64,000 nucleotides of DNA from Candidatus Latescibacterota bacterium (GTDB taxonomy: Bacteria; JAAXHH01), in assembly GCA_022822725.1 (NCBI GenBank), contig JAJEAN010000007.1:1313045-1377044 (forward strand). The letters run 5' to 3'. A program made the translations under genes and the position numbers. This document shows, in pieces, positions 1 through 64,000 of the stretch; positions within the stretch are counted from its first letter, which is position 1, and the number at the start of each line of letters is the position of its first letter. The notes below the pieces were generated by a model. That model had not been told where the DNA came from and did not search any database. It saw only the letters and a list, made by a program, of their open reading frames with translations.

Positions 1-3000
1 AAAAAGCCTCACTCCAGTATAACTCCAGATTGGTAGTGAGCCTTACCCGGTAGTCTTCGACGGGGAACCGGTCTGTCAGGTCGATGAAAACGGTCTTGTG
101 TTCCCCCGATGGAAAGCCGGTGTACGGTATAGCGGTCCGCCACTGTCCCCTGCCGTCCGGCACTTCCAGGTACAGCGGGACCACGGCGGCGTTACTGCGC
201 TGGGACAGGGCCAGGTTGGAACTGGGCTCGATCGGCATGATCCAGCCGCACAGGTAGAGGTGGATCCGTTCCGCGCCCTTCAGATCGCCCAGGTCCAGCG
301 TGATGGAATGCCGTTCGGGAACGCCCTGGAAGTCTCCGAGCTGGTAATCACCGACGTACAGGTTGTCCCGGGCGGTGAGGGCGGGCAGGATGTCGTTGCC
401 GTGGTGGTCGCGGGCCGACACGGGCAAGCGCGGTTCGGTCACCGTATGGATTTCGAGATCCGGGTAGGGCGGCGGGAGGTACTTTTCATCCACGAAGATG
501 TCCGTTTCCGCCGGGTGGTCGACGACCAGCAATTCCATTCTGTCCATGTACACGGCGTCCCAGAGTTCCTCCACGACCCGGAGCTCGAACTTCCCGTCCC
601 GCATCCGCAGCTGGTCGCCCCGGATCTTCACGAAGTCGTTCGCCGCGTCGGGCCAGGCCGGCGCGCCGGTTTCCGTCAGGGCGCCGATGGCGCTCCGCGT
701 CATCAGGTGGGTGACGAAAACGTACCGGTCGCCGTTCCAGGTGTACAGAGACGGGCAGGATCCCTTGAGCCGCTGCGGTTCGACGACGAGCGTGCGGGAT
801 TCCGGATCGATCCGGTTCTGGGGAACGCCGTTGCTCCACACGACCCGGATGACGTCTGCCTCATCCCGGCTGCCGAGACCGACGTGGGTGACGGTCGCGT
901 CGACCTGCAGAGATTGGTAGTGCGATCCGGCGTTTACCTCTATGGTCGAACCTATGCCGTAGAAATTGTTCTTCCCGCTTCCTTCCAGGGCCGCGGCGAG
1001 CTGTACCTTGAGCCAGCCGTTCGCGTTGCCGCCGTCGTTCCGGAGCACCAGGGGACGGCCCGCGGCAAGCAGCACGAGATCCAGGTCTCCGTCCTCGTCC
1101 AGGTCGCCGGTTTCCACGTCCTCGACGATCTCGGGTGGACCGGGGAGCAGGTCGGCCCGTTCCTCGAATGCACCGTTGCCCAGGTTCCTGACCAGCCTGA
1201 GTCCCGGCCGGCCCGGCACCGAAGCACCGGCAAGCGCGAGATCGATGAATCCGTCATTGTCGAAATCGAAGGGCCGCACGGCGGTTATATCGAGGCCGTC
1301 ACACCCGTCACCGAACGCAATAGGCGTGTCCTCCCTTTCGAAACGGCGCCCATTGTCGTTCCACAACAACCGGCAGCCCTCGGCGGCGGTTCCCGCCATG
1401 AACAGGTCCAGCGCGCCGTCATTATTGAAATCGGCCGCGGCGACCGTCTTCGCTCCGTTCCAACGGATTCCGCCGAATCGTTCAGTCCAGTCCACCCATC
1501 TGCCCTGCCGCAGGTTCCGGTAGAGCCGGTGCGCGCCATCGTCGAACAGCGCGACGACGTCCACGGCGCCGTCCAGGTCGAAGTCGCCCCAGGCCAGCGA
1601 CCGGGCAGCCCGACCCTGGGAAACGCCTTCAGCGCTCCGGCCGGAAACGCCGGATGCCGAATTGAGCAAACCCGTGGCGGAGGTGGCCTCGTCGAAATCC
1701 CCTCCCTCCGTATGTCTGTAGAACCGAAGCACGCCCCTATCGGACGCCAGCACGTCCAGGTCCCCGTCGTGGTCGAAATCCGCCCGGGAAATTGAGGCGA
1801 AGAACCCCGGGCTTTCTCCCGGGTCCAGGGTTTGGACCAGGCCGAAATTCCCATCCCCATCGTTGCGGTACACCTGCGGAGGCAGCGACCCGGCTCTGAT
1901 GAGGTCCATGTCGCCGTCATTGTCGAAGTCTCCCGGGACCAGTCCGAAGACCGCGTCTTCCGGTATCGCATCGACCAAACCCGACCAGGGACTCGAAACG
2001 CTCTCCCAGCCGTCCAGTCGGTTGCGCAGGACGGTCAGCCCTTTCCGGCCGGCCAGCGCCACGTCAAGCCTGCCATCCCCGTCCATGTCCGCCAGCGCCA
2101 GGTCCGTCCATCGCTCCTCTGCCGGCAGGGCATCGCCAGTCCAATCATCCCCCGCTTCCACAAACGCCATATCGACCAGGGCATCCGCCGCGACGACGGC
2201 CAGATCCGGAGGCGCCGTCCGGAAATCGTAGAGCGGGGGCGACTGCTGCGAAGGATCCCCCAGGCGGTCCCGCGATGCCCGGTAGGCCGGGTCCACGACC
2301 AGCAGGTTGCCCAGGACGCCCGCGCTGGACTCGGCTGCTGCGCCATCCCCGCGGTTCAAGGCGTCCAGCGTCCGGTCCAGCCAGTCCTGAATGTCTGCGG
2401 GAACGGGCTCGAGCAACCCGGACATCCGCCTGTAGCCGGCCGATGCTTCCCGCGACCGTCCTTGCCGCACCAGGATTTCGTTCAACTCGACGAGCACGGC
2501 CAGGTTTTCCGGTTCATATTCGAGCATGGCCTGCAGTTCGGCCAGGGCATCCTCCTCCTGGAGATCCGGACCCCGCAATCTTCTCATCTCGGTGAGATAC
2601 TTGTACCGGAGCACCACGTCGGAGGCGTTGTATCCCACGGCTTGGGCCAGCAGGCCAAGGGCGGCTTCGCGGTCTCCGCGCGCCGCCAAGATGTCGGATT
2701 TTATGGAAAGGACTTCCCCGTCTTCCGGGGCAAGATCCACGGCCCGGTCGACGGATGCGGCGGCCTGGTCGAAGTCTCGCAGTTTCAGCAACGCCAGGGC
2801 CCGGTTCGCGTGACCGAGTGGCTCGCGGGGGACCAGCCGGGCCACCGACTCGAAGGAACCTGCCGCGCCTTCCGGGTCGTTTCGGTACAGATAGGCCAGC
2901 CCGGTGTGCTTCGCGGAAAGGGCTTCCTCCCACACATCGCGGGCAGGGGCGGACTCACCACAGCCCGCGAGCACGCACGCGGCCATGCACGCGAGCACGC

Positions 3001-3040
3001 ACGCACCGATTACCGCCTTAATGCCGTCAACCATACGCAT
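1..3040 (-). CDS. TPR-VCBS/ASPIC-UnbV lipoprotein (C-terminus outside window)
   Basis: The reading frame is open from the ATG at 3040 down to base 1, so at least 1013 residues are visible and the C-terminus is missing. The start is preceded by a GAGGTG ribosome site. A signal peptide ends in the lipobox LAGC (about residues 20-23), so the protein is probably a lipid-anchored envelope protein. Residues of about 30-200 look like TPR helices. Beyond them come repeated DFDxDGDxDL calcium-loop motifs (for example DFDNDGDMDL) of the VCBS/FG-GAP beta-propeller type. These lead into an ASPIC/UnbV-like region and end in the family's usual TNLELYWSEAF segment. Proteins of this CRTAC1-like class are surface or secreted; the ligand is unknown. 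The long open frame on the opposite strand is a shadow. Confidence 0.85.
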   Translation of the reverse strand, partial: MRMVDGIKAVIGACVLACMAACVLAGCGESAPARDVWEEALSAKHTGLAYLYRNDPEGAAGSFESVARLVPREPLGHANRALALLKLRDFDQAAASVDRAVDLAPEDGEVLSIKSDILAARGDREAALGLLAQAVGYNASDVVLRYKYLTEMRRLRGPDLQEEDALAELQAMLEYEPENLAVLVELNEILVRQGRSREASAGYRRMSGLLEPVPADIQDWLDRTLDALNRGDGAAAESSAGVLGNLLVVDPAYRASRDRLGDPSQQSPPLYDFRTAPPDLAVVAADALVDMAFVEAGDDWTGDALPAEERWTDLALADMDGDGRLDVALAGRKGLTVLRNRLDGWESVSSPWSGLVDAIPEDAVFGLVPGDFDNDGDMDLIRAGSLPPQVYRNDGDGNFGLVQTLDPGESPGFFASISRADFDHDGDLDVLASDRGVLRFYRHTEGGDFDEATSATGLLNSASGVSGRSAEGVSQGRAARSLAWGDFDLDGAVDVVALFDDGAHRLYRNLRQGRWVDWTERFGGIRWNGAKTVAAADFNNDGALDLFMAGTAAEGCRLLWNDNGRRFEREDTPIAFGDGCDGLDITAVRPFDFDNDGFIDLALAGASVPGRPGLRLVRNLGNGAFEERADLLPGPPEIVEDVETGDLDEDGDLDLVLLAAGRPLVLRNDGGNANGWLKVQLAAALEGSGKNNFYGIGSTIEVNAGSHYQSLQVDATVTHVGLGSRDEADVIRVVWSNGVPQNRIDPESRTLVVEPQRLKGSCPSLYTWNGDRYVFVTHLMTRSAIGALTETGAPAWPDAANDFVKIRGDQLRMRDGKFELRVVEELWDAVYMDRMELLVVDHPAETDIFVDEKYLPPPYPDLEIHTVTEPRLPVSARDHHGNDILPALTARDNLYVGDYQLGDFQGVPERHSITLDLGDLKGAERIHLYLCGWIMPIEPSSNLALSQRSNAAVVPLYLEVPDGRGQWRTAIPYTGFPSGEHKTVFIDLTDRFPVEDYRVRLTTNLELYWSEAF

Positions 3041-3066
3041 GGGGCTTCACCTCTGATTGGAAAGGA

Positions 3067-3813
3067 CTAGAACCGGTTGATGGCCATCAGTGCGCTGCCG
3101 CCGTCCCGCGTCACGCTTTTCAGGGCGATGGCAACCCGGTTTTCGTCATCGAGTGCGTCCCAGTACGTCCCCATGACCTCTTCCGCCCCGCCTTCCAGGG
3201 GCATAAGCAGGGGATCGCCCGAAAATGCCGGCAGCGGTTCGCCGTCGCCCATGTAGGTCGTCAGGCAGAACCCCAGTCCGGGCGGAGGCGGGTCCGGGCG
3301 GTATATCAGCCGGTCGGTACCGGCCGGATCGACCGGATCCGCCCGGAGTACGCTCAGGGATACGGCGGGCGGTCCGTTCAGCTCCAGCATGCCGCTGATG
3401 CGGGGCGTGTAGTTCGGCGCGTCGGGCTCCCGCTCCCGGGTGGCCAGGGCGGACTCGAAAGTCCCCCCGCCACGCAGCGCGTCGTGAATCGTCCGCGACT
3501 GGTCGCCGTTGGCAACGATGTATGTCCCCGGCAGTTCGAGCATGGCCGGATATATGATCAGTTCCGGCGCGGCCAGCCTCGCCGGATCGACCGGTTCCGT
3601 GCGGAGCACCGGCCCCTCGATCGCGAACCGCCGGTTCCGGCTGCTGTCGCTGCGGCCCATGATCCAGTAGAGCAGGAACCAGGCGTCGCCGGCGGCAGAC
3701 CGGCCGATGATCAGACCCCGCCCCGGATAGCGGTTCGAGGCGATATGCCGCGCGAAGTTCCGGGCCGGGTTGCCGGTGTCGTCCATGGGGCGTACCTGAA
3801 CCGGTCCCTTCAT
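3067..3813 (-). CDS. IMP cyclohydrolase (PurO)-like protein
   Basis: This 248-residue protein matches by eye the archaeal-type IMP cyclohydrolase family (PF07826, NTN-hydrolase fold). Its N-terminal part carries the NRYPGRGLIIGRS and YWIMGRSDSSRNRRF signatures. In archaea PurO closes the IMP ring in the last step of purine synthesis. Bacterial members are common but often of untested function. The start ATG overlaps the stop of the upstream RecF-like ATPase gene by 4 bases (ATGA type, 3810-3813), so the two are probably translationally coupled. No other purine-biosynthesis gene is nearby, so the metabolic role is uncertain. Confidence 0.75.
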   Translation of the reverse strand: MKGPVQVRPMDDTGNPARNFARHIASNRYPGRGLIIGRSAAGDAWFLLYWIMGRSDSSRNRRFAIEGPVLRTEPVDPARLAAPELIIYPAMLELPGTYIVANGDQSRTIHDALRGGGTFESALATREREPDAPNYTPRISGMLELNGPPAVSLSVLRADPVDPAGTDRLIYRPDPPPPGLGFCLTTYMGDGEPLPAFSGDPLLMPLEGGAEEVMGTYWDALDDENRVAIALKSVTRDGGSALMAINRF

Positions 3814-4964
3814 TCGAACAGGCTCAACTGATTCGGGTCTTTCTCGAGAGTTCTTTCCCGGGGCGCCCTTTCCTCGTCGACGTCGCGTTCCAGGAGGAGC
3901 AGTGCATCGGTCACGTCGCCGGCCACTTCCGCTTCCGAACCTTCGTGGACGGGTTTCAGCAGCAGGACTTCCTCCGGTTCGATATCGGGATCGGACAGCA
4001 GCGCCGCGCTGTGGGTGCTAATCAACACCTGCCGGCCGGTGTTCCGCTGCATGCGCTGGATCAGGGCCGCGAGCCGGTTCACGATGCCCGGGTGCAGGCA
4101 GAGCTCCGGTTCCTCGAGGAACAGCAGGGATTCCCCTTCGAGCAGCGCCCACAACATGCCGATGAGCCGCAAAGTCCCGTCGGAGAACTGGTCCTCCCGC
4201 TGGATGCCCGCCCTGGGCCGCCAGTGGGCGTACAGCGCCTGGAGGTGGGGACGTCCGGTCTCCGGGTCCCGAATGAACTCGAGCTGCTCGAGCCGCGGCA
4301 CGGCCGCCTTGAGCACGGCCTCGATCCGGGACAGGCGGGCTTTCCGGGACCGGTCGTGTTCCCGGGCGATGCGGTCCAGGAAGTCCTGCCCGTAGGGGTC
4401 GCCCTCGAGCGTCCGGCCACCGGTCAGGTCCGCGTGGCGGAGCAGCGAAGGAACCAGGTGATGGTAGGTGATGGCCTGGAAGTACCGGGCTATCTCCCTG
4501 AATGTCCGGTTGGTGGTGATCTGTTCGAGGTAGGTCTGGGTAAGCCGTACGATGTCTTCCCGGTCCTCCTCGTTCGGCCGGTCGAGTATGACGGCCTCGT
4601 CTTTGCTCACGCGTTCATAGGTGATCAGCGTATGGCGGTTGCCCCTGGCCTGCTGCTTGAGTCCAAGTTCATAGCGCCAGGTTTCACGCCCGTTCACCGG
4701 GTCGCAGAACCGCACCTCGATGGCGATATCCGGATCCCTGCGCGCGGCGAGGTTCCGGATCTTGGTCATGCCGCCACGGTCCGCGACGGCCTTCTGAAGT
4801 CCCCCGCCCTCGACCTTGGCAATATCCCGGAGAAACCGGAACACGTCCATCAGGTTGGACTTCCCGGACGCATTGGGGCCGACGACGAACTGCCGCTGCT
4901 GCAGATCGACGTCGATCCGCGGGAAATTCCGCCAGTTTCTGACTTTCAGGTGGCGCACATACAT
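3810..4964 (-). CDS. AAA15/RecF-like ATP-binding protein
   Basis: The 384-residue ATPase begins at MYVRHLKVRNWRNF, the usual start of RecF/OLD-type AAA proteins. The open frame runs on upstream, but that part lies inside the neighbouring enolase-family gene and is a shadow. Walker A is GPNASGKS near residue 30. An SDGTLR signature is followed by Walker B with the catalytic Glu (LLFLEEPELCLHPG), then STHSAALL of the D/H-loop region. There is no TOPRIM domain and no TOPRIM gene next door. It is coupled by a 4-base overlap to the PurO-like gene. Possible roles include DNA repair or a defence ATPase; the sequence alone does not decide. Confidence 0.85.
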   Translation of the reverse strand: MYVRHLKVRNWRNFPRIDVDLQQRQFVVGPNASGKSNLMDVFRFLRDIAKVEGGGLQKAVADRGGMTKIRNLAARRDPDIAIEVRFCDPVNGRETWRYELGLKQQARGNRHTLITYERVSKDEAVILDRPNEEDREDIVRLTQTYLEQITTNRTFREIARYFQAITYHHLVPSLLRHADLTGGRTLEGDPYGQDFLDRIAREHDRSRKARLSRIEAVLKAAVPRLEQLEFIRDPETGRPHLQALYAHWRPRAGIQREDQFSDGTLRLIGMLWALLEGESLLFLEEPELCLHPGIVNRLAALIQRMQRNTGRQVLISTHSAALLSDPDIEPEEVLLLKPVHEGSEAEVAGDVTDALLLLERDVDEERAPRERTLEKDPNQLSLFE

Positions 4965-4990
4965 GGGCCGCTCCGGCGATCCACGGTGTA

Positions 4991-6181
4991 CTAGTCGAAA
5001 AAGCCCTGGTCGTCGTCTTTCAGGTAGGGCAGCGTCCTGTCCGGCACCAGGTCGACCCCCAGGCCGGGGCTGTCCCACACGTCGATGAAGCCGTCTTTCA
5101 CGATCGTTTCCGGCAGTCCCTCCACGATGTCGTACCACCAGGACGGGTTGCCGATGGGATATTCGAAGGCAATGTAGTTCGGCGGCATGGCGGCCGAGGC
5201 GTGCACCAGGGCGGCCAGGCCGATCAATCCGTCTATGACGCCGTGGGGCGCCATGAGCACGCCGTGGAGATCGGCGTATTCCGCAATCCACTTCAGTTCC
5301 GCGATCCCGCCCACGTCGGCCGGATCGGGGCCCACCACGTCCACGGCCCTTTTTTCGATGAGATCGACGAAGTTCTCCCGGAGGTAGATCTGCTCCCCCG
5401 TGTGAATGGGGGTGGACGTCTTCGCGTTCACTTCCCGGTACAGGTCGGCCAGGACGAAGGGTGTATAGTCGCCGGTTATCATGTCTTCCAGCCACATGAT
5501 GTGCAGGTGTTCCACGGCCTTCGCCAGGCGCAGGGCATCGGGCACGAGCATGCCGGGGCCGCAGTCGAGGGCCAGGCCGACTTCATCGCCGAGGACCGCC
5601 TTCATGGCCTCGATACAGGCTACGAGGTGCTTCAGTCCCTTCTCGGTAAGCGGGCCGCGATTGCCGTGAAAGCCGCGTTGTTGCGGGTCGCCGTAGAAGA
5701 AGTCGGGCACTTGCGCCGGCATCTGGCTGTGGAAGCTGATGCCCTGCTTGATGATGGTGAACCCCTCGGGCGCCGCCTTCATCCGGGCCATGTCCTCGGC
5801 GTAGTCCTCCACGGTGGCGCCCTTCATGGGGAACCGCACGGCGCCGTTGTACACGCGCACCCGGTCCCGCATCTTGCCCCCGAGCAGTTTGTACACCGGC
5901 AGTCCGGCCGCCTTGCCCGCGATATCCCACAGGGCCATCTCGATGGCGCTTACCGCGCTGCCCCAGGGCTTGAAGCTGCCCAGGCGCCTTATGCTCGCGA
6001 CGACGCGGTTCACGTCCGTGGGATCCTGGCCGATGATGTAGTTCCGGTAGAACAGGACGTGGGGCTTCATGTAGGGCTTGGAGTTCTCGATTTGCCCCAG
6101 CCCGTGGATCCCCTCGTCCGTCGTGATCCGTACCACGGGGTTCTGGCCGATTACGGCACATTTCAGGTCGGTGATCTTCAT
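4991..6181 (-). CDS. Mandelate racemase/enolase-superfamily enzyme
   Basis: A 396-residue protein of usual superfamily length, with an N-terminal capping domain and a modified TIM barrel. Expected metal ligands are visible at the ends of barrel strands: Asp in ALDCGPG, Glu in MWLEDM, Glu in HTGEQIYLREN. A His-Asp pair typical of the mandelate racemase subgroup is suggested by GPDPADVGG and MAPHGVIDG. The lysine position is TIIKQG. Such enzymes abstract a proton alpha to a carboxylate, mostly in sugar-acid dehydration or racemisation; the substrate cannot be read. It overlaps the upstream PhyH gene by 4 bases and probably forms an operon with it. A similar pair lies at 61527-63619. Confidence 0.9.
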   Translation of the reverse strand: MKITDLKCAVIGQNPVVRITTDEGIHGLGQIENSKPYMKPHVLFYRNYIIGQDPTDVNRVVASIRRLGSFKPWGSAVSAIEMALWDIAGKAAGLPVYKLLGGKMRDRVRVYNGAVRFPMKGATVEDYAEDMARMKAAPEGFTIIKQGISFHSQMPAQVPDFFYGDPQQRGFHGNRGPLTEKGLKHLVACIEAMKAVLGDEVGLALDCGPGMLVPDALRLAKAVEHLHIMWLEDMITGDYTPFVLADLYREVNAKTSTPIHTGEQIYLRENFVDLIEKRAVDVVGPDPADVGGIAELKWIAEYADLHGVLMAPHGVIDGLIGLAALVHASAAMPPNYIAFEYPIGNPSWWYDIVEGLPETIVKDGFIDVWDSPGLGVDLVPDRTLPYLKDDDQGFFD

Positions 6182-7059
6182 GCGGGACTCCCTGTGTTCT
6201 GTTGCAGCCGGCTTTCCCTTCCCGCCGGCCGACCATCCGCCTCCCAGGCGGTCATTTCGTCCAGCAGGCGTTCGACGATGTCTTTCGGTCCCTGGAATCC
6301 GCCCTGGCGTTTCATTTCGCAGACGCCTTCCGACAGCAGGTGCCGGTATTCCTCAATGGGCCCCGCACCGGGCGTCCAGGACGCGTAGGAGGTGCAGTAT
6401 CTCTGAAACATGGTGCGCCGCGGCGGGTCGCGCAAGGGCCAGGGCAACGCGCCGTGGCAGAGCGCTTCGGTAAAGACGACGGCGTCCCCCGCGTTGACGG
6501 GCACGTTGACGACCGTCGGCGGACCGGAGCGGATGTCGATGTGTTCCGGCCGTTCGAAACAGGTCTTGTGGCTGCCGGGAATGCACACGAAACCGGCCCC
6601 TTCGGGCACGTCCACCAGGGAAATGGCCGCGTTGATGAAGGTGGCGAACACTTCGCCGTCCGCGGCCTGGTAGTCGTTGGCGGGATTCCTCCACGCCCCG
6701 AAGGCGCCGTTGTGCAGCGTAATCTCGTCGCTGTCCGGCCTGTTCACCGTGAGGGCCGACAGCAGGTGCTGCGGCCGATCCCTCGTCAGGGCGAGCACGA
6801 GGCGCATGACCGGCAGGTTCAATATGAGCCGGTCGAATACCGGGTCGGCGTACTCGGCGTGGAGAATGGCCCGTGCGATCGTCGGGTTTTTCCCCGGATC
6901 CTCATAGGAACAGAGCGGCGGCGGCAGTTCCTCCTCTTCCATCCCGTGCCATTCGTCGCACCGCGCGATCATGTGATCCAGGTCCGCGGGCGTGACGACC
7001 TGGCGAAGGACGAGATAACCGTGCAGATCGAAAAGCCACTTCTCCCTATCCGATAGCAT
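6178..7059 (-). CDS. PhyH-family dioxygenase-like protein with HxG motif
   Basis: A 293-residue member of the phytanoyl-CoA dioxygenase family (Fe(II)/2-oxoglutarate, cupin fold). The family core is present: a proximal His (H116), the VPEGAGFVCIPGSHK strand, a distal His in GDAVVFTEALCHG (H202) and arginines near 214-220 for 2-oxoglutarate. The metal-binding HxD motif reads H-N-G here, so the carboxylate ligand is missing at the expected place. Loss of this acid is a hallmark of Fe/2OG halogenases, but it is also seen in a widespread bacterial PhyH subgroup of unknown activity. The gene overlaps the enolase-superfamily gene by 4 bases, which suggests a shared catabolic step. Confidence 0.85.
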   Translation of the reverse strand: MLSDREKWLFDLHGYLVLRQVVTPADLDHMIARCDEWHGMEEEELPPPLCSYEDPGKNPTIARAILHAEYADPVFDRLILNLPVMRLVLALTRDRPQHLLSALTVNRPDSDEITLHNGAFGAWRNPANDYQAADGEVFATFINAAISLVDVPEGAGFVCIPGSHKTCFERPEHIDIRSGPPTVVNVPVNAGDAVVFTEALCHGALPWPLRDPPRRTMFQRYCTSYASWTPGAGPIEEYRHLLSEGVCEMKRQGGFQGPKDIVERLLDEMTAWEADGRPAGRESRLQQNTGSPA

Positions 7060-7072
7060 GCAGCCCGCCCCG

Positions 7073-8611
7073 TCAGTTCACATAGGTGTTGTGGAACGCG
7101 ATCCACTTCGGAAGGACTTCCTCGATGACCTCCCTGGGCGGCAGGAACGCGATCCTCAGATGGCTGGTGCCCGGTTGCTGGCCGAATCCCTCGCCGTTGA
7201 CCGTGACCAGCCCGGTCCGCTCCAGGAGTGCCATGCAGTAATCGAAGTCGTTCGTCCCTTCCGGCAGCCGGTCCAGCCTGGGGAAGAGGTACATGGCCCC
7301 GGTTCGCCCGAAACAGGAGACCCCTTCCATCTGATCGAATCCCGATCGAATCATGACCGCCTTTTCGTGGAGATCTTCGAGGATCGTCCTGCGTTCATTC
7401 GTGAAGCGGCGGTAGGGCTCGGCGTTCTCGGGCGGCGGATTGACGAGCAGGTACATCATCAGCTGGCCGACCGTGTTCGAACAGATATTCACCGACGCCT
7501 GCTTGAGCACGAGATCGGTAAACGACAGTCCGGTGTTCCGAATGCGCGGAGCGTTCCTGATCTCGAGATAACCGCCCCGGTGGCCGCACTCGCCGTAGAA
7601 CCCCTTCGAAGTGCTGTGCACGCTGAACAGCGGAACATCTCTTCGTCCCAGCACCCGGGCGAAGGATACGAACCTCGCGTCCGCGCCGTAGACGTTTTCC
7701 TGGTAGACCTCGTCGGCAATGATGGCCAGGCCGTTGTCGCCGGCAAACGCGACCACATCCCTTACGGTCTCTTCGGCCAGTACCGCGCCGGTCGGGTTCC
7801 CCGGGTTGATGACCACGATAGCCTTGACGGCCACCCCGCGCCTCCGTGCTTCTTCCAGGGAAGATTCCAGCAGGTCCCGGTCCAAGGCCCAGCCCGACTC
7901 CTCATCGAGAAAATAGTCGACCTGCACGCCGCCGCAACGCTTGATGGCCGCGGAGTACAGCGGATACTGGGGAATGGGGATCATGATGCCGTCCGACTCG
8001 TCGTCGATCAACAGGTCGATGACGTACCGCACGGCTTCGCTGGCGCCGTTGGTGATGAAAACCTGGTCCGGGTCGGAACGGGGAACGGCACCGGTGTCCG
8101 CACCGTCCCTGCGGTCTATGAAATCCGCCACGGCCTCCCGGATGAACCGCGGTCCGCTGCTGTCCGAGTAGGCGCCCATGCCGGTCTCCATCTGCGACAG
8201 ATAGCGTTCGCTGAGGTCGAGCACGAAGTCGGAGTGGAAGTCTTCCTGCTCCAGTCCGCCCCGACCGCCCGGTCCGCCGTGGACACCCGGTCCGCCGTGG
8301 GCACCCGGTCCGCCGTGGGCGCCCGGTCCGCCGTGGGCGCCCGGTCCACCCAGGGCGCCCCCGTTGAACCACGCTTTGAGTCTCCGTTCGCGCCCGATGC
8401 GAACGGGATATTCGACCAGACTCAGCACCTCCCGGTAGAATGATATGGGTTGCTGACCCAGCGCCTGGGGGTTGCCGAGATTACACGGGATGATACGTCT
8501 TCCCCGTTGCTTCAATTCGGCTGCCCGTCGGGGTATCGGTCCCCGCACGGCATACTCCATTTCGAGTATCCTGCGGTTGACCGTCATGTCCCAGGGCGCT
8601 TTGACGTGCAT
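7073..8611 (-). CDS. Class I/II aminotransferase, alanine aminotransferase-like
   Basis: A PLP-dependent fold-type I enzyme of 512 residues resembling eukaryotic-type and AlaA alanine aminotransferases. It has an EYAVRGPI N-terminus, the NPGNPTGAV substrate loop, IIADEVYQENVY, and the PLP lysine in STSKGF followed by GHRGGY. An alternative start at 8587 (MTVNRRILEMEY) is possible. Residues 84-119 are an insertion of GGPGAH repeats, coded by five tandem 18-nt units at 8269-8358 where homologues have a plain loop. The frame stays open through it, so the gene is probably functional. It lies 13 bases upstream of the PhyH gene. Confidence 0.9.
   Translation of the reverse strand: MHVKAPWDMTVNRRILEMEYAVRGPIPRRAAELKQRGRRIIPCNLGNPQALGQQPISFYREVLSLVEYPVRIGRERRLKAWFNGGALGGPGAHGGPGAHGGPGAHGGPGVHGGPGGRGGLEQEDFHSDFVLDLSERYLSQMETGMGAYSDSSGPRFIREAVADFIDRRDGADTGAVPRSDPDQVFITNGASEAVRYVIDLLIDDESDGIMIPIPQYPLYSAAIKRCGGVQVDYFLDEESGWALDRDLLESSLEEARRRGVAVKAIVVINPGNPTGAVLAEETVRDVVAFAGDNGLAIIADEVYQENVYGADARFVSFARVLGRRDVPLFSVHSTSKGFYGECGHRGGYLEIRNAPRIRNTGLSFTDLVLKQASVNICSNTVGQLMMYLLVNPPPENAEPYRRFTNERRTILEDLHEKAVMIRSGFDQMEGVSCFGRTGAMYLFPRLDRLPEGTNDFDYCMALLERTGLVTVNGEGFGQQPGTSHLRIAFLPPREVIEEVLPKWIAFHNTYVN
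8269..8358. repeat. In-frame 18-nt tandem repeat, five units
   Basis: Five adjoining 18-nt units begin at 8269, 8287, 8305, 8323 and 8341. Units three and four are identical and the others differ at one to a few bases. They code for the GGPGAH or GGPGVH repeats in the aminotransferase. The units touch directly with no spacers, so this is a minisatellite and not a CRISPR array. Confidence 0.95.
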
Positions 8612-8945
8612 GGTTTCCGGTTCCGGTGGGTTGCATTTTCAGAATCATTTAGATTATAGAATCCCGCCGTGTGTTTGTCGATGTATAAATGACCGGTCCC
8701 ACGATCGAATTTGGCGATTAATTTCTTGACCGCCCTTGGGGCACGGGGTAACTTCGCCCTATACCGATCCCTATGCAGACCGTGAAAAGTACGTACTTTC
8801 CATCTTCGCCTGCAGGCAGACTGCCGCCAAACCGGACAGCCCGTCGTATCGCGTCGGCCATGTGGCCGGACTTCAAGCGAATGACCGGCGTAGGGCGTGT
8901 GCCGGCTGGATGCGGGACGAGCGCAGGAGAAACCCGGGAGGAATC
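8612..8945. other. Divergent intergenic region
   Basis: About 330 bases separate the aminotransferase from the NHL lipoprotein, which are transcribed apart. An AT-rich patch lies at about 8640-8690. An open frame from 8736 runs into the NHL gene but shows no protein-like sequence before 8946. The only clear signal is the promoter candidate listed separately. Confidence 0.6.
8726..8754 (+). promoter_or_regulatory. Sigma70-like promoter candidate
   Basis: TTGACC (8726-8731) is followed after 17 bases by TAACTT (8749-8754). It lies about 190 bases before the NHL lipoprotein start. Similar boxes occur before tatA, accA and the PhyH gene at 61527. Seen by eye only. Confidence 0.4.
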
Positions 8946-10181
8946 ATGATTCGTAAGTCCTTTTTACCCTTGGCCACGGCCGCCGTGACCGCGGCGGGGA
9001 TAGCGTTCCTGGCGGTTGCGTGTGCAGACATGGAAGTGGCCGAGCAGACCGCTGACGCCGATGCCGTGATGGCGCCGATGTTCGAGGTGGACCCCCTGTG
9101 GCCCAAGCCGCTGCCCAACCACTGGATCCTGGGTTCCGCCATCGGCGTGACCGTCGACGCCAACGACAACATCTGGATCATTCACCGCGGAAACGGCAAC
9201 CCGAGCACGGAACTGGGCGCCGCGCAGGACCCGCCCGTGGCCGAATGCTGCATTCCCGCCCCGCCGGTACTCCAATTCAGTCCCGAGGGCGATCTGTTGA
9301 ACCACTGGGGCGGCCCGGGAGAAGGTTACGACTGGCCGGGTTCGAATCACGGCATCACCGTCGACCCGATGGGTAATCTCTGGATCGGCGGCAACGGGGG
9401 CGACGATGCCCACATCCTGGTTTTCTCCCAGGACGGCACCTTCCTGAAGCAGTTCGGTAGTCCGGGCGCGCGAAGGGCCGATTCCTTCGACGAAGCCGAT
9501 CCTGCATGGTCCGGCAACAGCATGGATCCCGAGAATTTCGGGCGAGTGGCCAAGATTTCCTTCGACGCCTCCTCGAACGAGGCCTATGTGGCCGACGGCT
9601 ACCTGAACAAGCGCGTCGCGGTGCTCGATATCGAGACCGGGGCCCTGAAGCGGTACTGGGGCGCTTACGGCAACGAACCCGATGACGCCAATATTGGCCG
9701 ATACGATCCGGAAGCGCCGCCGGCCCAGCAGTTCCGCAATCCCGTCCATGCGGCCGATCCCTCGAACGACGGTCACGTTTACGTCTGCGACCGTCCCAAC
9801 AACCGTATCCAGGTATTCCGGACGGATGGGACCTTCGTGATGGAGAAAGTCCTCTCCGGCAATACGCTGGGCGCAGGTTCGACCTGGGACGTCGCCTTTT
9901 CGAAGGATCCGGACCAGAAATACCTGTACGTGGCGGACGGCCAGAACATGAAGGTGTACGTGCTGTTGCGGGAAACCATGGAAGTGCTGACCACTTTCGG
10001 AGACGGTGGCCGTCAGCCGGGCCAGTTCTTCGGCACCCACAGCATCGCGACCGATTCGCAGGGCAATATCTACACCACGGAGACCTACGAAGGCAAGCGC
10101 GTGCAGAAGTTCACCTACATGGGTGAGGGCCCGGTCGAGCAGCAGGACCAGGGCGTGATATGGCCCTCTGCCTCCCGGTAG
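8946..10181 (+). CDS. NHL-repeat beta-propeller lipoprotein
   Basis: The ATG at 8946 has GGGAGGAA just upstream and opens a lipoprotein signal peptide (MIRKSFLPLA up to VAC, then ADMEVAEQ), so I prefer it to the longer frame from 8736. The mature 390-residue part contains NHL/six-bladed-propeller repeats, each with a VDxxxNxW- or VADG-like strand (GVTVDANDNIWIIH, ITVDPMGNLWIGG, EAYVADGYLNKRV, HVYVCDRPNNRIQVF). The family resembles peptidyl-alpha-hydroxyglycine alpha-amidating lyase-like proteins common in marine bacteria, but the enzymatic role is unproven. Its last 22 bases overlap the HupE-like gene, suggesting joint translation. Confidence 0.85.
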   Translation: MIRKSFLPLATAAVTAAGIAFLAVACADMEVAEQTADADAVMAPMFEVDPLWPKPLPNHWILGSAIGVTVDANDNIWIIHRGNGNPSTELGAAQDPPVAECCIPAPPVLQFSPEGDLLNHWGGPGEGYDWPGSNHGITVDPMGNLWIGGNGGDDAHILVFSQDGTFLKQFGSPGARRADSFDEADPAWSGNSMDPENFGRVAKISFDASSNEAYVADGYLNKRVAVLDIETGALKRYWGAYGNEPDDANIGRYDPEAPPAQQFRNPVHAADPSNDGHVYVCDRPNNRIQVFRTDGTFVMEKVLSGNTLGAGSTWDVAFSKDPDQKYLYVADGQNMKVYVLLRETMEVLTTFGDGGRQPGQFFGTHSIATDSQGNIYTTETYEGKRVQKFTYMGEGPVEQQDQGVIWPSASR

Positions 10182-11608
10182 GCACGGCAGACCGGGTCTC
10201 TCTTCTTACGGGACGACGGACGGCGACCTGCCGGGTTGCCGTCCGTGTCCTGCTTTCCCTGGCCATTGCCGGACTCACGGCAGCCTTGCCGTCAACCGGC
10301 GCGTTCGGCCACGACATCCCCTCCGACATCACGGTTCGCGCATTCATCAAGCCGGAAGGCCAGCGCCTCAGGATGCTCGTGCGGGTGCCCCTCGAGGCCA
10401 TGCTCGACGTTACCTTTCCCCTGAACGGCCCCGGCTATCTCGACCTGACCCGGGCCGACGAGTCCCTGAGGGAAGCCGCCATGCTGTGGCTCGGGCAGGA
10501 GGTGTCGATCCATGAAGACGGCAGGCGCCTGGCCGTGCCCGAACTGGCGGCCGTCAGGGCCTCCCTGCCTTCCGATCGTTCCTTCAACGCGTACGATACC
10601 GCACTGGCATCCACCAGGGGTCCTCCGCTTCCGGTCGATATGCAGATCTACTGGCAGCAGGTGATGCTGGACGTGTTGTTCGAGTACCGGATCACGTCCG
10701 ATCGTTCGGAGTTCTCCATCCTGCCCGGGCTGGAAAGGCTGGGGATGCGGGTCTCGACGGTACTCCGCTTCCTCCCGGCTTCAGGCGGCGAACGTCTCTA
10801 CCAGTATACCGGGAATCCAGGCCGTATCGTACTCGATCCCCGCTGGCACCAGGCCGCGTTTCGTTTCGTGCAGCTTGGGTTCACCCACATCCTCGACGGC
10901 ATGGACCATCTCCTGTTCCTGCTGTGCCTGGTCATCCCCTTTCAACGCCTGCGCGTACTCGTGATCCTCGTTACCGCCTTTACCGTCGCGCACTCCATCA
11001 CACTGGTTTCCGCCACCCTGGGCCTGACGCCCGCCGCCCTCTGGTTCGTCCCGCTCGTGGAAACGGTGATCGCCGCCTCCATCGTCTACATGGCGCTGGA
11101 GAACATCGTGTCGCCCGGACTGCGCCGGCGCTGGATGGCCGTATTCGGGTTCGGACTCGTGCACGGGTTCGGTTTCGCCTACGCGCTGCGGGACATGCTG
11201 CCTTTCGGCGGAGACCACCTTGCGGTCTCGCTTCTGGCTTTCAACGTGGGGGTCGAGATCGGTCAGCTGCTCGTGATCCTGATCTGTGTCCCGGTACTGC
11301 GGTTGCTCTTCAGGTATCTTCCCGGAGAGCAACCCGGACAGCCCAGGCGGATCGGCGCGGTCATCCTCTCGGTGCTCGCGGGCCACACGGCCTGGCACTG
11401 GCTGGTGGAACGAGGCGCTGTCCTGTGGGAATTCGATGTGCTGGCCACGACGCCGGACGGCGCCCTGTACGGGGTGATGGGACTCCTGGCGCTGATGCTG
11501 ATTATCGCCGCCTTCGCGGGACGGGCGTTCCTCCGTCCGGGCCGACCAGGCTGGACTGACCGCACGGGCCAGGCGGACCGGGCGGGCCAGGCGGACCGCA
11601 CGGACTAG
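10160..11608 (+). CDS. HupE/UreJ-like membrane protein
   Basis: A 482-residue protein with a likely signal peptide ending at TGAFG near residue 50. A soluble, beta-rich extracytoplasmic region (about 50-225) follows, then a six- or seven-helix membrane domain from about 230. The membrane part starts with the HupE/UreJ_2 signature GFTHILDGMDHLLFLLCL and continues with TAFTVAHSITL and GLVHGFGFA. Its histidine-rich helices suggest metal (nickel or cobalt) handling, as proposed for HupE/UreJ. It overlaps the NHL gene by 22 bases. The extreme C-terminus is a repeat-derived tail (GQADRAGQADRTD) from 18-nt tandem units at 11558-11605. A later start nearer the signal peptide is possible. Confidence 0.8.
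   Translation: MALCLPVGTADRVSLLTGRRTATCRVAVRVLLSLAIAGLTAALPSTGAFGHDIPSDITVRAFIKPEGQRLRMLVRVPLEAMLDVTFPLNGPGYLDLTRADESLREAAMLWLGQEVSIHEDGRRLAVPELAAVRASLPSDRSFNAYDTALASTRGPPLPVDMQIYWQQVMLDVLFEYRITSDRSEFSILPGLERLGMRVSTVLRFLPASGGERLYQYTGNPGRIVLDPRWHQAAFRFVQLGFTHILDGMDHLLFLLCLVIPFQRLRVLVILVTAFTVAHSITLVSATLGLTPAALWFVPLVETVIAASIVYMALENIVSPGLRRRWMAVFGFGLVHGFGFAYALRDMLPFGGDHLAVSLLAFNVGVEIGQLLVILICVPVLRLLFRYLPGEQPGQPRRIGAVILSVLAGHTAWHWLVERGAVLWEFDVLATTPDGALYGVMGLLALMLIIAAFAGRAFLRPGRPGWTDRTGQADRAGQADRTD
11558..11605. repeat. In-frame 18-nt tandem repeat at gene end
   Basis: Two full 18-nt units (11558-11575, 11576-11593) and a 12-nt partial unit (11594-11605) run up to the stop codon of the HupE-like gene. 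They code for DRTGQA, DRAGQA and DRTD. Confidence 0.85.
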
Positions 11609-12222
11609 TCGGCCCGGCCAGTCGTTTCGGCCGGCCGGGCCACTTGAATGAAGGTCTCGGACAGTGCGAACACGCAGGAGCTGCGTGCTCCGCCGAGACC
11701 GGGTTGCCAGATATCGACCGTATAGGGTTCGCCTGGTATCAGGTGACCGTTGAACATGATCTGGGCGGACCGGGCAAAGAACAGGCAGGAGAAGACGTCC
11801 CATCCTTCCCTGAGACCCGGACCAGGCGCTTCGAGCAGTTCGGGAGACTCAAGGCCGCCCCATCGGGCGACGACCAGGTTATCCGCTGTTTCGATTGTCC
11901 ACGCAGGCGCTTCGAGCACGTTGCCGCTGCGCGTGAAAGCAGCCGGCACCACCTCCAGTTCCATGTCGTACATGCCGCCCCGGCCGCTCATCCAGGTTCG
12001 AATAAACGCGGCCAGGTCCGGGTTGTCGGTACAGATCCTGCGGTACGGCGATCCGTTCTCGATCAGCACATAGGCCACCGTCCCTTCACCGGCCGAACTG
12101 TAGTGCGTATGCCAGATGCTGACCATCGCGCTGTTCGCCCCGGCGTTCTGGGGACGCAGATAGTTGATCCAGTGCTGTCCCGTCCAGTAGAGCCTGCCCG
12201 GATTGACGATCGGCCTGTCCAT
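11605..12222 (-). CDS. Hypothetical protein
   Basis: A 205-residue protein that I do not recognise. The start at 12222 (MDRPIVNPGRLYW) is backed by CGGAGGAA eight bases upstream. The longer frame from 12453 covers the repeat region and lacks protein character. There is no signal peptide or membrane helix. It is rich in Trp, Tyr and short hydrophobic stretches, with a C-terminal half that looks beta-rich (PYTVDIWQPGLGG, SSCVFALSETFIQVA). Its stop overlaps the stop of the HupE-like gene by 4 bases on the other strand. Confidence 0.6.
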   Translation of the reverse strand: MDRPIVNPGRLYWTGQHWINYLRPQNAGANSAMVSIWHTHYSSAGEGTVAYVLIENGSPYRRICTDNPDLAAFIRTWMSGRGGMYDMELEVVPAAFTRSGNVLEAPAWTIETADNLVVARWGGLESPELLEAPGPGLREGWDVFSCLFFARSAQIMFNGHLIPGEPYTVDIWQPGLGGARSSCVFALSETFIQVARPAETTGRAD

Positions 12223-12243
12223 CGGGTTCCTCCGAGGTGCACG

Positions 12244-12300
12244 TCCACGATCCGCGTAACCGTTCCACGATCCGCTTAACCTTTCCACGATCCGGTTCCA
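12244..12300. repeat. Intergenic 20-nt tandem repeat
   Basis: Two full units (12244-12263, 12264-12283) and one partial unit (12284-12300), each beginning TCCACGATCCG, lie just upstream of the hypothetical gene start and between the divergent genes. The function is unknown. Confidence 0.85.
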
Positions 12301-12391
12301 TGTAAACTGATCCGTGCGGAGCCGGACGTCAAGGGAGGTCTGGGAGACAGGCCGGCGAGAATCTGGCGCGCGACACTTCCGCATAAATCGC

Positions 12392-12420
12392 TTGCCCGGT
12401 TTAGACCCGTCCTGTACATT
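12392..12420 (+). promoter_or_regulatory. Promoter candidate for tatA
   Basis: TTGCCC (12392-12397), a 17-base spacer and TACATT (12415-12420) form a sigma70-like pair about 100 bases before the tatA start. Judged by eye. Confidence 0.4.
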
Positions 12421-12523
12421 TTCCGCATCAGGCCTTACTTTCGGCGGCCGCACAACTCGGCGCGCAACGCGGTATGATCGGGCGAGCAGACAGACTTTCT
12501 CTCACACCGGGAGCATAAGCGGC

Positions 12524-12754
12524 ATGATCGGTGATATTGGCATGCAGGAACTGATGGTGATCTTCCTGATCGTCCTGCTTCTGTTCGGCGCGGACCGGAT
12601 TCCGGCCCTGGCGAGGGGACTGGGCAAGGGCGTGCGGGAGTTCAAGCGGGTCGTAAACAATGCGAATACCGAAATCCAGCGGGCCATAGACTTCGACGAA
12701 AAGGAACCGCCCCCACGAAAGCCACCGCCGAAAAAGGAACTGGACACCTCTTAG
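12524..12754 (+). CDS. tatA: Sec-independent translocase subunit TatA
   Basis: A 76-residue protein starting MIGDIGMQELMVIF. It has the single N-terminal membrane helix, the FGADRIPALARGLGKG hinge and amphipathic helix, and a short charged, proline-rich tail (EPPPRKPPPKKE). This is the TatA/TatE layout: the subunit multimerises to let folded proteins with twin-arginine signals cross the inner membrane. The partner tatC is also in the window (35571-36848) but about 23 kb away, so there is no tatABC operon. The longer upstream frame from 12314 is not protein-like. Confidence 0.9.
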   Translation: MIGDIGMQELMVIFLIVLLLFGADRIPALARGLGKGVREFKRVVNNANTEIQRAIDFDEKEPPPRKPPPKKELDTS

Positions 12755-12856
12755 GACTATTGAACAGCAGGCTTGTCGAATGGGCGTGCCGGCCGGTAGG
12801 CGGTGCGCCCGTTTTGCTTGATCCGAAACCCGCGGCGCTTACCACGACTACAGGCC

Positions 12857-14185
12857 ATGTCCACTGCAGCCCGTCGCAATGACGCAAGGTGCATATTCGA
12901 TGCGGCGCTGCGAGCCGTAGATCCGGCGGCGGCTATCCATCGCCATGTCGTACGTGATGGGAATCGGCTGAATACCGACGGCCAGGGCTTGAACCTGGAC
13001 CGGTTCGAAAACGTCTACGTCGTCGGCGCAGGTAAAGCGGGTTCCGTGATGGCCGGCGCCATGGAATCGGCACTCGGCGACCGGCTCACCGGAGGCATAG
13101 TCAACGTCAAGTACGGCCATTCGACGCCGTTGCGGCGCGTGGAGGTGCTCGAAGCGGGCCATCCCATTCCCGATGCAACGGGCGTGGATGGTACGCAAAA
13201 AATCGTTGAGCTTCTGGCGCCCCTCGACGAAGACGACCTGGTGTTCTGCCTGCTTTCGGGCGGGGGATCCGCGCTCCTGCCGTTGCCTGCAGAAGGCGTA
13301 ACGCTGCAGGAGAAACAGGCGGTTACGGAATTACTGTTGCAGTGCGGCGCTACGATCAACGAGACCAACACGATCCGCAAGCATATCTCGCGGGTGAAGG
13401 GTGGACAGATGGCCAGGCTGGCCGCGCCTGCACGGCTGGTAAGCCTGGTCCTTTCGGACGTCATCGGGGACCCGCTCGACATCATCGCGTCGGGGCCGAC
13501 TGTGCCGGATGAAAGCACCTATGCCGATTGCCATTCGATTCTAGAAAAGTACGGTTTGCGCGATAGACTGCCCGCAACGGTGACGCGCCACCTGGAAGCG
13601 GGGGAGAAGGGTACAGCACCGGAAACGCCGGGTCCCGGTGATCCGGTCTTCTGTCGTACGCAGACGGTCATGGTCGCCAACAACCGGCAGGCACTCGACT
13701 CCGCCCGGACCGAAGCACAGAAGAGAGGCTACAACCCGCTCGTGCTGTCCAGTTCGATCGACGGAGAGACCCGCGAGGTCGCCCGTGTCTACGCCGCCAT
13801 GGCCAGGGAGATCGAACGGTACGGCGATCCGGTGCGGCCCCCGGCATGCGTGATTTCCGGCGGTGAGACCACGGTCACGCTGAAGGGCGACGGAAAGGGC
13901 GGTCGGAACCAGGAATTCGTACTGGCCACCGTTGCCGGCATCGCGGGACTGGAACGAACCGTCGTGTTCAGCGCCGGAACGGACGGAACGGACGGTCCTA
14001 CCGACGCCGCGGGCGCGGTGGCGGACGGATATACGCTGTCCCGGGCCACCGAAATGGGACTGGACGCCGACGCCTGCATGAACCGCAACGACGCCTATCA
14101 TTTTTTCGAACCGCTGGGTGACCTCGTCATGACCGGTCCTACTCATACCAACGTCATGGACTTGCGCCTGTTACTCGTCGGTTAA
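12857..14185 (+). CDS. Glycerate 2-kinase, MOFRL family
   Basis: A 442-residue protein with the GckA/TtuD organisation. An N-terminal domain contains VYVVGAGKAG and the glycine-rich CLLSGGGSALLP loop. It is followed by INETNTIRKHISRVKGGQ, and the C-terminal MOFRL domain has ISGGETTVTLKG, GGRNQEFVLA and FSAGTDGTDGPTDAAGA. These enzymes phosphorylate D-glycerate to 2-phosphoglycerate with ATP. I chose the ATG at 12857 (MSTAARRNDAR) because family members begin close to this point; a GTG at 12803 is possible. The PhyH and GlcD-like genes downstream suggest use of hydroxy acids. Confidence 0.9.
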   Translation: MSTAARRNDARCIFDAALRAVDPAAAIHRHVVRDGNRLNTDGQGLNLDRFENVYVVGAGKAGSVMAGAMESALGDRLTGGIVNVKYGHSTPLRRVEVLEAGHPIPDATGVDGTQKIVELLAPLDEDDLVFCLLSGGGSALLPLPAEGVTLQEKQAVTELLLQCGATINETNTIRKHISRVKGGQMARLAAPARLVSLVLSDVIGDPLDIIASGPTVPDESTYADCHSILEKYGLRDRLPATVTRHLEAGEKGTAPETPGPGDPVFCRTQTVMVANNRQALDSARTEAQKRGYNPLVLSSSIDGETREVARVYAAMAREIERYGDPVRPPACVISGGETTVTLKGDGKGGRNQEFVLATVAGIAGLERTVVFSAGTDGTDGPTDAAGAVADGYTLSRATEMGLDADACMNRNDAYHFFEPLGDLVMTGPTHTNVMDLRLLLVG

Positions 14186-14209
14186 GGATGCCAAAGGCTG
14201 GTAATTAAC

Positions 14210-15016
14210 ATGATGACCGAAGCGCAGAGGTACCTGTTCGATCTGACCGGCTTTCTGCACCTGGAAGGCGCCCTCGGGGAAACTGCGCTCGCCGAAGCAC
14301 GTGACGCCGCGGAGCGGTATATACAGACGCCCGCCGGAGACCTCCCGCCGGATTTCGGAAGCAGGGACGGCCGCATTTACGACAACGGATTCGCTTTCGA
14401 CAAGTCGCTGGAGCGGCTGGTCTTCCAACCGAGTTACTGGCCCATTATAATGGAATTCACGTCGGGCAAACCTCGTTTCGTACGGGGATCCATGCTCGTA
14501 AACCAGCCCGGAGGCGTGGTCGATGCGGGTTCGCTCCACTGTGCGCGCGAGGCCTACGGTTGGCAGAGCACGCGCTACGAATGCCGGGATGGCCGAATAT
14601 ACTGCGATGATTTCGTCGTGTTCACCTATCTCACCGACGTAAATCCGGGCGACGGCGGGCTCGTGGTCGTGCCCGGGTCCCACAAGTGCAATTTCGACCG
14701 CCCCGATTCGGTCTTCGAAGGGGGCGACCTGGAAGACGACGCGCCGCCCGGCACGGTAAACGTAACCCCCAGAGCGGGCGACGCGGTGGTCATATCCGAG
14801 TTACTCACGCACGGCACCCTCCGGTGGAAGCCGACCGACCGGAAGCGCATCGTGCTCGTGCTGCGGTACGCGCCGCAGTACAGCGGCGGAGGACCGTGGA
14901 CGACGGACACGCTAAAAGCCCGGTTGTCGCCCGAGACCAATGAGCTGATGGCTCTGGCCTCCTTCACGGAGGTCAAGGACGTCGCCCGACGGGACGTAGT
15001 CACGTTAACCACATGA
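14210..15016 (+). CDS. PhyH-family dioxygenase-like protein with HxA motif
   Basis: A 268-residue phytanoyl-CoA dioxygenase family member. It begins MMTEAQRYLFDLTGFLHLEG and has the GGLVVVPGSHK strand, a distal His in VISELLTHGTLRW (H201), and the 2-oxoglutarate arginine near 213. The first ligand motif reads H110-C-A112, with alanine where HxD enzymes have aspartate. This is the second gene in the window without the acid. It follows the glycerate kinase by 24 bases and probably shares its transcript. Confidence 0.85.
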   Translation: MMTEAQRYLFDLTGFLHLEGALGETALAEARDAAERYIQTPAGDLPPDFGSRDGRIYDNGFAFDKSLERLVFQPSYWPIIMEFTSGKPRFVRGSMLVNQPGGVVDAGSLHCAREAYGWQSTRYECRDGRIYCDDFVVFTYLTDVNPGDGGLVVVPGSHKCNFDRPDSVFEGGDLEDDAPPGTVNVTPRAGDAVVISELLTHGTLRWKPTDRKRIVLVLRYAPQYSGGGPWTTDTLKARLSPETNELMALASFTEVKDVARRDVVTLTT

Positions 15017-15082
15017 TCCGTTCGCTTCTCCGGCAGCGGACCTGACCCGGAATCGACCCGGAACGTCGTAAAGGCAAGGTAC

Positions 15083-17962
15083 ATGGACACATCCTGGCAG
15101 GAACAGATCGCGAAGGAAACGGGTTGCGCGTTCCGATTCGACGAAACGGCCAGGGTCCTGTACAGCACGGACGCCAGCATCTACGAAATCCAGCCGCTGG
15201 GGGTCGCGTACCCGGCTCATGCGGACCAGGTCTCCCGCATCCTCCGGTTCGCCTACGAACGGGGCATTCCCGTCACGCCCCGCGGCGGCGGCACCAGCCT
15301 GGGCGGCCAGGCGGTGGGGCGCAGCATCCAGGTCGATTTCTCCCGGCATATGAATCGGATCCTCGAGGTCAACGTCGAGGAGCGGTGGGCCAGGATCCAG
15401 CCCGGCGTGGTACTCGACGAACTCAACGCCCACCTTAATCCGAAGGGACTGCTTTTCGCGCCGGACGTCTCTCCGAGCAACCGGGCGAACGTCGGCGGGA
15501 TGATCGGCAACAACTCCTGCGGTTCCCATTCCATCATATACGGCAAGACGATCGACCACGTCCTCGAACTCGATGTGGTGCTGAGCGACGGTACCCGGAC
15601 GGTCTTCAAGCCGGTCGGCGACCGCGAATACGGCGAAAATGCCGCACTCGGCGGCCTGGAGGGCCGGATCTACCGGGAAATCCGCCGCATCGCCCACGAG
15701 AACCGGGACGAGATCGCGGCCCGATATCCCAAGATCATGCGGCGCGTAGGCGGGTACAACCTGGACGAATTCACCGGTGACGGTCCCTTCGACGCCTGCA
15801 AGATGATCGTCGGGTCCGAGGGCACCCTGGCCGCCGTGACCGAGGCGCGCGTCAACCTGGTGCCCCTGCCTGCTCACAAGGCCCTCGGCATCTGTCATTT
15901 CTCGGACCTGATCGAATCCATGGATGCGACGGTCGAGATCCTGAAGACCGGTCCCTCCGCCGTGGAACTCACCGACAAGGTCATTCTCGACCTGGCCAAG
16001 GAATCCCCTGCGGCCGCCCATCAGCGCGACTTCATCGAAGGCGACCCGGAAGCCATCCTCATGGTCGAATACTACGGGGACTCAGACGGCGAGGTCTCGG
16101 ACCGCCTGGACGCGCTCGAATCCCTGCTTCGGGAGAAGGACCTGGGCTATGCCTGCGTCCGGGCCACGACGCCCGCCGCCCAGTCAAACGCGTGGGCCAT
16201 CCGGAAGGCCGGGCTGGGGTTGCTGATGGGCATGAAGGGGGATACCAAGCCGGCGACTTTCGTAGAGGACACGGCGGTCTCGCCGGAGAAGCTTCCGGAC
16301 TACATCCGAGACTTTCGAGCAATCGTGCACAAGCACGGCACGGTGGCGTCCTACTACGCTCACGCCAGCGTGGGCACGATCCACATCCGACCGCTCATCA
16401 ATCTCAAGGAATCCGAGGGCATCGCGCGCATGCGGGCCATCGCCGAAGAAATCCGCGACCTGGTCCTGGCCTATGGCGGCGCGGTCAGTTCCGAGCACGG
16501 CGACGGGCTGGTGAGGAGCGAGTGGAACGAAAAGGTTTTCGGTCCGCGGTTGTACGAGGCCTTCAAGGCGGTCAAGGCCGTGTTCGACCCGAACGGCATC
16601 ATGAATCCGGGCAAGATCATCGCGAACCAGAAGATGACCGACAACCTGCGATTCGGCCCGGCCTACCAGGCGGAGGAGATCAATACGTATTTCGATTTCT
16701 CGGGCGACGGAGGGTTCTCGCGGTCCATCGAGCTCTGCAACGGGGTCGGCGCCTGCCGCAAGAAGCTGGTGGGCACCATGTGTCCCTCCTATATCGCCAC
16801 GCTCGACGAAGAGCACAGCACCCGGGGCCGCGCGAACGTGCTCCGCTCCGCCCTGTCGGGCAAGCTGGACGGCGAGGGGTTCACAAGCCGGCGGGTCTAC
16901 GACGCCCTCGACCTCTGCCTGGAGTGCAAGGGCTGCAAGGGCGAGTGTCCCTCCAACGTCGACATGGCCAAGATGAAGTACGAATTCCTCGCCCACTACT
17001 ATGAGAAACACGGACTGCCCCTGCGCAACCGCCTGTTCGGCCGCATCGAAACGCTCAACCGGCTCGGCACCGCCTTCGCGCCGCTGAGCAACAGAATCGT
17101 GAACCATCCCTGGCACAAGCGGTTCCTGGAACGGACGATCGGCGTGGACAGCAGGCGGTCCCTTCCGGAGTTCGCCGAGGTATCGTTCGAACAGTGGTTC
17201 TACCAGCGTGGTTCCGGCCCCACCGGGGACCGTGATCGACAAACCGTCGTCTTCTTCCCGGACACCTTCGTCAACTACAGCGAGCCCCATATCGGTATCG
17301 CCGCCGTGGAGGTACTCGAAAGCGCCGGATACCGCGTGGTGCTGGCCGAGCCCCGCGCCTGCTGCGGCAGGCCCCTGATCTCGAAGGGCATGCTGCGCCA
17401 GGCCAGGGCGGCCGCCGAATACAATATCGCGCAGCTCGAACGGTACGTGGACCGCGGTTGGGCTATCGTGGGTTGCGAACCCAGCTGCGTCATGACGTTC
17501 CGCGACGACTACCGCGACCTCGTGGACGACCCGAGGGCCGAACGGGTCGCCGACGGCATGTACATGATCGACGAGTTCCTGGCCCGGGAACACGTGGTCG
17601 GACGCCTGTCGCTTCCCTTCAAGCCCGCCGACCGTGCGATCAGCCTGCACGGACACTGCCAGCAGAAGGCCATCGCCGGAACGGGTTCGACCGTGGCCGC
17701 CCTGGAACTGGTGCCCGGGTACGAAGTCACGACGCTGAACACCGGGTGCTGCGGGATGGCCGGCAGCTTCGGCTACGAAAAGGAGCACTACGACCTGTCC
17801 ATGAAAATCGGCGAAGACCGGCTCTTCCCCGCGATCCGCACCGCCGAGAAGGGGACGGTATTCGCCGCGACGGGGACCTCCTGCAGGCACCAGATTGCCG
17901 ACGGCACAGGCAGGACGGCCTTCCACCCGATCGAACTGATCAGAAAGGCCCTGGGCGACTGA
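15083..17962 (+). CDS. FAD/4Fe-4S dehydrogenase, GlcD-GlcF (YdiJ-like) fusion
   Basis: A 959-residue fusion. Residues of about 30-240 form a PCMH-type FAD-binding domain (PVTPRGGGTSLGGQ, NNSCGSHSIIYGKT). About 250-520 is the GlcD/D-lactate dehydrogenase cap ending in HGDGLVRSEW and FDPNGIMNPGK. Two ferredoxin-like cysteine clusters follow (CRKKLVGTMCPS and CLECKGCKGECP). The C-terminal third has two CCG domains (CCGRPLI, TGCCGMAGSFG). Enzymes of this design (YdiJ, Dld-II, D-2-hydroxyglutarate dehydrogenases) oxidise D-2-hydroxy acids and pass electrons to quinone or cytochrome. The substrate is not determined; the glycerate kinase upstream is compatible with hydroxy-acid catabolism. Confidence 0.9.
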   Translation: MDTSWQEQIAKETGCAFRFDETARVLYSTDASIYEIQPLGVAYPAHADQVSRILRFAYERGIPVTPRGGGTSLGGQAVGRSIQVDFSRHMNRILEVNVEERWARIQPGVVLDELNAHLNPKGLLFAPDVSPSNRANVGGMIGNNSCGSHSIIYGKTIDHVLELDVVLSDGTRTVFKPVGDREYGENAALGGLEGRIYREIRRIAHENRDEIAARYPKIMRRVGGYNLDEFTGDGPFDACKMIVGSEGTLAAVTEARVNLVPLPAHKALGICHFSDLIESMDATVEILKTGPSAVELTDKVILDLAKESPAAAHQRDFIEGDPEAILMVEYYGDSDGEVSDRLDALESLLREKDLGYACVRATTPAAQSNAWAIRKAGLGLLMGMKGDTKPATFVEDTAVSPEKLPDYIRDFRAIVHKHGTVASYYAHASVGTIHIRPLINLKESEGIARMRAIAEEIRDLVLAYGGAVSSEHGDGLVRSEWNEKVFGPRLYEAFKAVKAVFDPNGIMNPGKIIANQKMTDNLRFGPAYQAEEINTYFDFSGDGGFSRSIELCNGVGACRKKLVGTMCPSYIATLDEEHSTRGRANVLRSALSGKLDGEGFTSRRVYDALDLCLECKGCKGECPSNVDMAKMKYEFLAHYYEKHGLPLRNRLFGRIETLNRLGTAFAPLSNRIVNHPWHKRFLERTIGVDSRRSLPEFAEVSFEQWFYQRGSGPTGDRDRQTVVFFPDTFVNYSEPHIGIAAVEVLESAGYRVVLAEPRACCGRPLISKGMLRQARAAAEYNIAQLERYVDRGWAIVGCEPSCVMTFRDDYRDLVDDPRAERVADGMYMIDEFLAREHVVGRLSLPFKPADRAISLHGHCQQKAIAGTGSTVAALELVPGYEVTTLNTGCCGMAGSFGYEKEHYDLSMKIGEDRLFPAIRTAEKGTVFAATGTSCRHQIADGTGRTAFHPIELIRKALGD

Positions 17963-18007
17963 CGGAGTATGCATCGTTGAACCCCGCCCGGAGTATGTAT
18001 CGTTGAA
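17963..18007. repeat. Duplicated start region, 26-nt period
   Basis: A 19-base segment beginning CGGAGTATG occurs at 17963-17981 and, with one difference, at 17989-18007. Each copy contains an SD-like CGGAG and a TTG codon. Only the second TTG (18003) opens the DUF1028 gene; the first frame stops after nine codons. Confidence 0.85.
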
Positions 18008-18653
18008 TCAAGCGCCCTGTTTCTCCACATTTTCCATCGCCGCACTGGACCCCGAAACGGGGGATCTCGGCGTTGCGACCCAGTCCAGGTATCTCGCCGT
18101 GGGATCCGTGGTTCCCTGGGCGCGGTTCAACGCCGGCGCCATCGCCACGCAGGCCTGGGCCAACGCGTCCTTCGGCCCCATCGGGCTCGACTTGCTCGAA
18201 CAGGACGTCGGCGCGATCGACACCCTCGAACGCCTGATCGAATCCGATGATAGCCGGCAGTTCCGCCAGGTCGGCGTGGTGGATCTCGACGGCACGGCGG
18301 CGGCATTCACGGGGACGGAATGCCAGGAGTGGGCGGGGCACGTAACCGGTCCGGGCCACGTCTGCCTGGGCAATATCCTCGCGGGCGAAGAGGTGGTCGC
18401 CGCCATGGCGGAAACCTTCGAGGCCCCCGGCGCGGAGGATTTCGCGGGGAAACTGCTCGCCGCGCTCACGGCCGGCCAGGAAGCCGGCGGGGACCGGCGG
18501 GGCATGCAGTCCGCCGCCCTGCTCGTGGCGAGGGAAGGCGGGGGCTGCGGCGGCACCTCCGACTTCCTCGTGGACCTGCGGGTCGACGACCATGCCGATC
18601 CTATCGAGGAACTGAAGCGCCTGTACCTGCTCCATGGAAGGCTCAATCCATGA
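18003..18653 (+). CDS. DUF1028 (NTN-hydrolase-like) protein
   Basis: A 216-residue DUF1028 protein, recognised by FSIAALDPETGDLGVATQSR near the N-terminus, VPWARFNAGAIATQA, and a C-terminal DFLVDLRVDDHADPIEEL. The family has an NTN-hydrolase-like fold with unproven activity, and some members carry peptidoglycan-binding tails; this one does not. The start is TTG at 18003 with CGGAG nine bases upstream, placed in the second copy of a duplicated start region. Its stop overlaps the MFS gene by 4 bases. Confidence 0.85.
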   Translation: MNQAPCFSTFSIAALDPETGDLGVATQSRYLAVGSVVPWARFNAGAIATQAWANASFGPIGLDLLEQDVGAIDTLERLIESDDSRQFRQVGVVDLDGTAAAFTGTECQEWAGHVTGPGHVCLGNILAGEEVVAAMAETFEAPGAEDFAGKLLAALTAGQEAGGDRRGMQSAALLVAREGGGCGGTSDFLVDLRVDDHADPIEELKRLYLLHGRLNP

Positions 18654-19855
18654 AGTCCGACATGCAGCGCGCCAAACTCGCCCTGCTCACCGTCGTTCAC
18701 TTTCTGGTGGACCTCTTTTCCTCCCTGCTGACGCCGATTCTTCCCGCGCTCGTTACGCGGCTTCAGCTCTCCCTCACGCAGGCCGGCCTGCTCGCCGGCC
18801 TGCCGGCCATGACCTCCTCCCTGGTCCAGCCCCTGATGGGCATCCTGGGGGACCGGATGGAGAAACGCTATTTCATCATCCTCGGTCCGGTATTCTGCGC
18901 CGTCTTCATGTCCGCCGTGGGACTGGCGCCCTCCTTTTTCGTGCTGCTGCTGTTCATCATACTTGGTGGATTCGGCACCGCCAGCTTCCACCCGCAGAGC
19001 GTGTCCATGGCCGGCGACGTCAGCGGTTCGAGACGCGGATACGGCGTGTCGCTTTTCATCGTCGGCGGAACGGCCGGACTGGCGGCAAGCCCCTTTGTCG
19101 TGCCCCGCATCGTGGAGCGCTTCGGCATGGAAAGCCTGGTCTGGCTCGCCGTTCCCACGGTGATCGCCGTACTGGCCATGGCCCGGGTCATCCCCATCCG
19201 GAACGAGGACCGGCGAGTCACCCGCCTGGCCGATGTAGGCGCGTCATTCCGGCCCAACCTGTGGCCCATGGTCAACCTCACGGTAGTAGGTATCATCCGG
19301 ACCATCTCCGGAGTCGGTTTCGCCACCTTTTTCGTATTGCTGCTCAAGGACCGGGGCCTTTCGCTGCAACAGGGTGGCGACCTGCTCTTCGTCTTCCAGG
19401 GCGGCGCGGTGATCGGCGGATTCGTCGGCGGCTGGCTTTCGGACAGGTTGGGGCGGAGCCGCGTGATCTGGTCCACGATCCTGTTTTCCACGCCCTTCCT
19501 GTTCGCTTCGCTCTACGACACCGGTCCGATGCTTTCCGTCTGGCTGTTCCTGGGCGGATTCATGAACATGGCGTCCAATTCCGTGTCCGTCGCCATGGCC
19601 CAGGAGCTCGTCCCGGACAGCGCGGGAACGGCGTCCAGCTTTCCCATGGGCTTCAGTTGGGGCGCGGCCGGTGGCGCGCTGATCGTCTTCGGCGGCATTG
19701 CGGACCGGATCGGCGTGGTGCAGACGCTGGAAGTGCTTGCATTGATCCCGCTGGCCGCCGTGGCGCTGGCCCTGATGCTGCCGCGGGACCGCGATTTCCG
19801 AAGGGCCGCTACCCGCGCGCGCAAGGCGGCCGCGACCGTAGAGGAAGTGACCTGA
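18650..19855 (+). CDS. MFS transporter, fosmidomycin-resistance (Fsr)-like
   Basis: A 401-residue major facilitator with about 12 hydrophobic segments. The loop-2 motif is GILGDRMEKR, and FHPQSVSMAGD after helix 4 is characteristic of the Fsr subgroup. ATG at 18650 overlaps the DUF1028 stop (ATGA), so I take it over the longer frame from 18320. The substrate is unknown; Fsr relatives export fosmidomycin-like or other small compounds. The gene's last codons and stop lie in the first unit of a four-fold 17-nt tandem repeat. Confidence 0.85.
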   Translation: MKSDMQRAKLALLTVVHFLVDLFSSLLTPILPALVTRLQLSLTQAGLLAGLPAMTSSLVQPLMGILGDRMEKRYFIILGPVFCAVFMSAVGLAPSFFVLLLFIILGGFGTASFHPQSVSMAGDVSGSRRGYGVSLFIVGGTAGLAASPFVVPRIVERFGMESLVWLAVPTVIAVLAMARVIPIRNEDRRVTRLADVGASFRPNLWPMVNLTVVGIIRTISGVGFATFFVLLLKDRGLSLQQGGDLLFVFQGGAVIGGFVGGWLSDRLGRSRVIWSTILFSTPFLFASLYDTGPMLSVWLFLGGFMNMASNSVSVAMAQELVPDSAGTASSFPMGFSWGAAGGALIVFGGIADRIGVVQTLEVLALIPLAAVALALMLPRDRDFRRAATRARKAAATVEEVT

Positions 19856-19908
19856 TCAAGGAAGTGACCTGATCGAGGAAGTGGCCTGAACGAGGAAGTG
19901 ACCTGATC
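19841..19908. repeat. Stop-codon-spanning 17-nt tandem repeat, four units
   Basis: Four units at 19841, 19858, 19875 and 19892, consensus GAGGAAGTGACCTGATC, start inside the end of the MFS gene and run into the intergenic region. Every copy carries the TGA stop, so the gene end itself has been multiplied. Confidence 0.95.
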
Positions 19909-19996
19909 CGGTCAAGTTGCAGAAACAGGGGTCGTTACATCGAAATCGAACTCGGGTATGCCGGCAAGTCCCAATGAAAAAGAAAGGAGGTCTTCC

Positions 19997-20353
19997 ATGT
20001 CAGACCGCGTCGTGCGCCTGACCGAACTTGCGGCGCTGGACGAGGCCATCGCCTCGTCGGCCGAACGTCCGGTCTTCGTTTACAAGCACAGTACAGTGTG
20101 CCCGGTGAGCGCCCGGGCCGCCGATCATTACCACGATTTCGCCGACGGTTTCCCGGACGGGGACGCGTCCACGCCGCTGTTCACCCAGGTCATGGTTATC
20201 GAGAACCGGGACCTCTCCAACGAGATCGAATCCCGCCTTGGGGTCAGGCACGAGTCGCCGCAGCTTTTGCTGCTCCGTGACGGGAAGGTGGCCTGGCATG
20301 CTTCCCATTTTTCCATATCCGAGCAGAGCATCAGATCAGCACTGGAGGACTGA
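19997..20353 (+). CDS. Monothiol bacilliredoxin, YtxJ/BrxC family
   Basis: A 118-residue thioredoxin-fold protein with the family's KHSTVCPVS active-site motif: one Cys, where thioredoxin has two. Near the C-terminus are the cis-Pro segment ESPQLLLLRDGKVAWHASH and ISEQSIRSAL. In Bacillus this family removes bacillithiol from proteins. The start at 19997 has a near-perfect AAAGGAGG six bases upstream. It is followed after 3 bases by a FAD oxidoreductase gene. Its presence hints that the host makes bacillithiol, but no bsh genes are in the window. Confidence 0.85.
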   Translation: MSDRVVRLTELAALDEAIASSAERPVFVYKHSTVCPVSARAADHYHDFADGFPDGDASTPLFTQVMVIENRDLSNEIESRLGVRHESPQLLLLRDGKVAWHASHFSISEQSIRSALED

Positions 20354-20356
20354 GCC

Positions 20357-21625
20357 ATGCCGAGACGCGCCGTCATCGTCGGCGCGGGGGTGACCGGCCT
20401 CAGCACCGCTTACCATCTCGCCCGCAAGTCGTACGGGAACATCACGGTCGTCGAGAAGGGACGCGTGGGGGACGGCGCCAGCAGCCGGGCCGCCGGGATC
20501 ATCACCGGACTGCTGTGGTCGGAGACCGGCGTCCTGGCCCGCAGGATCAGCCTGGCCCGGTTCAGGGAACTGTCCGGGGAGCTGGATGGTTACCGGTTCC
20601 AGGACGTGGGTTGCCTGAACCTGTTCGACGCGGCGAGCTGGCCGGAGCGTGAACGGCTGCTTCCCCTGTACGACCGCCTGGGCGTTGAATACACCGTCAT
20701 GGACCGGACCGGGATGGCCGCGGCCTGGCCGGACCTGGCGCTGACCGGTGAGCCGGTCGGACTCTTCGATCCCCTGGGCGGTTACAGCGAACCGGAACAC
20801 TACCTCCCGGCACTGGCGGACGGATGCCGCGCCCTGGGCGTGGAGATCAGGGAAGGCTGCATGGTCTCCGACTTCATAGTGGATGCGGGCCGCATGGCGG
20901 GCGTCGTCGCGGGTGGAAAGCGTATCGAAGCCGATGCCGTGGTGAGCACCGTTCACGTATGGACCCTTAAGGTACTGGAATCCATCGGATTGCAATTACC
21001 ATTGAAGTCCTTCGTGCACCAGCGTTACGTCACGGCGCCGCTGCCCACCCCGGTCCGGATCCCGGCCGTCAATGCCAATCCCTACGGGGGATACGTCCGT
21101 CCGCATTACGGCCAGCGTTTGCTGGCGGGCATCGAGAACCCCGACGCGCCGGAGTTTCGCGTGCCCGACCGCACGTTCCAGATGTCGACGATTACCCCGC
21201 CGCCCGGGCTCGGCGAGGTCGCGCGGGAAAACCTGCTCCCACTCGTTCCCCTGGCTGGCCGGGCTGGCCGGGCTGGCCGGGCAGACCATGCGGACCATGT
21301 GGACCATGCAGACCGGGCCCGTTATACCGGCTGGGAAATCGAGAAGGCGGGACTGCTGTCCTTTTCCGGCGACGGCGAACCGGTACTCGGACCCGTCGAG
21401 CGCTTTCCGGGGCTGTACGTGGGGGTTGCCTTTCATTCCGGTGGCTTCGCCTACAACCCGGCGGCCGGCGTTTTACTGGCGGGATGCGTCGCGGACGGAC
21501 GGCCCGAAATCGATATCGGGGATTTCTCGCCGGACCGGTTCGATTCCCGAGATACGGAGTCCTTCAACCGAACCCGGATCACCCACGGAGAATACAGCCT
21601 GCCCGGCCATTCCCGCCGGCACTGA
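20357..21625 (+). CDS. FAD-dependent oxidoreductase, DAO family
   Basis: A 422-residue DAO-family flavoprotein. The N-terminal Rossmann motif is VIVGAGVTGLSTAYHLA, followed by VVEKGRVGDGASSRAAG. The C-terminal closing segment is GLYVGVAFHSGGFAYNPAAG. Relatives include sarcosine oxidase beta, glycine oxidase and D-amino-acid dehydrogenases, which oxidise secondary amines or D-amino acids. Residues of about 300-320 are a low-complexity loop (AGRAGRAGRAD then HADHVDHAD), coded by two blocks of 9-nt tandem repeats between 21255 and 21310. It overlaps no neighbour but sits 3 bases after the bacilliredoxin and 13 before mutY. Confidence 0.85.
   Translation: MPRRAVIVGAGVTGLSTAYHLARKSYGNITVVEKGRVGDGASSRAAGIITGLLWSETGVLARRISLARFRELSGELDGYRFQDVGCLNLFDAASWPERERLLPLYDRLGVEYTVMDRTGMAAAWPDLALTGEPVGLFDPLGGYSEPEHYLPALADGCRALGVEIREGCMVSDFIVDAGRMAGVVAGGKRIEADAVVSTVHVWTLKVLESIGLQLPLKSFVHQRYVTAPLPTPVRIPAVNANPYGGYVRPHYGQRLLAGIENPDAPEFRVPDRTFQMSTITPPPGLGEVARENLLPLVPLAGRAGRAGRADHADHVDHADRARYTGWEIEKAGLLSFSGDGEPVLGPVERFPGLYVGVAFHSGGFAYNPAAGVLLAGCVADGRPEIDIGDFSPDRFDSRDTESFNRTRITHGEYSLPGHSRRH
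21255..21310. repeat. Two adjoining in-frame 9-nt tandem repeats
   Basis: About three GGGCTGGCC-type units at 21255-21281 are followed by three GACCATGNN units at 21284-21310. They code for repeated AGR and DHA/DHV triplets inside the FAD oxidoreductase. Confidence 0.85.
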
Positions 21626-21638
21626 AAGCGGCCTGACC

Positions 21639-22769
21639 ATGGACGAGAACGCGGAAAACCACCTGGGCGCCATACAGATCGACACGTTCCGCCGCGCCCT
21701 GCTCGACTGGTACGGTGAGCACCAGCGGGATTTGCCGTGGCGGAGGACCCGCGACCCCTACGCGGTCTGGGTCTCGGAAATCATGCTTCAGCAGACACGA
21801 GTGGACCAGGCCCTGCCCTACTACGAACGGTTCATGGATCGTTTCCCCACGGTCGAGCACCTCGGCAAGGCCCCGCTCGAGGATGTCCTGAAGGCCTGGG
21901 AAGGCATGGGGTACTACGCCAGGGCGAGGAACCTGCATCGCGCCGCCCGCCGGGTCGTCGTCGAATACGGCGGGCGGATACCCGAAGATCCCGCGAGGAT
22001 CTCTGACCTGGCGGGCATCGGACCTTACACCGCTGCCGCCATATCAAGCATTGCCTTCGGGAGGGATTGTCCGGTAGTCGACGGCAATGTCGTCCGCGTA
22101 TTGAGCCGCCTGTTCCACCTGACCGGTAACCCGGCTACGTCGGCGGCCAGAAAGAAAATCGATGGCCTCGCCGGGCGACTTCTCGCCAGGGGCCGGGCCG
22201 GAGACTTCAACCAGGCCATGATGGAACTGGGCGCCACGATCTGCACGCCGCGCCAGCCCCGTTGCGGCGCATGTCCCGTGAACCCGTTTTGCGAAGCCCG
22301 AAAAACGCTGCCGGACCCTTCGGTGCTGCCGCGCAAACGGCCGCGCGCGCAACGGCCTCATCTTCATGTCGCCGCAGCCATCGTACAGCGGGACGACGAG
22401 GTACTGATCGTCCGGCGACCGACGGACGGCCTGTTGGGTGGACTGTGGGAGTTCCCGGGCGGGACCGTCGTTAAGCAGGTCGAAAGGGAAACGTTTCTGT
22501 CAGAAGAAATGAAAAACACACTGGGGATCGATGTCCGCGTCGATCATGCCGTTGCCACCCTGCGACATGCCTTTACCCATTTCGAGATGACGCTTCAGGG
22601 CTACAGCTGTTCATACGTTGAAGGAGTAGCCTGTCATCGCGACGGCAACGTATGCCGATGGGTCCCATTCGAAGACCTCGGCCGTTTCGCCTTCCCCAGG
22701 GCCTATCGGCGCCTGATCGAAGCCGCGGCCAGGCTCCGGGAAGGCCGGCAGCCTGACGGTTTCGCATAG
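21639..22769 (+). CDS. mutY: A/G-specific adenine glycosylase MutY
   Basis: A 376-residue protein with the complete MutY layout. It has the LPWRRTRDPYAVWVSEIMLQQT helix-hairpin region, the HhH motif LAGIGPYTAAA, and the catalytic Asp in VVDGNVVRVLSRL. The 4Fe-4S loop is spaced Cys-x6-Cys-x2-Cys-x5-Cys (CTPRQPRCGACPVNPFC). A C-terminal Nudix-like domain (LLGGLWEFPGG) recognises 8-oxoguanine. It removes adenine opposite 8-oxoG. ATG at 21639 is chosen because the upstream frame overlaps the FAD oxidoreductase and is not protein-like. It is convergent with recA. Confidence 0.95.
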   Translation: MDENAENHLGAIQIDTFRRALLDWYGEHQRDLPWRRTRDPYAVWVSEIMLQQTRVDQALPYYERFMDRFPTVEHLGKAPLEDVLKAWEGMGYYARARNLHRAARRVVVEYGGRIPEDPARISDLAGIGPYTAAAISSIAFGRDCPVVDGNVVRVLSRLFHLTGNPATSAARKKIDGLAGRLLARGRAGDFNQAMMELGATICTPRQPRCGACPVNPFCEARKTLPDPSVLPRKRPRAQRPHLHVAAAIVQRDDEVLIVRRPTDGLLGGLWEFPGGTVVKQVERETFLSEEMKNTLGIDVRVDHAVATLRHAFTHFEMTLQGYSCSYVEGVACHRDGNVCRWVPFEDLGRFAFPRAYRRLIEAAARLREGRQPDGFA

Positions 22770-22774
22770 TGCGC

Positions 22775-22819
22775 GCGCCGGACGGGCGCAACCCCATCCG
22801 GCGCAACCCCATCCGGCGC
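22775..22819. repeat. Intergenic 15-nt duplication with stem-loop
   Basis: Two identical 15-nt units (22786-22800, 22801-22815) lie between convergent mutY and recA. GCGCCGGA (22775-22782) can pair with TCCGGCGC (22797-22804), giving an 8-bp stem with a 14-base loop. There is no T-tract, so a terminator role is only possible. Confidence 0.6.
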
Positions 22820-22836
22820 GGCCCTCTGGCCAAAGG

Positions 22837-23916
22837 TCAGCGCCGTTTCGCCGAGGGTTCGGGACGGGCGGCCGGTTTCCCGGCGACACCGTTGTTCTCG
22901 GCGGATTCGTCCTGGCCCGCAGGCGCGAACACCGCGCGGACTTTCTCCTCGATCTCACCGGCGAGATCCCGCTGTTCCCTGAGCAGCTGCCGCACGTTCT
23001 CGCGGCCCTGCCCGAGCCTTTCGTCATTATAGGAAAACCAGGTCCCGCTCTTGTCGATGATGCCGTTATTGACCCCGAGTTCGATCAGGTCGCTTTCTTT
23101 GGAGATCCCTTCCCCGTAGATGATATCGAACTGCGCTTCGCGAAAGGGCGCCGCGAGCTTGTTCTTCTTTACGGTACCCCGTACCTGGATGCCCGCCGAG
23201 GCGTCGTCTCCCTTGATGTTCCCGATCCTGCGCACCTCGATCCGGACCGAGGAATAGAACTTCAGGGCCAGCCCCCCGGTCGTCGTTTCCGGATTGCCGT
23301 ACATTACCCCGATTTTCTGGCGGATCTGGTTGATGAAGATCAGGCAGGTCCTGGACCGGTTGATCACCGAGGTCAGCTTGCGCAGCGCCTGCGACATCAG
23401 GCGGGCCTGCAGGCCGACATGGGAATCGCCCATTTCTCCTTCGATTTCGGCCCTCGGGACCAGCGCGGCGACCGAGTCGATGACGATCACGTCCACACCG
23501 CCGCTGCGGACCAGGATCTCGGCCACGTCGAGGGCCTGCTCGCCCGTATCCGGCTGATGGATGAGCAGCTTGTCCATGTCCACGCCGAGGGCCCGCGCGT
23601 ATCGGATGTCCAGCGCGTGTTCCGCGTCGATGAAGGCGGCCATCCCGCCCAGTTTCTGCGCCTCGGCCACGATATGCTTGGCCAGCGTGGTCTTGCCGGA
23701 GGATTCGTTACCGTAAATCTCCACCACGCGCCCGCGCGGCACGCCGCCGATGCCCAACGCCAGATCGAGGGTCAGGGATCCCGTTGGAATGGACTCGACG
23801 GACAGCTGGGGGTTCTCGTCTCCCATCCTGATGATGGAACCCTTGCCGAACTGCCGCTCTATCTGCGTAATGGCGCCGCTCAGCGCCTTCTCCCTTCCCG
23901 GATCGATATCGTTCAT
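22837..23916 (-). CDS. recA: Recombinase RecA
   Basis: A 359-residue RecA with Walker [10 protein letters not shown] (69-77), [26 protein letters not shown], the [22 protein letters not shown] loop 2 and [15 protein letters not shown]. It polymerises on ssDNA for strand exchange and activates LexA self-cleavage. I choose ATG at 23916 ([10 protein letters not shown]), with AAGGGGAG upstream, over the longer frame from 23985, which would start inside the putative operator. The C-terminal tail is Ala/Pro/Lys-rich, not strongly acidic. A 9+9-bp palindrome sits 40-66 bases upstream. Confidence 0.97.
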
Positions 23917-23955
23917 ATTCGCGATCTCCCCTTCGTTATTGCATGTGAACGTCTT

Positions 23956-23982
23956 TTTGGCATACCTGTCCAATATGCCAAA
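23956..23982. promoter_or_regulatory. Palindromic operator candidate upstream of recA
   Basis: A perfect 9-bp inverted repeat (TTTGGCATA at 23956-23964, TATGCCAAA at 23974-23982) has a 9-base spacer. On the recA strand, TTGACA lies at 23999-23994 and a -10-like CATATT at 23977-23972, so the palindrome would cover the -10 region. That is the expected position for a LexA-type repressor site, although the sequence matches neither the E. coli nor the Bacillus SOS box. Confidence 0.55.
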
Positions 23983-23985
23983 CAT

Positions 23986-24218
23986 TTGTGTAGTGTCAAG
24001 CGGTTTTCGTTTGACTGAAAGAAATGGTCGTTAACCGGGTGAGGAATCTTGGAAAAAGTATTTCCGGACGACCCCGAAGTAAAGTAATTTCGCGCCGATC
24101 CGGCCCGTCGCCGCGCACGTGGAAAAAAAACGGAGAGGAAGGGCTTCGAAAGCCGTATATTACGGTTGTACGCCCCCCGTCTCCGTCGCCGGGCAAGAAG
24201 ACTTAAACGGAACGTGAA
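23986..24218. other. Divergent intergenic region recA / TPR gene
   Basis: About 230 bases, AT-richer than the genes. It holds the recA -35 box (23994-23999, minus strand). Nothing else clear was seen. Confidence 0.5.
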
Positions 24219-26447
24219 ATGAGTGCCTTCAGGAAGATCATCTGCTTCGGAACGGCCGCATTCTGCCTCCATTGGGCATCACCGGGTTGCGCAGGTGCGC
24301 CGGTAACCATTTCAGACGACGCCGACGGCGCGAGCGTGAAAGCATCCGGTCTCGCATTGATGAACGAAGGCGACTACGAAAGCGCCATCGCCTTCTACCG
24401 CCGGGCGCTGGCCCTGGACCTGACGGACTCCGAGGCCTTCGGAAACCTGAGCGTGGCCTACTACTACCTGGGCAGATACGACGAGGCGCTGCGGGAAGCG
24501 CTGCAGGCCGTCGTTCTTACGCCCGACGAAATCAACTGGCGGCTCAACCTGGGCGCGATCTACACCCGCAAGGGGAACCACGAAGGGGCGGCGAGAGCCT
24601 ATGGCGCGGCCGTAGATATCGCCCGTGGCCTGCCGGAGCAGAACCGCTATCAGCTCCGGAACGCCCTGATGGGCCTGGGCCGGTCCAGCGAACTGTCCGG
24701 TTCGTACGACCAGGCGCTGGACGCGTACGAGGAAGCGCTGGTTTTCGCACCCGATGACGTGGCGCTGCTGACCGGGGTCGGCAACATTTACTTCCGGCAG
24801 GGACGGCTGGAGGAGGCCGAGGCGTCGTACCACCGGACGTTGGCACAGGACTCCACGCACGCCGTGGCCAGGTACAATATGGCGCTGGTCTATTCCAGGA
24901 CGGGCAGGTACGACGAGGCGTTCATGCTGCTGGCAGACAACCCCGTGTTGGACCGGCGGCTCGAGAGCGCGCTGGAGGGCAGTACCGTAAGCGCCGTGGA
25001 CCGGTCGAATACCCGGAGCATCGAGGCGTACCGCGCCAGGTTCGGTAGGATGGGCGGACCCCCGTCTCCCGGCAGCAGACAGGGACGCCGGCCGCCGCCC
25101 TATGTCCATGTGAGGGGGCTGACCTACTACGAACAAGGCGCATACGCGGAGGCGATGCAGGCCTTCGAAGAGGCCCTGTCCGAGGATCCCGGGCTTGCGG
25201 AGGCTCATCTGTACATCGGAAACATCTATGCCCTTCAGGACCGCCAGGCGGAGGCGATCGAAGCCTATGAAACGGCGATCGCCGTCGACGCGCAGTTCTT
25301 CGAAGCCTACAACAACCTGGGCAGCATGTATGCCAACGTGGACCGGACCGAAGAAGCCATGGAAGCGTACAGAAAGGCGCTGTCGTTGAACGACCGGTTC
25401 TACGACGCCCGCACCAACCTCGGACTGCTGTACGCCGAGGCGGGCAGACTGGACGAAGCGGTCGAGGAATTCGAGAAGGTCATCCGCGCCGAAGTAGGCA
25501 TCGCGGAAGTCCACAACAACCTCGGCATCGTCTATCTCAGGCAGGGGAAGGATGAAGCGGCCAGCGAACAGTTCAACAGGGCTATCGCGCTTCGCGGGGA
25601 TTTCCCGGAAGCCTACAACAACCTCGCGCTCTCCTACAGCCGGGACGCCGTCGTGGACGATGTGATCGAAACCTGGCGCGGACTCGCGGCCCGATGGGCG
25701 GGCCATGACCCCTCGGCCCGCGTGGGCTTCGACTGGATGCCGCTCCGGCGGGTGGCCGCCCGTTCCTCCGGCGTGGGCGGCGAAGCGCGGTCGGCGTACC
25801 GTGACGGAGTCGAAGCCGCTTACGGGTACGATCTCGAGGCCGCGCTCTCGCACTTCCGGGCATCCCTTGCGGCGCGTCCGGGATGGAACGCCGCGCGGCT
25901 GGCCGTGGCCGCCGTGCTGCTGGCCCAGGGAAAGTGGGATGAGGCAGCGACAACGGTCGAGAAAGCAATCGACCCGGAAACCGCTGATCCGCTGCCCAAC
26001 GCCATCCTCGCCATCGCGAGGGCCTCCGGCGGCGACTTCGAGTCGGCGCTCGCAGCATGGGAGGGTGCGGTACACCTGGCCGGCGAACAGGGCGGTTCCG
26101 CCCCGTTGGAGGCGCTGGCGGAAATGCGTACGAAGACCGAGGCCGCGGACCGGGTGTTGCGCGCCCTGGACCGGGCCGTGGCGCTGCGGCCGCGGTTTGC
26201 GACCGCGCACTTCAATATTGGCCTTGTCAACGATATGTTACGTCGCTACCATCAGGCCATTCGGAGCTACCGGGAAGTCGTCCGCCTCGCCCCGGAACTC
26301 GGCGCGGGGCATTTCCGCCTGGGTATCGCTTACTTCCGGATAGGCGACTTCGAGAAAGCCCGGGATGCGCTGCGCGAGTACATTCGTCTCTCCGCGGACC
26401 CCATGCTGCTTCCCCAGGTGGAGACCTTTCTGAACAGATCGGGATAA
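24219..26447 (+). CDS. TPR-repeat exported protein
   Basis: A 742-residue protein with an N-terminal signal sequence (FRKIICFGTAAFCLHWASPG, then a Cys at about 24). It is followed by 15 or more tetratricopeptide repeats, visible as 34-residue periods with patterns such as A-x2-YxxALALxPxxxEAxxNLG. Repeats run in two blocks, about 35-250 and 290-490, and resume after about 540. TPR superhelices serve as protein-interaction scaffolds. A lipoprotein anchor is possible but the sequence before the Cys is not a strict lipobox. It is followed after 12 bases by an unknown gene and then a 2OG-Fe(II) oxygenase. Confidence 0.8.
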   Translation: MSAFRKIICFGTAAFCLHWASPGCAGAPVTISDDADGASVKASGLALMNEGDYESAIAFYRRALALDLTDSEAFGNLSVAYYYLGRYDEALREALQAVVLTPDEINWRLNLGAIYTRKGNHEGAARAYGAAVDIARGLPEQNRYQLRNALMGLGRSSELSGSYDQALDAYEEALVFAPDDVALLTGVGNIYFRQGRLEEAEASYHRTLAQDSTHAVARYNMALVYSRTGRYDEAFMLLADNPVLDRRLESALEGSTVSAVDRSNTRSIEAYRARFGRMGGPPSPGSRQGRRPPPYVHVRGLTYYEQGAYAEAMQAFEEALSEDPGLAEAHLYIGNIYALQDRQAEAIEAYETAIAVDAQFFEAYNNLGSMYANVDRTEEAMEAYRKALSLNDRFYDARTNLGLLYAEAGRLDEAVEEFEKVIRAEVGIAEVHNNLGIVYLRQGKDEAASEQFNRAIALRGDFPEAYNNLALSYSRDAVVDDVIETWRGLAARWAGHDPSARVGFDWMPLRRVAARSSGVGGEARSAYRDGVEAAYGYDLEAALSHFRASLAARPGWNAARLAVAAVLLAQGKWDEAATTVEKAIDPETADPLPNAILAIARASGGDFESALAAWEGAVHLAGEQGGSAPLEALAEMRTKTEAADRVLRALDRAVALRPRFATAHFNIGLVNDMLRRYHQAIRSYREVVRLAPELGAGHFRLGIAYFRIGDFEKARDALREYIRLSADPMLLPQVETFLNRSG

Positions 26448-26459
26448 CGGCGCCGTTGC

Positions 26460-27365
26460 ATGCCGGGAAGAGAAACCTGCGAGCAAATGAAAGAAAAAAC
26501 GCTTGAACGGGTCGTCAGGGAAAGGCCGTTCCCCGAATATGCCGCCTGGTGGCCTGTAGGCAGCGCGTTCACCGCGTTCATGTCATACGCCATCGTCAGC
26601 GAATGGAAGGCGCTGGACCCCGAGGGCGGCGCGCTGGACCCCGACGGCGGCGCGTTGGACCCCGGCGGCGCGCTGGACGACGTTCGGGAAAACGCCGAAA
26701 GGTATATCCGGACGGTGTACGGCAGGCCGGCCAGGCCGGCGTTGCTGGAAGACTTCGTTCACCCGGACGGTGAAACGACGCTGCAGTCGGGCGAATTCGA
26801 CGCCCTTTCCTATGCGTTCTACAGGTCGGCCTTCCGGCATATCGAAGCGCATCCCGATCGCTTTGACGAGGGGCTGGAACGGGAACGGCGGCTGTTTACC
26901 ATCCGGGTGGGCAAGCTGTTCTTCGACCGCCTGAAGGGCCACCTCGCGCTGGATCTGCCCGACGGCCTGAACACGCCGGGACAGCTCGATAGATTGTCCG
27001 CCGCCATCGACCGCGTCGGCCGTTTCCTGCACGACCAGGGATACCTCCGGAGCCACTTCGCCTTTCGTTTCGACGTGGACATCGAGCATGGAGATACGCG
27101 CATCACGCAACGTGCCGATGAGGTCGTCTCCCGCCTGCGGGCGGGCCGACAGGCCTACGCACTGTACGAGATGGGCTATCCCGTCATACTTCCCTCCGCG
27201 GTCTACCTCTACCACACGATCGGGGAAGCGCAGCATCACTCTTCCCGAACCATCGAAAACCTGTTCGGCGAAGTGGGATACGACGCGCGGGAGACGGACG
27301 ACTTCGATCCCATCGGTTATCCATCGGATATGGTGGTGGAACTATGGGAGATCCGAAAAGGATGA
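26460..27365 (+). CDS. Conserved-looking protein of unknown function
   Basis: A 301-residue protein that I do not recognise. It is soluble, mostly helical, with no signal peptide. The C-terminus has aromatic and acidic clusters (LPSAVYLYHTIGEAQHHSS, SDMVVELWEIRKG). Residues of about 51-74 are a repeat-derived segment (ALDPEGG, ALDPDGG, ALDPGG) from 21- and 18-nt units at 26610-26681. The ATG at 26487 is an alternative start. It is sandwiched between the TPR gene and a 2OG-Fe(II) oxygenase, so it may work with the oxygenase, which is inference from position only. Confidence 0.65.
   Translation: MPGRETCEQMKEKTLERVVRERPFPEYAAWWPVGSAFTAFMSYAIVSEWKALDPEGGALDPDGGALDPGGALDDVRENAERYIRTVYGRPARPALLEDFVHPDGETTLQSGEFDALSYAFYRSAFRHIEAHPDRFDEGLERERRLFTIRVGKLFFDRLKGHLALDLPDGLNTPGQLDRLSAAIDRVGRFLHDQGYLRSHFAFRFDVDIEHGDTRITQRADEVVSRLRAGRQAYALYEMGYPVILPSAVYLYHTIGEAQHHSSRTIENLFGEVGYDARETDDFDPIGYPSDMVVELWEIRKG
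26610..26681. repeat. In-frame 21-nt tandem repeat
   Basis: Units at 26610-26630 and 26631-26651 (21 nt each), an 18-nt unit at 26652-26669 and a partial at 26670-26681 code for ALDPxGG repeats in the unknown protein. Confidence 0.9.
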
Positions 27366-27416
27366 ACCTGGGTCCTCGCAGGCTGTCCCGGTTCAGCCTG
27401 CAGCCGTGAGAACGCC

Positions 27417-28244
27417 ATGAAACCCGCAAGTCCGGACACCCTGGTAGATACCATCCGGTACCCGCTGGAAAACCTGGAAAGCCCTGGCGGCCAGGGTTTT
27501 CTCGCATCCTGCCGTTCGGAGCTCGATGAGAAGTCCATCTGTGTGCTGGAAGACTTTGTGAAGCCGGATGCGCTGGCCGGCATGGTAAAGGAGGCCGGCG
27601 CCCTGATCCCGCAGGGGTACTACTACGACCGGCCGCGCACGAGCTACGAGGGGAACGACTACGATGACCGGACCTGGCCCGCGGACCATCCCCGAACGAT
27701 CGAACATGTCAACCGGTACCGGCAGGTCCTGAACTACCAGATCCCCAACGACACCCTCGTGCGCAGCGTTTTCCACTGGCCCGCGCTGACCGGGTTCGTG
27801 CGCAAGATGCTGGGATTCGATACGCTGTATACGAGCGCCTGCCCCCACCTGGCCCTGACGCTGCAGATCGCCCACGAGGGCGACAGCAACGGGTGGCATT
27901 TCGATTCCAACAACGGCAACGTCACGCTGCTGATCCAGCAGCCCGATTCCGGCGGCGTCTTCGAATACGTCCCCGGTCTCCGGGAAGACCACGACGAGCA
28001 TTACGACGACGTGCGAGACGTCTTCGATACCCCTGAAAGACACGTCCGCCGGACCGACATCAAGCCCGGCACCCTCGTCCTGTTCAACGGCAAGTACGCG
28101 CTGCATCGCGTTTCGCCCGTGGGTCCCACGGGCCGGCCCCGCATCATCGCGATCTTCAGCTACGACAGGCGTCCGGACCAGCTCTTCTCCCGGGACTACA
28201 TCGACATGGTGCGCAGCTTCAGTCAGGATACGACGGCGGGTTGA
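27417..28244 (+). CDS. 2OG-Fe(II) oxygenase (HxD type, BesD/ArpA-like)
   Basis: A 275-residue Fe(II)/2-oxoglutarate oxygenase with the complete facial triad: H161 and D163 in GWHFDSNNG, H230 in KYALHRVSPV, and Arg240/242 for 2-oxoglutarate (TGRPRIIAIFSYD). The HFDSNN-VTLLIQ-PDSGGVFEYVP arrangement recalls the family that also contains the amino-acid halogenase BesD. Here the Asp is kept, so hydroxylation or a related oxidation is expected. It is followed at once by an AGCS amino-acid:sodium symporter, consistent with a free amino acid as substrate, which is inference. Confidence 0.8.
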   Translation: MKPASPDTLVDTIRYPLENLESPGGQGFLASCRSELDEKSICVLEDFVKPDALAGMVKEAGALIPQGYYYDRPRTSYEGNDYDDRTWPADHPRTIEHVNRYRQVLNYQIPNDTLVRSVFHWPALTGFVRKMLGFDTLYTSACPHLALTLQIAHEGDSNGWHFDSNNGNVTLLIQQPDSGGVFEYVPGLREDHDEHYDDVRDVFDTPERHVRRTDIKPGTLVLFNGKYALHRVSPVGPTGRPRIIAIFSYDRRPDQLFSRDYIDMVRSFSQDTTAG

Positions 28245-28261
28245 ACCCGCATCGCTTACCC

Positions 28262-29662
28262 ATGGATTTCATAGAACCCTACGTAGTCGCCTTTTCAAAC
28301 CTGGTGTGGTCCTACGTATTCTACCTGATCATCGGCGGTGGAGCCCTGCTGCTGCTCTATAGCCGCTTTATGCCGTTCCGGTACGTAAGGCACGCCTTCG
28401 ACCTGGTCCGCGGCAGATTCGACGATCCCGACGATCCCGGCGACGTTTCCCACTTCAAGGCGCTGGTCAGTGCCCTTTCCGCCACGATCGGCATGGGGAA
28501 CATCTCCGGCGTGGCCATCGCCATCACCACGGGAGGCCCCGGAGCGATCTTCTGGATGTGGGTCAGCGCGCTCGTCGGCATGGCGACCAAGTTCTTCACC
28601 TGTTCGCTGGCCGTCATGTACAGGGGACGAGACACCGCGGGGCGCATACAGGGCGGACCGATGTACGTGATTTCAGAAGGCCTGGGAGGCGCCTGGAAAC
28701 CCCTGGCCGTCCTCTTCGCGGTCGCCGGCGTCATCGGCTGCCTTCCGCTCCTGCAGCCCAACCAGTTGATACAGATCATACGGGACGTCGTGTTCGCGCC
28801 GTACATATCTTTCGAAGGCGGCCACTTCAGATTCGATCTCATCGCCGGACTGGTCCTGTCCGGTCTCGTGGCCGTCGTGATTTTCGGCGGGATTACCCGT
28901 ATTGCCGAAGTCGCTTCCCGCGCCGTGCCGGCCATGGTCGTCCTGTACATGGTTTCGACCCTGTGGATCATCCTGTACAACCTGGGTGATGTGCCCCGGT
29001 ACCTGTCCCTTATCCTGACGGATGCCTTCACCGGGTCCGCGGTGGCCGGCGGGGTGGTCGGCACGACCATCGTGACGGGGGTCCGCCGCGCGGCCTTTTC
29101 AAACGAGGCCGGCATCGGCACGGAGGCGCTTGCCCACGGCGCCGTCAAGACCGGGGAGCCGGTCCGCGAAGGTCTGGTCGCCATGATGGGACCGGTCATC
29201 GATACGATGATCGTCTGCACCTGTACCGCGCTTGTGATCCTCATGGCAGGCGTATGGCAGTCCACGCCGGACAACGGCGTGACGCTGACCGCCGGCGCCT
29301 TCGAAGCGGCCATGCCCGGTTACGGCGCGGTTATTCTTACGGTCTGTGTGTTTTTCTTCGCCGTTACCACGCTGTTGACCTACTCCTACTATGGCGCCAA
29401 GTGCCTGAGTTTTCTGATCGGCGCCGGGTATGTAAGGTTGTACAATGCAGCCTACGTGGTATTCGTCGTGGTCGCCTCGGTGTCCTCGGTCGACGCGGTG
29501 ATCAGCTTCGCCGACGGCCTGTTCGCCCTCATGGCGATTCCGACCATGGCCTCGGCGCTGCGCCTGGCTCCCCGGGTGATGGCTTCCTTTCGGCGATACA
29601 GCGCGTCTTTTCTGCTCGGTAGAACCCGTCCTGGCCGACCTGCAAATGTAGCGCGACCATAG
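28262..29662 (+). CDS. AGCS-family alanine/glycine:sodium symporter
   Basis: A membrane protein of 466 residues with about 11 hydrophobic segments. The AGCS signatures are present: SATIGMGNISGVAIAITTGG, GPGAIFWMWVSALVGMATKF and RRAAFSNEAGIGTEALAHGA. Family members import alanine, glycine or related amino acids with sodium. A TTG at 28241 that overlaps the stop of the oxygenase gene is an alternative start. The tight spacing suggests that both are co-expressed. Confidence 0.9.
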   Translation: MDFIEPYVVAFSNLVWSYVFYLIIGGGALLLLYSRFMPFRYVRHAFDLVRGRFDDPDDPGDVSHFKALVSALSATIGMGNISGVAIAITTGGPGAIFWMWVSALVGMATKFFTCSLAVMYRGRDTAGRIQGGPMYVISEGLGGAWKPLAVLFAVAGVIGCLPLLQPNQLIQIIRDVVFAPYISFEGGHFRFDLIAGLVLSGLVAVVIFGGITRIAEVASRAVPAMVVLYMVSTLWIILYNLGDVPRYLSLILTDAFTGSAVAGGVVGTTIVTGVRRAAFSNEAGIGTEALAHGAVKTGEPVREGLVAMMGPVIDTMIVCTCTALVILMAGVWQSTPDNGVTLTAGAFEAAMPGYGAVILTVCVFFFAVTTLLTYSYYGAKCLSFLIGAGYVRLYNAAYVVFVVVASVSSVDAVISFADGLFALMAIPTMASALRLAPRVMASFRRYSASFLLGRTRPGRPANVARP

Positions 29663-29855
29663 GACCGGAATTAGCGTATATATCGCTTCTATGTGCATTC
29701 TTCACAAAACTTTAAATAACCAACATTTTGTGTTTACAACTAAAGGAGATTCCGACATATTGTAGTTACTACTCTTCCCTCACATCGTAATAACCCACAC
29801 AAAGAGGAGGAGGAATACTATAGATTCCACACATTAAAATGTAAGGAGGTTCGTC
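29663..29855 (+). promoter_or_regulatory. AT-rich leader of the TonB receptor gene
   Basis: About 190 AT-rich bases in GC-rich surroundings. It contains an inverted repeat (CACAAAA 29703-29709, TTTTGTG 29726-29732, 16-base spacer), a purine tract GAGGAGGAGGAA near 29804, and an ideal AAGGAGG seven bases before the receptor ATG. It is likely a strong, regulated promoter and leader. No clear riboswitch fold was seen. Confidence 0.45.
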
Positions 29856-32657
29856 ATGATACACCGCAATTGCCTTTCCTGGTTGGCCATCGGGCTGCTC
29901 GCCCTGGTTTCGACGGATGCCGTGGCCCAGCAGGACCAGGAAATGGAAGGCGTCGATTTCGTCGCTGAAGAGGTGACCGTCACCGGTTCCCGCATCAGGG
30001 GCGAAGCCGCCGAATCCACCGCACCCGTCATCATCCTCGCCAAGACCCAGATTCAGGAGTTGGGGCTCGCGTCCATCGGCGACGTGCTCCAGACCCTGAC
30101 CGTCCAATCCAACGCCATCAACACCCAGGCCAATAACGGCGGCGACGGATCCACCCGGATCAGCCTCCGCGGACTGGGCAGTACCCGAACACTGGTACTG
30201 GTCAACGGCCGCCGTTTCGTACCGGGCGGAACCGGGGCGAACTCGTCTGTCGACCTGAACTCCATACCCGCTTCAGTCATTGAACGCGTCGAGGTGCTCA
30301 AGGACGGCGCTTCGGCCGTGTACGGTTCCGACGCCATCGGCGGCGTCGTGAACGTCATCACCCGTTCCGACCTCGAAGGCGTGGAGTTCGAGTACTACCA
30401 GGGTGTCACCGGCGCGGGCGACGGTGACGTGATCGACGCGAGCATAACCGCCGGTTTACGGAGCGGACGGGGCGACATCCTGTTCTCAGCGGGATACCAC
30501 AACCGCAAGCCCGTCTGGACCGGCGACCGTGATTTCAGCGAGGCGGACAAAACCTACGACTGGGGGACGAACGACGGCACCTTCACCACGAGCGGCAGTT
30601 CGGCCACGCCGGAAGGAACCATCATCGACCGCTTGGAGGAGGAAGGCAACGCGGCCTGGCAGGCGATCGTCGAAAGAGCCGGGGCGGACGCCGGCGTGTA
30701 CTTCAACGCGCCATCCGGCGGATGGCGTCCCTTCAACTTCGCTGGAAACTCGCTGGACGGCACTGGCGACCTGTATAACTACCAGCCGGAAAATTACCTC
30801 TATACGCCGCAAACGCGGTACTCGGCTTTCTTGAGCGGAAACTACCTTTTCACCGACGACCTGAGCGGTTTCTTCGAGGTATCGTATACCAACCGGCAGT
30901 CGGATCAGAAACTGGCGCCGACCCCGCTCTTCATCATCATTGAAGGGATCTCGGTATCGGCCGAGAACCAGTATAACGAGTTCGGGCGCGACTTCATCGA
31001 CGTGCGCCGGCGGTTCGTCGAGGCAAGCAACCGCAATTTCCTGCAGGACCTCGATACTTACCGGATCGTCCTGGGCATGGAGCACGAGTTCCGGGGATTT
31101 ACCGGGGACCTGGCCTTCTCCTACGGACGCACCAGCGGCACCAACATCAACGAGGGCCGGTTTATCCGGAGTAATATCGAAATGGCCCTGGGACCCGACT
31201 CGGAATGCGTAGGAGGTTGCGTACCCCTCGATATTCTGCACGGGCCCGGTACGATCACGGAGGATATGCTGAAGTACATACAGTACACCGGTATCGCCAG
31301 GGGCTATACTTCGCAGAGAATCCTGCAGTACAACCTGACCGGTAGCCTGTACGAACTGCCGGCCGGACCCGTTGGCGTGGCCATAGGCGCTTCGTCCCGG
31401 TGGGAAGCGGGCGGCTCTATCCCCGATCCCATCACCGCCACCGGAAACACCACGGGCAACAAGGAAGAGGCGACCGAAGGCGACTACTCGGTCAGGGCGG
31501 TTTACGCAGAGACCAGCATTCCGGTTTATCAGAATGACATGGGCGGTCTGGCCGTTACGGCCGCGGGCCGTCTGTTCAACTACGACACCTTCGGGTCTGA
31601 TTTCACGTACGAAGCGGGCGCCCGCCTCGAGCTCCCGCTGGGCCTGGCCTTCCGATCGACCTACTCGAAGGCCTTCCGCGCACCGAGTATCGGCGAGATG
31701 TTCCTGGGCCAGAGCGACAGTTTCCCGCTGGTCAGCGATCCCTGCAGCGTCGTGGACGAAGCCGGCAATCCGCGCAACCTGACCTCGCAGCAGATGCGCA
31801 ACTGCGCTTCCGCGGGCGTTCCGGGGGATTTCGAGGACTCCAGGGCGCAGCTCAGGGCCCGGATCGGCGGATCCACGGATCTCGATCCCGAACGGGCCAA
31901 CACGGTGACGGCCGGCGTGGTGTACCAGCCCGAGTTCGTGGACAACCTCGATGTCGCGGTCAGTTACTACGCGACCAAGATCGAGGATGAAATCGGAGCG
32001 CTCGGTGCGGGTCTGATCCTGAGCAATTGTTACTCCCAGGACAGTCCGTCGGACTGCGAAAAAGTCCAGCGCGACTCGAACAACCTGATCACCAATATCT
32101 TCTCGACCGCCACCAACATCGGCGAGACGGAAACCAATGGGCTGGATATCGAACTGAATTTCATCGACGACACGCCCCTCGGCCTGCTCTCGGCGCGGCT
32201 CGAGTCCAACTACCTCTTCGCTTACGACGTGTACCTGCCCATACCGGGCGGTTTCGAACTGGTGGAAGGCAAAGGTTATTACGACCTGGGCGTGTTCCCC
32301 AGCTGGCGGCACAACGCCAACGTCGGGCTGAAGTGGTCCAGGACGTCGGCCGCGGTGACGTGGCAGTATACCGGCGGATTCCAGGAGTGCGAGGACGATG
32401 ACTGCAAGGGGCTGTACCGCGACGACGTGGAAACGACCCCGACGGTCCGAGACGTGGACGGGCACCATCTGTTCGGCCTCCAGGGGTCCTACCGGCTGTT
32501 TTCGAAGGCCGGAGGCACCGTGTTCACGGTTGGTATCAATAACGTGTTTGACACGGCGCCAGCGGTGATCTACAATGGTTTCCTGGGCACTTCGGACGCG
32601 TCGACGTACGACTTCCTGGGCAGGTACCTGTACATCAGGCTGTCCCACTTCCTGTAG
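29856..32657 (+). CDS. TonB-dependent outer-membrane receptor
   Basis: A 933-residue receptor. A signal peptide ends at DAVA before QQDQ. A TonB-box-like EEVTVTGSR lies at about residues 35-43. The plug domain contains ISLRGLGSTRTLVLVNGRR, IERVEVLKDGASAVYGSDA and GGVVNVITR. The rest is a long beta-barrel ending in YLYIRLSHFL. Such receptors import siderophores, cobalamin or oligosaccharides using TonB energy; no ligand can be named. The adjoining gene is a close paralogue. Confidence 0.95.
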   Translation: MIHRNCLSWLAIGLLALVSTDAVAQQDQEMEGVDFVAEEVTVTGSRIRGEAAESTAPVIILAKTQIQELGLASIGDVLQTLTVQSNAINTQANNGGDGSTRISLRGLGSTRTLVLVNGRRFVPGGTGANSSVDLNSIPASVIERVEVLKDGASAVYGSDAIGGVVNVITRSDLEGVEFEYYQGVTGAGDGDVIDASITAGLRSGRGDILFSAGYHNRKPVWTGDRDFSEADKTYDWGTNDGTFTTSGSSATPEGTIIDRLEEEGNAAWQAIVERAGADAGVYFNAPSGGWRPFNFAGNSLDGTGDLYNYQPENYLYTPQTRYSAFLSGNYLFTDDLSGFFEVSYTNRQSDQKLAPTPLFIIIEGISVSAENQYNEFGRDFIDVRRRFVEASNRNFLQDLDTYRIVLGMEHEFRGFTGDLAFSYGRTSGTNINEGRFIRSNIEMALGPDSECVGGCVPLDILHGPGTITEDMLKYIQYTGIARGYTSQRILQYNLTGSLYELPAGPVGVAIGASSRWEAGGSIPDPITATGNTTGNKEEATEGDYSVRAVYAETSIPVYQNDMGGLAVTAAGRLFNYDTFGSDFTYEAGARLELPLGLAFRSTYSKAFRAPSIGEMFLGQSDSFPLVSDPCSVVDEAGNPRNLTSQQMRNCASAGVPGDFEDSRAQLRARIGGSTDLDPERANTVTAGVVYQPEFVDNLDVAVSYYATKIEDEIGALGAGLILSNCYSQDSPSDCEKVQRDSNNLITNIFSTATNIGETETNGLDIELNFIDDTPLGLLSARLESNYLFAYDVYLPIPGGFELVEGKGYYDLGVFPSWRHNANVGLKWSRTSAAVTWQYTGGFQECEDDDCKGLYRDDVETTPTVRDVDGHHLFGLQGSYRLFSKAGGTVFTVGINNVFDTAPAVIYNGFLGTSDASTYDFLGRYLYIRLSHFL

Positions 32658-32690
32658 ACCGCACGCATTGTAAACGGACAGGTCCCGGTC

Positions 32691-35501
32691 TTGGTAAACG
32701 GACGAATATGGCTGTTGGTAGCTGGTTTGTTCGTGGTACCGGCCAGTACCGGGACCTACGCCCAGGACGCTGAATACCCGGACGAAGGCCAGGTCGAATA
32801 CGTCTTCGACGAGATTACGGTCACGGGGTCCAGGATAAAGAGCGAGGCGGGACCGTCCACGGCGCCAGTCGTCGTCCTGTCCCGCGCGCAGATCGTCGCC
32901 CGGGGCCTGGCCTCCGTCGGAGACGTACTTCAGACCCTCACCGTACAATCCAACGCCACCAATACGCAGGCCAATTACAGCGGCGACGGGGCCACCCGCA
33001 TCAGCCTCCGCGGCTTGGGTGCCCAGCGGACGCTGGTCCTGGTCAACGGCCGCAGGTACGTGCCGGGCGGCCTCGGCGCGGACGCCTCCGTCGATCTGAA
33101 TTCCCTTCCATCCACCGTCATAGAACGGATCGAGGTACTCAAGGACGGCGCCTCTGCGGTCTACGGTTCCGACGCCGTGGGCGGTGTTGTCAACGTCATC
33201 ACGCGGACGGACCTGGACGGCGTCGAGGTCGAGTCCTACCAGGGGATCTCGAGTAACGGAGACGGGGGTGCCATCGACCTTGCCCTGACCGCCGGCCTGC
33301 GAAGCGCGCGCGGTAATATCCTCTTCTCCGCCGGTTACCACGACCAGCGGCCGGTCTGGACCTATGAGCGGGACTTCAGTGAAACGGACAAGACCTACAA
33401 CTGGGCGAAGAACGACGGGTCCTTCACCACCAGCGGCAGTTCCGCGACCCCCGAAGGGCACATCGTCGACCATTCCGGCGAAATGGGCAATGCCGCGTGG
33501 CAGGCCGTCAACGCCGCGGCAGATGCAGGTGCCGGGGACTACCACCTGGATCCGTCGGGAGGCTGGCGTCCCTTCAATTACGCGGGGAACTCGCTGGACG
33601 GCACCGGTGACCTGTACAACTACCAGCCCGAGAACTACATCTCCACCCCGCAGACGCGGTACACGGCCTTTCTCAGCGGAAATTACGCGTTAAATGAGCG
33701 ACTGGGGACCTATTTCGAGGTTTCCTACGCCAACCGGCAGTCCGAACAGAAACTGGCGCCTACGCCCCTGTTCACCATCGAGGAAGGCATCACGGTCTCG
33801 GCCGGCAACCGGTACAATTCGTTCGGCCGGGACTTCGTGGACGTCCGACGCCGCTTCGTGGAGGCCGGCAACCGGATATTCAACCAGGATATCGACACGT
33901 ACCGCATCGTGCTGGGCCTGACGGTACCTGTGCTGGGCTTCGATTCCGATCTCTTCTTCGCCTTTGGACGCACGGCCGGCAACACGGTCAACCGGGGGCG
34001 GTTCATCCGAAGCAACCTCATGCGCGCGCTGGGTCCCGACGAAGAATGCACGGGCGGGTGCGTGCCCCTGGACATCCTGCACGGCGCCGGGACCATCACA
34101 CCGGAAATGTTGGCCTACATCCAGTACACCGGCGTGGCCCGCGGTTTCTCGCAGCAGAAGATCCTGCACTGGAACCTGACCGGGAACCTGGCGGAACTGG
34201 CGCACGGACCGCTGGCCGTGGCCGCTGGGGTGTCGTCGCGCTGGGAGTCCGGCGCATACACGCCGGATCCGATTACCGCCTCGGGGAACACGACGGGGTT
34301 TCGTTCCGAAGCCACCGAAGGCAATTACGCGGTCTCGGCGCTTTACGGGGAGGCCAGTCTGCCGGTATACCGCGGCAATGGGGCCGGAATCCACCTGACG
34401 GCGGCCGGCCGGGCTTTTCACTACGATACGTTCGGTTCCGGCTTCACCTATGAAACCGGAACCAGTGTCGAACTGCCCAGGGGGCTGGTCCTTCGCGCCA
34501 CCTATTCCAATGCCTTCCGGGCGCCCAACATCGCCGAAATGTTCCTGGGCGCCAATGACGTGTTTCCCCTCGTCAGCGATCCGTGCAGCTCGATAGACGA
34601 GGGAGGTTACCCCCGGCTATTGACCTCGCAGCAGGCACAGCACTGCGCCGCCGCGGGCATACCGGCCGGCTTCAGGGACTCGAGGGCGCAGCTACGCGCC
34701 AGGGAAGGCGGGTCGACCGAACTCGATCCCGAGAAAGCGGCCATGATCACGGGCGGCCTGAGCTACCGGCCAGGCTTCGCGGAGGACCTGAATGTAAGCC
34801 TGAACTACTATCACAACCGGATCGAGGATGAAATCGGATCGCTCCCGGCGGGCGTCATCCTGAGCAATTGCTACTCGCAGGACAACCCCACGAGCTGCGA
34901 TCAGATCGTGCGGGACGCCGATACGCGCCTGATCTCCCACATCATTCAGACCAACACCAACGTCGGCGAGACCGAGACCGCGGGTCTGGACCTGGAGGTG
35001 GGGTACAATGGAAACACTTCCTGGGGCATTCTTTCGGCGCGGCTTGAATCAAACATGCTGATCAAGTACGACCAGTTCGTGCCGGCGGCCGGCGGTACGG
35101 AAGTGATCAAGGCGAGGGGATATTATGACGTGGGGGTGTTCCCCCGGTGGCGGCATGCCGCCTCGCTGGACCTCAAAGGGCGGCGCGCCTCGGCGGGACT
35201 GACCTGGGCTTACGTCGGTGGTTTCGTGGAGTGCGAGGACAACGACTGCAAGGGGCTGTATCGGTCCGACGTCATCGAGACGCCACCCTACAGGGATGTA
35301 GAGTCCAACAGCGTACTCGGCCTTCGTGGAACGTACAGGCTGTTTACGGGGGCGGGCGGTACCGTGCTGACCCTGGGGGTGAACAACGTGTTCAACCAGC
35401 CGCCCGCGGTGATCTTCAATGGGCTGCTGGGGACCTCGGATTTCTCAACCTACGACTACATGGGCCGGTACCTGTACCTGCGGGTGTCGCACTTTCTGTG
35501 A
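32691..35501 (+). CDS. TonB-dependent outer-membrane receptor, tandem paralogue
   Basis: A 936-residue receptor highly similar along its full length to the previous one, in the plug (ISLRGLGAQRTLVLVNGRRY), the barrel (SNCYSQDNPTSCDQ) and the end (YLYLRVSHFL). It therefore arose by tandem duplication. The signal peptide ends at TYA before QDAEY. No in-frame ATG exists near the signal peptide. TTG at 32691 is the best start, with only a weak ribosome site. A short direct repeat (GTAAACGGAC at 32670 and 32693) lies at the junction. Only 33 bases separate the two genes, so a common transcript is likely. Confidence 0.93.
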   Translation: MVNGRIWLLVAGLFVVPASTGTYAQDAEYPDEGQVEYVFDEITVTGSRIKSEAGPSTAPVVVLSRAQIVARGLASVGDVLQTLTVQSNATNTQANYSGDGATRISLRGLGAQRTLVLVNGRRYVPGGLGADASVDLNSLPSTVIERIEVLKDGASAVYGSDAVGGVVNVITRTDLDGVEVESYQGISSNGDGGAIDLALTAGLRSARGNILFSAGYHDQRPVWTYERDFSETDKTYNWAKNDGSFTTSGSSATPEGHIVDHSGEMGNAAWQAVNAAADAGAGDYHLDPSGGWRPFNYAGNSLDGTGDLYNYQPENYISTPQTRYTAFLSGNYALNERLGTYFEVSYANRQSEQKLAPTPLFTIEEGITVSAGNRYNSFGRDFVDVRRRFVEAGNRIFNQDIDTYRIVLGLTVPVLGFDSDLFFAFGRTAGNTVNRGRFIRSNLMRALGPDEECTGGCVPLDILHGAGTITPEMLAYIQYTGVARGFSQQKILHWNLTGNLAELAHGPLAVAAGVSSRWESGAYTPDPITASGNTTGFRSEATEGNYAVSALYGEASLPVYRGNGAGIHLTAAGRAFHYDTFGSGFTYETGTSVELPRGLVLRATYSNAFRAPNIAEMFLGANDVFPLVSDPCSSIDEGGYPRLLTSQQAQHCAAAGIPAGFRDSRAQLRAREGGSTELDPEKAAMITGGLSYRPGFAEDLNVSLNYYHNRIEDEIGSLPAGVILSNCYSQDNPTSCDQIVRDADTRLISHIIQTNTNVGETETAGLDLEVGYNGNTSWGILSARLESNMLIKYDQFVPAAGGTEVIKARGYYDVGVFPRWRHAASLDLKGRRASAGLTWAYVGGFVECEDNDCKGLYRSDVIETPPYRDVESNSVLGLRGTYRLFTGAGGTVLTLGVNNVFNQPPAVIFNGLLGTSDFSTYDYMGRYLYLRVSHFL

Positions 35502-35570
35502 GGGGTGGGCCTGTTGACCGGATTCAGTTCATGACTGATCTGATGCACTGGGCTTCAGGGCTTTAAGGCT

Positions 35571-36848
35571 TCAGGGCTTCTTCTCATCATTTGGGCGATT
35601 TGAGTCCGTAGCATCCTGCTGATCTTCTTTGCCGGCGTCATCGGGCCCGTCCGATTCCGTTGCTTCTTCAGTCCCCTCTCCCCTATCGCCGGCATCCTCC
35701 CCACTGGAATCGGCCGAATCCGCCTCCTGCTCATCCACCTCGTCACTACCCGCGGGATCAGCATCGCGTTCGGGTTCGTCCCTCTCTCGCTCGGTCTCGT
35801 CCGGTTCCTTCAAATCCGCTCCGCCGGCATCCTCCCCACCTGTGCGATCCGACCCTCCGGCTTTCTCCTCCGGCTCCTCGGAGTATCCCATCTCTACATC
35901 GTAGTCGTAGATGAATTCGTCGTCATCAGGCCAGTAGGCCCTGCCGGTTCGTTCCTCGCCGGTCGGGGTGGACGAACCGCGGGGCAGCGTCGGGGTATCC
36001 GGATCGCCGGTGGTCAGCGCGGGCTGCTCCCCGTCGCCGCCGTCGCCGCCTCCACCGCCTTCTCCGTCGTCATCGCCGTCCCCGTCTTCTTCAGCCTCTT
36101 CCGACTTCCTCCTGCTCCTGCCGATCAGCGCGGCGATACCCATGCTGATGAAATAAAGCACCACGAGCGGAATCGCCACGAGGGTCTGGGTGTAGGGGTC
36201 GCCGGTCGGCGTGATGACGGCGGCGGCGATGAATATGACGACGAAGGCGATGCGCCACACCCGTTTGAGCACACCGGCGTTCAGGATGCGAAGCCAGGTC
36301 AGAAAGGCCACCACCGCCGGCATCTGGAACACGACGCCCATGATCAGGACCATCTTGTTCACGAGACCAACATAGAATCCGATATCCCACTGTGGCTTGA
36401 TGTCCGGGACGTGAAGCTGGACGAAAAACCGGACCATGACCGGGATCAGTACATAGAAAGCGAAGGCGGCGCCGACGAGAAACAGGACGCAGCAGAAGAA
36501 GATGACGATGGGGACATACTTCTTCTCCTTGTCGAGCAGGCCGGGCGAAACGAATGTCCAGAGGTTGTAGAGCACATAGGGCAGCGCGAAGGCGAATCCC
36601 AGCAGCAGCGAGATGTTCACCTTGGCCGTGAACATGCCGGCCGGCCGGATGGCCTGGATCTCGATCTCTGTCTTGAGGTTTTCCTGGAAAGTCGGCGAGA
36701 GCAGGAAATTTATGATGTAGTCGGCGAAGGTGAAGCAGACGACCATGCCGACCAGGATGGCGAGCACGGACTTCAGGATGGCCCTACGAAGCTCTTCGAG
36801 ATGTTCCAGGAAGGACATCTCGCCGCTACGGATTTTCGCTGGGGACAT
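35571..36848 (-). CDS. tatC: Sec-independent translocase TatC with acidic tail
   Basis: TatC core at residues 1-248: MSFLEHLEELRRAI, FTAKVNISLLLGFAFALPYVLYNLWTF, six membrane helices, and AAVITPTGDPYTQ before the last ones. It binds twin-arginine signal peptides. Beyond residue 249 comes an unusual low-complexity tail of about 177 residues, rich in Glu, Asp, Gly and Ser, including a Tyr/Asp patch (EFIYDYDVEMGY). Ordinary TatC proteins end soon after the sixth helix. The start ATG at 36848 has AGAGG seven bases upstream; the longer frame from 36920 is less likely. Confidence 0.93.
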   Translation of the reverse strand: MSPAKIRSGEMSFLEHLEELRRAILKSVLAILVGMVVCFTFADYIINFLLSPTFQENLKTEIEIQAIRPAGMFTAKVNISLLLGFAFALPYVLYNLWTFVSPGLLDKEKKYVPIVIFFCCVLFLVGAAFAFYVLIPVMVRFFVQLHVPDIKPQWDIGFYVGLVNKMVLIMGVVFQMPAVVAFLTWLRILNAGVLKRVWRIAFVVIFIAAAVITPTGDPYTQTLVAIPLVVLYFISMGIAALIGRSRRKSEEAEEDGDGDDDGEGGGGGDGGDGEQPALTTGDPDTPTLPRGSSTPTGEERTGRAYWPDDDEFIYDYDVEMGYSEEPEEKAGGSDRTGGEDAGGADLKEPDETERERDEPERDADPAGSDEVDEQEADSADSSGEDAGDRGEGTEEATESDGPDDAGKEDQQDATDSNRPNDEKKP

Positions 36849-37077
36849 GGCAGATCCTCTCGCCGGCAGGTTCTTGCGAACAACGGGCGGTAAGTAAGCG
36901 CGGACCGTGGTTCCTGTCAAGCAAATCCCCCGTATCCTCCACCGCCAATGGCCTTGACGAAGGGTCGTCTGAGGCGTAGCTTAATCGCGTCTTCACGACG
37001 GCGGATTTCGTGTCTCGGCGGCTTGTCCGCAAGGCATTCCCGCAGGAATTGGTGCCTCATACGGGAGCCATTGGCAC

Positions 37078-37986
37078 ATGGGAACTACCGGGGCATTAAA
37101 TGGCGTTATCCTGATCACGGATTCCGATGACGGCGACTCCCCCGGATGGCATCCCGGCACGGGCATGCTCCTGCCCCTGGCCAACGTGTCCCTGGTCGAA
37201 CGGATCCTGGACCAATACGAACGCGTCGGCGTAAAGGAAACGCTGATCGCGGCCGGCAGCGACACGCGCGAGGTCGTTTCGCTTTGCGGGGACGGCACGC
37301 GCTGGAACATGGCCCTGACCTACCATGATGCGCCGGAAGACCACAGTCCGAATAGGATAATGGAAGAAGTCGCGGCGTTTACGGGCGGAGCGATGTTTCT
37401 CGCTTCCCGCGGTCCCGTACTGCTGCCCGCGGAGGCCTACGCACGGGCCGTTCAAATGCATGATGATCAGGATTTGCGCGGCCTTCCCGGCATTCGTCTG
37501 TGGGAAGGAAACCGGGATGTTTCTGATGACGGGAAAGGAAGTGACGGGGTCTATCTCCTGGCGGCGGAAGACAGGCCGAATACGCTAGACAGGCCGAATG
37601 CGTTAGTTAGGCCGTATGATACAAGCACCCCCGAAGCATACCTGGAATCGAACGAGCGGCTGCTCGAGTCCATCGATCGGGATGTCGCGCCGCCTGAGAT
37701 CATGGCCGACAACTTCTCGTCGCCGAACCTCGTGCTGCGACCTCCCGTAACCATAGATGATACAGCCGAACTCGAGCGATGCCGGATCGGCCCCGGGGTC
37801 TGTATCGGTCCGGGCGTCCGCATCGGGCACGGCGCGGCGATCGAACACAGCGTGATCATGGAAGGCGCGGATATCGGCGATGGCGCCTCGATTTCACGCG
37901 CGGTCATCGGAAGGAACGCCAGCATAGCGAACCGGGCCGTGGTGCACGGCCGGGCGGATCGGGTAACCGTCGTATGTCCCATCTAA
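37078..37986 (+). CDS. Degenerate nucleotidyltransferase with left-handed beta-helix
   Basis: A 302-residue protein built like a sugar-nucleotide pyrophosphorylase fused to a hexapeptide-repeat domain (GlmU-like order). The N-terminal half has the expected MLLPLANVSLVERILDQYERVGVKETLIAAG helix region, but the glycine-rich nucleotide loop before it is replaced by DDGDSPGWHPGTG. Catalysis is therefore doubtful. Residues of about 230-300 show hexapeptide repeats (CRIGPGVCIGPGVRIGHGAAI). A 2.5-copy 18-nt repeat (37570-37614) codes for DRPNTL-DRPNAL in the middle. The end overlaps selB by 13 bases. Confidence 0.7.
   Translation: MGTTGALNGVILITDSDDGDSPGWHPGTGMLLPLANVSLVERILDQYERVGVKETLIAAGSDTREVVSLCGDGTRWNMALTYHDAPEDHSPNRIMEEVAAFTGGAMFLASRGPVLLPAEAYARAVQMHDDQDLRGLPGIRLWEGNRDVSDDGKGSDGVYLLAAEDRPNTLDRPNALVRPYDTSTPEAYLESNERLLESIDRDVAPPEIMADNFSSPNLVLRPPVTIDDTAELERCRIGPGVCIGPGVRIGHGAAIEHSVIMEGADIGDGASISRAVIGRNASIANRAVVHGRADRVTVVCPI
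37570..37614. repeat. In-frame 18-nt tandem repeat
   Basis: Units at 37570-37587 and 37588-37605, with a partial third to 37614, inside the nucleotidyltransferase-like gene. Confidence 0.85.
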
Positions 37987-39959
37987 CCATAGGTACGGCA
38001 GGCCACGTCGACCACGGCAAGAGCGCCCTGGTGGAAGCGCTCACGGGCGTCCATCCCGACCGCCTCAAGGAGGAACGGGACCGGGGCATGACGATCGATC
38101 TCGGGTTCGCGTTCCTGCCCTTAAGCGACGGGCGGGAGATCCCCATCGTCGACGTCCCGGGCCACGAACGGTTCCTCAAGACGATGGTCGCGGGCGTGAG
38201 CGGCATCCACCTCGTCCTCTTCGTCGTGGCGGCCGACGAAGGCGTCATGCCCCAGACCGTCGAACACCTCGGCACGGTGAAATACATGGGGGTCGACGCG
38301 GGTATCGTCGTCCTGACCAAATGCGACCTGGTCGACGAGGAATGGCTGATGCTCGTCGAAGACGACGTGAAATCGCTCATAGCCGGTTCGTTTCTGGAGA
38401 ACGCACCCGTCGTTCGGGTTTCCTCGATCTCGGGCGACGGGATCGATACGTTGAAGGAAGCTATAGAGGACGGGCTGACCGGTCTGTCGGTCGACGGCGA
38501 CGCTGGATACTTCCGCATGCCTATTGACCGGGTGTTCAGCATGAAGGGCTTCGGTACGGTCATCGCCGGCACGGTGCTTTCAGGAAGCCTGGGCGACGAC
38601 ACGGATACCGAACTCCTTCCCGCCCGGACGTCGTTGCGGATCCGGGGCATGCAGACTCATAACGATTCCGTCGATCGCGCCGTAAAGGGACAGCGGGTCG
38701 CGCTGAACGTGTCCAACGTCAAGACGACCGATATACAACGGGGCGACGAACTGTGTACGCCGGGATACCTGGTTCCGACCTTGATGGCCGATGCCCGGCT
38801 GCAATGCCTGGACGCCCTGGAAGAACCTCTGAAGAACCGGCAGCGCGTCCGGCTGCACAAGGGCACGAGCGAGACCATCGGGCGCCTCATCCTCCTCGAC
38901 CGGGACGAACTGGAACCCGGCGAGACCGGATTCGTGCAGCTTCGCCTTGAGAAGTCTATCGTGGCGGAACGAAACGAACGGTTCATCATCCGGGGGTTTT
39001 CCTCCATGCGGCTACTCGGCGGCGGCCGGTTCGTGGAAGTGTATCCACAGAAGAACCGCCGGTTTCGCCAGTCCGTGCTGGACTACCTGGAAGCGGTGAC
39101 CGACGCCCAGCCGGACGTCCTGATCGAGCGGGTCATGCGGCATGCTTACGGCGATCAGCGGCTGAAATCCATGCAGGACCTGGTGCGCGCCACGAACCTG
39201 AAAGGCGACGTCCTGGAGCAGTGCGTAACCCGGCTGGCGGAAAGGGGCGAACTCGTCCGGTTTGGGGACCAGCGGTTGCTGCACCGCCACTGGTTCCTGG
39301 GCCTGAAGGACGAGTTGATCGCCCTGCTTGAAAAGATGCACCGGGTCCAGCGGCTCAAGGATGCGCTGCCCAAGGAAGCCCCCAGGCAGCAGCTCTCCTG
39401 GGCTGCGCCGGATACCGTCTACGACGCACTGCTTAAGGACCTCGACGAGGAGGCCAGGGTCGTGCTGTCCGGCCGGTCGATCCGGCTGGCCGAACACGTC
39501 GTCAAACTGACGGACCAGGAAGAACGCGTCCTCGAGGCGTTCGAGCAGCTTGGCGGCGCCGAACCACCCGCTGTTTTCTCCATGCTCGACCTGGTGCAGG
39601 TCATGGAAGACCGGTCGATCGCCGTGCAGGATTTACCGGTTGATCCGAAAGCAAGCGAGGATATAATCAGGAGCATGGCCGGGTATGCCCTGGAACGGGA
39701 GATCTTCGTCGAGTTCGCGGAACGACAGATCTTGCATCGCCGAGCGCTCGAGTGGGTCAGGAACAACCTCGTGGCCTACCTGAAAAGCCACGGTACCGTC
39801 CGCGCTTCCGAGTTTCGCAGCCATCTCGGCGTCTCCCGTGCCCACGCCACCGCGCTGCTGGACTACTTCTGCGACCTCGGCGTAACCAACCGGGAGTCCG
39901 GAACACACAGGCTCGCGGAGGGGGAGGACGGCGGCGATCCGCCGGGGGACGGCGATTAG
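37974..39959 (+). CDS. selB: Selenocysteine-specific elongation factor SelB
   Basis: A 661-residue translational GTPase. G1 is GTAGHVDHGKS at residues 7-17. The EERDRGMTIDLGFAFLPL switch is typical of SelB. G3 is DVPGHERF and G4 is TKCD. EF-Tu-like domains 2 and 3 follow, and the C-terminal 250 residues are winged-helix repeats that bind SECIS RNA (VRASEFRSHLGVSRAHATALLDYF). It delivers Sec-tRNA to UGA codons. ATG at 37974 overlaps the preceding gene. The tRNA-Sec gene lies 87 bases downstream. No selenoprotein with an in-frame UGA was recognised in this window. Confidence 0.95.
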   Translation: MSHLTIGTAGHVDHGKSALVEALTGVHPDRLKEERDRGMTIDLGFAFLPLSDGREIPIVDVPGHERFLKTMVAGVSGIHLVLFVVAADEGVMPQTVEHLGTVKYMGVDAGIVVLTKCDLVDEEWLMLVEDDVKSLIAGSFLENAPVVRVSSISGDGIDTLKEAIEDGLTGLSVDGDAGYFRMPIDRVFSMKGFGTVIAGTVLSGSLGDDTDTELLPARTSLRIRGMQTHNDSVDRAVKGQRVALNVSNVKTTDIQRGDELCTPGYLVPTLMADARLQCLDALEEPLKNRQRVRLHKGTSETIGRLILLDRDELEPGETGFVQLRLEKSIVAERNERFIIRGFSSMRLLGGGRFVEVYPQKNRRFRQSVLDYLEAVTDAQPDVLIERVMRHAYGDQRLKSMQDLVRATNLKGDVLEQCVTRLAERGELVRFGDQRLLHRHWFLGLKDELIALLEKMHRVQRLKDALPKEAPRQQLSWAAPDTVYDALLKDLDEEARVVLSGRSIRLAEHVVKLTDQEERVLEAFEQLGGAEPPAVFSMLDLVQVMEDRSIAVQDLPVDPKASEDIIRSMAGYALEREIFVEFAERQILHRRALEWVRNNLVAYLKSHGTVRASEFRSHLGVSRAHATALLDYFCDLGVTNRESGTHRLAEGEDGGDPPGDGD

Positions 39960-40046
39960 CCTTCAGTTGTAGCGACGATCAGGCGCGATTTTCGCCTACC
40001 GTCCCGGTGTATCCGCGGGCTGAAGAGTAAACAGGAGCAGAATTCA

Positions 40047-40143
40047 GGGGAGTGTATGGGTTGCTGGTGCGCCTCACGGACTTCAAATCCGATGGCGGGC
40101 CCTAAACAGGTCCGTGGTGGGTTCGATTCCCACACGCTCCCCC
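40047..40143 (+). tRNA. selC: tRNA-Sec (anticodon TCA)
   Basis: The long acceptor stem pairs GGGGAGTG (40047-40054) with CGCTCCCC (40135-40142), with one G-U pair. The anticodon loop CTTCAAA is like that of E. coli selC, with the TCA anticodon. The long variable arm pairs CGGGCC with GGTCCG around CTAAACA. The T arm is GTGGG-TTCGATT-CCCAC. CCA is not fully encoded with a normal discriminator. It directly follows selB, as in many selenocysteine loci. D-arm pairing is less clear by eye. Confidence 0.92.
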
Positions 40144-40622
40144 CAGAAACCGTACAGCGGCTGACGATCGCCTGACGGTCCTCCTCCACGTATGACGGCC
40201 AGCGACCCTGACGCCCCCGCTAAGTGGAATTGGGCATCCGGCAAGCTGAGGACCGGCCGCATCCGCCTATTCCGCCGCCTATCCCGCCGCCTCATTGCCC
40301 ACCGACACATTTACTTCCGTCATGGGTATCCACCGCGAACCCGAACGCTCGTGCCAACAGCCATCCAGGTGTTATCCCGGTGTAATTCCAGTTGTTGTTC
40401 CAGGTGCTATTCCAGGTGTTATTCCCGTTGATTTCTAAAGGTGACAACATGCGAGGTAATAACAATATTATGATTTTTATATGATGATCTATTCTAATCG
40501 TGTAAATTCAATGTGATCATCGAATCAGGATCCAGATGCTCGATTATGGCCGGCCGCGCCGATGCCGGTTCAGCCGGTCGGCAGAGCGACTTCGGAGACC
40601 GTGAACTCAGAGGAGCAGATCG
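40144..40622. other. Intergenic region with 12-nt tandem repeat and AT-rich leader
   Basis: The gap between selC and the sensor kinase. 40365-40430 holds about six degenerate 12-nt units of the type CCAGGTGTTATT. 40450-40530 is strongly AT-rich and probably contains the kinase promoter. An open frame at 40192 covering the repeat looks like chance. Confidence 0.7.
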
Positions 40623-42989
40623 ATGCCGGACGCTGACAGGTTAGAGGAAGCAAACCAGAAATTGCAGGAGCAGCTCTCAAAACTGAGCGAGGCCAGCCTG
40701 CGTATCAGCGAAAGCCTTGACGTCAACACGGTCCTGCAGGAGGTCGTAGCGGGAGCCTGCGCGCTGACCGGTGCAAGGATAGGCGGAATCACCATGGTTG
40801 ACGAATCGGGACAGTTGCTGGACTTCGTCGCCCATGGCCTGAGTGAAGGTGAGCGTCGGGAGCTCGTGGATCTGCCGCGTGGGTCTGAAATCTGGGATTA
40901 TTTGAAAGGGATTACCCAGCCGCTTCGGTTAGAGAACATGTCGGCTCACTTCGAGGCGCTCGGTCTTGCCGTTCATCCGGTAATGGAACATGGTCTGCTG
41001 GGCGTGCCGATTCGCCACCAGGGTACGCAGGTTGGATTCTTCTACCTGCTCGACAAGGAAACCGGGCAACAGTTCACCGCGGAAGACGAGCGGATCATTT
41101 CAATGTTCATTTCCCAGGCCGGCGCGGCGATAGAAAACGCCAAGAAGCACCGTAACGAACAACAGGCACGGGCGGACCTGAAGGCGCTGATCGACACTTC
41201 ACCCGTCGGCGTCGCCGTGTTCGACGCGCGGACCGGGAAGGCCGTGTCGTTCAACCAGGAGTCGCACCGGATCGTGGGCGACCTGCAGAAACCGGGAACG
41301 TCGATTGTCGACCTGCTCGACGTGATCAACATCAAGCGCGCGGATGGGCGTGAGATCGAACTCGAGGAATACACGCTGGTACGGCTGCTGCGCGAGGCTA
41401 CCCCGGTACGCGCCGAGGAAATCGTACTCGAGATCCCCGACGGCAGAAAGGTCACGACGCTGATCAACGCCACACCCATCGTATCGGAGCAGGGCGAGGT
41501 ACAGTCGGTCGTCGTCACCTTGCAGGATATGACGCCGCTGGAAGACCTGGAACGTCAACGGGCCGAGTTCCTGAGCACGGTGAGCCACGAAATGAGGGCC
41601 CCGCTCGCATCCATCAAGGGCTGCGCGGCCACTGCGCTCGGAAACGCTTCCGTACTTCAGCCCGCCGTATCTCAACAGTTTTTCAGGATTATCGACGCGC
41701 AGGTCGACAACCTGAGCGAGTTGATCGGCAATCTGATGGACGCGGCGCAGATCGAGACGGGTTCGCTCTCCGTGTCTCCCGAACCGGCGAATCTGGCCGT
41801 GATCGTGGACCAGGCCAGAAGCGCGTTCCTCAGCGGTGAGCATCGTCAGACCGTCTTGATCGACCTGTCGCCGGATCTTCCCAGGGTGCGGGCGGACCAG
41901 CAGCGGGTCGTTCAGGTGCTGTGCAATCTCCTGTCCAATGCCGCGCGTCACTCGCCCGACACGTCCACCATTACCGTACAGGCCGAATTGAAGGACATCC
42001 ATGTGGAGGTGTCGGTTGTGGACGAAGGCAGGGGCATTCCCGCCGAGAGGCTGCCTCACCTTTTCAGGAAGTATGCCCGGAGCGGCCGCGACGAAGCGGG
42101 ATTGGGATCGGGGCTGGGCCTGTCCATCTGCAAGGGGCTGGTGGAAGCCCATGGCGGGCGCATCTGGGCCGAGAGCGAGGGGATGGGGCTCGGAACGCGG
42201 TTTACATTTACGTTACCGGTGGTCGAAGAGGTCCCGTTGGCAGCCTCGGCCGCAACGGACAGCAGGCTTGCCGGCTCCTCGCCCACCGGTGGTCAACAAC
42301 CGAGCATACTCGTCGTGGATGACGACCCCCAGGCATTGGGATACATCAGGGGTATCCTGGTGAACGCGGGTTACAGTCCGATTCTGACCGGAGAGCCCGA
42401 ACAGGTCGAAAACCTGGTCAACGACCGGCAGCCGGATCTTGTCCTGCTCGACCTGCTGTTGCCCGGTACCGACGGAATCGAACTGATGCAGAACGTGACG
42501 GCGCTGTCGGAACGTCCGGTGATCTTCCTGTCGGCCTACGGCAGGGACGAGACGATCGCCAAGGCGCTGGAGATCGGTGCGGCGGACTACGTGGTAAAAC
42601 CGTTCTCGCCGACGGAACTGATCGCGAGGATCCAGGCCGCGCTGCGCAAGAACGCGGGACCGCCCGCACCATTCCAGGTTGACAATCTGGTCATCGATTA
42701 CGATGAAAGAAGGGTTTTCCTGGAGGGCAGCCCGTTGGCCCTGACGGCCACCGAGTACGATCTTATCCGGGTGCTTTCAACCCATGCCGGCAAGGTGGTC
42801 AGTTACGACCAGCTCCTGAGGAACGTCTGGCAGTCGCGGAATTCGGGAGACCTGCGGGTCGTGCGGTCCATCGTCAAGAACCTCAGACGCAAGCTGGGCG
42901 ACGAGGCAGGAAACCCCCGGTACATCTTCACCGAATCCCGTGTCGGTTACCGAATGGCCAAACCCGCACAGGCGCAAAACAAGGAGTAA
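40623..42989 (+). CDS. Sensor histidine kinase fused to OmpR-type response regulator
   Basis: A single 788-residue chain holds a full two-component system. It has a short coiled coil (1-30), GAF (about 30-175), PAS (about 185-305), HisKA with phospho-His 322 (STVSHEMRAPL), HATPase with N box NLLSNAARHSP and G boxes VDEGRGIP and GLGSGLGLSICKG (425-535), receiver with phospho-Asp 610 (VLLDLLLPG), and an OmpR-like winged helix (about 690-780, LTATEYDLIRVLS). The input is cytosolic; no membrane helix is seen. The start has GGAGCAG upstream. The stop is 3 bases before the remnant cox3 start, so it was probably co-transcribed with the oxidase gene before the insertion. Confidence 0.92.
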   Translation: MPDADRLEEANQKLQEQLSKLSEASLRISESLDVNTVLQEVVAGACALTGARIGGITMVDESGQLLDFVAHGLSEGERRELVDLPRGSEIWDYLKGITQPLRLENMSAHFEALGLAVHPVMEHGLLGVPIRHQGTQVGFFYLLDKETGQQFTAEDERIISMFISQAGAAIENAKKHRNEQQARADLKALIDTSPVGVAVFDARTGKAVSFNQESHRIVGDLQKPGTSIVDLLDVINIKRADGREIELEEYTLVRLLREATPVRAEEIVLEIPDGRKVTTLINATPIVSEQGEVQSVVVTLQDMTPLEDLERQRAEFLSTVSHEMRAPLASIKGCAATALGNASVLQPAVSQQFFRIIDAQVDNLSELIGNLMDAAQIETGSLSVSPEPANLAVIVDQARSAFLSGEHRQTVLIDLSPDLPRVRADQQRVVQVLCNLLSNAARHSPDTSTITVQAELKDIHVEVSVVDEGRGIPAERLPHLFRKYARSGRDEAGLGSGLGLSICKGLVEAHGGRIWAESEGMGLGTRFTFTLPVVEEVPLAASAATDSRLAGSSPTGGQQPSILVVDDDPQALGYIRGILVNAGYSPILTGEPEQVENLVNDRQPDLVLLDLLLPGTDGIELMQNVTALSERPVIFLSAYGRDETIAKALEIGAADYVVKPFSPTELIARIQAALRKNAGPPAPFQVDNLVIDYDERRVFLEGSPLALTATEYDLIRVLSTHAGKVVSYDQLLRNVWQSRNSGDLRVVRSIVKNLRRKLGDEAGNPRYIFTESRVGYRMAKPAQAQNKE

Positions 42990-42992
42990 CCC

Positions 42993-43166
42993 TTGACCCC
43001 GCAGCCCGGTCAACCGCCGGCACGATCAGCCTATCCGGAAACGCAGCCGGGAATGCCCATGGAAATCCTGGGCATGTACCTCTTCATCGCCAGCGAACTC
43101 ATCATCTTCATCACGCTGCTGTTCATGTGTATGGGACTAATGTATATGTACTTAGTTATTTCTTGA
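42993..43166 (+). pseudogene. 5' remnant of cytochrome oxidase subunit III gene
   Basis: TTG at 42993 with AAGGAG six bases upstream opens a frame whose codons up to about 43126 match the start of the intact cox3 at 50596 (GMPMEILGMYLFIASELI and FITLLF). The frame then enters AT-rich foreign sequence and stops at 43166, giving a 57-residue stub with one partial membrane helix. This is the original 5' end of cox3, cut by the insertion. Ribosome-site spacing to the kinase gene shows that it belonged to that transcript. Confidence 0.88.
43053..43093 (+). repeat. Left copy of 41-bp direct repeat (island boundary)
   Basis: These 41 bases are identical to 50656-50696. They code for MPMEILGMYLFIA in cox3. 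The similarity continues to 43126 with six mismatches in 33 bases, mainly at third codon positions or nearly synonymous. Confidence 0.95.
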
Positions 43167-43432
43167 ATTATTGGAGAAATGTTATTACATACAACTATTC
43201 CAATGTTTAGTATCAGAACTTTTACTTAAATCCATAGTTGTAGTCGACAGACATTCATCCTCGAAGTTCATATAGACAGTTTAGCTTATTGGGATCTGGG
43301 CTTCACATACCATGTCGAGTACTTGAGCTTACTCATTACATTGAGCCTGTTTTACAATTAAACAGACAAGGTCCGTGACCTAGGTATACATACGTAACTT
43401 TCTTAATTCGTCACTTGCAGAAAGTAAAGGCT
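43167..43432. promoter_or_regulatory. Leader of the six-gene operon
   Basis: About 265 AT-rich non-coding bases between the cox3 stub and the first ParB-like gene. A TACAAT box near 43353 could be a -10 element, but no convincing -35 was found. The operon promoter should lie here. Confidence 0.4.
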
Positions 43433-44467
43433 ATGACAGAAAACTATACAAAGTTGAACGTCGATGCGATTTCATTCGACACAGATAATCCGAGAATTAA
43501 GATCGCTCTAGAAAAATACGGCGAACATCTTAATGCAGAACGTATCCACTTTGCACTAAGATCGGCATCAGATGGGGAAAAGCGGACTTCCTCATTCACA
43601 AACCTGAGAGATTCCATTCGTACTAGTGGTCGAGCGATTGCTCCTATATCTGTGGTTATAGACGGTGAAGGTTACAAATGCATTGATGGTAACACGCGTC
43701 TTGCCATTTATAAGCAGTTTTTAAAAGAACAGGTTGACGGAAATTGGGCGGAAATCAATGCTATTGTACTCGACAATGCCAACCAAAGAGACATTGAAGC
43801 AGTTAGAGTTTCTGCGCATCTAGTTGGAGCAAGGGAATGGCCAGCCTACGAAAAGGCTAGGTACTTACATTATCTCAGGAACCAAGAGTTAATGGATTAC
43901 ACTGAGATGATTGCTCTGTGTGGAGGCAACAAAACAGAGATAGAACGCCAGATCGATGCATTTCATGATATGAATGAATTTTACCGTGATGTTGTTGATG
44001 ACTCTTCGTTTCATATCGACAGGTTTAGTGGTTTTGTTGAACTACAAAAACCGCAGATCAAAAAGGCGATATTCGAAGCAGGATTAGATCTGAAAGACTT
44101 TGGGGAATGGATTCGAGATGGGCAGATTTACCGCTTAGCAGACGTTAGACAACTGCCCAAGGTTCTTCAAGATGTTGAAGCAAGAAATGTGTTTTTGGAA
44201 GGCGGCCCAAATTCAATTCAGGATGCTATAAAACTACTGGACCAGAAATCTCAAGAAGAAAGCGGTACGACGGAAAGTGAGTTAACTCTCGATGCTGCAT
44301 CTATTTTTCAGCTTGCGAGAGTACTGTCGCGGCGAATACAAGATTTACCCTATTCTGAGGTACGTACACTCAAGAACAAAGAAAGCGATCAAAGCTTGGA
44401 TCGTATACGAGTTCTCGAAGAATTAGCAGGACACCTACAGAATCTACTTGACGATGTCACAGAGTGA
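43433..44467 (+). CDS. ParB/Srx-fold protein, first copy
   Basis: A 344-residue protein with a ParB-like N-terminal domain: DNPR at 18-21, SIRTSGRAIAPISVV, and the CTP/phosphate-loop motif as DGNTRLAIYKQF at 85-96. A helical region around the PAYEKARYLHYL segment (about 125-185) resembles the ParB helix-turn-helix part. There is no classical centromere-binding partner or ParA gene. Chromosomal ParB proteins are CTP-dependent DNA clamps; ParB-fold enzymes also occur in DNA-modification and phage loci. ATG at 43433 is chosen (AAAGG just upstream); TTG at 43415 is possible. It overlaps the next gene by 14 bases. Confidence 0.8.
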   Translation: MTENYTKLNVDAISFDTDNPRIKIALEKYGEHLNAERIHFALRSASDGEKRTSSFTNLRDSIRTSGRAIAPISVVIDGEGYKCIDGNTRLAIYKQFLKEQVDGNWAEINAIVLDNANQRDIEAVRVSAHLVGAREWPAYEKARYLHYLRNQELMDYTEMIALCGGNKTEIERQIDAFHDMNEFYRDVVDDSSFHIDRFSGFVELQKPQIKKAIFEAGLDLKDFGEWIRDGQIYRLADVRQLPKVLQDVEARNVFLEGGPNSIQDAIKLLDQKSQEESGTTESELTLDAASIFQLARVLSRRIQDLPYSEVRTLKNKESDQSLDRIRVLEELAGHLQNLLDDVTE

Positions 44468-44915
44468 GGAACACAAAAAGCTAGTGTCTCTGCTAGCGGA
44501 AAACCTAGAATCTCGTTTTCCAGGAATTCAGCTTATCATCGATATATTGGCAGTACCCGGTGATGAAGTTCCACCGATAATTGGTGCCTATCGTCCGGAT
44601 CTTTATGCCGAGATTACTCCAGATAGTCCTGTTATTGTCGGTGAGGCCAAAACCGATACCGATCTCCAGAATAGGCATACGTATAATCAATTATCAACCT
44701 TTGTAACCTATCTCGAGTCCAGGGGAAATGGTCTCTTTGTCTTGGCAATTTCCGGATTAATAGCAGACCAGGCAAAAACATTCATGAGGTTTGTTTATCA
44801 GGCGTTGGGTATTAAAAGCACTAGCATGGTCCTTTTCGATGGATTGGATTTCTGGCAACTTGACCCGGTTGGAACACGATTATGGCATTTGTATTTAGAA
44901 AGCCACCCAAGTTAG
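44454..44915 (+). CDS. PD-(D/E)XK nuclease-like protein
   Basis: A 153-residue protein with the outline of a small restriction-like nuclease fold: YRPDLYAE (D49), then VIVGEAKT giving the E64-x-K66 pair after a beta strand, followed by a helix (HTYNQLSTFVTYLE) and LFVLAISG. A glutamate near the N-terminus (SEEHKKLVSLLAENLE) fits the first helix of the fold. The exact metal-ligand set needs structural comparison. The start overlaps the upstream ParB-like gene by 14 bases and its end overlaps the helicase gene by 34, so it is tightly coupled to both. Confidence 0.6.
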   Translation: MSQSEEHKKLVSLLAENLESRFPGIQLIIDILAVPGDEVPPIIGAYRPDLYAEITPDSPVIVGEAKTDTDLQNRHTYNQLSTFVTYLESRGNGLFVLAISGLIADQAKTFMRFVYQALGIKSTSMVLFDGLDFWQLDPVGTRLWHLYLESHPS

Positions 44916-46351
44916 TTACCAAACACGAAGCGTATCCTTATCAGCTTGATGCAGTCCGAGCAGTGAAGACTCTAAAATACGCCGCGATTTTTCACGAGCA
45001 GGGCCTCGGCAAAACAAAGATTGCCATTGATCTAATGTTGTATTGGTTAGTCGAGGATATCGTGGAAACCGTTTTTGTTGTAACTAAGAAAACCCTAGTA
45101 CAAAACTGGGTCGAAGAATTAGCGGTGCATTCCTACGTTTCACCTAGAATCCTGTCAGGCAACCGTCGCGAAAACAGCATTGCCTTAAACTCGCCAGTTA
45201 TGGTTTATGTATTAAACTACGAAGTAGTATCGACAAACCTTGATCTGATTTCTGATTTCCTAAATACTTGTAGGGTTGGAGTAGTCTTGGATGAAAGTCA
45301 GAAAATCAAAAACCCTGACTCGAAACTGTCCAAGGACTTTCATTATCTAGCTAACAAGTTCGCACGCCGAGTTATCATGACCGGTACGCCTGTAGCGAAT
45401 CGCCCTTATGACATTTGGTCTCAGATCAAGTTTCTAGATGACGGTAGTTCACTTGGAGTGTCGTATTCCGACTTCAAAGATGCCCTAGATCTACCGCAAG
45501 ATGGAAACTCAATACAGGATTACACTCGCCGATTAAACAATGTGATGGATCAGGTAAAGCACTTCTCAGTTCGTGAAACGAAAAAGACGGCTGGGCTTGT
45601 ATTACCTGACAAAACTATCCTGACGCACTTCGCAGAGATGGAACCACATCAAGCTTCAATATATGCAGAATACAGAGACTTAATGGCTCATGAACTACAA
45701 ACAGCAGATGGCCGTACATTGGATACCGCTGATGATATATTGAAGCGATTGCTTAGGCTAGTTCAATGCGCTTCAAACCCTAGACTATTGGACGCAAATT
45801 ACAGTGAGTTACCTGGCAAGTTCAATGTTCTTACGGGATTATTGGATAAGATACTAGATAAGGGCAATAAAGCGTTGATCTGGACAGGATTTGTCGGAAA
45901 TGTAGAATGGCTTTGGACCAAACTTGGACGATTCTCACCACTGAAAGTTCATGGTAACATGTCGATTTTGGGTCGCAATGAATCCATAAGAAAGTTCAAA
46001 GCTGACGGAAAATGTAAACTGCTGTTGGCGACACCGGGATCAGCAAAGGAAGGATTAACGTTAACAGTAGCTAACCATGCCATATTCTACGACCGAAGTT
46101 TTAGCCTTGATGACTACCTTCAGGCACAGGACCGTATCCACAGGATATCCCAATCCGAAGAGTGTTACGTACACAATCTTATTACGAAGGATACCGTTGA
46201 TGAATGGGTAGATATCTTACTCAACGTTAAATACCAAGCTGCCCAATTGACTCAGGGAGATATATCGCGTGAGGAATTTGATGCTGAATACATGTCAAAC
46301 TTATCGACAGCACTTCATGAATCTCTTTCTCCCGGTGGTGTTACTAGATAG
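44882..46351 (+). CDS. SNF2-family DNA helicase/translocase
   Basis: A 489-residue superfamily 2 ATPase. A Q-like start (YPYQLDAV) precedes Walker A GLGKT (41-45). Motif II is DESQ (137-140) where DEAH or DEGH is usual. Motif III is MTGTPVANRPYD. The C-terminal RecA lobe contains LLLATPGSAKEGLTLTVANHAIFYDRS and the arginine-finger motif QAQDRIHRISQ. The pattern is that of small SNF2 translocases such as those in restriction and defence loci. No extra nuclease domain is fused; the neighbouring PD-(D/E)XK-like protein could supply it. Confidence 0.9.
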   Translation: MAFVFRKPPKLVTKHEAYPYQLDAVRAVKTLKYAAIFHEQGLGKTKIAIDLMLYWLVEDIVETVFVVTKKTLVQNWVEELAVHSYVSPRILSGNRRENSIALNSPVMVYVLNYEVVSTNLDLISDFLNTCRVGVVLDESQKIKNPDSKLSKDFHYLANKFARRVIMTGTPVANRPYDIWSQIKFLDDGSSLGVSYSDFKDALDLPQDGNSIQDYTRRLNNVMDQVKHFSVRETKKTAGLVLPDKTILTHFAEMEPHQASIYAEYRDLMAHELQTADGRTLDTADDILKRLLRLVQCASNPRLLDANYSELPGKFNVLTGLLDKILDKGNKALIWTGFVGNVEWLWTKLGRFSPLKVHGNMSILGRNESIRKFKADGKCKLLLATPGSAKEGLTLTVANHAIFYDRSFSLDDYLQAQDRIHRISQSEECYVHNLITKDTVDEWVDILLNVKYQAAQLTQGDISREEFDAEYMSNLSTALHESLSPGGVTR

Positions 46352-46372
46352 GGACCCTAAGGAGCAAAAAAG

Positions 46373-47368
46373 ATGGAGATGAAACTCCTCGGTGAGACAA
46401 TTCCACTTGAGAATGATTTTGTTGAAATTTATGATCTAAAGTTCCTCAAAGAAAATCCCAGAGTCTATGCGTGTACACATGGAATACTGGGGTTTGACCA
46501 GATGATAGAAGAGGAGCAACAGGAACTTATTTATGAGAAGTTGATACAAGAACCAAGTGTGAAGAACCTAATACCAGAAGTAAAACGACATGGTGGATTA
46601 ATTGAACCTATCCTAATCCGACATGATACGAAGGAAGTCATTGAGGGTAACTCTCGTTTAGCGGTTTACCGTAGATTCAAACAGGAAAGTGCAGATGGAG
46701 AGTGGGACCTTATTCCTTGTGAAATCGTTAGTAATCTTACAGACGACCAGCAGGCAGCCTATTTGAATCAGGTCCACATAAAAGGCAAGACAAAATGGTC
46801 CGCGTATGAAAAAGCGAATTTCGCCTACGTACGACGTGAAAGGGGTTGGAGCCGCAAGAAAATAGCAGAATTGTTTGGTGAGTCGGAGCCAACGATAAGC
46901 ACGAATATCAACGTAATCAATCTGATGAAACAGAACGACGATAACGTCCGTTCTCATTTTAACTACTATGATGTTGTCGTTCGAAAACCAGAGATCTCCA
47001 ACGCAATAAAAAACGAACCTCGTGTTCGCGATTTCTTGCTAAAGAAGATCAAGAATCAGGGTTCAGATGAGAACGACAGTGAATTCACTGCTCAAGAACT
47101 AAGAAAAAAACTTCCAGTAGTCTTGGGGAAACCGAAAGTCCTAAAAAAGTACCTCGACGGTGCTATTGATCTAGACCAAGGCTATCAATCCGCAAAAATT
47201 AGTCAGGTGGAGGAACGAGTTAAACAAGCAAAAAACCTTCTTGACGAGGTTTTAAAGTCGGATGTAGACCATTTAGAACAGGGTGAGTTCAATGCTTTCA
47301 AGCATGCTGTCAGAAAACTGTCAAAAGAGGTAGATCGTATTAAGAAGATTGTTGACCAAAATGGCTGA
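46373..47368 (+). CDS. ParB/Srx-fold protein, second copy
   Basis: A 331-residue protein, a diverged relative of the first ParB-like protein. It has ENPR at 27-30, GGLIEPILIRHDTKEVI, EGNSRLAVYRRF at 91-102 and WSAYEKANFAYVRRERGWSR, followed by a helix-turn-helix-like KKIAELFGESEPTISTNINV. The C-terminal 90 residues are charged and helical, probably coiled coil. AAGGAG lies eight bases before the ATG. Two ParB-fold proteins of different length in one operon suggest different DNA-loading roles or a heteromer. The end overlaps the radical SAM gene. Confidence 0.8.
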   Translation: MEMKLLGETIPLENDFVEIYDLKFLKENPRVYACTHGILGFDQMIEEEQQELIYEKLIQEPSVKNLIPEVKRHGGLIEPILIRHDTKEVIEGNSRLAVYRRFKQESADGEWDLIPCEIVSNLTDDQQAAYLNQVHIKGKTKWSAYEKANFAYVRRERGWSRKKIAELFGESEPTISTNINVINLMKQNDDNVRSHFNYYDVVVRKPEISNAIKNEPRVRDFLLKKIKNQGSDENDSEFTAQELRKKLPVVLGKPKVLKKYLDGAIDLDQGYQSAKISQVEERVKQAKNLLDEVLKSDVDHLEQGEFNAFKHAVRKLSKEVDRIKKIVDQNG

Positions 47369-49007
47369 AAAACAAGTACTACTTATAGAACCTGGCTATC
47401 CCAATAAGTACCCGCCTCTTGGTTTGATGAAACTAGCGGCCTACCATGGCCCAAATGGAAGGGGAGACCAAGTTCGTTTTGTTAAAGGTGTAGACCGGTC
47501 TGTCTTGTTAGAACCTTGGGACCGAGTATATGTAACGACTTTATTCAGTTTTGAGTGGAAACGGACGGCCAAAGCTATCGATTATGCTATCCAAGCTGCG
47601 GGTAACCAGCCAGAAAGAGTCTTTGTCGGTGGCATAGCTGCTTCATTAATGCACGACCAATTTGTGAATGAACCAAACTGGGCAGGGGTTCGGTTTGTTA
47701 AGGGTCTTCTTGATGGTCCGCCAGCTCTAGCGCTTTCGTTGTCCGAACAAGATGGCGACTTCGGTGCAGAAGACCTAACAGGGTCACCGATTGAAGAATT
47801 AGTTCCAGACTACGGTATTCTCGAACAGGTTGACTATTCTTACCCCGTAAATGACGCTTACTTCGGATACGCTTCGCGCGGTTGTGTTCGGAGTTGTGCG
47901 TTCTGTGGTGTTCCAAAATTGGAAGGCGCCCAACGTGAGATGCCACCACTTCAAAGACTGATTAGTGGTGTAAACAAATCATACGGACCCAAGAAAGACT
48001 TGGTGTTGATGGATAACAACATTACAGCATCAGCTCGTTACCAGGAAGTGATAGCTGAAATTCGCGATCTTGGTTTCGTCCCGGGTGCGAAACTGCAACG
48101 CGACGGAAAGACCGCTCTCAAACGCCGTGTTGACTTCAATCAGGGAGTGGACGCTCGAATCCTTGTGAAATCGCCAATGTTTATGAGGGAGATGGCGACG
48201 ATATGTATCAGTCCACTTCGCATCGCGTTTGACCATATCGGAGTCCGTAAAGTCTACGAGAAAGCTATACGTATGGCAGCCGACCACAATATCACATCGC
48301 TGTCGAACTATATGCTCTACAACTTCATGGACACGCCGACAGACTTATATGCACGAATGCAACTAAACATATCACTGAATGAAGAACTAGGAATTCGCAT
48401 ATGGTCGTTTCCGATGCGTTATCAGCCTGTTACTTTGAAGGACCGATCGCATATTGGGAAAAACTGGAATCGGTATTTACTCCGGTCTTTCCAAATCATG
48501 CTCCAGGCAACTCATGGAATAGTAAGTGGAAATCCATCTTTCTTTCTACGCGCTTATGGAGAGGACAGTCAGGAGTTTGAGTGGTTGTTAAGCCTTCCCC
48601 ACGCCTTCATCTTCCACCGGGAGTACTACGAGAACGGGGCTGGACGACCACTGCGCGACGAATATGAAGTTCTGCGTGGTCGTCTCTCAAAAAGTCAAGA
48701 GGAACAGTTATTGCATCTACTCTCAGGCCCTGCGGAATTACAAGGACTTCGGAGGCAGTACTTCCGAGGTCTAATTGAGGATTCCAATATTGACCCTAAA
48801 GTTAGGGAGATAATCCGGTTCCATATGCTGGATACGAATAGCATCGATAAACCGACTGATCAGAAGATTTCGACACTTTTTAAAGATCTCAATCCAGACC
48901 CAGCCATGCCCAATCAGGACGAATTTGTCGAGGACGCTGGCTTGTTCGATCACGAGTATCACAATGCAAGGCAATCTCAGCAAAATCTTAAGAAGGCAGT
49001 GAGCTAG
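47361..49007 (+). CDS. Radical SAM enzyme, B12-binding-like architecture
   Basis: A 548-residue protein. Residues of about 5-165 resemble the Rossmann-like N-terminus of B12-type radical SAM enzymes (VLLIEPGYPNKYPPLGLMKLAAY), but the cobalamin DxHxxG motif is not seen. The radical SAM core has the 4Fe-4S motif C175-x3-C179-x2-C182 in ASRGCVRSCAFC, then LVLMDNNITAS. The last 200 residues have no domain that I recognise. The substrate could be nucleic acid, protein or a small molecule. The ATG at 47361 overlaps the stop of the second ParB-like gene by 8 bases. Confidence 0.85.
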   Translation: MAEKQVLLIEPGYPNKYPPLGLMKLAAYHGPNGRGDQVRFVKGVDRSVLLEPWDRVYVTTLFSFEWKRTAKAIDYAIQAAGNQPERVFVGGIAASLMHDQFVNEPNWAGVRFVKGLLDGPPALALSLSEQDGDFGAEDLTGSPIEELVPDYGILEQVDYSYPVNDAYFGYASRGCVRSCAFCGVPKLEGAQREMPPLQRLISGVNKSYGPKKDLVLMDNNITASARYQEVIAEIRDLGFVPGAKLQRDGKTALKRRVDFNQGVDARILVKSPMFMREMATICISPLRIAFDHIGVRKVYEKAIRMAADHNITSLSNYMLYNFMDTPTDLYARMQLNISLNEELGIRIWSFPMRYQPVTLKDRSHIGKNWNRYLLRSFQIMLQATHGIVSGNPSFFLRAYGEDSQEFEWLLSLPHAFIFHREYYENGAGRPLRDEYEVLRGRLSKSQEEQLLHLLSGPAELQGLRRQYFRGLIEDSNIDPKVREIIRFHMLDTNSIDKPTDQKISTLFKDLNPDPAMPNQDEFVEDAGLFDHEYHNARQSQQNLKKAVS

Positions 49008-49026
49008 GGTTGCTTGATAGAGTTAC

Positions 49027-50502
49027 ATGTCCCGATTAGAAATACCTGAATCACTTGTTGGCGGAGATGTCATTTCGCTCATCACCGCTGGTATGTATAT
49101 CAACCCTCTAGCTATCTACCGCGAGTATATTCAGAATGCCGTAGATGCCATAGCAACTATACCCTATCAAAGTGGAAGAGTAGAAATCGAGATCGACCCG
49201 GTTGGTTTGCGACTATGTATTCGTGACAATGGACCAGGATTATCACCAGAAATGGCACGACGGGCCTTAGTCCCTATCGCTAGAAGTGAGAAGAGACGAG
49301 GAACTGATCGTGGATTCCGCGGGATTGGTCGGCTCGCGGGCCTTGCTTTCGCACAAACCGTAACCTTTGTAACCAAGTCCAAAGACGACGATCATGTCAC
49401 ACGTATCACGTGGGACGATCCAACCCTTCAGCGCAATCTCAAAGAACATTCACGGACGGACAAGGCGATCCTAGAATCTGTTCGTATTGAAACGTTACCT
49501 CGTGAAGAATGGCCAGAACACTTCTTTGAAGTCCACGTGACTGGAATTGCACGTCATGCCGCTGGGCTTGTTCTAAACAAAGAGGTTGTAAAAGCTTATA
49601 TTGGCGAAGTTTGTCCAGTCCCCATTAGTTCGATATTTCCATTTAAAACAGAAATCGAAGGTGTACTGGGTGACGATGGAGCATCATTTGTACTCGATGT
49701 TTTCATTAACGGTGAGACGGAACCGGTCACACGTCGATTTGATAGCGAAGTACCGCTTCAGGGAGATAGGAAAGTCCGCTTTACTGAATGTGAACGAGTT
49801 GATATACCCGTCCTCGACGGAAATGCTAACGCCGCGGTGGGTTGGATCGCACATTCATCGTATAGTGGTATGATACTACAAGACGCAGGCGTCCGGGGGT
49901 TCCGAGCGCGTGTCGGAAATATCCAAATCGGAGACGAGGCAATCTTTGAACATCTTTTCCCTGAGGACCGATTCAATCGTTGGTGTATAGGCGAGTTACA
50001 TATAGTAGACTCACGTATCCTACCTAACAGTCGGCGCGACTATTTTGAACCGGGTCCGCACGTAAGGAATCTGGAAAATCAGCTCAGGTCGGTGTTTCGA
50101 GGTATAGCTAATCGGTGTCGCAAGGCATCAACGGTGCGCAACGCCGAACGCAGATACATTTTAGCGATGTGCGAAATGGAAGAAGCCTACGAACTTGCAG
50201 CATCGGGTTATCTACCAATTGAAAACACAAGGTCGTTAGTTCAAAAAACACTAAATCAGATCGAAGATATCAGAAATCGGATAGACATTTTGGACGGCGA
50301 TACGAAAATCGATCTCGAGAAAATGAAGTCTCTCGAGATAAAGTTGCTCAACTTTAACAGGAATCCGGTTCGTCCGACAGTCAGAGGTATCCCACGTTCG
50401 GAGCGAATGACTTATCGTAAGGTGTTTCAAGCGATTGCAGAGGTGTCGGATTCACCAAGAACTGCAAGAGCGTTAATCGAAGCGGTCTTGGAGCGAACGT
50501 AG
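49027..50502 (+). CDS. GHKL/Hsp90-type ATPase
   Basis: A 491-residue protein with a complete Bergerat ATP-binding fold: N box EYIQNAVDA (33-41), G1 DNGPG (67-71), and the glycine lid GFRGIGRLAGL (96-106). The order and the Hsp90-like start (DVISLITAGMYINPLAIYREY) match Hsp90/MORC-like HATPase_c_3 proteins, not histidine kinases. The middle part is beta-rich and the C-terminal 130 residues are helical. Such ATPases act as ATP-gated clamps on DNA or protein. It is the last gene of the six-gene operon, 19 bases after the radical SAM gene. Confidence 0.88.
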   Translation: MSRLEIPESLVGGDVISLITAGMYINPLAIYREYIQNAVDAIATIPYQSGRVEIEIDPVGLRLCIRDNGPGLSPEMARRALVPIARSEKRRGTDRGFRGIGRLAGLAFAQTVTFVTKSKDDDHVTRITWDDPTLQRNLKEHSRTDKAILESVRIETLPREEWPEHFFEVHVTGIARHAAGLVLNKEVVKAYIGEVCPVPISSIFPFKTEIEGVLGDDGASFVLDVFINGETEPVTRRFDSEVPLQGDRKVRFTECERVDIPVLDGNANAAVGWIAHSSYSGMILQDAGVRGFRARVGNIQIGDEAIFEHLFPEDRFNRWCIGELHIVDSRILPNSRRDYFEPGPHVRNLENQLRSVFRGIANRCRKASTVRNAERRYILAMCEMEEAYELAASGYLPIENTRSLVQKTLNQIEDIRNRIDILDGDTKIDLEKMKSLEIKLLNFNRNPVRPTVRGIPRSERMTYRKVFQAIAEVSDSPRTARALIEAVLERT

Positions 50503-50595
50503 TAACTTTCCAATTGCATACTTCCCGTTAGTCCAAATCTAAGCTCGATTCAGTTATTCGAACCAACAATAGCCGTTTGTGAGAAATCACCTTCA

Positions 50596-51204
50596 GTGAC
50601 TAATGTATCAGAACTACCGATCGGTAGCAAAAACACACCTCCACAAAACAAAGGCATGCCCATGGAAATCCTGGGCATGTACCTCTTCATCGCCAGTGAA
50701 CTCATTGTATTCATTACGCTGCTGTTTATTCTATTCTGGTTGCGATCGGGTCTCGTGGCGGACTGGCCCCCGCCAGACCAGCCTCGCCTGCCCATCGAGA
50801 TTACGGGCATAAACACTGTGTTTCTGCTGGTGAGCGGCTACACCATGCACCGGGCGTACCGGGCCGTGAAACAGAATATATCCCGCCTGCTGACGCGTTG
50901 GCTGATGATCACGTGCGTGCTGGGCGTCGTCTTCCTCACGGTGCAGGGGTTCGAATGGATCCGGCTGATCCGCTTCGGGTTGAGTATGACCTCGAGCCTG
51001 TACGGCGCCATGTTCTATACAATCATCGGGCTCCATGCCGTCCACGTGTTCGTAACCGTCCTTGCACTGCTCTACCTCTGGGTCCAGTCCTCCGCCGGAG
51101 TCTATACCGACGAAAAGCACACCGGCGTGGTGCTGGGCTACATGTTCTGGCTCTTCGTCGTCCTCATCTGGCCCATCCTCTACGTACTGGTCTACCTGGT
51201 TTGA
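50596..51204 (+). CDS. Cytochrome c oxidase subunit III-like protein, re-started
   Basis: A 202-residue five-helix subunit III of the heme-copper oxidase family (CyoC/NorE-like short form), with EILGMYLFIASELIVFITLLF, VQGFEWIRLI and the GLHAVHVFVTVLALLYLW segment. It supports the proton-pumping terminal oxidase in the inner membrane. The first ~20 codons are AT-rich island DNA that replace the host's own leader, and the rest is host-like. The frame starts at GTG 50596; ATG 50662 with AAAGG seven bases before is a good alternative. No other oxidase subunit gene is nearby. The original 5' end is left at 42993. Confidence 0.88.
   Translation: MTNVSELPIGSKNTPPQNKGMPMEILGMYLFIASELIVFITLLFILFWLRSGLVADWPPPDQPRLPIEITGINTVFLLVSGYTMHRAYRAVKQNISRLLTRWLMITCVLGVVFLTVQGFEWIRLIRFGLSMTSSLYGAMFYTIIGLHAVHVFVTVLALLYLWVQSSAGVYTDEKHTGVVLGYMFWLFVVLIWPILYVLVYLV
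50656..50696 (+). repeat. Right copy of 41-bp direct repeat (island boundary)
   Basis: Identical to 43053-43093 and lies inside the intact cox3. Bases 50697-50729 continue the similarity with six mismatches that make this copy more AT-rich. The cox3 5' end here is thus probably donor-derived up to about 50735. Confidence 0.95.
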
Positions 51205-51379
51205 CAAACCTGATTGATTGAGAATGGATCCGCTGAACTACATGAATGAACTACATTATAATAGCTATTCTCGCATTGTCAGCTTATTGGAAACATCATC
51301 GCAGGCAGTTCGAACATACGAACGTAATGTGTGATAAACATATCTTGGATACTACAGAAACACTTAAGCTCGCTCGCCA
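51205..51379. other. AT-rich gap after cox3
   Basis: Non-coding by eye; a sharp drop in GC begins at about 51225. No repeat matching the 41-bp boundary was found. Confidence 0.5.
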
Positions 51380-52063
51380 TCAGTAAGCAGTTACACCAGT
51401 CTTTGAACCAATCCAATCAAGCATAGCGCAGAATGCCGGACACTGCATACGATTGTTTTCGTCGTACAGTACTTCCAATATGTCTGTGTTACTTAGAATG
51501 GCTTGGCAATCTGTGATTTCTCGATAGGATCGTTTCAATTTCGCCATAAACAGCTGTTGGACGATTTTTTTGGGCGGCTTGTTTTGATTCTGATCCTCAG
51601 GTGGTACACGCCAGTTTTTGGGCAAACTACGTAGCCCAAGACGTTCCTGAAGATGACTATGAGCTGCCAATATCAACATCTCTAAGTCGAATTTCATGGC
51701 ACTCGCATAGAACCGACTCAAACAACTTTCGACTTCTTTTGATCTGACCCTCTTTTTGACTTCCTGCCTCACCAACCGAATTTGTAGGTTTTGTAAGTCC
51801 AGTAGATTTCTGTGGCTAAATTCAGTATTCCTAAAGTTCTTGTTCGGATACAGATCAGGTAGTCCGATGACGAGATCTTTGTTATCGTTTTGCAACTTTT
51901 CGGTTGTGCGTACGCCAACTTTTCTAAGATATTTTGGCTTGTTCTCTAGTATTACGAACCGTAAACCCCAACCATGCTCTTCAAGCTTCTTTTTCCAATC
52001 AGACCATAGGGCGGAAAGTGCAACTGTATCTGAGCGCCCTTCTACTAGAAACCAAACTTTCAC
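51380..52063 (-). CDS. DUF4276-type TOPRIM-like protein
   Basis: A 227-residue protein opening with VWFLVEGRSDTVAL, the TOPRIM glutamate motif, and GLPDLYPNK in the place of the acidic metal-binding loop, as in DUF4276/RloB-like proteins. The helical C-terminal part has RFYASAMKFDLEMLILA. TOPRIM proteins coded next to AAA15 ATPases act as toxic nucleases in several phage-defence systems (OLD, Gabija and PARIS types). It overlaps the ATPase gene by 4 bases and is AT-rich like it. Catalytic competence cannot be judged because the second acidic pair is not standard. Confidence 0.75.
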   Translation of the reverse strand: MKVWFLVEGRSDTVALSALWSDWKKKLEEHGWGLRFVILENKPKYLRKVGVRTTEKLQNDNKDLVIGLPDLYPNKNFRNTEFSHRNLLDLQNLQIRLVRQEVKKRVRSKEVESCLSRFYASAMKFDLEMLILAAHSHLQERLGLRSLPKNWRVPPEDQNQNKPPKKIVQQLFMAKLKRSYREITDCQAILSNTDILEVLYDENNRMQCPAFCAMLDWIGSKTGVTAY

Positions 52064-53352
52064 ACACCTGCCTCCAGTTCACCCGAACGATGAAGATCTC
52101 CTAAGGTGTCTCCTCGAACTTCATCAAGCATTTGTACAAGGGTACTACGGCTTGAGGGTCGATACCAACCAGCTCTGGCGGCATCTGAGCCCCTTGCGAT
52201 TACTGCGACATCATCCAATTTGAAATGATCGAGCAGGTCCGGGCTATGCGTCGTCACGAGCACCTGTGTACGTTCTGCTGCAACGGTGATCATTTCAGCA
52301 ACTAAAGGTAGTAACCCGGGATGTAAACCCAGTTCCGGTTCATCAATCGCTACCAATGGTGGAGGTATTGGATTTAGAAGCGCTGTGGCCAAACACAGGA
52401 ATCGTAACATACCGTCTGAAAGCTCCCATAGATAAACGGAACGTGACATGCCCTTCTCTCGTATCCCTACAACTACCTGCGGAGGAGTACCATGGGTTGT
52501 GTCACAATGGATTTCCTCAAACATGGGATACGCTCCACGAAGAAACTCGCGCAACTCCTTTGCCGATGCACGAAAGTCATACCGGTTAAATACCTCATGT
52601 AGAACCGTGCCGAGGTTATCACCATTGGAAGACAAGGTAGTAACCGGTTTGATCTCAGCAGCTTGCGTTCGTAGTGACGAAGATCGGGTAACGTCAAATC
52701 CCGGATAGAACGTCATACCCGCCAGCAGAAATCGAGCCGCAGCGGGAACTGGAAACTCATTGAAGAACCGAATCTGTGACAGCAGCAATGAGGCTTCCTG
52801 TTGAGCGGAAATCGCACCCGTCATTTTTGCTTCAGCAACGCCCGAGTTCCGACTGTCCATAGGCACCGGCTGTTCGGCATCAAATGGTATCAATTTACTT
52901 TGTACTCTGTCAAATATCTGTCTTCTGTACGGTGTTGCTTCAAGGTGTTTGAGGGATTCACTGTAGCCTTGCAACGGCCGCTGGTTCTTTAGTGCTTCAT
53001 ACTGCGCATGCATCAGACCCTGGGTATCGGCTGCTAGAACTACTTCGTAAACCAGTGGAATGTCTTTTTTTAACGGGAAATCACTCCAAAAAACAGTCGT
53101 TGGCTTATGAAAACCAACCTTCCACGACAACTGACGGTTATCACTACCTGCGGTGAGCAAAGAAGCAGCCCCCCAATGCCATCCGATTGCTGTGTTTATT
53201 GGAAACTCACAACACTCACGCACAAGCCGAAGGCAATCAATCAGTGAACTCTTGCCACTGGCATTAGCACCGATTACCACTGTCAATGGCTTGAGATCCG
53301 CTTCGAAATCATTGAGTAATCTATAGCCCTTAATCTCGATATCTGAGATCAT
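52060..53352 (-). CDS. AAA15/RecF-like ATPase of the TOPRIM pair
   Basis: A 430-residue ATPase. An N-terminal IKGYRLLNDFEADL leads to Walker A GANASGKSS near residue 30. Signature LSDGMLRFL is followed by Walker B with Glu (LVAIDEPELGLHPG) and VTTHSPDLLDHF. The family is the same as that of the GC-rich ATPase at 3810, but the sequences are only distantly alike. It is the first gene of a two-gene minus-strand operon with the TOPRIM-like protein. Base composition marks it as acquired. Confidence 0.88.
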   Translation of the reverse strand: MISDIEIKGYRLLNDFEADLKPLTVVIGANASGKSSLIDCLRLVRECCEFPINTAIGWHWGAASLLTAGSDNRQLSWKVGFHKPTTVFWSDFPLKKDIPLVYEVVLAADTQGLMHAQYEALKNQRPLQGYSESLKHLEATPYRRQIFDRVQSKLIPFDAEQPVPMDSRNSGVAEAKMTGAISAQQEASLLLSQIRFFNEFPVPAAARFLLAGMTFYPGFDVTRSSSLRTQAAEIKPVTTLSSNGDNLGTVLHEVFNRYDFRASAKELREFLRGAYPMFEEIHCDTTHGTPPQVVVGIREKGMSRSVYLWELSDGMLRFLCLATALLNPIPPPLVAIDEPELGLHPGLLPLVAEMITVAAERTQVLVTTHSPDLLDHFKLDDVAVIARGSDAARAGWYRPSSRSTLVQMLDEVRGDTLGDLHRSGELEAGV

Positions 53353-53566
53353 GACATTGATGCCTCTTGTTAACTTAAAGGGTTTTGAACTCGATCCTAC
53401 TATGCTCCTACATCCAAACGACGACTACAAATAGTAATTAAGATGAGTGACTCGCAAGATAATCATTAACTAGTTGAATTTCAATTCCTAAGCGATAGGC
53501 CATGTAGGTAAAGTGACTTATAGACTTTAACCAAAATTATCAGATCGATCGACACCGAGCGTGACG
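53353..53566. other. AT-rich intergenic end of second block
   Basis: Non-coding by eye. Holds the probable promoter of the ATPase-TOPRIM pair (minus strand) and the return to GC-rich DNA at about 53560. No boundary repeat seen. Confidence 0.5.
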
Positions 53567-53839
53567 CTAACGGACCAGGGTCGTCAAAATCCCTTCGACG
53601 TTTCCAAGACGACCATTCATATCGTGTATCTCTTTTCTTACGTCATGCATCTCATTGCTCACGCCCGCGACTTCCAATCGTACGAAACTTATCTCTTCCT
53701 TCAATTCATTGCGATGTGCTGAAAGCTCCCTCTTCAGCTCGTTTCGCAGTTCTTCTCTACCGTTCTTCGCTTCCCGCCAGAAGACGATAAATGCACTCAA
53801 CATGACGGCCGGTGTGATGACCAGTTGAGCGACTTCCAT
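53567..53839 (-). CDS. Small membrane-anchored coiled-coil protein
   Basis: A 90-residue protein with one N-terminal membrane helix (VAQLVITPAVMLSAFIVFW) and a long charged coiled coil (REELRNELKRELSAHRNELKEEI and further heptads). The start at 53839 has GGGAGG upstream and is preferred over the longer frame from 53926. Composition is intermediate to host-like. The function is unknown; such proteins often are small scaffolds or phage-like DUF proteins. Confidence 0.6.
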   Translation of the reverse strand: MEVAQLVITPAVMLSAFIVFWREAKNGREELRNELKRELSAHRNELKEEISFVRLEVAGVSNEMHDVRKEIHDMNGRLGNVEGILTTLVR

Positions 53840-54017
53840 AAGCGCCCTCCCATTCAACCCCGCCTGCGTGTACCGATCCACCCCATTGGATGTTCTTTTC
53901 GGCAATCCGCCGGACGGGCCCTGCAATCCGACCGGTCTACGGAATGCCCTCTACTAATCCAATAGTAGAAATACCGCCTTGTGGCCTCGAACTTATAGTC
54001 AACTGCTTCACTGGAAG

Positions 54018-54845
54018 TCAGAAGTCCGCTATGGACGTCAGATAGTCGTAGCTCTGGCGGGCGGCGTCTTCGGGTTCCATGAGCTCGGCAAAGGCCTGGT
54101 GCACGGTGACGCAGCCGTCGTACCCGAGCTCTTCGAGCGTCCTCATGATGATGGGAAAGTCGATACCGCCCGTTTCCTGGAGTGGTACGGGGTCGTGGGG
54201 CGCGGGTCCCCTTACCCAGGTGTTCAGGACCATGGATCCATTGGGGTTCAGCCGGTGATTCTGCAGATAGACGTTGAAGAGCCAAGGCGCGAACCGCCTG
54301 ATTGTTTCCGGCCCGTAGTCCTGGCCGCACAGGTCGAGATTGGCCGGTTCATAGATGATGCCGAAGTTCGCCCGTCCCACGCGCTTGAGCACCGAGACGG
54401 ACTCCTCCACCGTCTCGAACAGGCTGCGGGTGTGGGACTGGTGGGCCAGCCGGATATTCCTTTCGGCCGCCTCGTCCGCGGCCCGCTGCGCCCAGGCGAT
54501 ATCGTCCTCCTTTTTCATGCCGATCCGGATGAGGTCGGCACCAAGCAGCGCGGTCAGGTCCAGGTAGGGCGTGATGTTCCGAAGGGCGTCCGGGGCGTGT
54601 TCGTCGTTCGCGGGTATGGGGATGTCGCCTGTCACCATGGAAACCGGCAGGCCCCGATCGTCCAGGATCTTCTTCACCCGCGTGATCTGTTCCAGCGGCG
54701 ACTTTATGCCCGCCTGCGATGCCCTCATGCACATCGCGGAATACCCGAGTTCCCGGGCCAGGTCGGCCAGGTGGTCCATGGATCGGTTGGCTTCTTCCTT
54801 GTTCAAGACGGATTCGGCGACGCGGACGGAAAGGGAGAGTTTCAT
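54018..54845 (-). CDS. Sugar phosphate isomerase/epimerase-like TIM barrel
   Basis: A 275-residue xylose-isomerase-like/AP-endonuclease-2 barrel (PF01261). It has MKLSLSVRVAES, LGADLIRIG, LAHQSHTRSLFET, the metal-site Glu in GIIYEPANLDLCG, and a final GYDGCVTVHQAFAEL. Family members are epimerases, isomerases or inosose dehydratases acting on sugars or polyols; the substrate is not readable. ATG at 54845 has GAGGT at a normal distance; 54851 is an alternative. Confidence 0.85.
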   Translation of the reverse strand: MKLSLSVRVAESVLNKEEANRSMDHLADLARELGYSAMCMRASQAGIKSPLEQITRVKKILDDRGLPVSMVTGDIPIPANDEHAPDALRNITPYLDLTALLGADLIRIGMKKEDDIAWAQRAADEAAERNIRLAHQSHTRSLFETVEESVSVLKRVGRANFGIIYEPANLDLCGQDYGPETIRRFAPWLFNVYLQNHRLNPNGSMVLNTWVRGPAPHDPVPLQETGGIDFPIIMRTLEELGYDGCVTVHQAFAELMEPEDAARQSYDYLTSIADF

Positions 54846-54948
54846 GAACATCTACCTCTTCAAATTAAAATCTGTTTTTCGTAATTTGGGTTTCTCAAGG
54901 GATACCATTGCCGGCATCACATGAGTAGTCTGTGATGACTCCATCAGC

Positions 54949-55554
54949 CTAACGCAACTGTACCTCGGCTCCACCAGGCAGCCGATACCCTATACAGGCC
55001 AGCACCTGGGCGGTGAAACGGTAGGTGAGTCCCCAGAGCACGGGCCCTTCGCCATCAAGGACGTCGATGGCGCATACTTCCCTTTCGCCCCATTCGCCCG
55101 TAACCGTGGTCGTAACGTGCCGGTGCTCATCCATCAGGTCGGCCAGCGGGAACCAGAACGCCCGCTGGATCTCATGGTTGAGGTTGGGTGCGGACCCGTT
55201 CGCCAGGTAGAACACGAAGCCGGCGACATGCACCTTGCTGAGATGGGTAGCCTGGTCGTCGAGGCGGCAGACGAAATCCGCATGGTCGAGATCGATGGCC
55301 GTTTCTTCCCGTGTTTCCCGGATGGCCGCATGCCGCGGGTTTTCATCGACAGCATCGATCTTCCCGCCAGGAAAACTGATATGGCCCGACCAGGGATCGC
55401 CCTCGCGTTGCGCGCGCTGGAGGAAGAGCAGATCCGTTCCTTTGCCCGTTCCTCGAAGAAGGACCGCTACGGCCGCCGTAAGCGCGCCGTCTTCTGGATC
55501 GAGCAGCCTGCCGGGCCTTTTTCTCAGATTTTCAACCAGGATTCCTGACTGCAT
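54949..55554 (-). CDS. Nudix hydrolase, CoA pyrophosphatase (NudL)-like
   Basis: A 201-residue Nudix enzyme with a complete Nudix box (GGKIDAVDENPRHAAIRETREETA) and the NudL/YeaB features ISFPGGKID before it and VFYLANG after it. NudL-type enzymes cleave CoA and its derivatives to phosphopantetheine and 3',5'-ADP. The ATG at 55554 abuts the first unit of a 20-nt tandem repeat that occupies its upstream region, and no ribosome site is visible. Confidence 0.85.
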   Translation of the reverse strand: MQSGILVENLRKRPGRLLDPEDGALTAAVAVLLRGTGKGTDLLFLQRAQREGDPWSGHISFPGGKIDAVDENPRHAAIRETREETAIDLDHADFVCRLDDQATHLSKVHVAGFVFYLANGSAPNLNHEIQRAFWFPLADLMDEHRHVTTTVTGEWGEREVCAIDVLDGEGPVLWGLTYRFTAQVLACIGYRLPGGAEVQLR

Positions 55555-55614
55555 CAAAGAACCAATACTCCAATCAATTTACCGTTGCTTCCATCAATGA
55601 ACCATTGCTCCCAT
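55555..55614. repeat. Degenerate 20-nt tandem repeat upstream of Nudix gene
   Basis: Three 20-nt units at 55555, 55575 and 55595 share CAA...ACC..T.CT.CCAT. They lie immediately upstream of the Nudix start, where a leader or ribosome site would be. Confidence 0.75.
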
Positions 55615-55669
55615 GGATCGCCACAGGTCCGGGGTGGCACAGGAACGGGTTTGGTGGGAAACGACCGTT

Positions 55670-56509
55670 TCAGGACCGGGCGAACACGACTTGGTTGCGC
55701 GGATGGTCGGCCCGCTGGCCCGGTCGCCTGTTTCCGAGGTTGGCATCGATGACCGGCCGGTTTTCCTCGCTGCATGCCGAGTCGTCGATAAGGAGGCCAT
55801 CCTCGTAGAAGGTGATGCCCAGGGCTTCACGTACGCGGCCCGACGTGTTGGCCCCCGCGCCGTGAACGACCCAGTGGCTGTGCAGGGTCGCGTCCCCGGC
55901 GGGAATCTCCTCTTCCACGACCGGTATCCGGTTCGAACGGATGTAGTCCTTGAAAAACGTTTCCGATTCGCGGTGTATCCCCCTGGGACCCAGCACGTTT
56001 TCCCTGTGGGTACCGCTTGCGAACCGAGGCGGCCCCATGTCGATGGTGACGTCCACGAGCGGGATCCACATGGTCAGGACGTGGTCTGTGCACAGTGGCC
56101 AGTGCGGACCATCCTGGTGCCAGGGCGTGATCCAGCTTTCGGGTTCCTTGAACATGGCCTTGTCGTAGTAGATGCGCACTGCATCCACGCCCATGAGGTC
56201 GGCTGCTATCCGGCCGAATCGGGGCGACTGGATGAACCGCGCGGCGCGCTCGTCCGCCTCTCTCAGGTTGAAGGTCTGCATGAACACGCGGGAGAAGTCG
56301 TCTTCGGCCCGGTCGCTCATCCTGGCCGTCCCTGCAAAGCGTTCGGTCGTGACCGATTTCAATACTCCTCGGCACTCGGCGATCTCTTCCCTCGTACAGA
56401 CGCCCCGGAGATGCACGTGACCTTTTTCGCGGTACTGCCTCACGTCTTCCGCGGACAGGGAATACAGGGTGGCTGTGTTCAGCCCACCGGATTGATTACC
56501 GTTGATCAT
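55670..56509 (-). CDS. PhyH-family dioxygenase (complete HxD triad)
   Basis: A 279-residue phytanoyl-CoA dioxygenase family protein. The iron ligands are all present: H131 and D133 in TPWHQDGPHWP and distal H216 in SHWVVHGAG, with the 2-oxoglutarate arginine downstream (GRVREALGITFY). It therefore is likely an active Fe(II)/2OG oxygenase, unlike the two HxG/HxA members elsewhere in the window. The substrate is unknown. The region in front of the start holds a 22-nt tandem repeat. Confidence 0.88.
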   Translation of the reverse strand: MINGNQSGGLNTATLYSLSAEDVRQYREKGHVHLRGVCTREEIAECRGVLKSVTTERFAGTARMSDRAEDDFSRVFMQTFNLREADERAARFIQSPRFGRIAADLMGVDAVRIYYDKAMFKEPESWITPWHQDGPHWPLCTDHVLTMWIPLVDVTIDMGPPRFASGTHRENVLGPRGIHRESETFFKDYIRSNRIPVVEEEIPAGDATLHSHWVVHGAGANTSGRVREALGITFYEDGLLIDDSACSEENRPVIDANLGNRRPGQRADHPRNQVVFARS

Positions 56510-56516
56510 CTCCGCA

Positions 56517-56626
56517 GATCCTCCACCCTACGGGCGTGGATCCTCCACTCTCCGGACGTGGAACCACCACCCGCCGGGTGCTGATCTTCCACCCTCCGGG
56601 CGCTGATTTTCCCTTCCGCGTGGCAT
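56517..56626. repeat. 22-nt tandem repeat upstream of PhyH gene
   Basis: Units begin at 56517, 56539, 56561, 56583 and, degenerate, 56605. The consensus is GATCCTCCACCCTCCGGGCGTG. It lies just upstream of the PhyH start, between divergent genes. Confidence 0.85.
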
Positions 56627-56749
56627 ACCTACCGGGATTTTCAAACAGGATACGGTCATCGGGCAACTAACAGGCTGGAACCGGGATGTCAAGGGGTTTG
56701 CCCTGCCGCCACGCACCGTCCCTGGCTACCGGCCCTCCGCTCCCCGCCC

Positions 56750-56778
56750 TTGACAGGACCGCCGGTTGGTCTTTACTT
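56750..56778 (+). promoter_or_regulatory. Promoter candidate for accA
   Basis: TTGACA at 56750-56755 with TTTACT/TTACTT 16-17 bases downstream (56772-56778), about 85 bases before the accA start. Confidence 0.5.
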
Positions 56779-56862
56779 GAAGGAACGCGGCGGGACTGCT
56801 CGATCGATATGTTTCCGCCGCGATTGCGTTTTAATGACGGATTGCAAAGCCCGGAGCATGCC

Positions 56863-57864
56863 ATGGAAGAGAACGGCCCGATTCTGGAGTTTGAAAAACC
56901 AATCTACGAGCTCGAGAAGCGCATAGAGGAAATGAGAAACTATGCGGTGACCGAGAACCTGGACGCACTGGCCGACGAGATCCAGCGTTTGGAACAGGAA
57001 GTGGAACGCCAGCGGCGAAAGACCTACTCCAGCCTGACCCGGTGGCAGCGCGTGCTTATCGCCCGCCATCCGAACCGCCCCCACACGCTCGACTACATCG
57101 ACGGGATGATGGAGGATTTCGTCGAACTGCACGGCGACCGGGCCTTTGGCGACGACAAGGCCATGGTCACGGGGCTGGCGAAAATGGACGGGCGGGCGAT
57201 CGCCGTGGTGGGACACCAGAAGGGGAAGAACACGAAGGAGAACGTGATGCGCAACTTCGGCATGGCGGGTCCCGAGGGATACCGCAAGGCCCTGCGCATC
57301 ATGAAGCTGGCCGAGAAATTCGACATGCCGGTCCTGTCCCTGGTCGATACCCCCGGAGCCTATCCGGGCGCGGGCGCCGAGGAGCGGGGCCAGGCAGAGG
57401 CGATCGCCCGGAACATCTACGAGATGGGACGCCTGCGCGTGCCGATCATCGTCATGGTGATCGGAGAAGGCGCCAGCGGCGGCGCCCTGGGCATCGGGGT
57501 GGGCGACCGCGTCATCATGATGGAGAACGCCTGGTATTCGGTCATCAGCCCAGAACCCTGTTCCACCATCCTGTGGAAGGACCAGGAGAAGGCGGCCGCC
57601 CGCAAGGCCGACTGCGCCGAGGCCCTTCGGCTCTCCGCCACCGACCTGCTGCAGTTCGGCGTCATCGACGAAATCGTGCCCGAACCCTTTGGCGGTGCCC
57701 ACCGCGACCACGGAACGGCTATTGCGAACGTCAGAAAATCCATCCTCAAGGCGTTGCACGAGGCGGGCGGACAGTCCGTCGAGGATCGCCTGGAAGCCCG
57801 GCTGGAGAAATACAGCAACATGGGCGCCTTCGATGTAGTTCCAGCCGCGGACGACCCGTCGTAA
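56863..57864 (+). CDS. accA: Acetyl-CoA carboxylase carboxyltransferase subunit alpha
   Basis: A 333-residue AccA. It has the N-terminal helical segment ([19 protein letters not shown]), [42 protein letters not shown], and [18 protein letters not shown] forming the oxyanion site. With AccD it transfers the carboxyl group from biotin to acetyl-CoA in the first step of fatty-acid synthesis. ATG at 56863 has CGGAG seven bases upstream; the longer frame from 56686 is non-coding in character. accD is not in the window. Confidence 0.95.
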
Positions 57865-57887
57865 GCCGGAACCCGGGAGCGGGATCC

Positions 57888-59075
57888 TTGTTAAAGGCCA
57901 TCACAGGCGGCTCGATCATCACCGGGAAGGGCGAGGCGCCGATTCCCGGCGGGCTGATCCTGGTGGACGGCAACCGGATCCATGCCGTCGGTTCCCGAGA
58001 CAACCTCTCCATTCCCCGCGACGCGGATGTCGTCGACCTGGGCACGGCCACGCTTCTTCCAGGTCTCATCGATACCCACGTACATCTCGTCATGAACGCG
58101 AAGGCGGACTGCGTCACCTCCCTGGCGCACAAAAGCGCCGTGGAATCCGTGGTCGAGGCCGCAGGGAACGCACGAGCCGCCCTGCGGGGCGGGGTAACGA
58201 CCGTTCGTGACTGCGCCGACGTGTTCGGTGTGACGCTGACGCTGAAGCGGGCTGTCGACGCAGGTCACCTCGATGGTCCGCGCATTCTCGCCTGCGGCCT
58301 GCCCATCACCACGACGGCGGGTCACCTCCACTACATGGGGATCAGCGCGGACAGCACGGAGGAGGTGCTGAAGGCTGTGCGCACGGTGGTCGCCATGGGC
58401 GTGGACTGGGTCAAGGTGTGCGCGACCGGCGGCGGGTTGACCCCCGGCAGCAACGTGCACCGCGCCCAGTATTCGGCGGAAACGCTGTCGGCCCTCGTCC
58501 AGGACGCCCATCGCCTGGGGAGGAAGGTCGCCGCCCACGCCCACGGGACCGAGGGCATCATGCACTGTGCCATCGCCGGCACGGACAGCATCGAGCACTG
58601 TTCGTGGATGGAGGAGGTAGAAGGCCACCGCTACGACGAGGATGCCGTCGATCTGATCCGGAAGAAGGGGCTTTACGTCAGCCACACGATTACCGGTCCG
58701 AGGACGGGTTCACCGGAAGAGCTTGAAGAACTGCTCGAGAGCGAGTACGGCGAACGGTACGCCCTGTTGCGGCGCACGATGGAGGAAGGCGTGCGCATGG
58801 TCATATCCAGCGACGCGGGCGTCCCGGACACGCGTTTCGAGGATTTCGGCGGAAGCCTGGTCATCGCCGTCAAGTGCTGCGGCTTCTCGCCCATGGGCGC
58901 CATCATTGCCTCCACCAGCCGGGCCGCCGAGATGCTGGGGATGGAAGACCGTGTGGGATCCCTGGAACCCGGCAAGTTCGCGGATATCCTTGCTGTCGAT
59001 GGAGATCCGCTGCAGGACATCAGCGCCATCCGCCGGATCGTCGGCGTGTTCAAGGACGGCCGCCGGTTTGTGTGA
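57888..59075 (+). CDS. Amidohydrolase-superfamily protein
   Basis: A 395-residue metal-dependent hydrolase. The N-terminal strand-rich domain ends with LLPGLIDTHVHLVMN, giving the HxH metal motif. The carboxylated-Lys position is probably in DWVKVCATGG, with AHAHGTEG and ISSDAGVPDTR supplying His and Asp. The C-terminal EPGKFADILAVDGDPL closes the fold. It resembles imidazolonepropionase-like/prolidase-type amidohydrolases (Xaa-Pro or enamine substrates). The start is TTG at 57888, with GGGAG at 57875. It follows accA by 23 bases. Confidence 0.88.
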   Translation: MLKAITGGSIITGKGEAPIPGGLILVDGNRIHAVGSRDNLSIPRDADVVDLGTATLLPGLIDTHVHLVMNAKADCVTSLAHKSAVESVVEAAGNARAALRGGVTTVRDCADVFGVTLTLKRAVDAGHLDGPRILACGLPITTTAGHLHYMGISADSTEEVLKAVRTVVAMGVDWVKVCATGGGLTPGSNVHRAQYSAETLSALVQDAHRLGRKVAAHAHGTEGIMHCAIAGTDSIEHCSWMEEVEGHRYDEDAVDLIRKKGLYVSHTITGPRTGSPEELEELLESEYGERYALLRRTMEEGVRMVISSDAGVPDTRFEDFGGSLVIAVKCCGFSPMGAIIASTSRAAEMLGMEDRVGSLEPGKFADILAVDGDPLQDISAIRRIVGVFKDGRRFV

Positions 59076-59143
59076 TCGGCGCGCCATCTTTCCTGAATAT
59101 ACCTCCTGTATCTACAATGTATCTATAGAGTCTACTGCGAGCG

Positions 59144-60331
59144 TCACGCGAGCGTCCGGGGTTTCAACGCGCCCGGCCGGTTGAATCGCTCGAGGCCGAA
59201 CAGGCTCGTGTCGACCGGCGGCCTTTCGTCGAACAGCCGGGCGGCCAGGATCTCGCCCAGCACCGGGCCGAATTTGAACCCGTGGCCCGAAAACCCCGCG
59301 GCCAGCACCACGTTGTCATGTTCCGGATGGCGGTCCAGGATGAAATGGTAGTCCGCCGAGTTCGTGTACAGGCAGTGCTTCACGGCGACTGGATCCGGCG
59401 ACAGGTGAGGGCATCGCCGGCCGATGAAATCCTGTACGGCGGCGAGATTGGCGCGGTCCACTTCTTCGGGATCGTCGGCTTCAACGATCCGGCCGGTTCG
59501 GTGGCAGCCGGCTTTCACGCCAGGCACCCGCACCTGGGGTACGCAGTAGAAAGGATCGGGCGTGTGGTAATCGATCACGTTCGGCATGGCGCCCGCCTCG
59601 TGGGGAACCGGCCCTGCCTGCGGAAAATAAGCCAGCAACTCGCGAGTGACCACCAGCGAAGCGTCGAGCCCCAGCGCGTCGAGCCCCAGTGCGTCGAACC
59701 ACCGGCCCGTCCAGCCGCCTGTCGCCAGCACGAGACGGGTACCTGACCAGGTTCGTCCGTCCGAAGTCCTGACCTCCACGCTATCGGCACCCGGCAGTAA
59801 CGAGACGACTTCCGTTTCCGTCCGCGCGTCCACGCCGTCTTCCCGGGCACAGTCCCACAGACTCCGGACCACCTCGTCGGCGAATAGTACCGCGCTGTCG
59901 GGCTGGTAGATGGCTTCGCTGAGCTGCGGCAGGTTCAGCTGCGGGAAACGGCGCGCAAAGGAAGATTCCGCCAGCCGCTCGAAGGGAAGACCGCAATCCC
60001 GCAACCGGGTTTCCAGGGTCTCCAGCACCTCCGCGTCGGCAGGCGCCAGGTTGCAGATGCCGGTCTGCCTGAATACCGGTTTGCCCAGGCGCTTCGCGAG
60101 ATCTTCCCAGGCCCGGAACGCCCGGGCCGCCATTTCGACGTAAACGGTTTCTTCATAGTCGAAGCGGATCATCCGGCTGTCGCCGTGGGAACTGCCGTGC
60201 TCGTGGGCGGGTGTAAACCGTTCGAGCAGGAGGACGCGCAGTCCGCGCCCGGCGAGCACACAGGCCGTAGAGATACCGACGATTCCTCCGCCGACTATGA
60301 TCGCGTCGTACCGGCCTGCCTGCGGTCTCAA
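59144..60331 (-). CDS. Monomeric sarcosine oxidase/N-methyltryptophan oxidase-like
   Basis: A 395-residue flavoenzyme. The FAD motif is AIIVGGGIVGISTACVLAGRG. HGSSHGDSRMIR is the MSOX/MTOX signature. A Cys in VKHCLYTNSAD is at the position used for covalent FAD in this family. AGFSGHGFKFGPVLGE is near the end. These enzymes oxidise N-methyl amino acids to formaldehyde and the amino acid with O2. A 15-nt duplication at 59661-59690 gives ALGLDALGLDA. Its start overlaps the stop of the upstream Gfo/Idh/MocA gene by 4 bases. Confidence 0.88.
   Translation of the reverse strand: MRPQAGRYDAIIVGGGIVGISTACVLAGRGLRVLLLERFTPAHEHGSSHGDSRMIRFDYEETVYVEMAARAFRAWEDLAKRLGKPVFRQTGICNLAPADAEVLETLETRLRDCGLPFERLAESSFARRFPQLNLPQLSEAIYQPDSAVLFADEVVRSLWDCAREDGVDARTETEVVSLLPGADSVEVRTSDGRTWSGTRLVLATGGWTGRWFDALGLDALGLDASLVVTRELLAYFPQAGPVPHEAGAMPNVIDYHTPDPFYCVPQVRVPGVKAGCHRTGRIVEADDPEEVDRANLAAVQDFIGRRCPHLSPDPVAVKHCLYTNSADYHFILDRHPEHDNVVLAAGFSGHGFKFGPVLGEILAARLFDERPPVDTSLFGLERFNRPGALKPRTLA
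59661..59690. repeat. In-frame 15-nt tandem duplication
   Basis: Two 15-nt units (59661-59675, 59676-59690), differing at the last base, inside the sarcosine-oxidase-like gene; a third diverged copy follows. Confidence 0.8.
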
Positions 60332-61323
60332 GACAGGCCCCGGGTCGCGCGGAGGAGCGTTTCCTGCACGAGCAGTTCGTGGGCAAGGGGTCGGTCCGGC
60401 GGTTGTTCACCGGAAATCGCCTTCAGGAACGATGCCAGTTCGAGGTCGTAGAGCGCCTGCCGACTGCGACCGTTCACGGCTACGCGGGATTCTCCTGCCG
60501 GATAGCCGTCCCGGGCTTCGGCCAGGACCAGCCGGATCTCCGTGCCCGGTTCGAAGGGTTCCAGGAGTATGGCGCTGCCTTCCGTCCCGTACACCTCGAA
60601 GCGACGGGCCGGCGGCGCCGGTTCCATGGCGGCGATGTCGACCGTGGCCATGGCGTGCTCGTATTCGAATACGCCCAGCCCGTTGTCCGTGAACGCGGGG
60701 ACCTCCCCGGTTTCGTTGCGGAGGAAGGCGGTCACCCTGGACGGACGGCCGAGGATCCAGACCACCTGGTCGAGCATATGGCCGGCCAGGTCGTAGAATA
60801 TGCCTCCACGATGGCTGCTGATCACTTCACGGGACGAAACCGGGACGTTGGTCGACATGTGCGCCCGGATCGAAAACACGTTGCCCAGAACGCCGGACCG
60901 GGCCCAGTCGGCAATCTTGCAGAACCCGTCGTGATATCGGAACATGTATCCCATCTGCATCTGGAGACCCGCCTGCTCAGCCAGGGCAACCACCCGCTGC
61001 CAGGCCGGCCAGTCGTCGCCGGCGGGCTTATCGTACCAGGCATGCTTGCCGGCGCGGACGATCTCTTCCGTCTGGGCCAGGCTTTCATCATTTCGGCCTT
61101 CAGACGCTATGGCCGCGATGCCGGGATCACCGAGCATGTCCTCCATGCGGTCGAACCAGCGGATGCCCTCGTAAGGCCCGCCTGTCTGCGCCATGGCGTC
61201 CCGTCGCGCCTGGTCCGGTTCATATACCCCGACGCACTCGACGCCGGGGTCGGTCAACATGGACTGAAGCTTGCCTGCGGCATGCCCGTGGCCGGTGCCG
61301 TACTGTGCCATGCGTATCGCCAT
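60328..61323 (-). CDS. Gfo/Idh/MocA-family oxidoreductase
   Basis: A 331-residue NAD(P)-dependent dehydrogenase-like protein. The N-terminal Rossmann domain starts IRMAQYGTGHGHAAGK. The EKP motif is changed to DKPAG (WYDKPAGDDWP). The C-terminal domain carries GGIFYDLAGHMLDQVVWILG with the catalytic-type D...H pair. The family oxidises or reduces sugars, inositols and related compounds. It is coupled by a 4-base overlap to the sarcosine-oxidase-like gene. Confidence 0.88.
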   Translation of the reverse strand: MAIRMAQYGTGHGHAAGKLQSMLTDPGVECVGVYEPDQARRDAMAQTGGPYEGIRWFDRMEDMLGDPGIAAIASEGRNDESLAQTEEIVRAGKHAWYDKPAGDDWPAWQRVVALAEQAGLQMQMGYMFRYHDGFCKIADWARSGVLGNVFSIRAHMSTNVPVSSREVISSHRGGIFYDLAGHMLDQVVWILGRPSRVTAFLRNETGEVPAFTDNGLGVFEYEHAMATVDIAAMEPAPPARRFEVYGTEGSAILLEPFEPGTEIRLVLAEARDGYPAGESRVAVNGRSRQALYDLELASFLKAISGEQPPDRPLAHELLVQETLLRATRGLS

Positions 61324-61434
61324 TTCGGATTCCTCTATGTGCGGATAGGTGCGGAGTGTGGTAGAACTGCAGCGTTACCGGGAAGTAACCAGCGGACCGG
61401 ACGGCGTCAAGCGAAAACAGGGAGGACAACGGTC

Positions 61435-61463
61435 TTGACAAGCCACCTGGTTTCCGCTACGTT
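61435..61463 (+). promoter_or_regulatory. Promoter candidate for PhyH-enolase operon
   Basis: TTGACA (61435-61440), exactly 17 bases, TACGTT (61458-61463), 64 bases before the PhyH start at 61527. Confidence 0.55.
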
Positions 61464-61526
61464 CGCACCAATCTTTCCACGATCCTGAAGCGCAATGAAA
61501 TCCGAATACGAACAGGGAGCCGCAGG

Positions 61527-62375
61527 ATGATCCTGACCCAGGCGCAGATCGACACTTTCAGGGAGGTCGGTTTCCTCAACGTGGGCCGTGTATACAGCGA
61601 TGCTGAGGCCGACGCGTTGCGGGAACGCCTGATGACGGTCATCGCCGGCACTTCCCGAGGCCGGGCCGAAGCGGTCCGGAACCTGAGCGGCGAAGAACTG
61701 GAGGCGGAAAGAGACGTCGTAATACAGGTGGTAAACACCTGGCAGGCCGATGACGGATTCCGCGCCCATCTGTACCAGCCGGAGATCTGCCGCATGGCCT
61801 GTGAACTGATCGGCACCGACGTGCTGCGGGTGTGGCACGACCAGATCCAGTACAAGCCTCCCCGGCGCGGCGGCGCGACGGACTGGCACCAGGATCATCC
61901 CTACTGGCCGATCATCCAGCCGCCCGACCTGGTGAGCGCCTGGGTAGCCCTGGACGACGCTACCATCGAGAACGGCTGCATGCGCATGGTCCCGCGAAGC
62001 CACCATTGGGGACCCCACAAGGGCGGGACGATCGGAACGAACGAAGACGGTTTCACGCCGGATCCCGATCTTTCCCTCATCCCGGTTGACGAAGAGGTGG
62101 GAATCGTCCCCTGCGAAGTCAGAAAAGGCGAATGCATGTTCCACCACTGCCTGACCTGGCACGGCAGTCCGCCCAACCCTTCGGAAAACGGCCGCCCGGC
62201 GATCGCGGTGCACTACATGCCCGGTTGGACGAAGTATGAACCTTCCAGGGGCCACATCATGGAGCGCCGGGTCGACGTTGAGCCCGGCGAACTCCTGACC
62301 GGCCATTACTTCCCCACCGTGTGGGACCACGGCCCCGTCGAACCGCCGGCACACTGGTCCGAGGAACAGGCATGA
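61527..62375 (+). CDS. PhyH-family dioxygenase (complete HxD triad)
   Basis: A 282-residue phytanoyl-CoA dioxygenase family protein. H121 and D123 are in ATDWHQDHPYWP, the distal His is H212 in CLTWHGSPPN, and a 2-oxoglutarate arginine follows in GRPAIAVHYMP. It is likely an active Fe(II)/2OG oxygenase of unknown substrate. It overlaps the enolase-superfamily gene by 4 bases (ATGA). The same gene order and overlap type occur at 4991-7059. Confidence 0.9.
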   Translation: MILTQAQIDTFREVGFLNVGRVYSDAEADALRERLMTVIAGTSRGRAEAVRNLSGEELEAERDVVIQVVNTWQADDGFRAHLYQPEICRMACELIGTDVLRVWHDQIQYKPPRRGGATDWHQDHPYWPIIQPPDLVSAWVALDDATIENGCMRMVPRSHHWGPHKGGTIGTNEDGFTPDPDLSLIPVDEEVGIVPCEVRKGECMFHHCLTWHGSPPNPSENGRPAIAVHYMPGWTKYEPSRGHIMERRVDVEPGELLTGHYFPTVWDHGPVEPPAHWSEEQA

Positions 62376-63619
62376 GCGTAGAGGCCAGTGTCAATACCGC
62401 TTCCCGGCCCAGCGATCTGCGTATCACCGACATGCGCACGGTGACGATCGGCGCGTCGACCATCATCCGGCTCGACACCAATCAGGATATCCACGGCCTG
62501 GGAGAAGTGCGGGACGGCGCCAGCAAGACCTATGCCCTCGCGCTCAAGTCGCGCATCCTGGGCGAGAACCCATGCGACGTGGACAGGATCTTCCGCAAGA
62601 TCCGTCAGTTCGGCCATCACGCACGGCAGGCCGGCGGCGTCTGCGCCATCGAGATGGCCCTGATGGATCTCGCGGGCAAGGCCTACGGCGTGCCCGCATA
62701 TCAGCTGGCCGGTGGCAAGTTCAGGGACAAGGTGCGTATCTACTGCGATACCACTACGTCCCCGGACCCCGGCGAGATGGGCCGGCGCCTGAAGGAACGC
62801 ATGGACCGGGGGTTCACGTTCCTGAAGATGGACGTGGGCATCGGCCTGCTGAAGGATACGCCCGGTACGCTTGCGGCCCCTTCCGGGATGCTGGACACCG
62901 TGCACATCATGCATCCCTTCACGGGCATCAGGCTGACGGACAAAGGCATCGGCCTGCTGTCGGACTACGTGGCGGGCGTACGCGACATCGTCGGTTACGA
63001 GATCCCTCTCGCCGTCGACCACTTCGGCCACATCGGCGTGGAGGACTGCATCCGCCTGGGCAAGGCACTGGACCGGTACAACCTGGCCTGGTACGAGGAC
63101 ATGGTGCCGTGGCAGTTCACCGAGCAGTACGTCCGGTTGCGCGACGCCTGCGATACGCCGATCTGCACGGGGGAGGACATCTATCTCAGGGAAGGGTTCA
63201 TGGATCTCTTCGAACACCGGGCCATATCCGTGTGCCATCCCGACCTGGCCACTTCCGGCGGCATACTGGAGACCAAGAAGATCGGCGATACCGCCCAGGA
63301 ATACGGCATCTCCATGGCACTGCACATGTCCGCCATGCCGGTCGCCCAGATGGCCAGCGTGCACTGTGCCGCGGCCACGGAGAACTTCATTGCCCTCGAA
63401 CACCATCACGTGGACGTGCCCTGGTGGGGCGACATCGTAACCGGACTGCCGGATCCGGTGATCCAGGACGGGTTCATGGCCGTGCCGGACGCGCCGGGAC
63501 TGGGCATCGAATTGAACGAAGAGGCCATACGGGCGCACATCAGCAGTAAGGACCCGGGATACTTCGAACCCACCGACGAGTGGAACGACCTGCGATCCCA
63601 CGACCGCCTGTGGAGTTGA
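62372..63619 (+). CDS. Mandelate racemase/enolase-superfamily enzyme, second copy
   Basis: A 415-residue enolase-superfamily enzyme. Metal ligands are visible in AVDHFGHIG (Asp), AWYEDMVPW (Glu) and CTGEDIYLREG (Glu); the Lys region is FLKMDVGIG; His and Asp of the mandelate racemase type are in ALHMSAMP and CHPDLATSGG. Overall it resembles the protein at 4991 (IHGLGEVRDG, DPxVIQDGF and the late aspartates), so the two are paralogues. ATG at 62372, with GAGGAA upstream, overlaps the PhyH stop. The gene end (codons DRLWS and stop) is repeated twice more downstream. Confidence 0.92.
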   Translation: MSVEASVNTASRPSDLRITDMRTVTIGASTIIRLDTNQDIHGLGEVRDGASKTYALALKSRILGENPCDVDRIFRKIRQFGHHARQAGGVCAIEMALMDLAGKAYGVPAYQLAGGKFRDKVRIYCDTTTSPDPGEMGRRLKERMDRGFTFLKMDVGIGLLKDTPGTLAAPSGMLDTVHIMHPFTGIRLTDKGIGLLSDYVAGVRDIVGYEIPLAVDHFGHIGVEDCIRLGKALDRYNLAWYEDMVPWQFTEQYVRLRDACDTPICTGEDIYLREGFMDLFEHRAISVCHPDLATSGGILETKKIGDTAQEYGISMALHMSAMPVAQMASVHCAAATENFIALEHHHVDVPWWGDIVTGLPDPVIQDGFMAVPDAPGLGIELNEEAIRAHISSKDPGYFEPTDEWNDLRSHDRLWS

Positions 63620-63720
63620 CAGACTGCCCTTGGAATGAGATCCGTGCCAATGACCGCCTGTGGAGTTGACAGTCTGCCCTTGGAATGAGATCCGCGCCAA
63701 TGACCGCCTGTGGAGTTGAT
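63602..63720. repeat. 50-nt tandem repeat copying the enolase gene end
   Basis: Copies at 63602-63651 and 63652-63701 with a partial third at 63702-63720. The first begins inside the last five codons and stop of the enolase-superfamily gene. The extra copies bring the stop-codon region close to the ribosome site of the next PhyH gene. Confidence 0.95.
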
Positions 63721-63739
63721 CTGCTGAAGGAGCGATACC

Positions 63740-64000
63740 ATGTCTATACCCGTGGCCCAGGCTCAGCCGGAATCGTTTGAACCGCCCCCCCACCTGGCCA
63801 TTACCGAAGCGCAACGGCGACAGTTCGACGAAGACGGGTTCTTTCTGATTGAAAACGCCCTCAAGCCGAAGCACGTCGAGCGGCTGCTCGAAGTCGTCGA
63901 CAAGCTCAACGACAAATTCCGCAAGGACCACGGCACGTCTTCAGAAGCACCATACCAGGTGCGCAACGCCCTGGCGCACCACAAAGAGCTCTTCAGACTG
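63740..64000 (+). CDS. PhyH-family dioxygenase (C-terminus outside window)
   Basis: ATG at 63740 with GAAGGAG upstream opens a frame that is uninterrupted to the window end, 87 codons. The visible part (LAITEAQRRQFDEDGFFLIENALKP, then VERLLEVVDKLN) is the usual N-terminus of phytanoyl-CoA dioxygenases. The catalytic motifs lie beyond the window, so activity cannot be judged. It is the fifth PhyH gene here and follows the PhyH-enolase pair, from which it is separated by the 50-nt repeat. Confidence 0.8.
   Translation, partial: MSIPVAQAQPESFEPPPHLAITEAQRRQFDEDGFFLIENALKPKHVERLLEVVDKLNDKFRKDHGTSSEAPYQVRNALAHHKELFRL

What the first reader, a model, noticed from the sequence alone, without database searches (positions are those of the whole stretch)
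43433..50502. Six-gene ParB-nuclease-SNF2-ParB-radical SAM-GHKL operon: candidate new DNA-modification or defence system
Six same-strand genes, four of whose five junctions overlap or lie within 21 bases, combine two ParB-fold proteins, a PD-(D/E)XK-like nuclease, a SNF2 translocase, a radical SAM enzyme and an Hsp90/MORC-like ATPase. The sequence shows the motifs listed for each. I do not know a named system with this set. SNF2 plus nuclease is the working core of restriction. ParB-fold proteins and SNF2 ATPases occur near DNA-modification enzymes. A radical SAM enzyme could make a base modification. GHKL ATPases can act as DNA clamps. My inference is a self/non-self system in which the radical SAM protein marks host DNA or makes a signal and the rest inspects or cuts unmarked DNA. 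Acquisition by transfer is clear from base composition.
Basis: partly seen in the sequence, partly recalled or inferred. Interest (0 to 1): 0.92.

Follow-up and report, generated by a model that had tools for sequence, protein, structure and literature searches.

The report
Mobile radical-SAM defence island in cox3
A small mobile island that bacteria pass around carries a DNA-cutting kit always found beside an unusual chemical-modifying (radical SAM) enzyme; it looks like an undescribed restriction-type defence system that may mark the host's own DNA in a new way.

Summary
In detail: six same-strand genes (43433-50502) with ParB-like, PD-(D/E)XK nuclease, SNF2, second ParB-like, radical SAM (rSAM) and GHKL proteins, all with conserved motifs. 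They fill a 7.6-kb island inside a cytochrome oxidase subunit III gene. Congeners have the uninterrupted gene, and a 77-bp direct repeat bounds the island, which holds no recombinase. The set is a real system: the rSAM gene is followed by GHKL in 93 of 94 loci from many phyla, 34 of about 50 loci share the window's exact order, and homologues found independently by ParB or GHKL are linked to rSAM (plasmids: 7/7 and 12/12). The rSAM-GHKL pair is the constant core. The ParB-nuclease-SNF2-ParB genes are one of several exchangeable modules; others are NurA-HerA-GHKL, PIN-GHKL, DndB-HEPN and, once, DISARM DrmAB with an Mrr nuclease. No database model or paper searched describes it. Best reading: a modular restriction-type defence in which the rSAM enzyme, possibly B12-type, replaces the DNA methylase as self-marker. 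Linkage, modularity and mobility are shown; defence is a strong inference; DNA marking is an untested inference.

The parts
42993..43126 (+). 5' fragment of the host cox3 gene (heme-copper oxidase subunit III) cut off by the island
   Evidence: in frame from TTG 42993; contiguous with the rest of cox3 in congeners L121-L129
43050..43126 (+). left 77-bp direct repeat; holds an identical stretch ATGCCCATGGAAATCCTGGGCAT with 7-bp inverted arms (ATGCCCA/TGGGCAT, 9-bp spacer), a possible recombination core
   Evidence: the repeat finder D1, 91% identity to the right copy; single copy in congeners; core role is inference
43127..50652 (.). the island: low GC, absent from congeners, no recombinase inside
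   Evidence: own genome has only three tyrosine recombinases, none near
43433..44467 (+). ParB_a: ParB/Srx-like protein, [D/E]GNTR motif
44457..44915 (+). nuc: small PD-(D/E)XK nuclease (H6, D29, P47-D48, E63-A-K65, Q78)
   Evidence: alignment of 36 relatives
44882..46351 (+). SNF2 translocase; all helicase motifs conserved in relatives
   Evidence: Pfam SNF2-rel_dom 8e-29, Helicase_C 1e-15; alignment A7
46373..47368 (+). ParB_b: second ParB/Srx-like protein with EGNSR motif and possible HTH
   Evidence: phrog_1033 2e-11; A6; homologous to ParB_a
47361..49007 (+). rSAM: radical SAM enzyme, CxxxCxxC 175/179/182, Rossmann-like (B12-type) N-terminal domain
   Evidence: invariant Cys in 74 relatives; AF2 pLDDT 89.8; Foldseek top MgmA, TsrM, MiaB, OxsB
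49027..50502 (+). GHKL ATPase with transducer domain and helical C-terminus (Hsp90/SMCHD1-like module)
   Evidence: Pfam HATPase_c_3 2e-12; invariant N, G1, G2 box residues; AF2 pLDDT 88 and Foldseek TRAP1/Hsp90/SMCHD1
50596..51204 (+). restored cox3: island-borne 20-residue N-terminus (50596-50655) joined to the host gene
   Evidence: ORF 202 aa; alignment with congeners
50653..50729 (+). right 77-bp direct repeat

Best explanation
It is a mobile, modular, restriction-type defence system. The constant core is a radical SAM enzyme plus a GHKL ATPase. In this copy the DNA-attack module is ParB_a, a PD-(D/E)XK nuclease, an SNF2 translocase and ParB_b. Proposed mechanism: the rSAM enzyme, helped by the ATP-driven GHKL clamp (and in some relatives by a DndB/DpdB-type protein), places a chemical mark, for example a radical C-methylation, on host DNA, taking the place of the methylase in restriction-modification. 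The ParB-like proteins and the SNF2 motor inspect DNA and the small nuclease cuts DNA that lacks the mark. The island moves by insertion at cox3 and rebuilds the gene with its own 5' end; the recombinase must act from elsewhere. Shown here: intact motifs, linkage, module exchange, mobility. Inferred: defence role (about 0.7) and DNA marking by rSAM (about 0.45).
For: Core pair: rSAM followed by GHKL within 300 nt in 93 of 94 loci. The same module in about 50 loci, 34 in the window's order, others inverted or downstream. Independent ascertainment: all 8 ParB_a loci in viral contigs have an adjacent rSAM gene, one of them divergent; plasmid ParB_a records 7/7, GHKL records 12/12 and PIN records 12/13 fall in the set of 12 plasmids with a close rSAM homologue. 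Module exchange on the rSAM tree: 27-34 changes, at least 16 for the ParB/SNF2 module on well-supported branches. The other partners are also translocase-nuclease sets: NurA (Pfam 1.5e-6), HerA/DUF87, PIN_8, DndB plus HEPN, and DrmA 3e-161, DrmB 1e-52, NERD-helicase and Mrr_cat next to rSAM-GHKL in L235/L236, where DISARM would normally have a methylase (own knowledge). DndB/DpdB family protein directly before rSAM in many loci; DpdB is the ATPase that inserts a modified base in Dpd systems (PMC12839542). GHKL-SF2 helicase-nuclease-methylase restriction systems are established in prediction (PMC2292703). Asymmetry expected of restriction versus modification: the ParB_a loci found always came with rSAM, while rSAM-GHKL occurs without it.
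Against: No methylase, transglycosylase or other known DNA-modifying enzyme backs the marking step. The rSAM N-terminal domain resembles enzymes acting on protein, tRNA or small molecules, none on DNA. Several alternative partners (PIN, HEPN) are more often RNases, which would fit RNA or abortive effectors. Known defence genes near the loci are only about a tenth of 122 scanned flank proteins, without a formal control. In L145 the module occurs without GHKL. No activity against phage or plasmids has been tested.
Confidence: 0.5

Rival explanations
1. The rSAM enzyme makes a small molecule, such as a modified nucleotide or signal (viperin-like), that stops phage polymerases or switches on the linked nuclease modules; the GHKL protein is the receptor or switch.
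For: Viperins are known antiviral rSAM enzymes (own knowledge); diverse effectors (PIN, HEPN, nuclease-helicase) around one core fit a signal-plus-effector design.
Against: No PADLOC model, viperin models included, matches the rSAM protein. Viperin appears only at E about 0.09 in the fold search, with the rSAM barrel alone. The Rossmann-like N-terminal domain and large helical C-terminus are not viperin-like.
Confidence: 0.17
2. The rSAM enzyme modifies RNA (tRNA or rRNA) or a protein partner (a maturase for GHKL or ParB), and the modules act on RNA or on arrested cells.
For: Nearest folds include MiaB/RimO (tRNA, ribosomal protein) and MgmA (protein). PIN_8 and HEPN partners are RNase-type.
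Against: A methylthiotransferase needs three more conserved cysteines for a second cluster; only C175, C179 and C182 are invariant. Most partner modules are dsDNA machines (SNF2, HerA-NurA, DrmAB, Mrr).
Confidence: 0.2
3. It is not defence but upkeep of mobile elements: partition, repair or recombination functions (ParB, SNF2, HerA-NurA) carried by plasmids and islands.
For: Found on conjugative plasmids, in viral contigs and near integrases or resolvases. HerA-NurA does end resection in archaea (PMC12977600).
Against: The window copy is an integrated 7.6-kb island without replication, transfer or recombinase genes. Exchange with DrmAB-Mrr and neighbourhood of Lamassu genes is typical of defence.
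Confidence: 0.1

Closest known systems
MORC/paraMORC restriction-modification systems (PMC2292703)
   Same: GHKL ATPase plus superfamily II helicase (SWI2/SNF2 included) plus restriction-fold nuclease in one operon, spread by lateral transfer
   Different: those operons carry DNA methylases; here no methylase, a radical SAM enzyme instead, plus two ParB-like proteins
Dpd (7-deazaguanine in DNA)
   Same: SNF2 helicase similar to DpdE (6e-36 over the helicase part); relatives carry a DpdB-like protein beside rSAM (5e-15)
   Different: none of the six proteins matches DpdA or a deazaguanine pathway model; far fewer genes
Dnd/Ssp phosphorothioation (PMC10853773)
   Same: DndB-family protein in relatives; DndH-like HerA partner in a few loci (L060: 3e-47)
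   Different: no match to DndA, DndC, DndD or DndE in the island; rSAM is unrelated to DndC
DISARM
   Same: one locus (L235/L236) pairs rSAM-GHKL with DrmA and DrmB
   Different: the window has no DrmA, DrmB or DrmC and no methylase
Zorya
   Same: SNF2 similar to the ZorD helicase part (4e-46)
   Different: no match to ZorA or ZorB; nuclease and SNF2 are separate genes
B12-type radical SAM enzymes (MgmA, TsrM, OxsB)
   Same: Rossmann-like N-terminal domain followed by rSAM barrel
   Different: 13-15% identity; large helical C-terminus; substrate unknown; B12 binding untested

Membership tests
Restriction-modification (MORC/paraMORC type) | nuclease and SF2 translocase in one operon | tested here: met
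Restriction-modification (MORC/paraMORC type) | GHKL ATPase with transducer domain | tested here: met
Restriction-modification (MORC/paraMORC type) | DNA methyltransferase | tested here: not met
   no methyltransferase family explains any of the six proteins
Dpd | DpdA transglycosylase and deazaguanine genes | tested here: not met
   no DpdA hit in the island
Dnd | DndC, DndD and DndE | tested here: not met
   no hits
DISARM | DrmA, DrmB, DrmC plus methylase | tested here: not met
   window has only an SNF2 similar to DrmD's helicase part; DrmA and DrmB only in relative L236
Zorya | ZorA and ZorB | tested here: not met
Viperin (pVip) | match to viperin models or full-length fold | tested here: not met
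   no PADLOC hit for the rSAM protein; fold hit only at 0.09
MiaB/RimO methylthiotransferases | second 4Fe-4S cluster bound by three N-terminal Cys | tested here: not met
   only three invariant Cys, all CxxxCxxC
B12-dependent radical SAM class | Rossmann-like N-terminal domain before the rSAM barrel | tested here: met
B12-dependent radical SAM class | binds cobalamin | not testable with these tools
   needs protein chemistry
ParB/Srx superfamily (ParB_a, ParB_b) | ParB-like N-terminal domain with (D/E)G-x-x-R motif | tested here: met
   invariant G-N-x-R in A5 and A6; weak ParB/Noc structure hits
ParB/Srx superfamily (ParB_a, ParB_b) | NTP binding or hydrolysis | not testable with these tools
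   biochemical
Anti-phage defence system | protects against phage or plasmid | not testable with these tools
   needs plaque and transformation assays

The most novel reading that the evidence does not exclude
A new class of restriction system in which a radical SAM enzyme, working with a GHKL ATPase, writes a previously unknown mark on host DNA (a radical-made base or carbon modification), and exchangeable translocase-nuclease modules (ParB-nuclease-SNF2-ParB, HerA-NurA, DrmAB-Mrr, PIN) read its absence.
Probability: 0.4. Interest if true: 0.95.

Novelty: new variant of a known kind. Interest (0 to 1): 0.82.

Why it matters
To my knowledge, restriction systems so far mark self DNA with methyl groups, sulfur in the backbone, or deazaguanine bases. 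A constant rSAM-GHKL pair with exchangeable DNA-attack modules would add a new chemistry and show that one marking core can serve many nucleases. It is also directly testable: culturable Rhizobium, Mesorhizobium, Novosphingobium and Sphingopyxis strains carry complete relatives.

Tried and rejected
Filing it as Dpd, Dnd, DISARM or Zorya: rejected, defining genes absent. Filing rSAM as viperin or methylthiotransferase: rejected. Treating the six genes as one fixed unit: rejected, modules exchange. Looking for an integrase in the island or nearby: none; three tyrosine recombinases in the whole genome, nearest about 74 kb away. Promoter and terminator scan gave no more promoter-like sites than shuffles. 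Sequence search of solved structures did not identify the small nuclease. Wide SNF2 scan: beyond about nine close loci it returns generic phage helicases at about 30% identity, not informative. Distant phage rSAM proteins (about 24-31% identity) lie near DNA methylases or PAPS-reductase genes in some phages, suggestive only. A sample of 397 genomes of one order held a single ParB_a copy, so the system is rare and this test had no power. Papers: none describing an rSAM-GHKL core was found in the library searched.

Full report
WHAT IS THERE. The window (contig C9 of a 3.8-Mb genome) has about 60-65% GC, but 43.1-50.6 kb has about 42-48%. Six + strand genes lie there: ParB_a 43433-44467, nuc 44457-44915, SNF2 44882-46351, ParB_b 46373-47368, rSAM 47361-49007, GHKL 49027-50502. 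All five junctions overlap or are at most 21 nt apart. Pfam supports SNF2 and GHKL strongly and rSAM weakly; PHROGs support rSAM (2e-37) and ParB_b (2e-11). ParB_a and ParB_b are related (hhalign 1e-40) and keep a G-N-x-R motif. The small protein has the pattern of a PD-(D/E)XK nuclease: invariant D29 and Q78, near-invariant P47-D48 and E63-A64-K65 in 36 relatives as diverse as 21-49% identity.

THE ISLAND. A 77-bp direct repeat (91% identical) lies at 43050-43126 and 50653-50729. It is the beginning of a heme-copper oxidase subunit III gene. In congeners the gene is whole: the sequence left of the island and the sequence right of it join with the 77 bp present once. Eleven of eleven same-genus genomes searched lack the rSAM gene. 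The right copy carries an island-borne 20-residue start (GTG 50596) that restores the reading frame, a known habit of elements that insert into genes. The repeat holds ATGCCCA-9 nt-TGGGCAT, a possible recombinase core (inference). No recombinase lies in the island, and the genome has three tyrosine recombinases, none near. In a Dehalococcoidia genome (L028) a 110-bp, 90% direct repeat (9090-9199 and 17569-17677) closely flanks the same six genes in another order, again without a recombinase. The host phylum is small in the collection (16 genomes) and the closest rSAM relatives (65-74%) come largely from MAGs whose names I recognise as sponge-associated; a sponge symbiont is likely but not shown.

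RELATIVES. A scan of 84,980 genomes found 218 relatives of the rSAM protein (80 kept), 54-74% identical, from Nitrospirales, Binatota, Chloroflexota, Acidobacteriota, Gemmatimonadota, Verrucomicrobiota, Poribacteria and Proteobacteria. Twelve plasmids and several viral contigs also carry it. Gene maps show: (1) rSAM then GHKL in 93 of 94 loci with enough sequence; (2) the ParB_a-nuc-SNF2-ParB_b module in about 50 loci, 34 in exactly the window's order, others downstream or inverted; (3) other loci with NurA-HerA-GHKL before rSAM (ten loci), DUF87/HerA-GHKL (four), PIN_8-GHKL (25), a DndB-HEPN fusion, and a short DndB/DpdB protein directly before rSAM (families). One viral-contig locus (L235/L236) reads LmuB - GHKL - UvrD-like - unknown - DrmA - DrmB - NERD-helicase - rSAM - GHKL - Mrr nuclease.

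LINKAGE UNDER INDEPENDENT ASCERTAINMENT. Searching viral contigs with ParB_a gave 8 loci; every one has an rSAM gene next to the module, once a divergent one without GHKL. In 72,556 plasmids ParB_a occurs in 7, all among the 12 with a close rSAM homologue; GHKL occurs in exactly the same 12; PIN in 13, of which 12 are these. In these samples the module always comes with rSAM; rSAM-GHKL occurs without the module.

MODULE EXCHANGE. On a tree of 95 rSAM proteins the partner module changes 27-34 times, at least 16 times for the ParB/SNF2 module by well-supported branches alone. Long branches (L140, L240, L242, L019) are unsure in place but do not drive the count.

STRUCTURES. The rSAM model (pLDDT 89.8) matches MgmA (2.8e-11), TsrM, MiaB, OxsB and RimO: a Rossmann-like N-terminal domain, an rSAM barrel and an extra helical C-terminus. 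Only the three CxxxCxxC cysteines are invariant, which excludes a methylthiotransferase and fits a B12-type enzyme; cobalamin binding is untested. The GHKL model (pLDDT 88) matches Hsp90/TRAP1 and SMCHD1, ATPase plus transducer, with a helical end.

HOW IT PROBABLY WORKS. GHKL ATPases with SF2 helicases and restriction-fold nucleases form predicted restriction-modification systems (PMC2292703). Those carry DNA methylases; here rSAM stands in that place. In Dpd, the ParB-like DpdB supplies the ATPase for inserting a modified base (PMC12839542), and a DpdB/DndB relative stands directly before rSAM in many relatives. I infer that rSAM with GHKL marks host DNA and that the module cuts unmarked DNA. 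Steps shown: intact motifs, consistent linkage, exchange of modules, mobility. Steps inferred: defence, DNA as substrate, nature of the mark, roles of the ParB-like proteins.

NOVELTY. None of the library models covers the set, and no paper found in the library describes an rSAM-GHKL core. The library holds only open-licence papers, so a description elsewhere is possible. The HEPN survey (PMC3710099) lists a ParB-HEPN fusion, Saro_3948, from Novosphingobium aromaticivorans (species name by own knowledge), which may be the DndB-HEPN gene seen in L002; it does not mention rSAM. I rate the system a new variant of a known kind (restriction-type defence); if DNA marking by rSAM is shown it would be categorically new.

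Noticed in passing
window 51205-53546: A second insertion right behind cox3, absent from most congeners: an OLD-like AAA ATPase (52060-53352, minus) and a DUF4276/TOPRIM-like protein (51380-52063, minus), similar to HEC-01A and AriA defence models. The cox3 locus is a hot spot; congener L129 has a 71%-identical relative there.
   Followed up: partly
window 37779-40145: selB-like elongation factor gene followed by a tRNA-Sec gene: the host probably reads UGA as selenocysteine.
   Followed up: no
L028 9090-17677: A second compact island of the same system with 110-bp direct repeats and no recombinase, in a Dehalococcoidia genome.
   Followed up: partly
L235 and L236: rSAM-GHKL merged with DISARM DrmA/DrmB, NERD-helicase and Mrr nuclease, beside Lamassu genes: possible rSAM variant of DISARM.
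   Followed up: partly
L145 8631-16567: The ParB-nuclease-SNF2-ParB module with a divergent rSAM gene in front and no GHKL, followed by an S24 peptidase-like protein and an unknown 514-aa protein.
   Followed up: no
L029 2705-4282 and 20513-21586: Two large serine recombinase genes (83% identical DNA) flank the six-gene system in direct orientation.
   Followed up: no
L010, L115, L116: Distant relatives of the rSAM protein in phages and a Bosea plasmid lie near PAPS-reductase/DndC-like, DNA methylase or thymidylate synthase genes.
   Followed up: no
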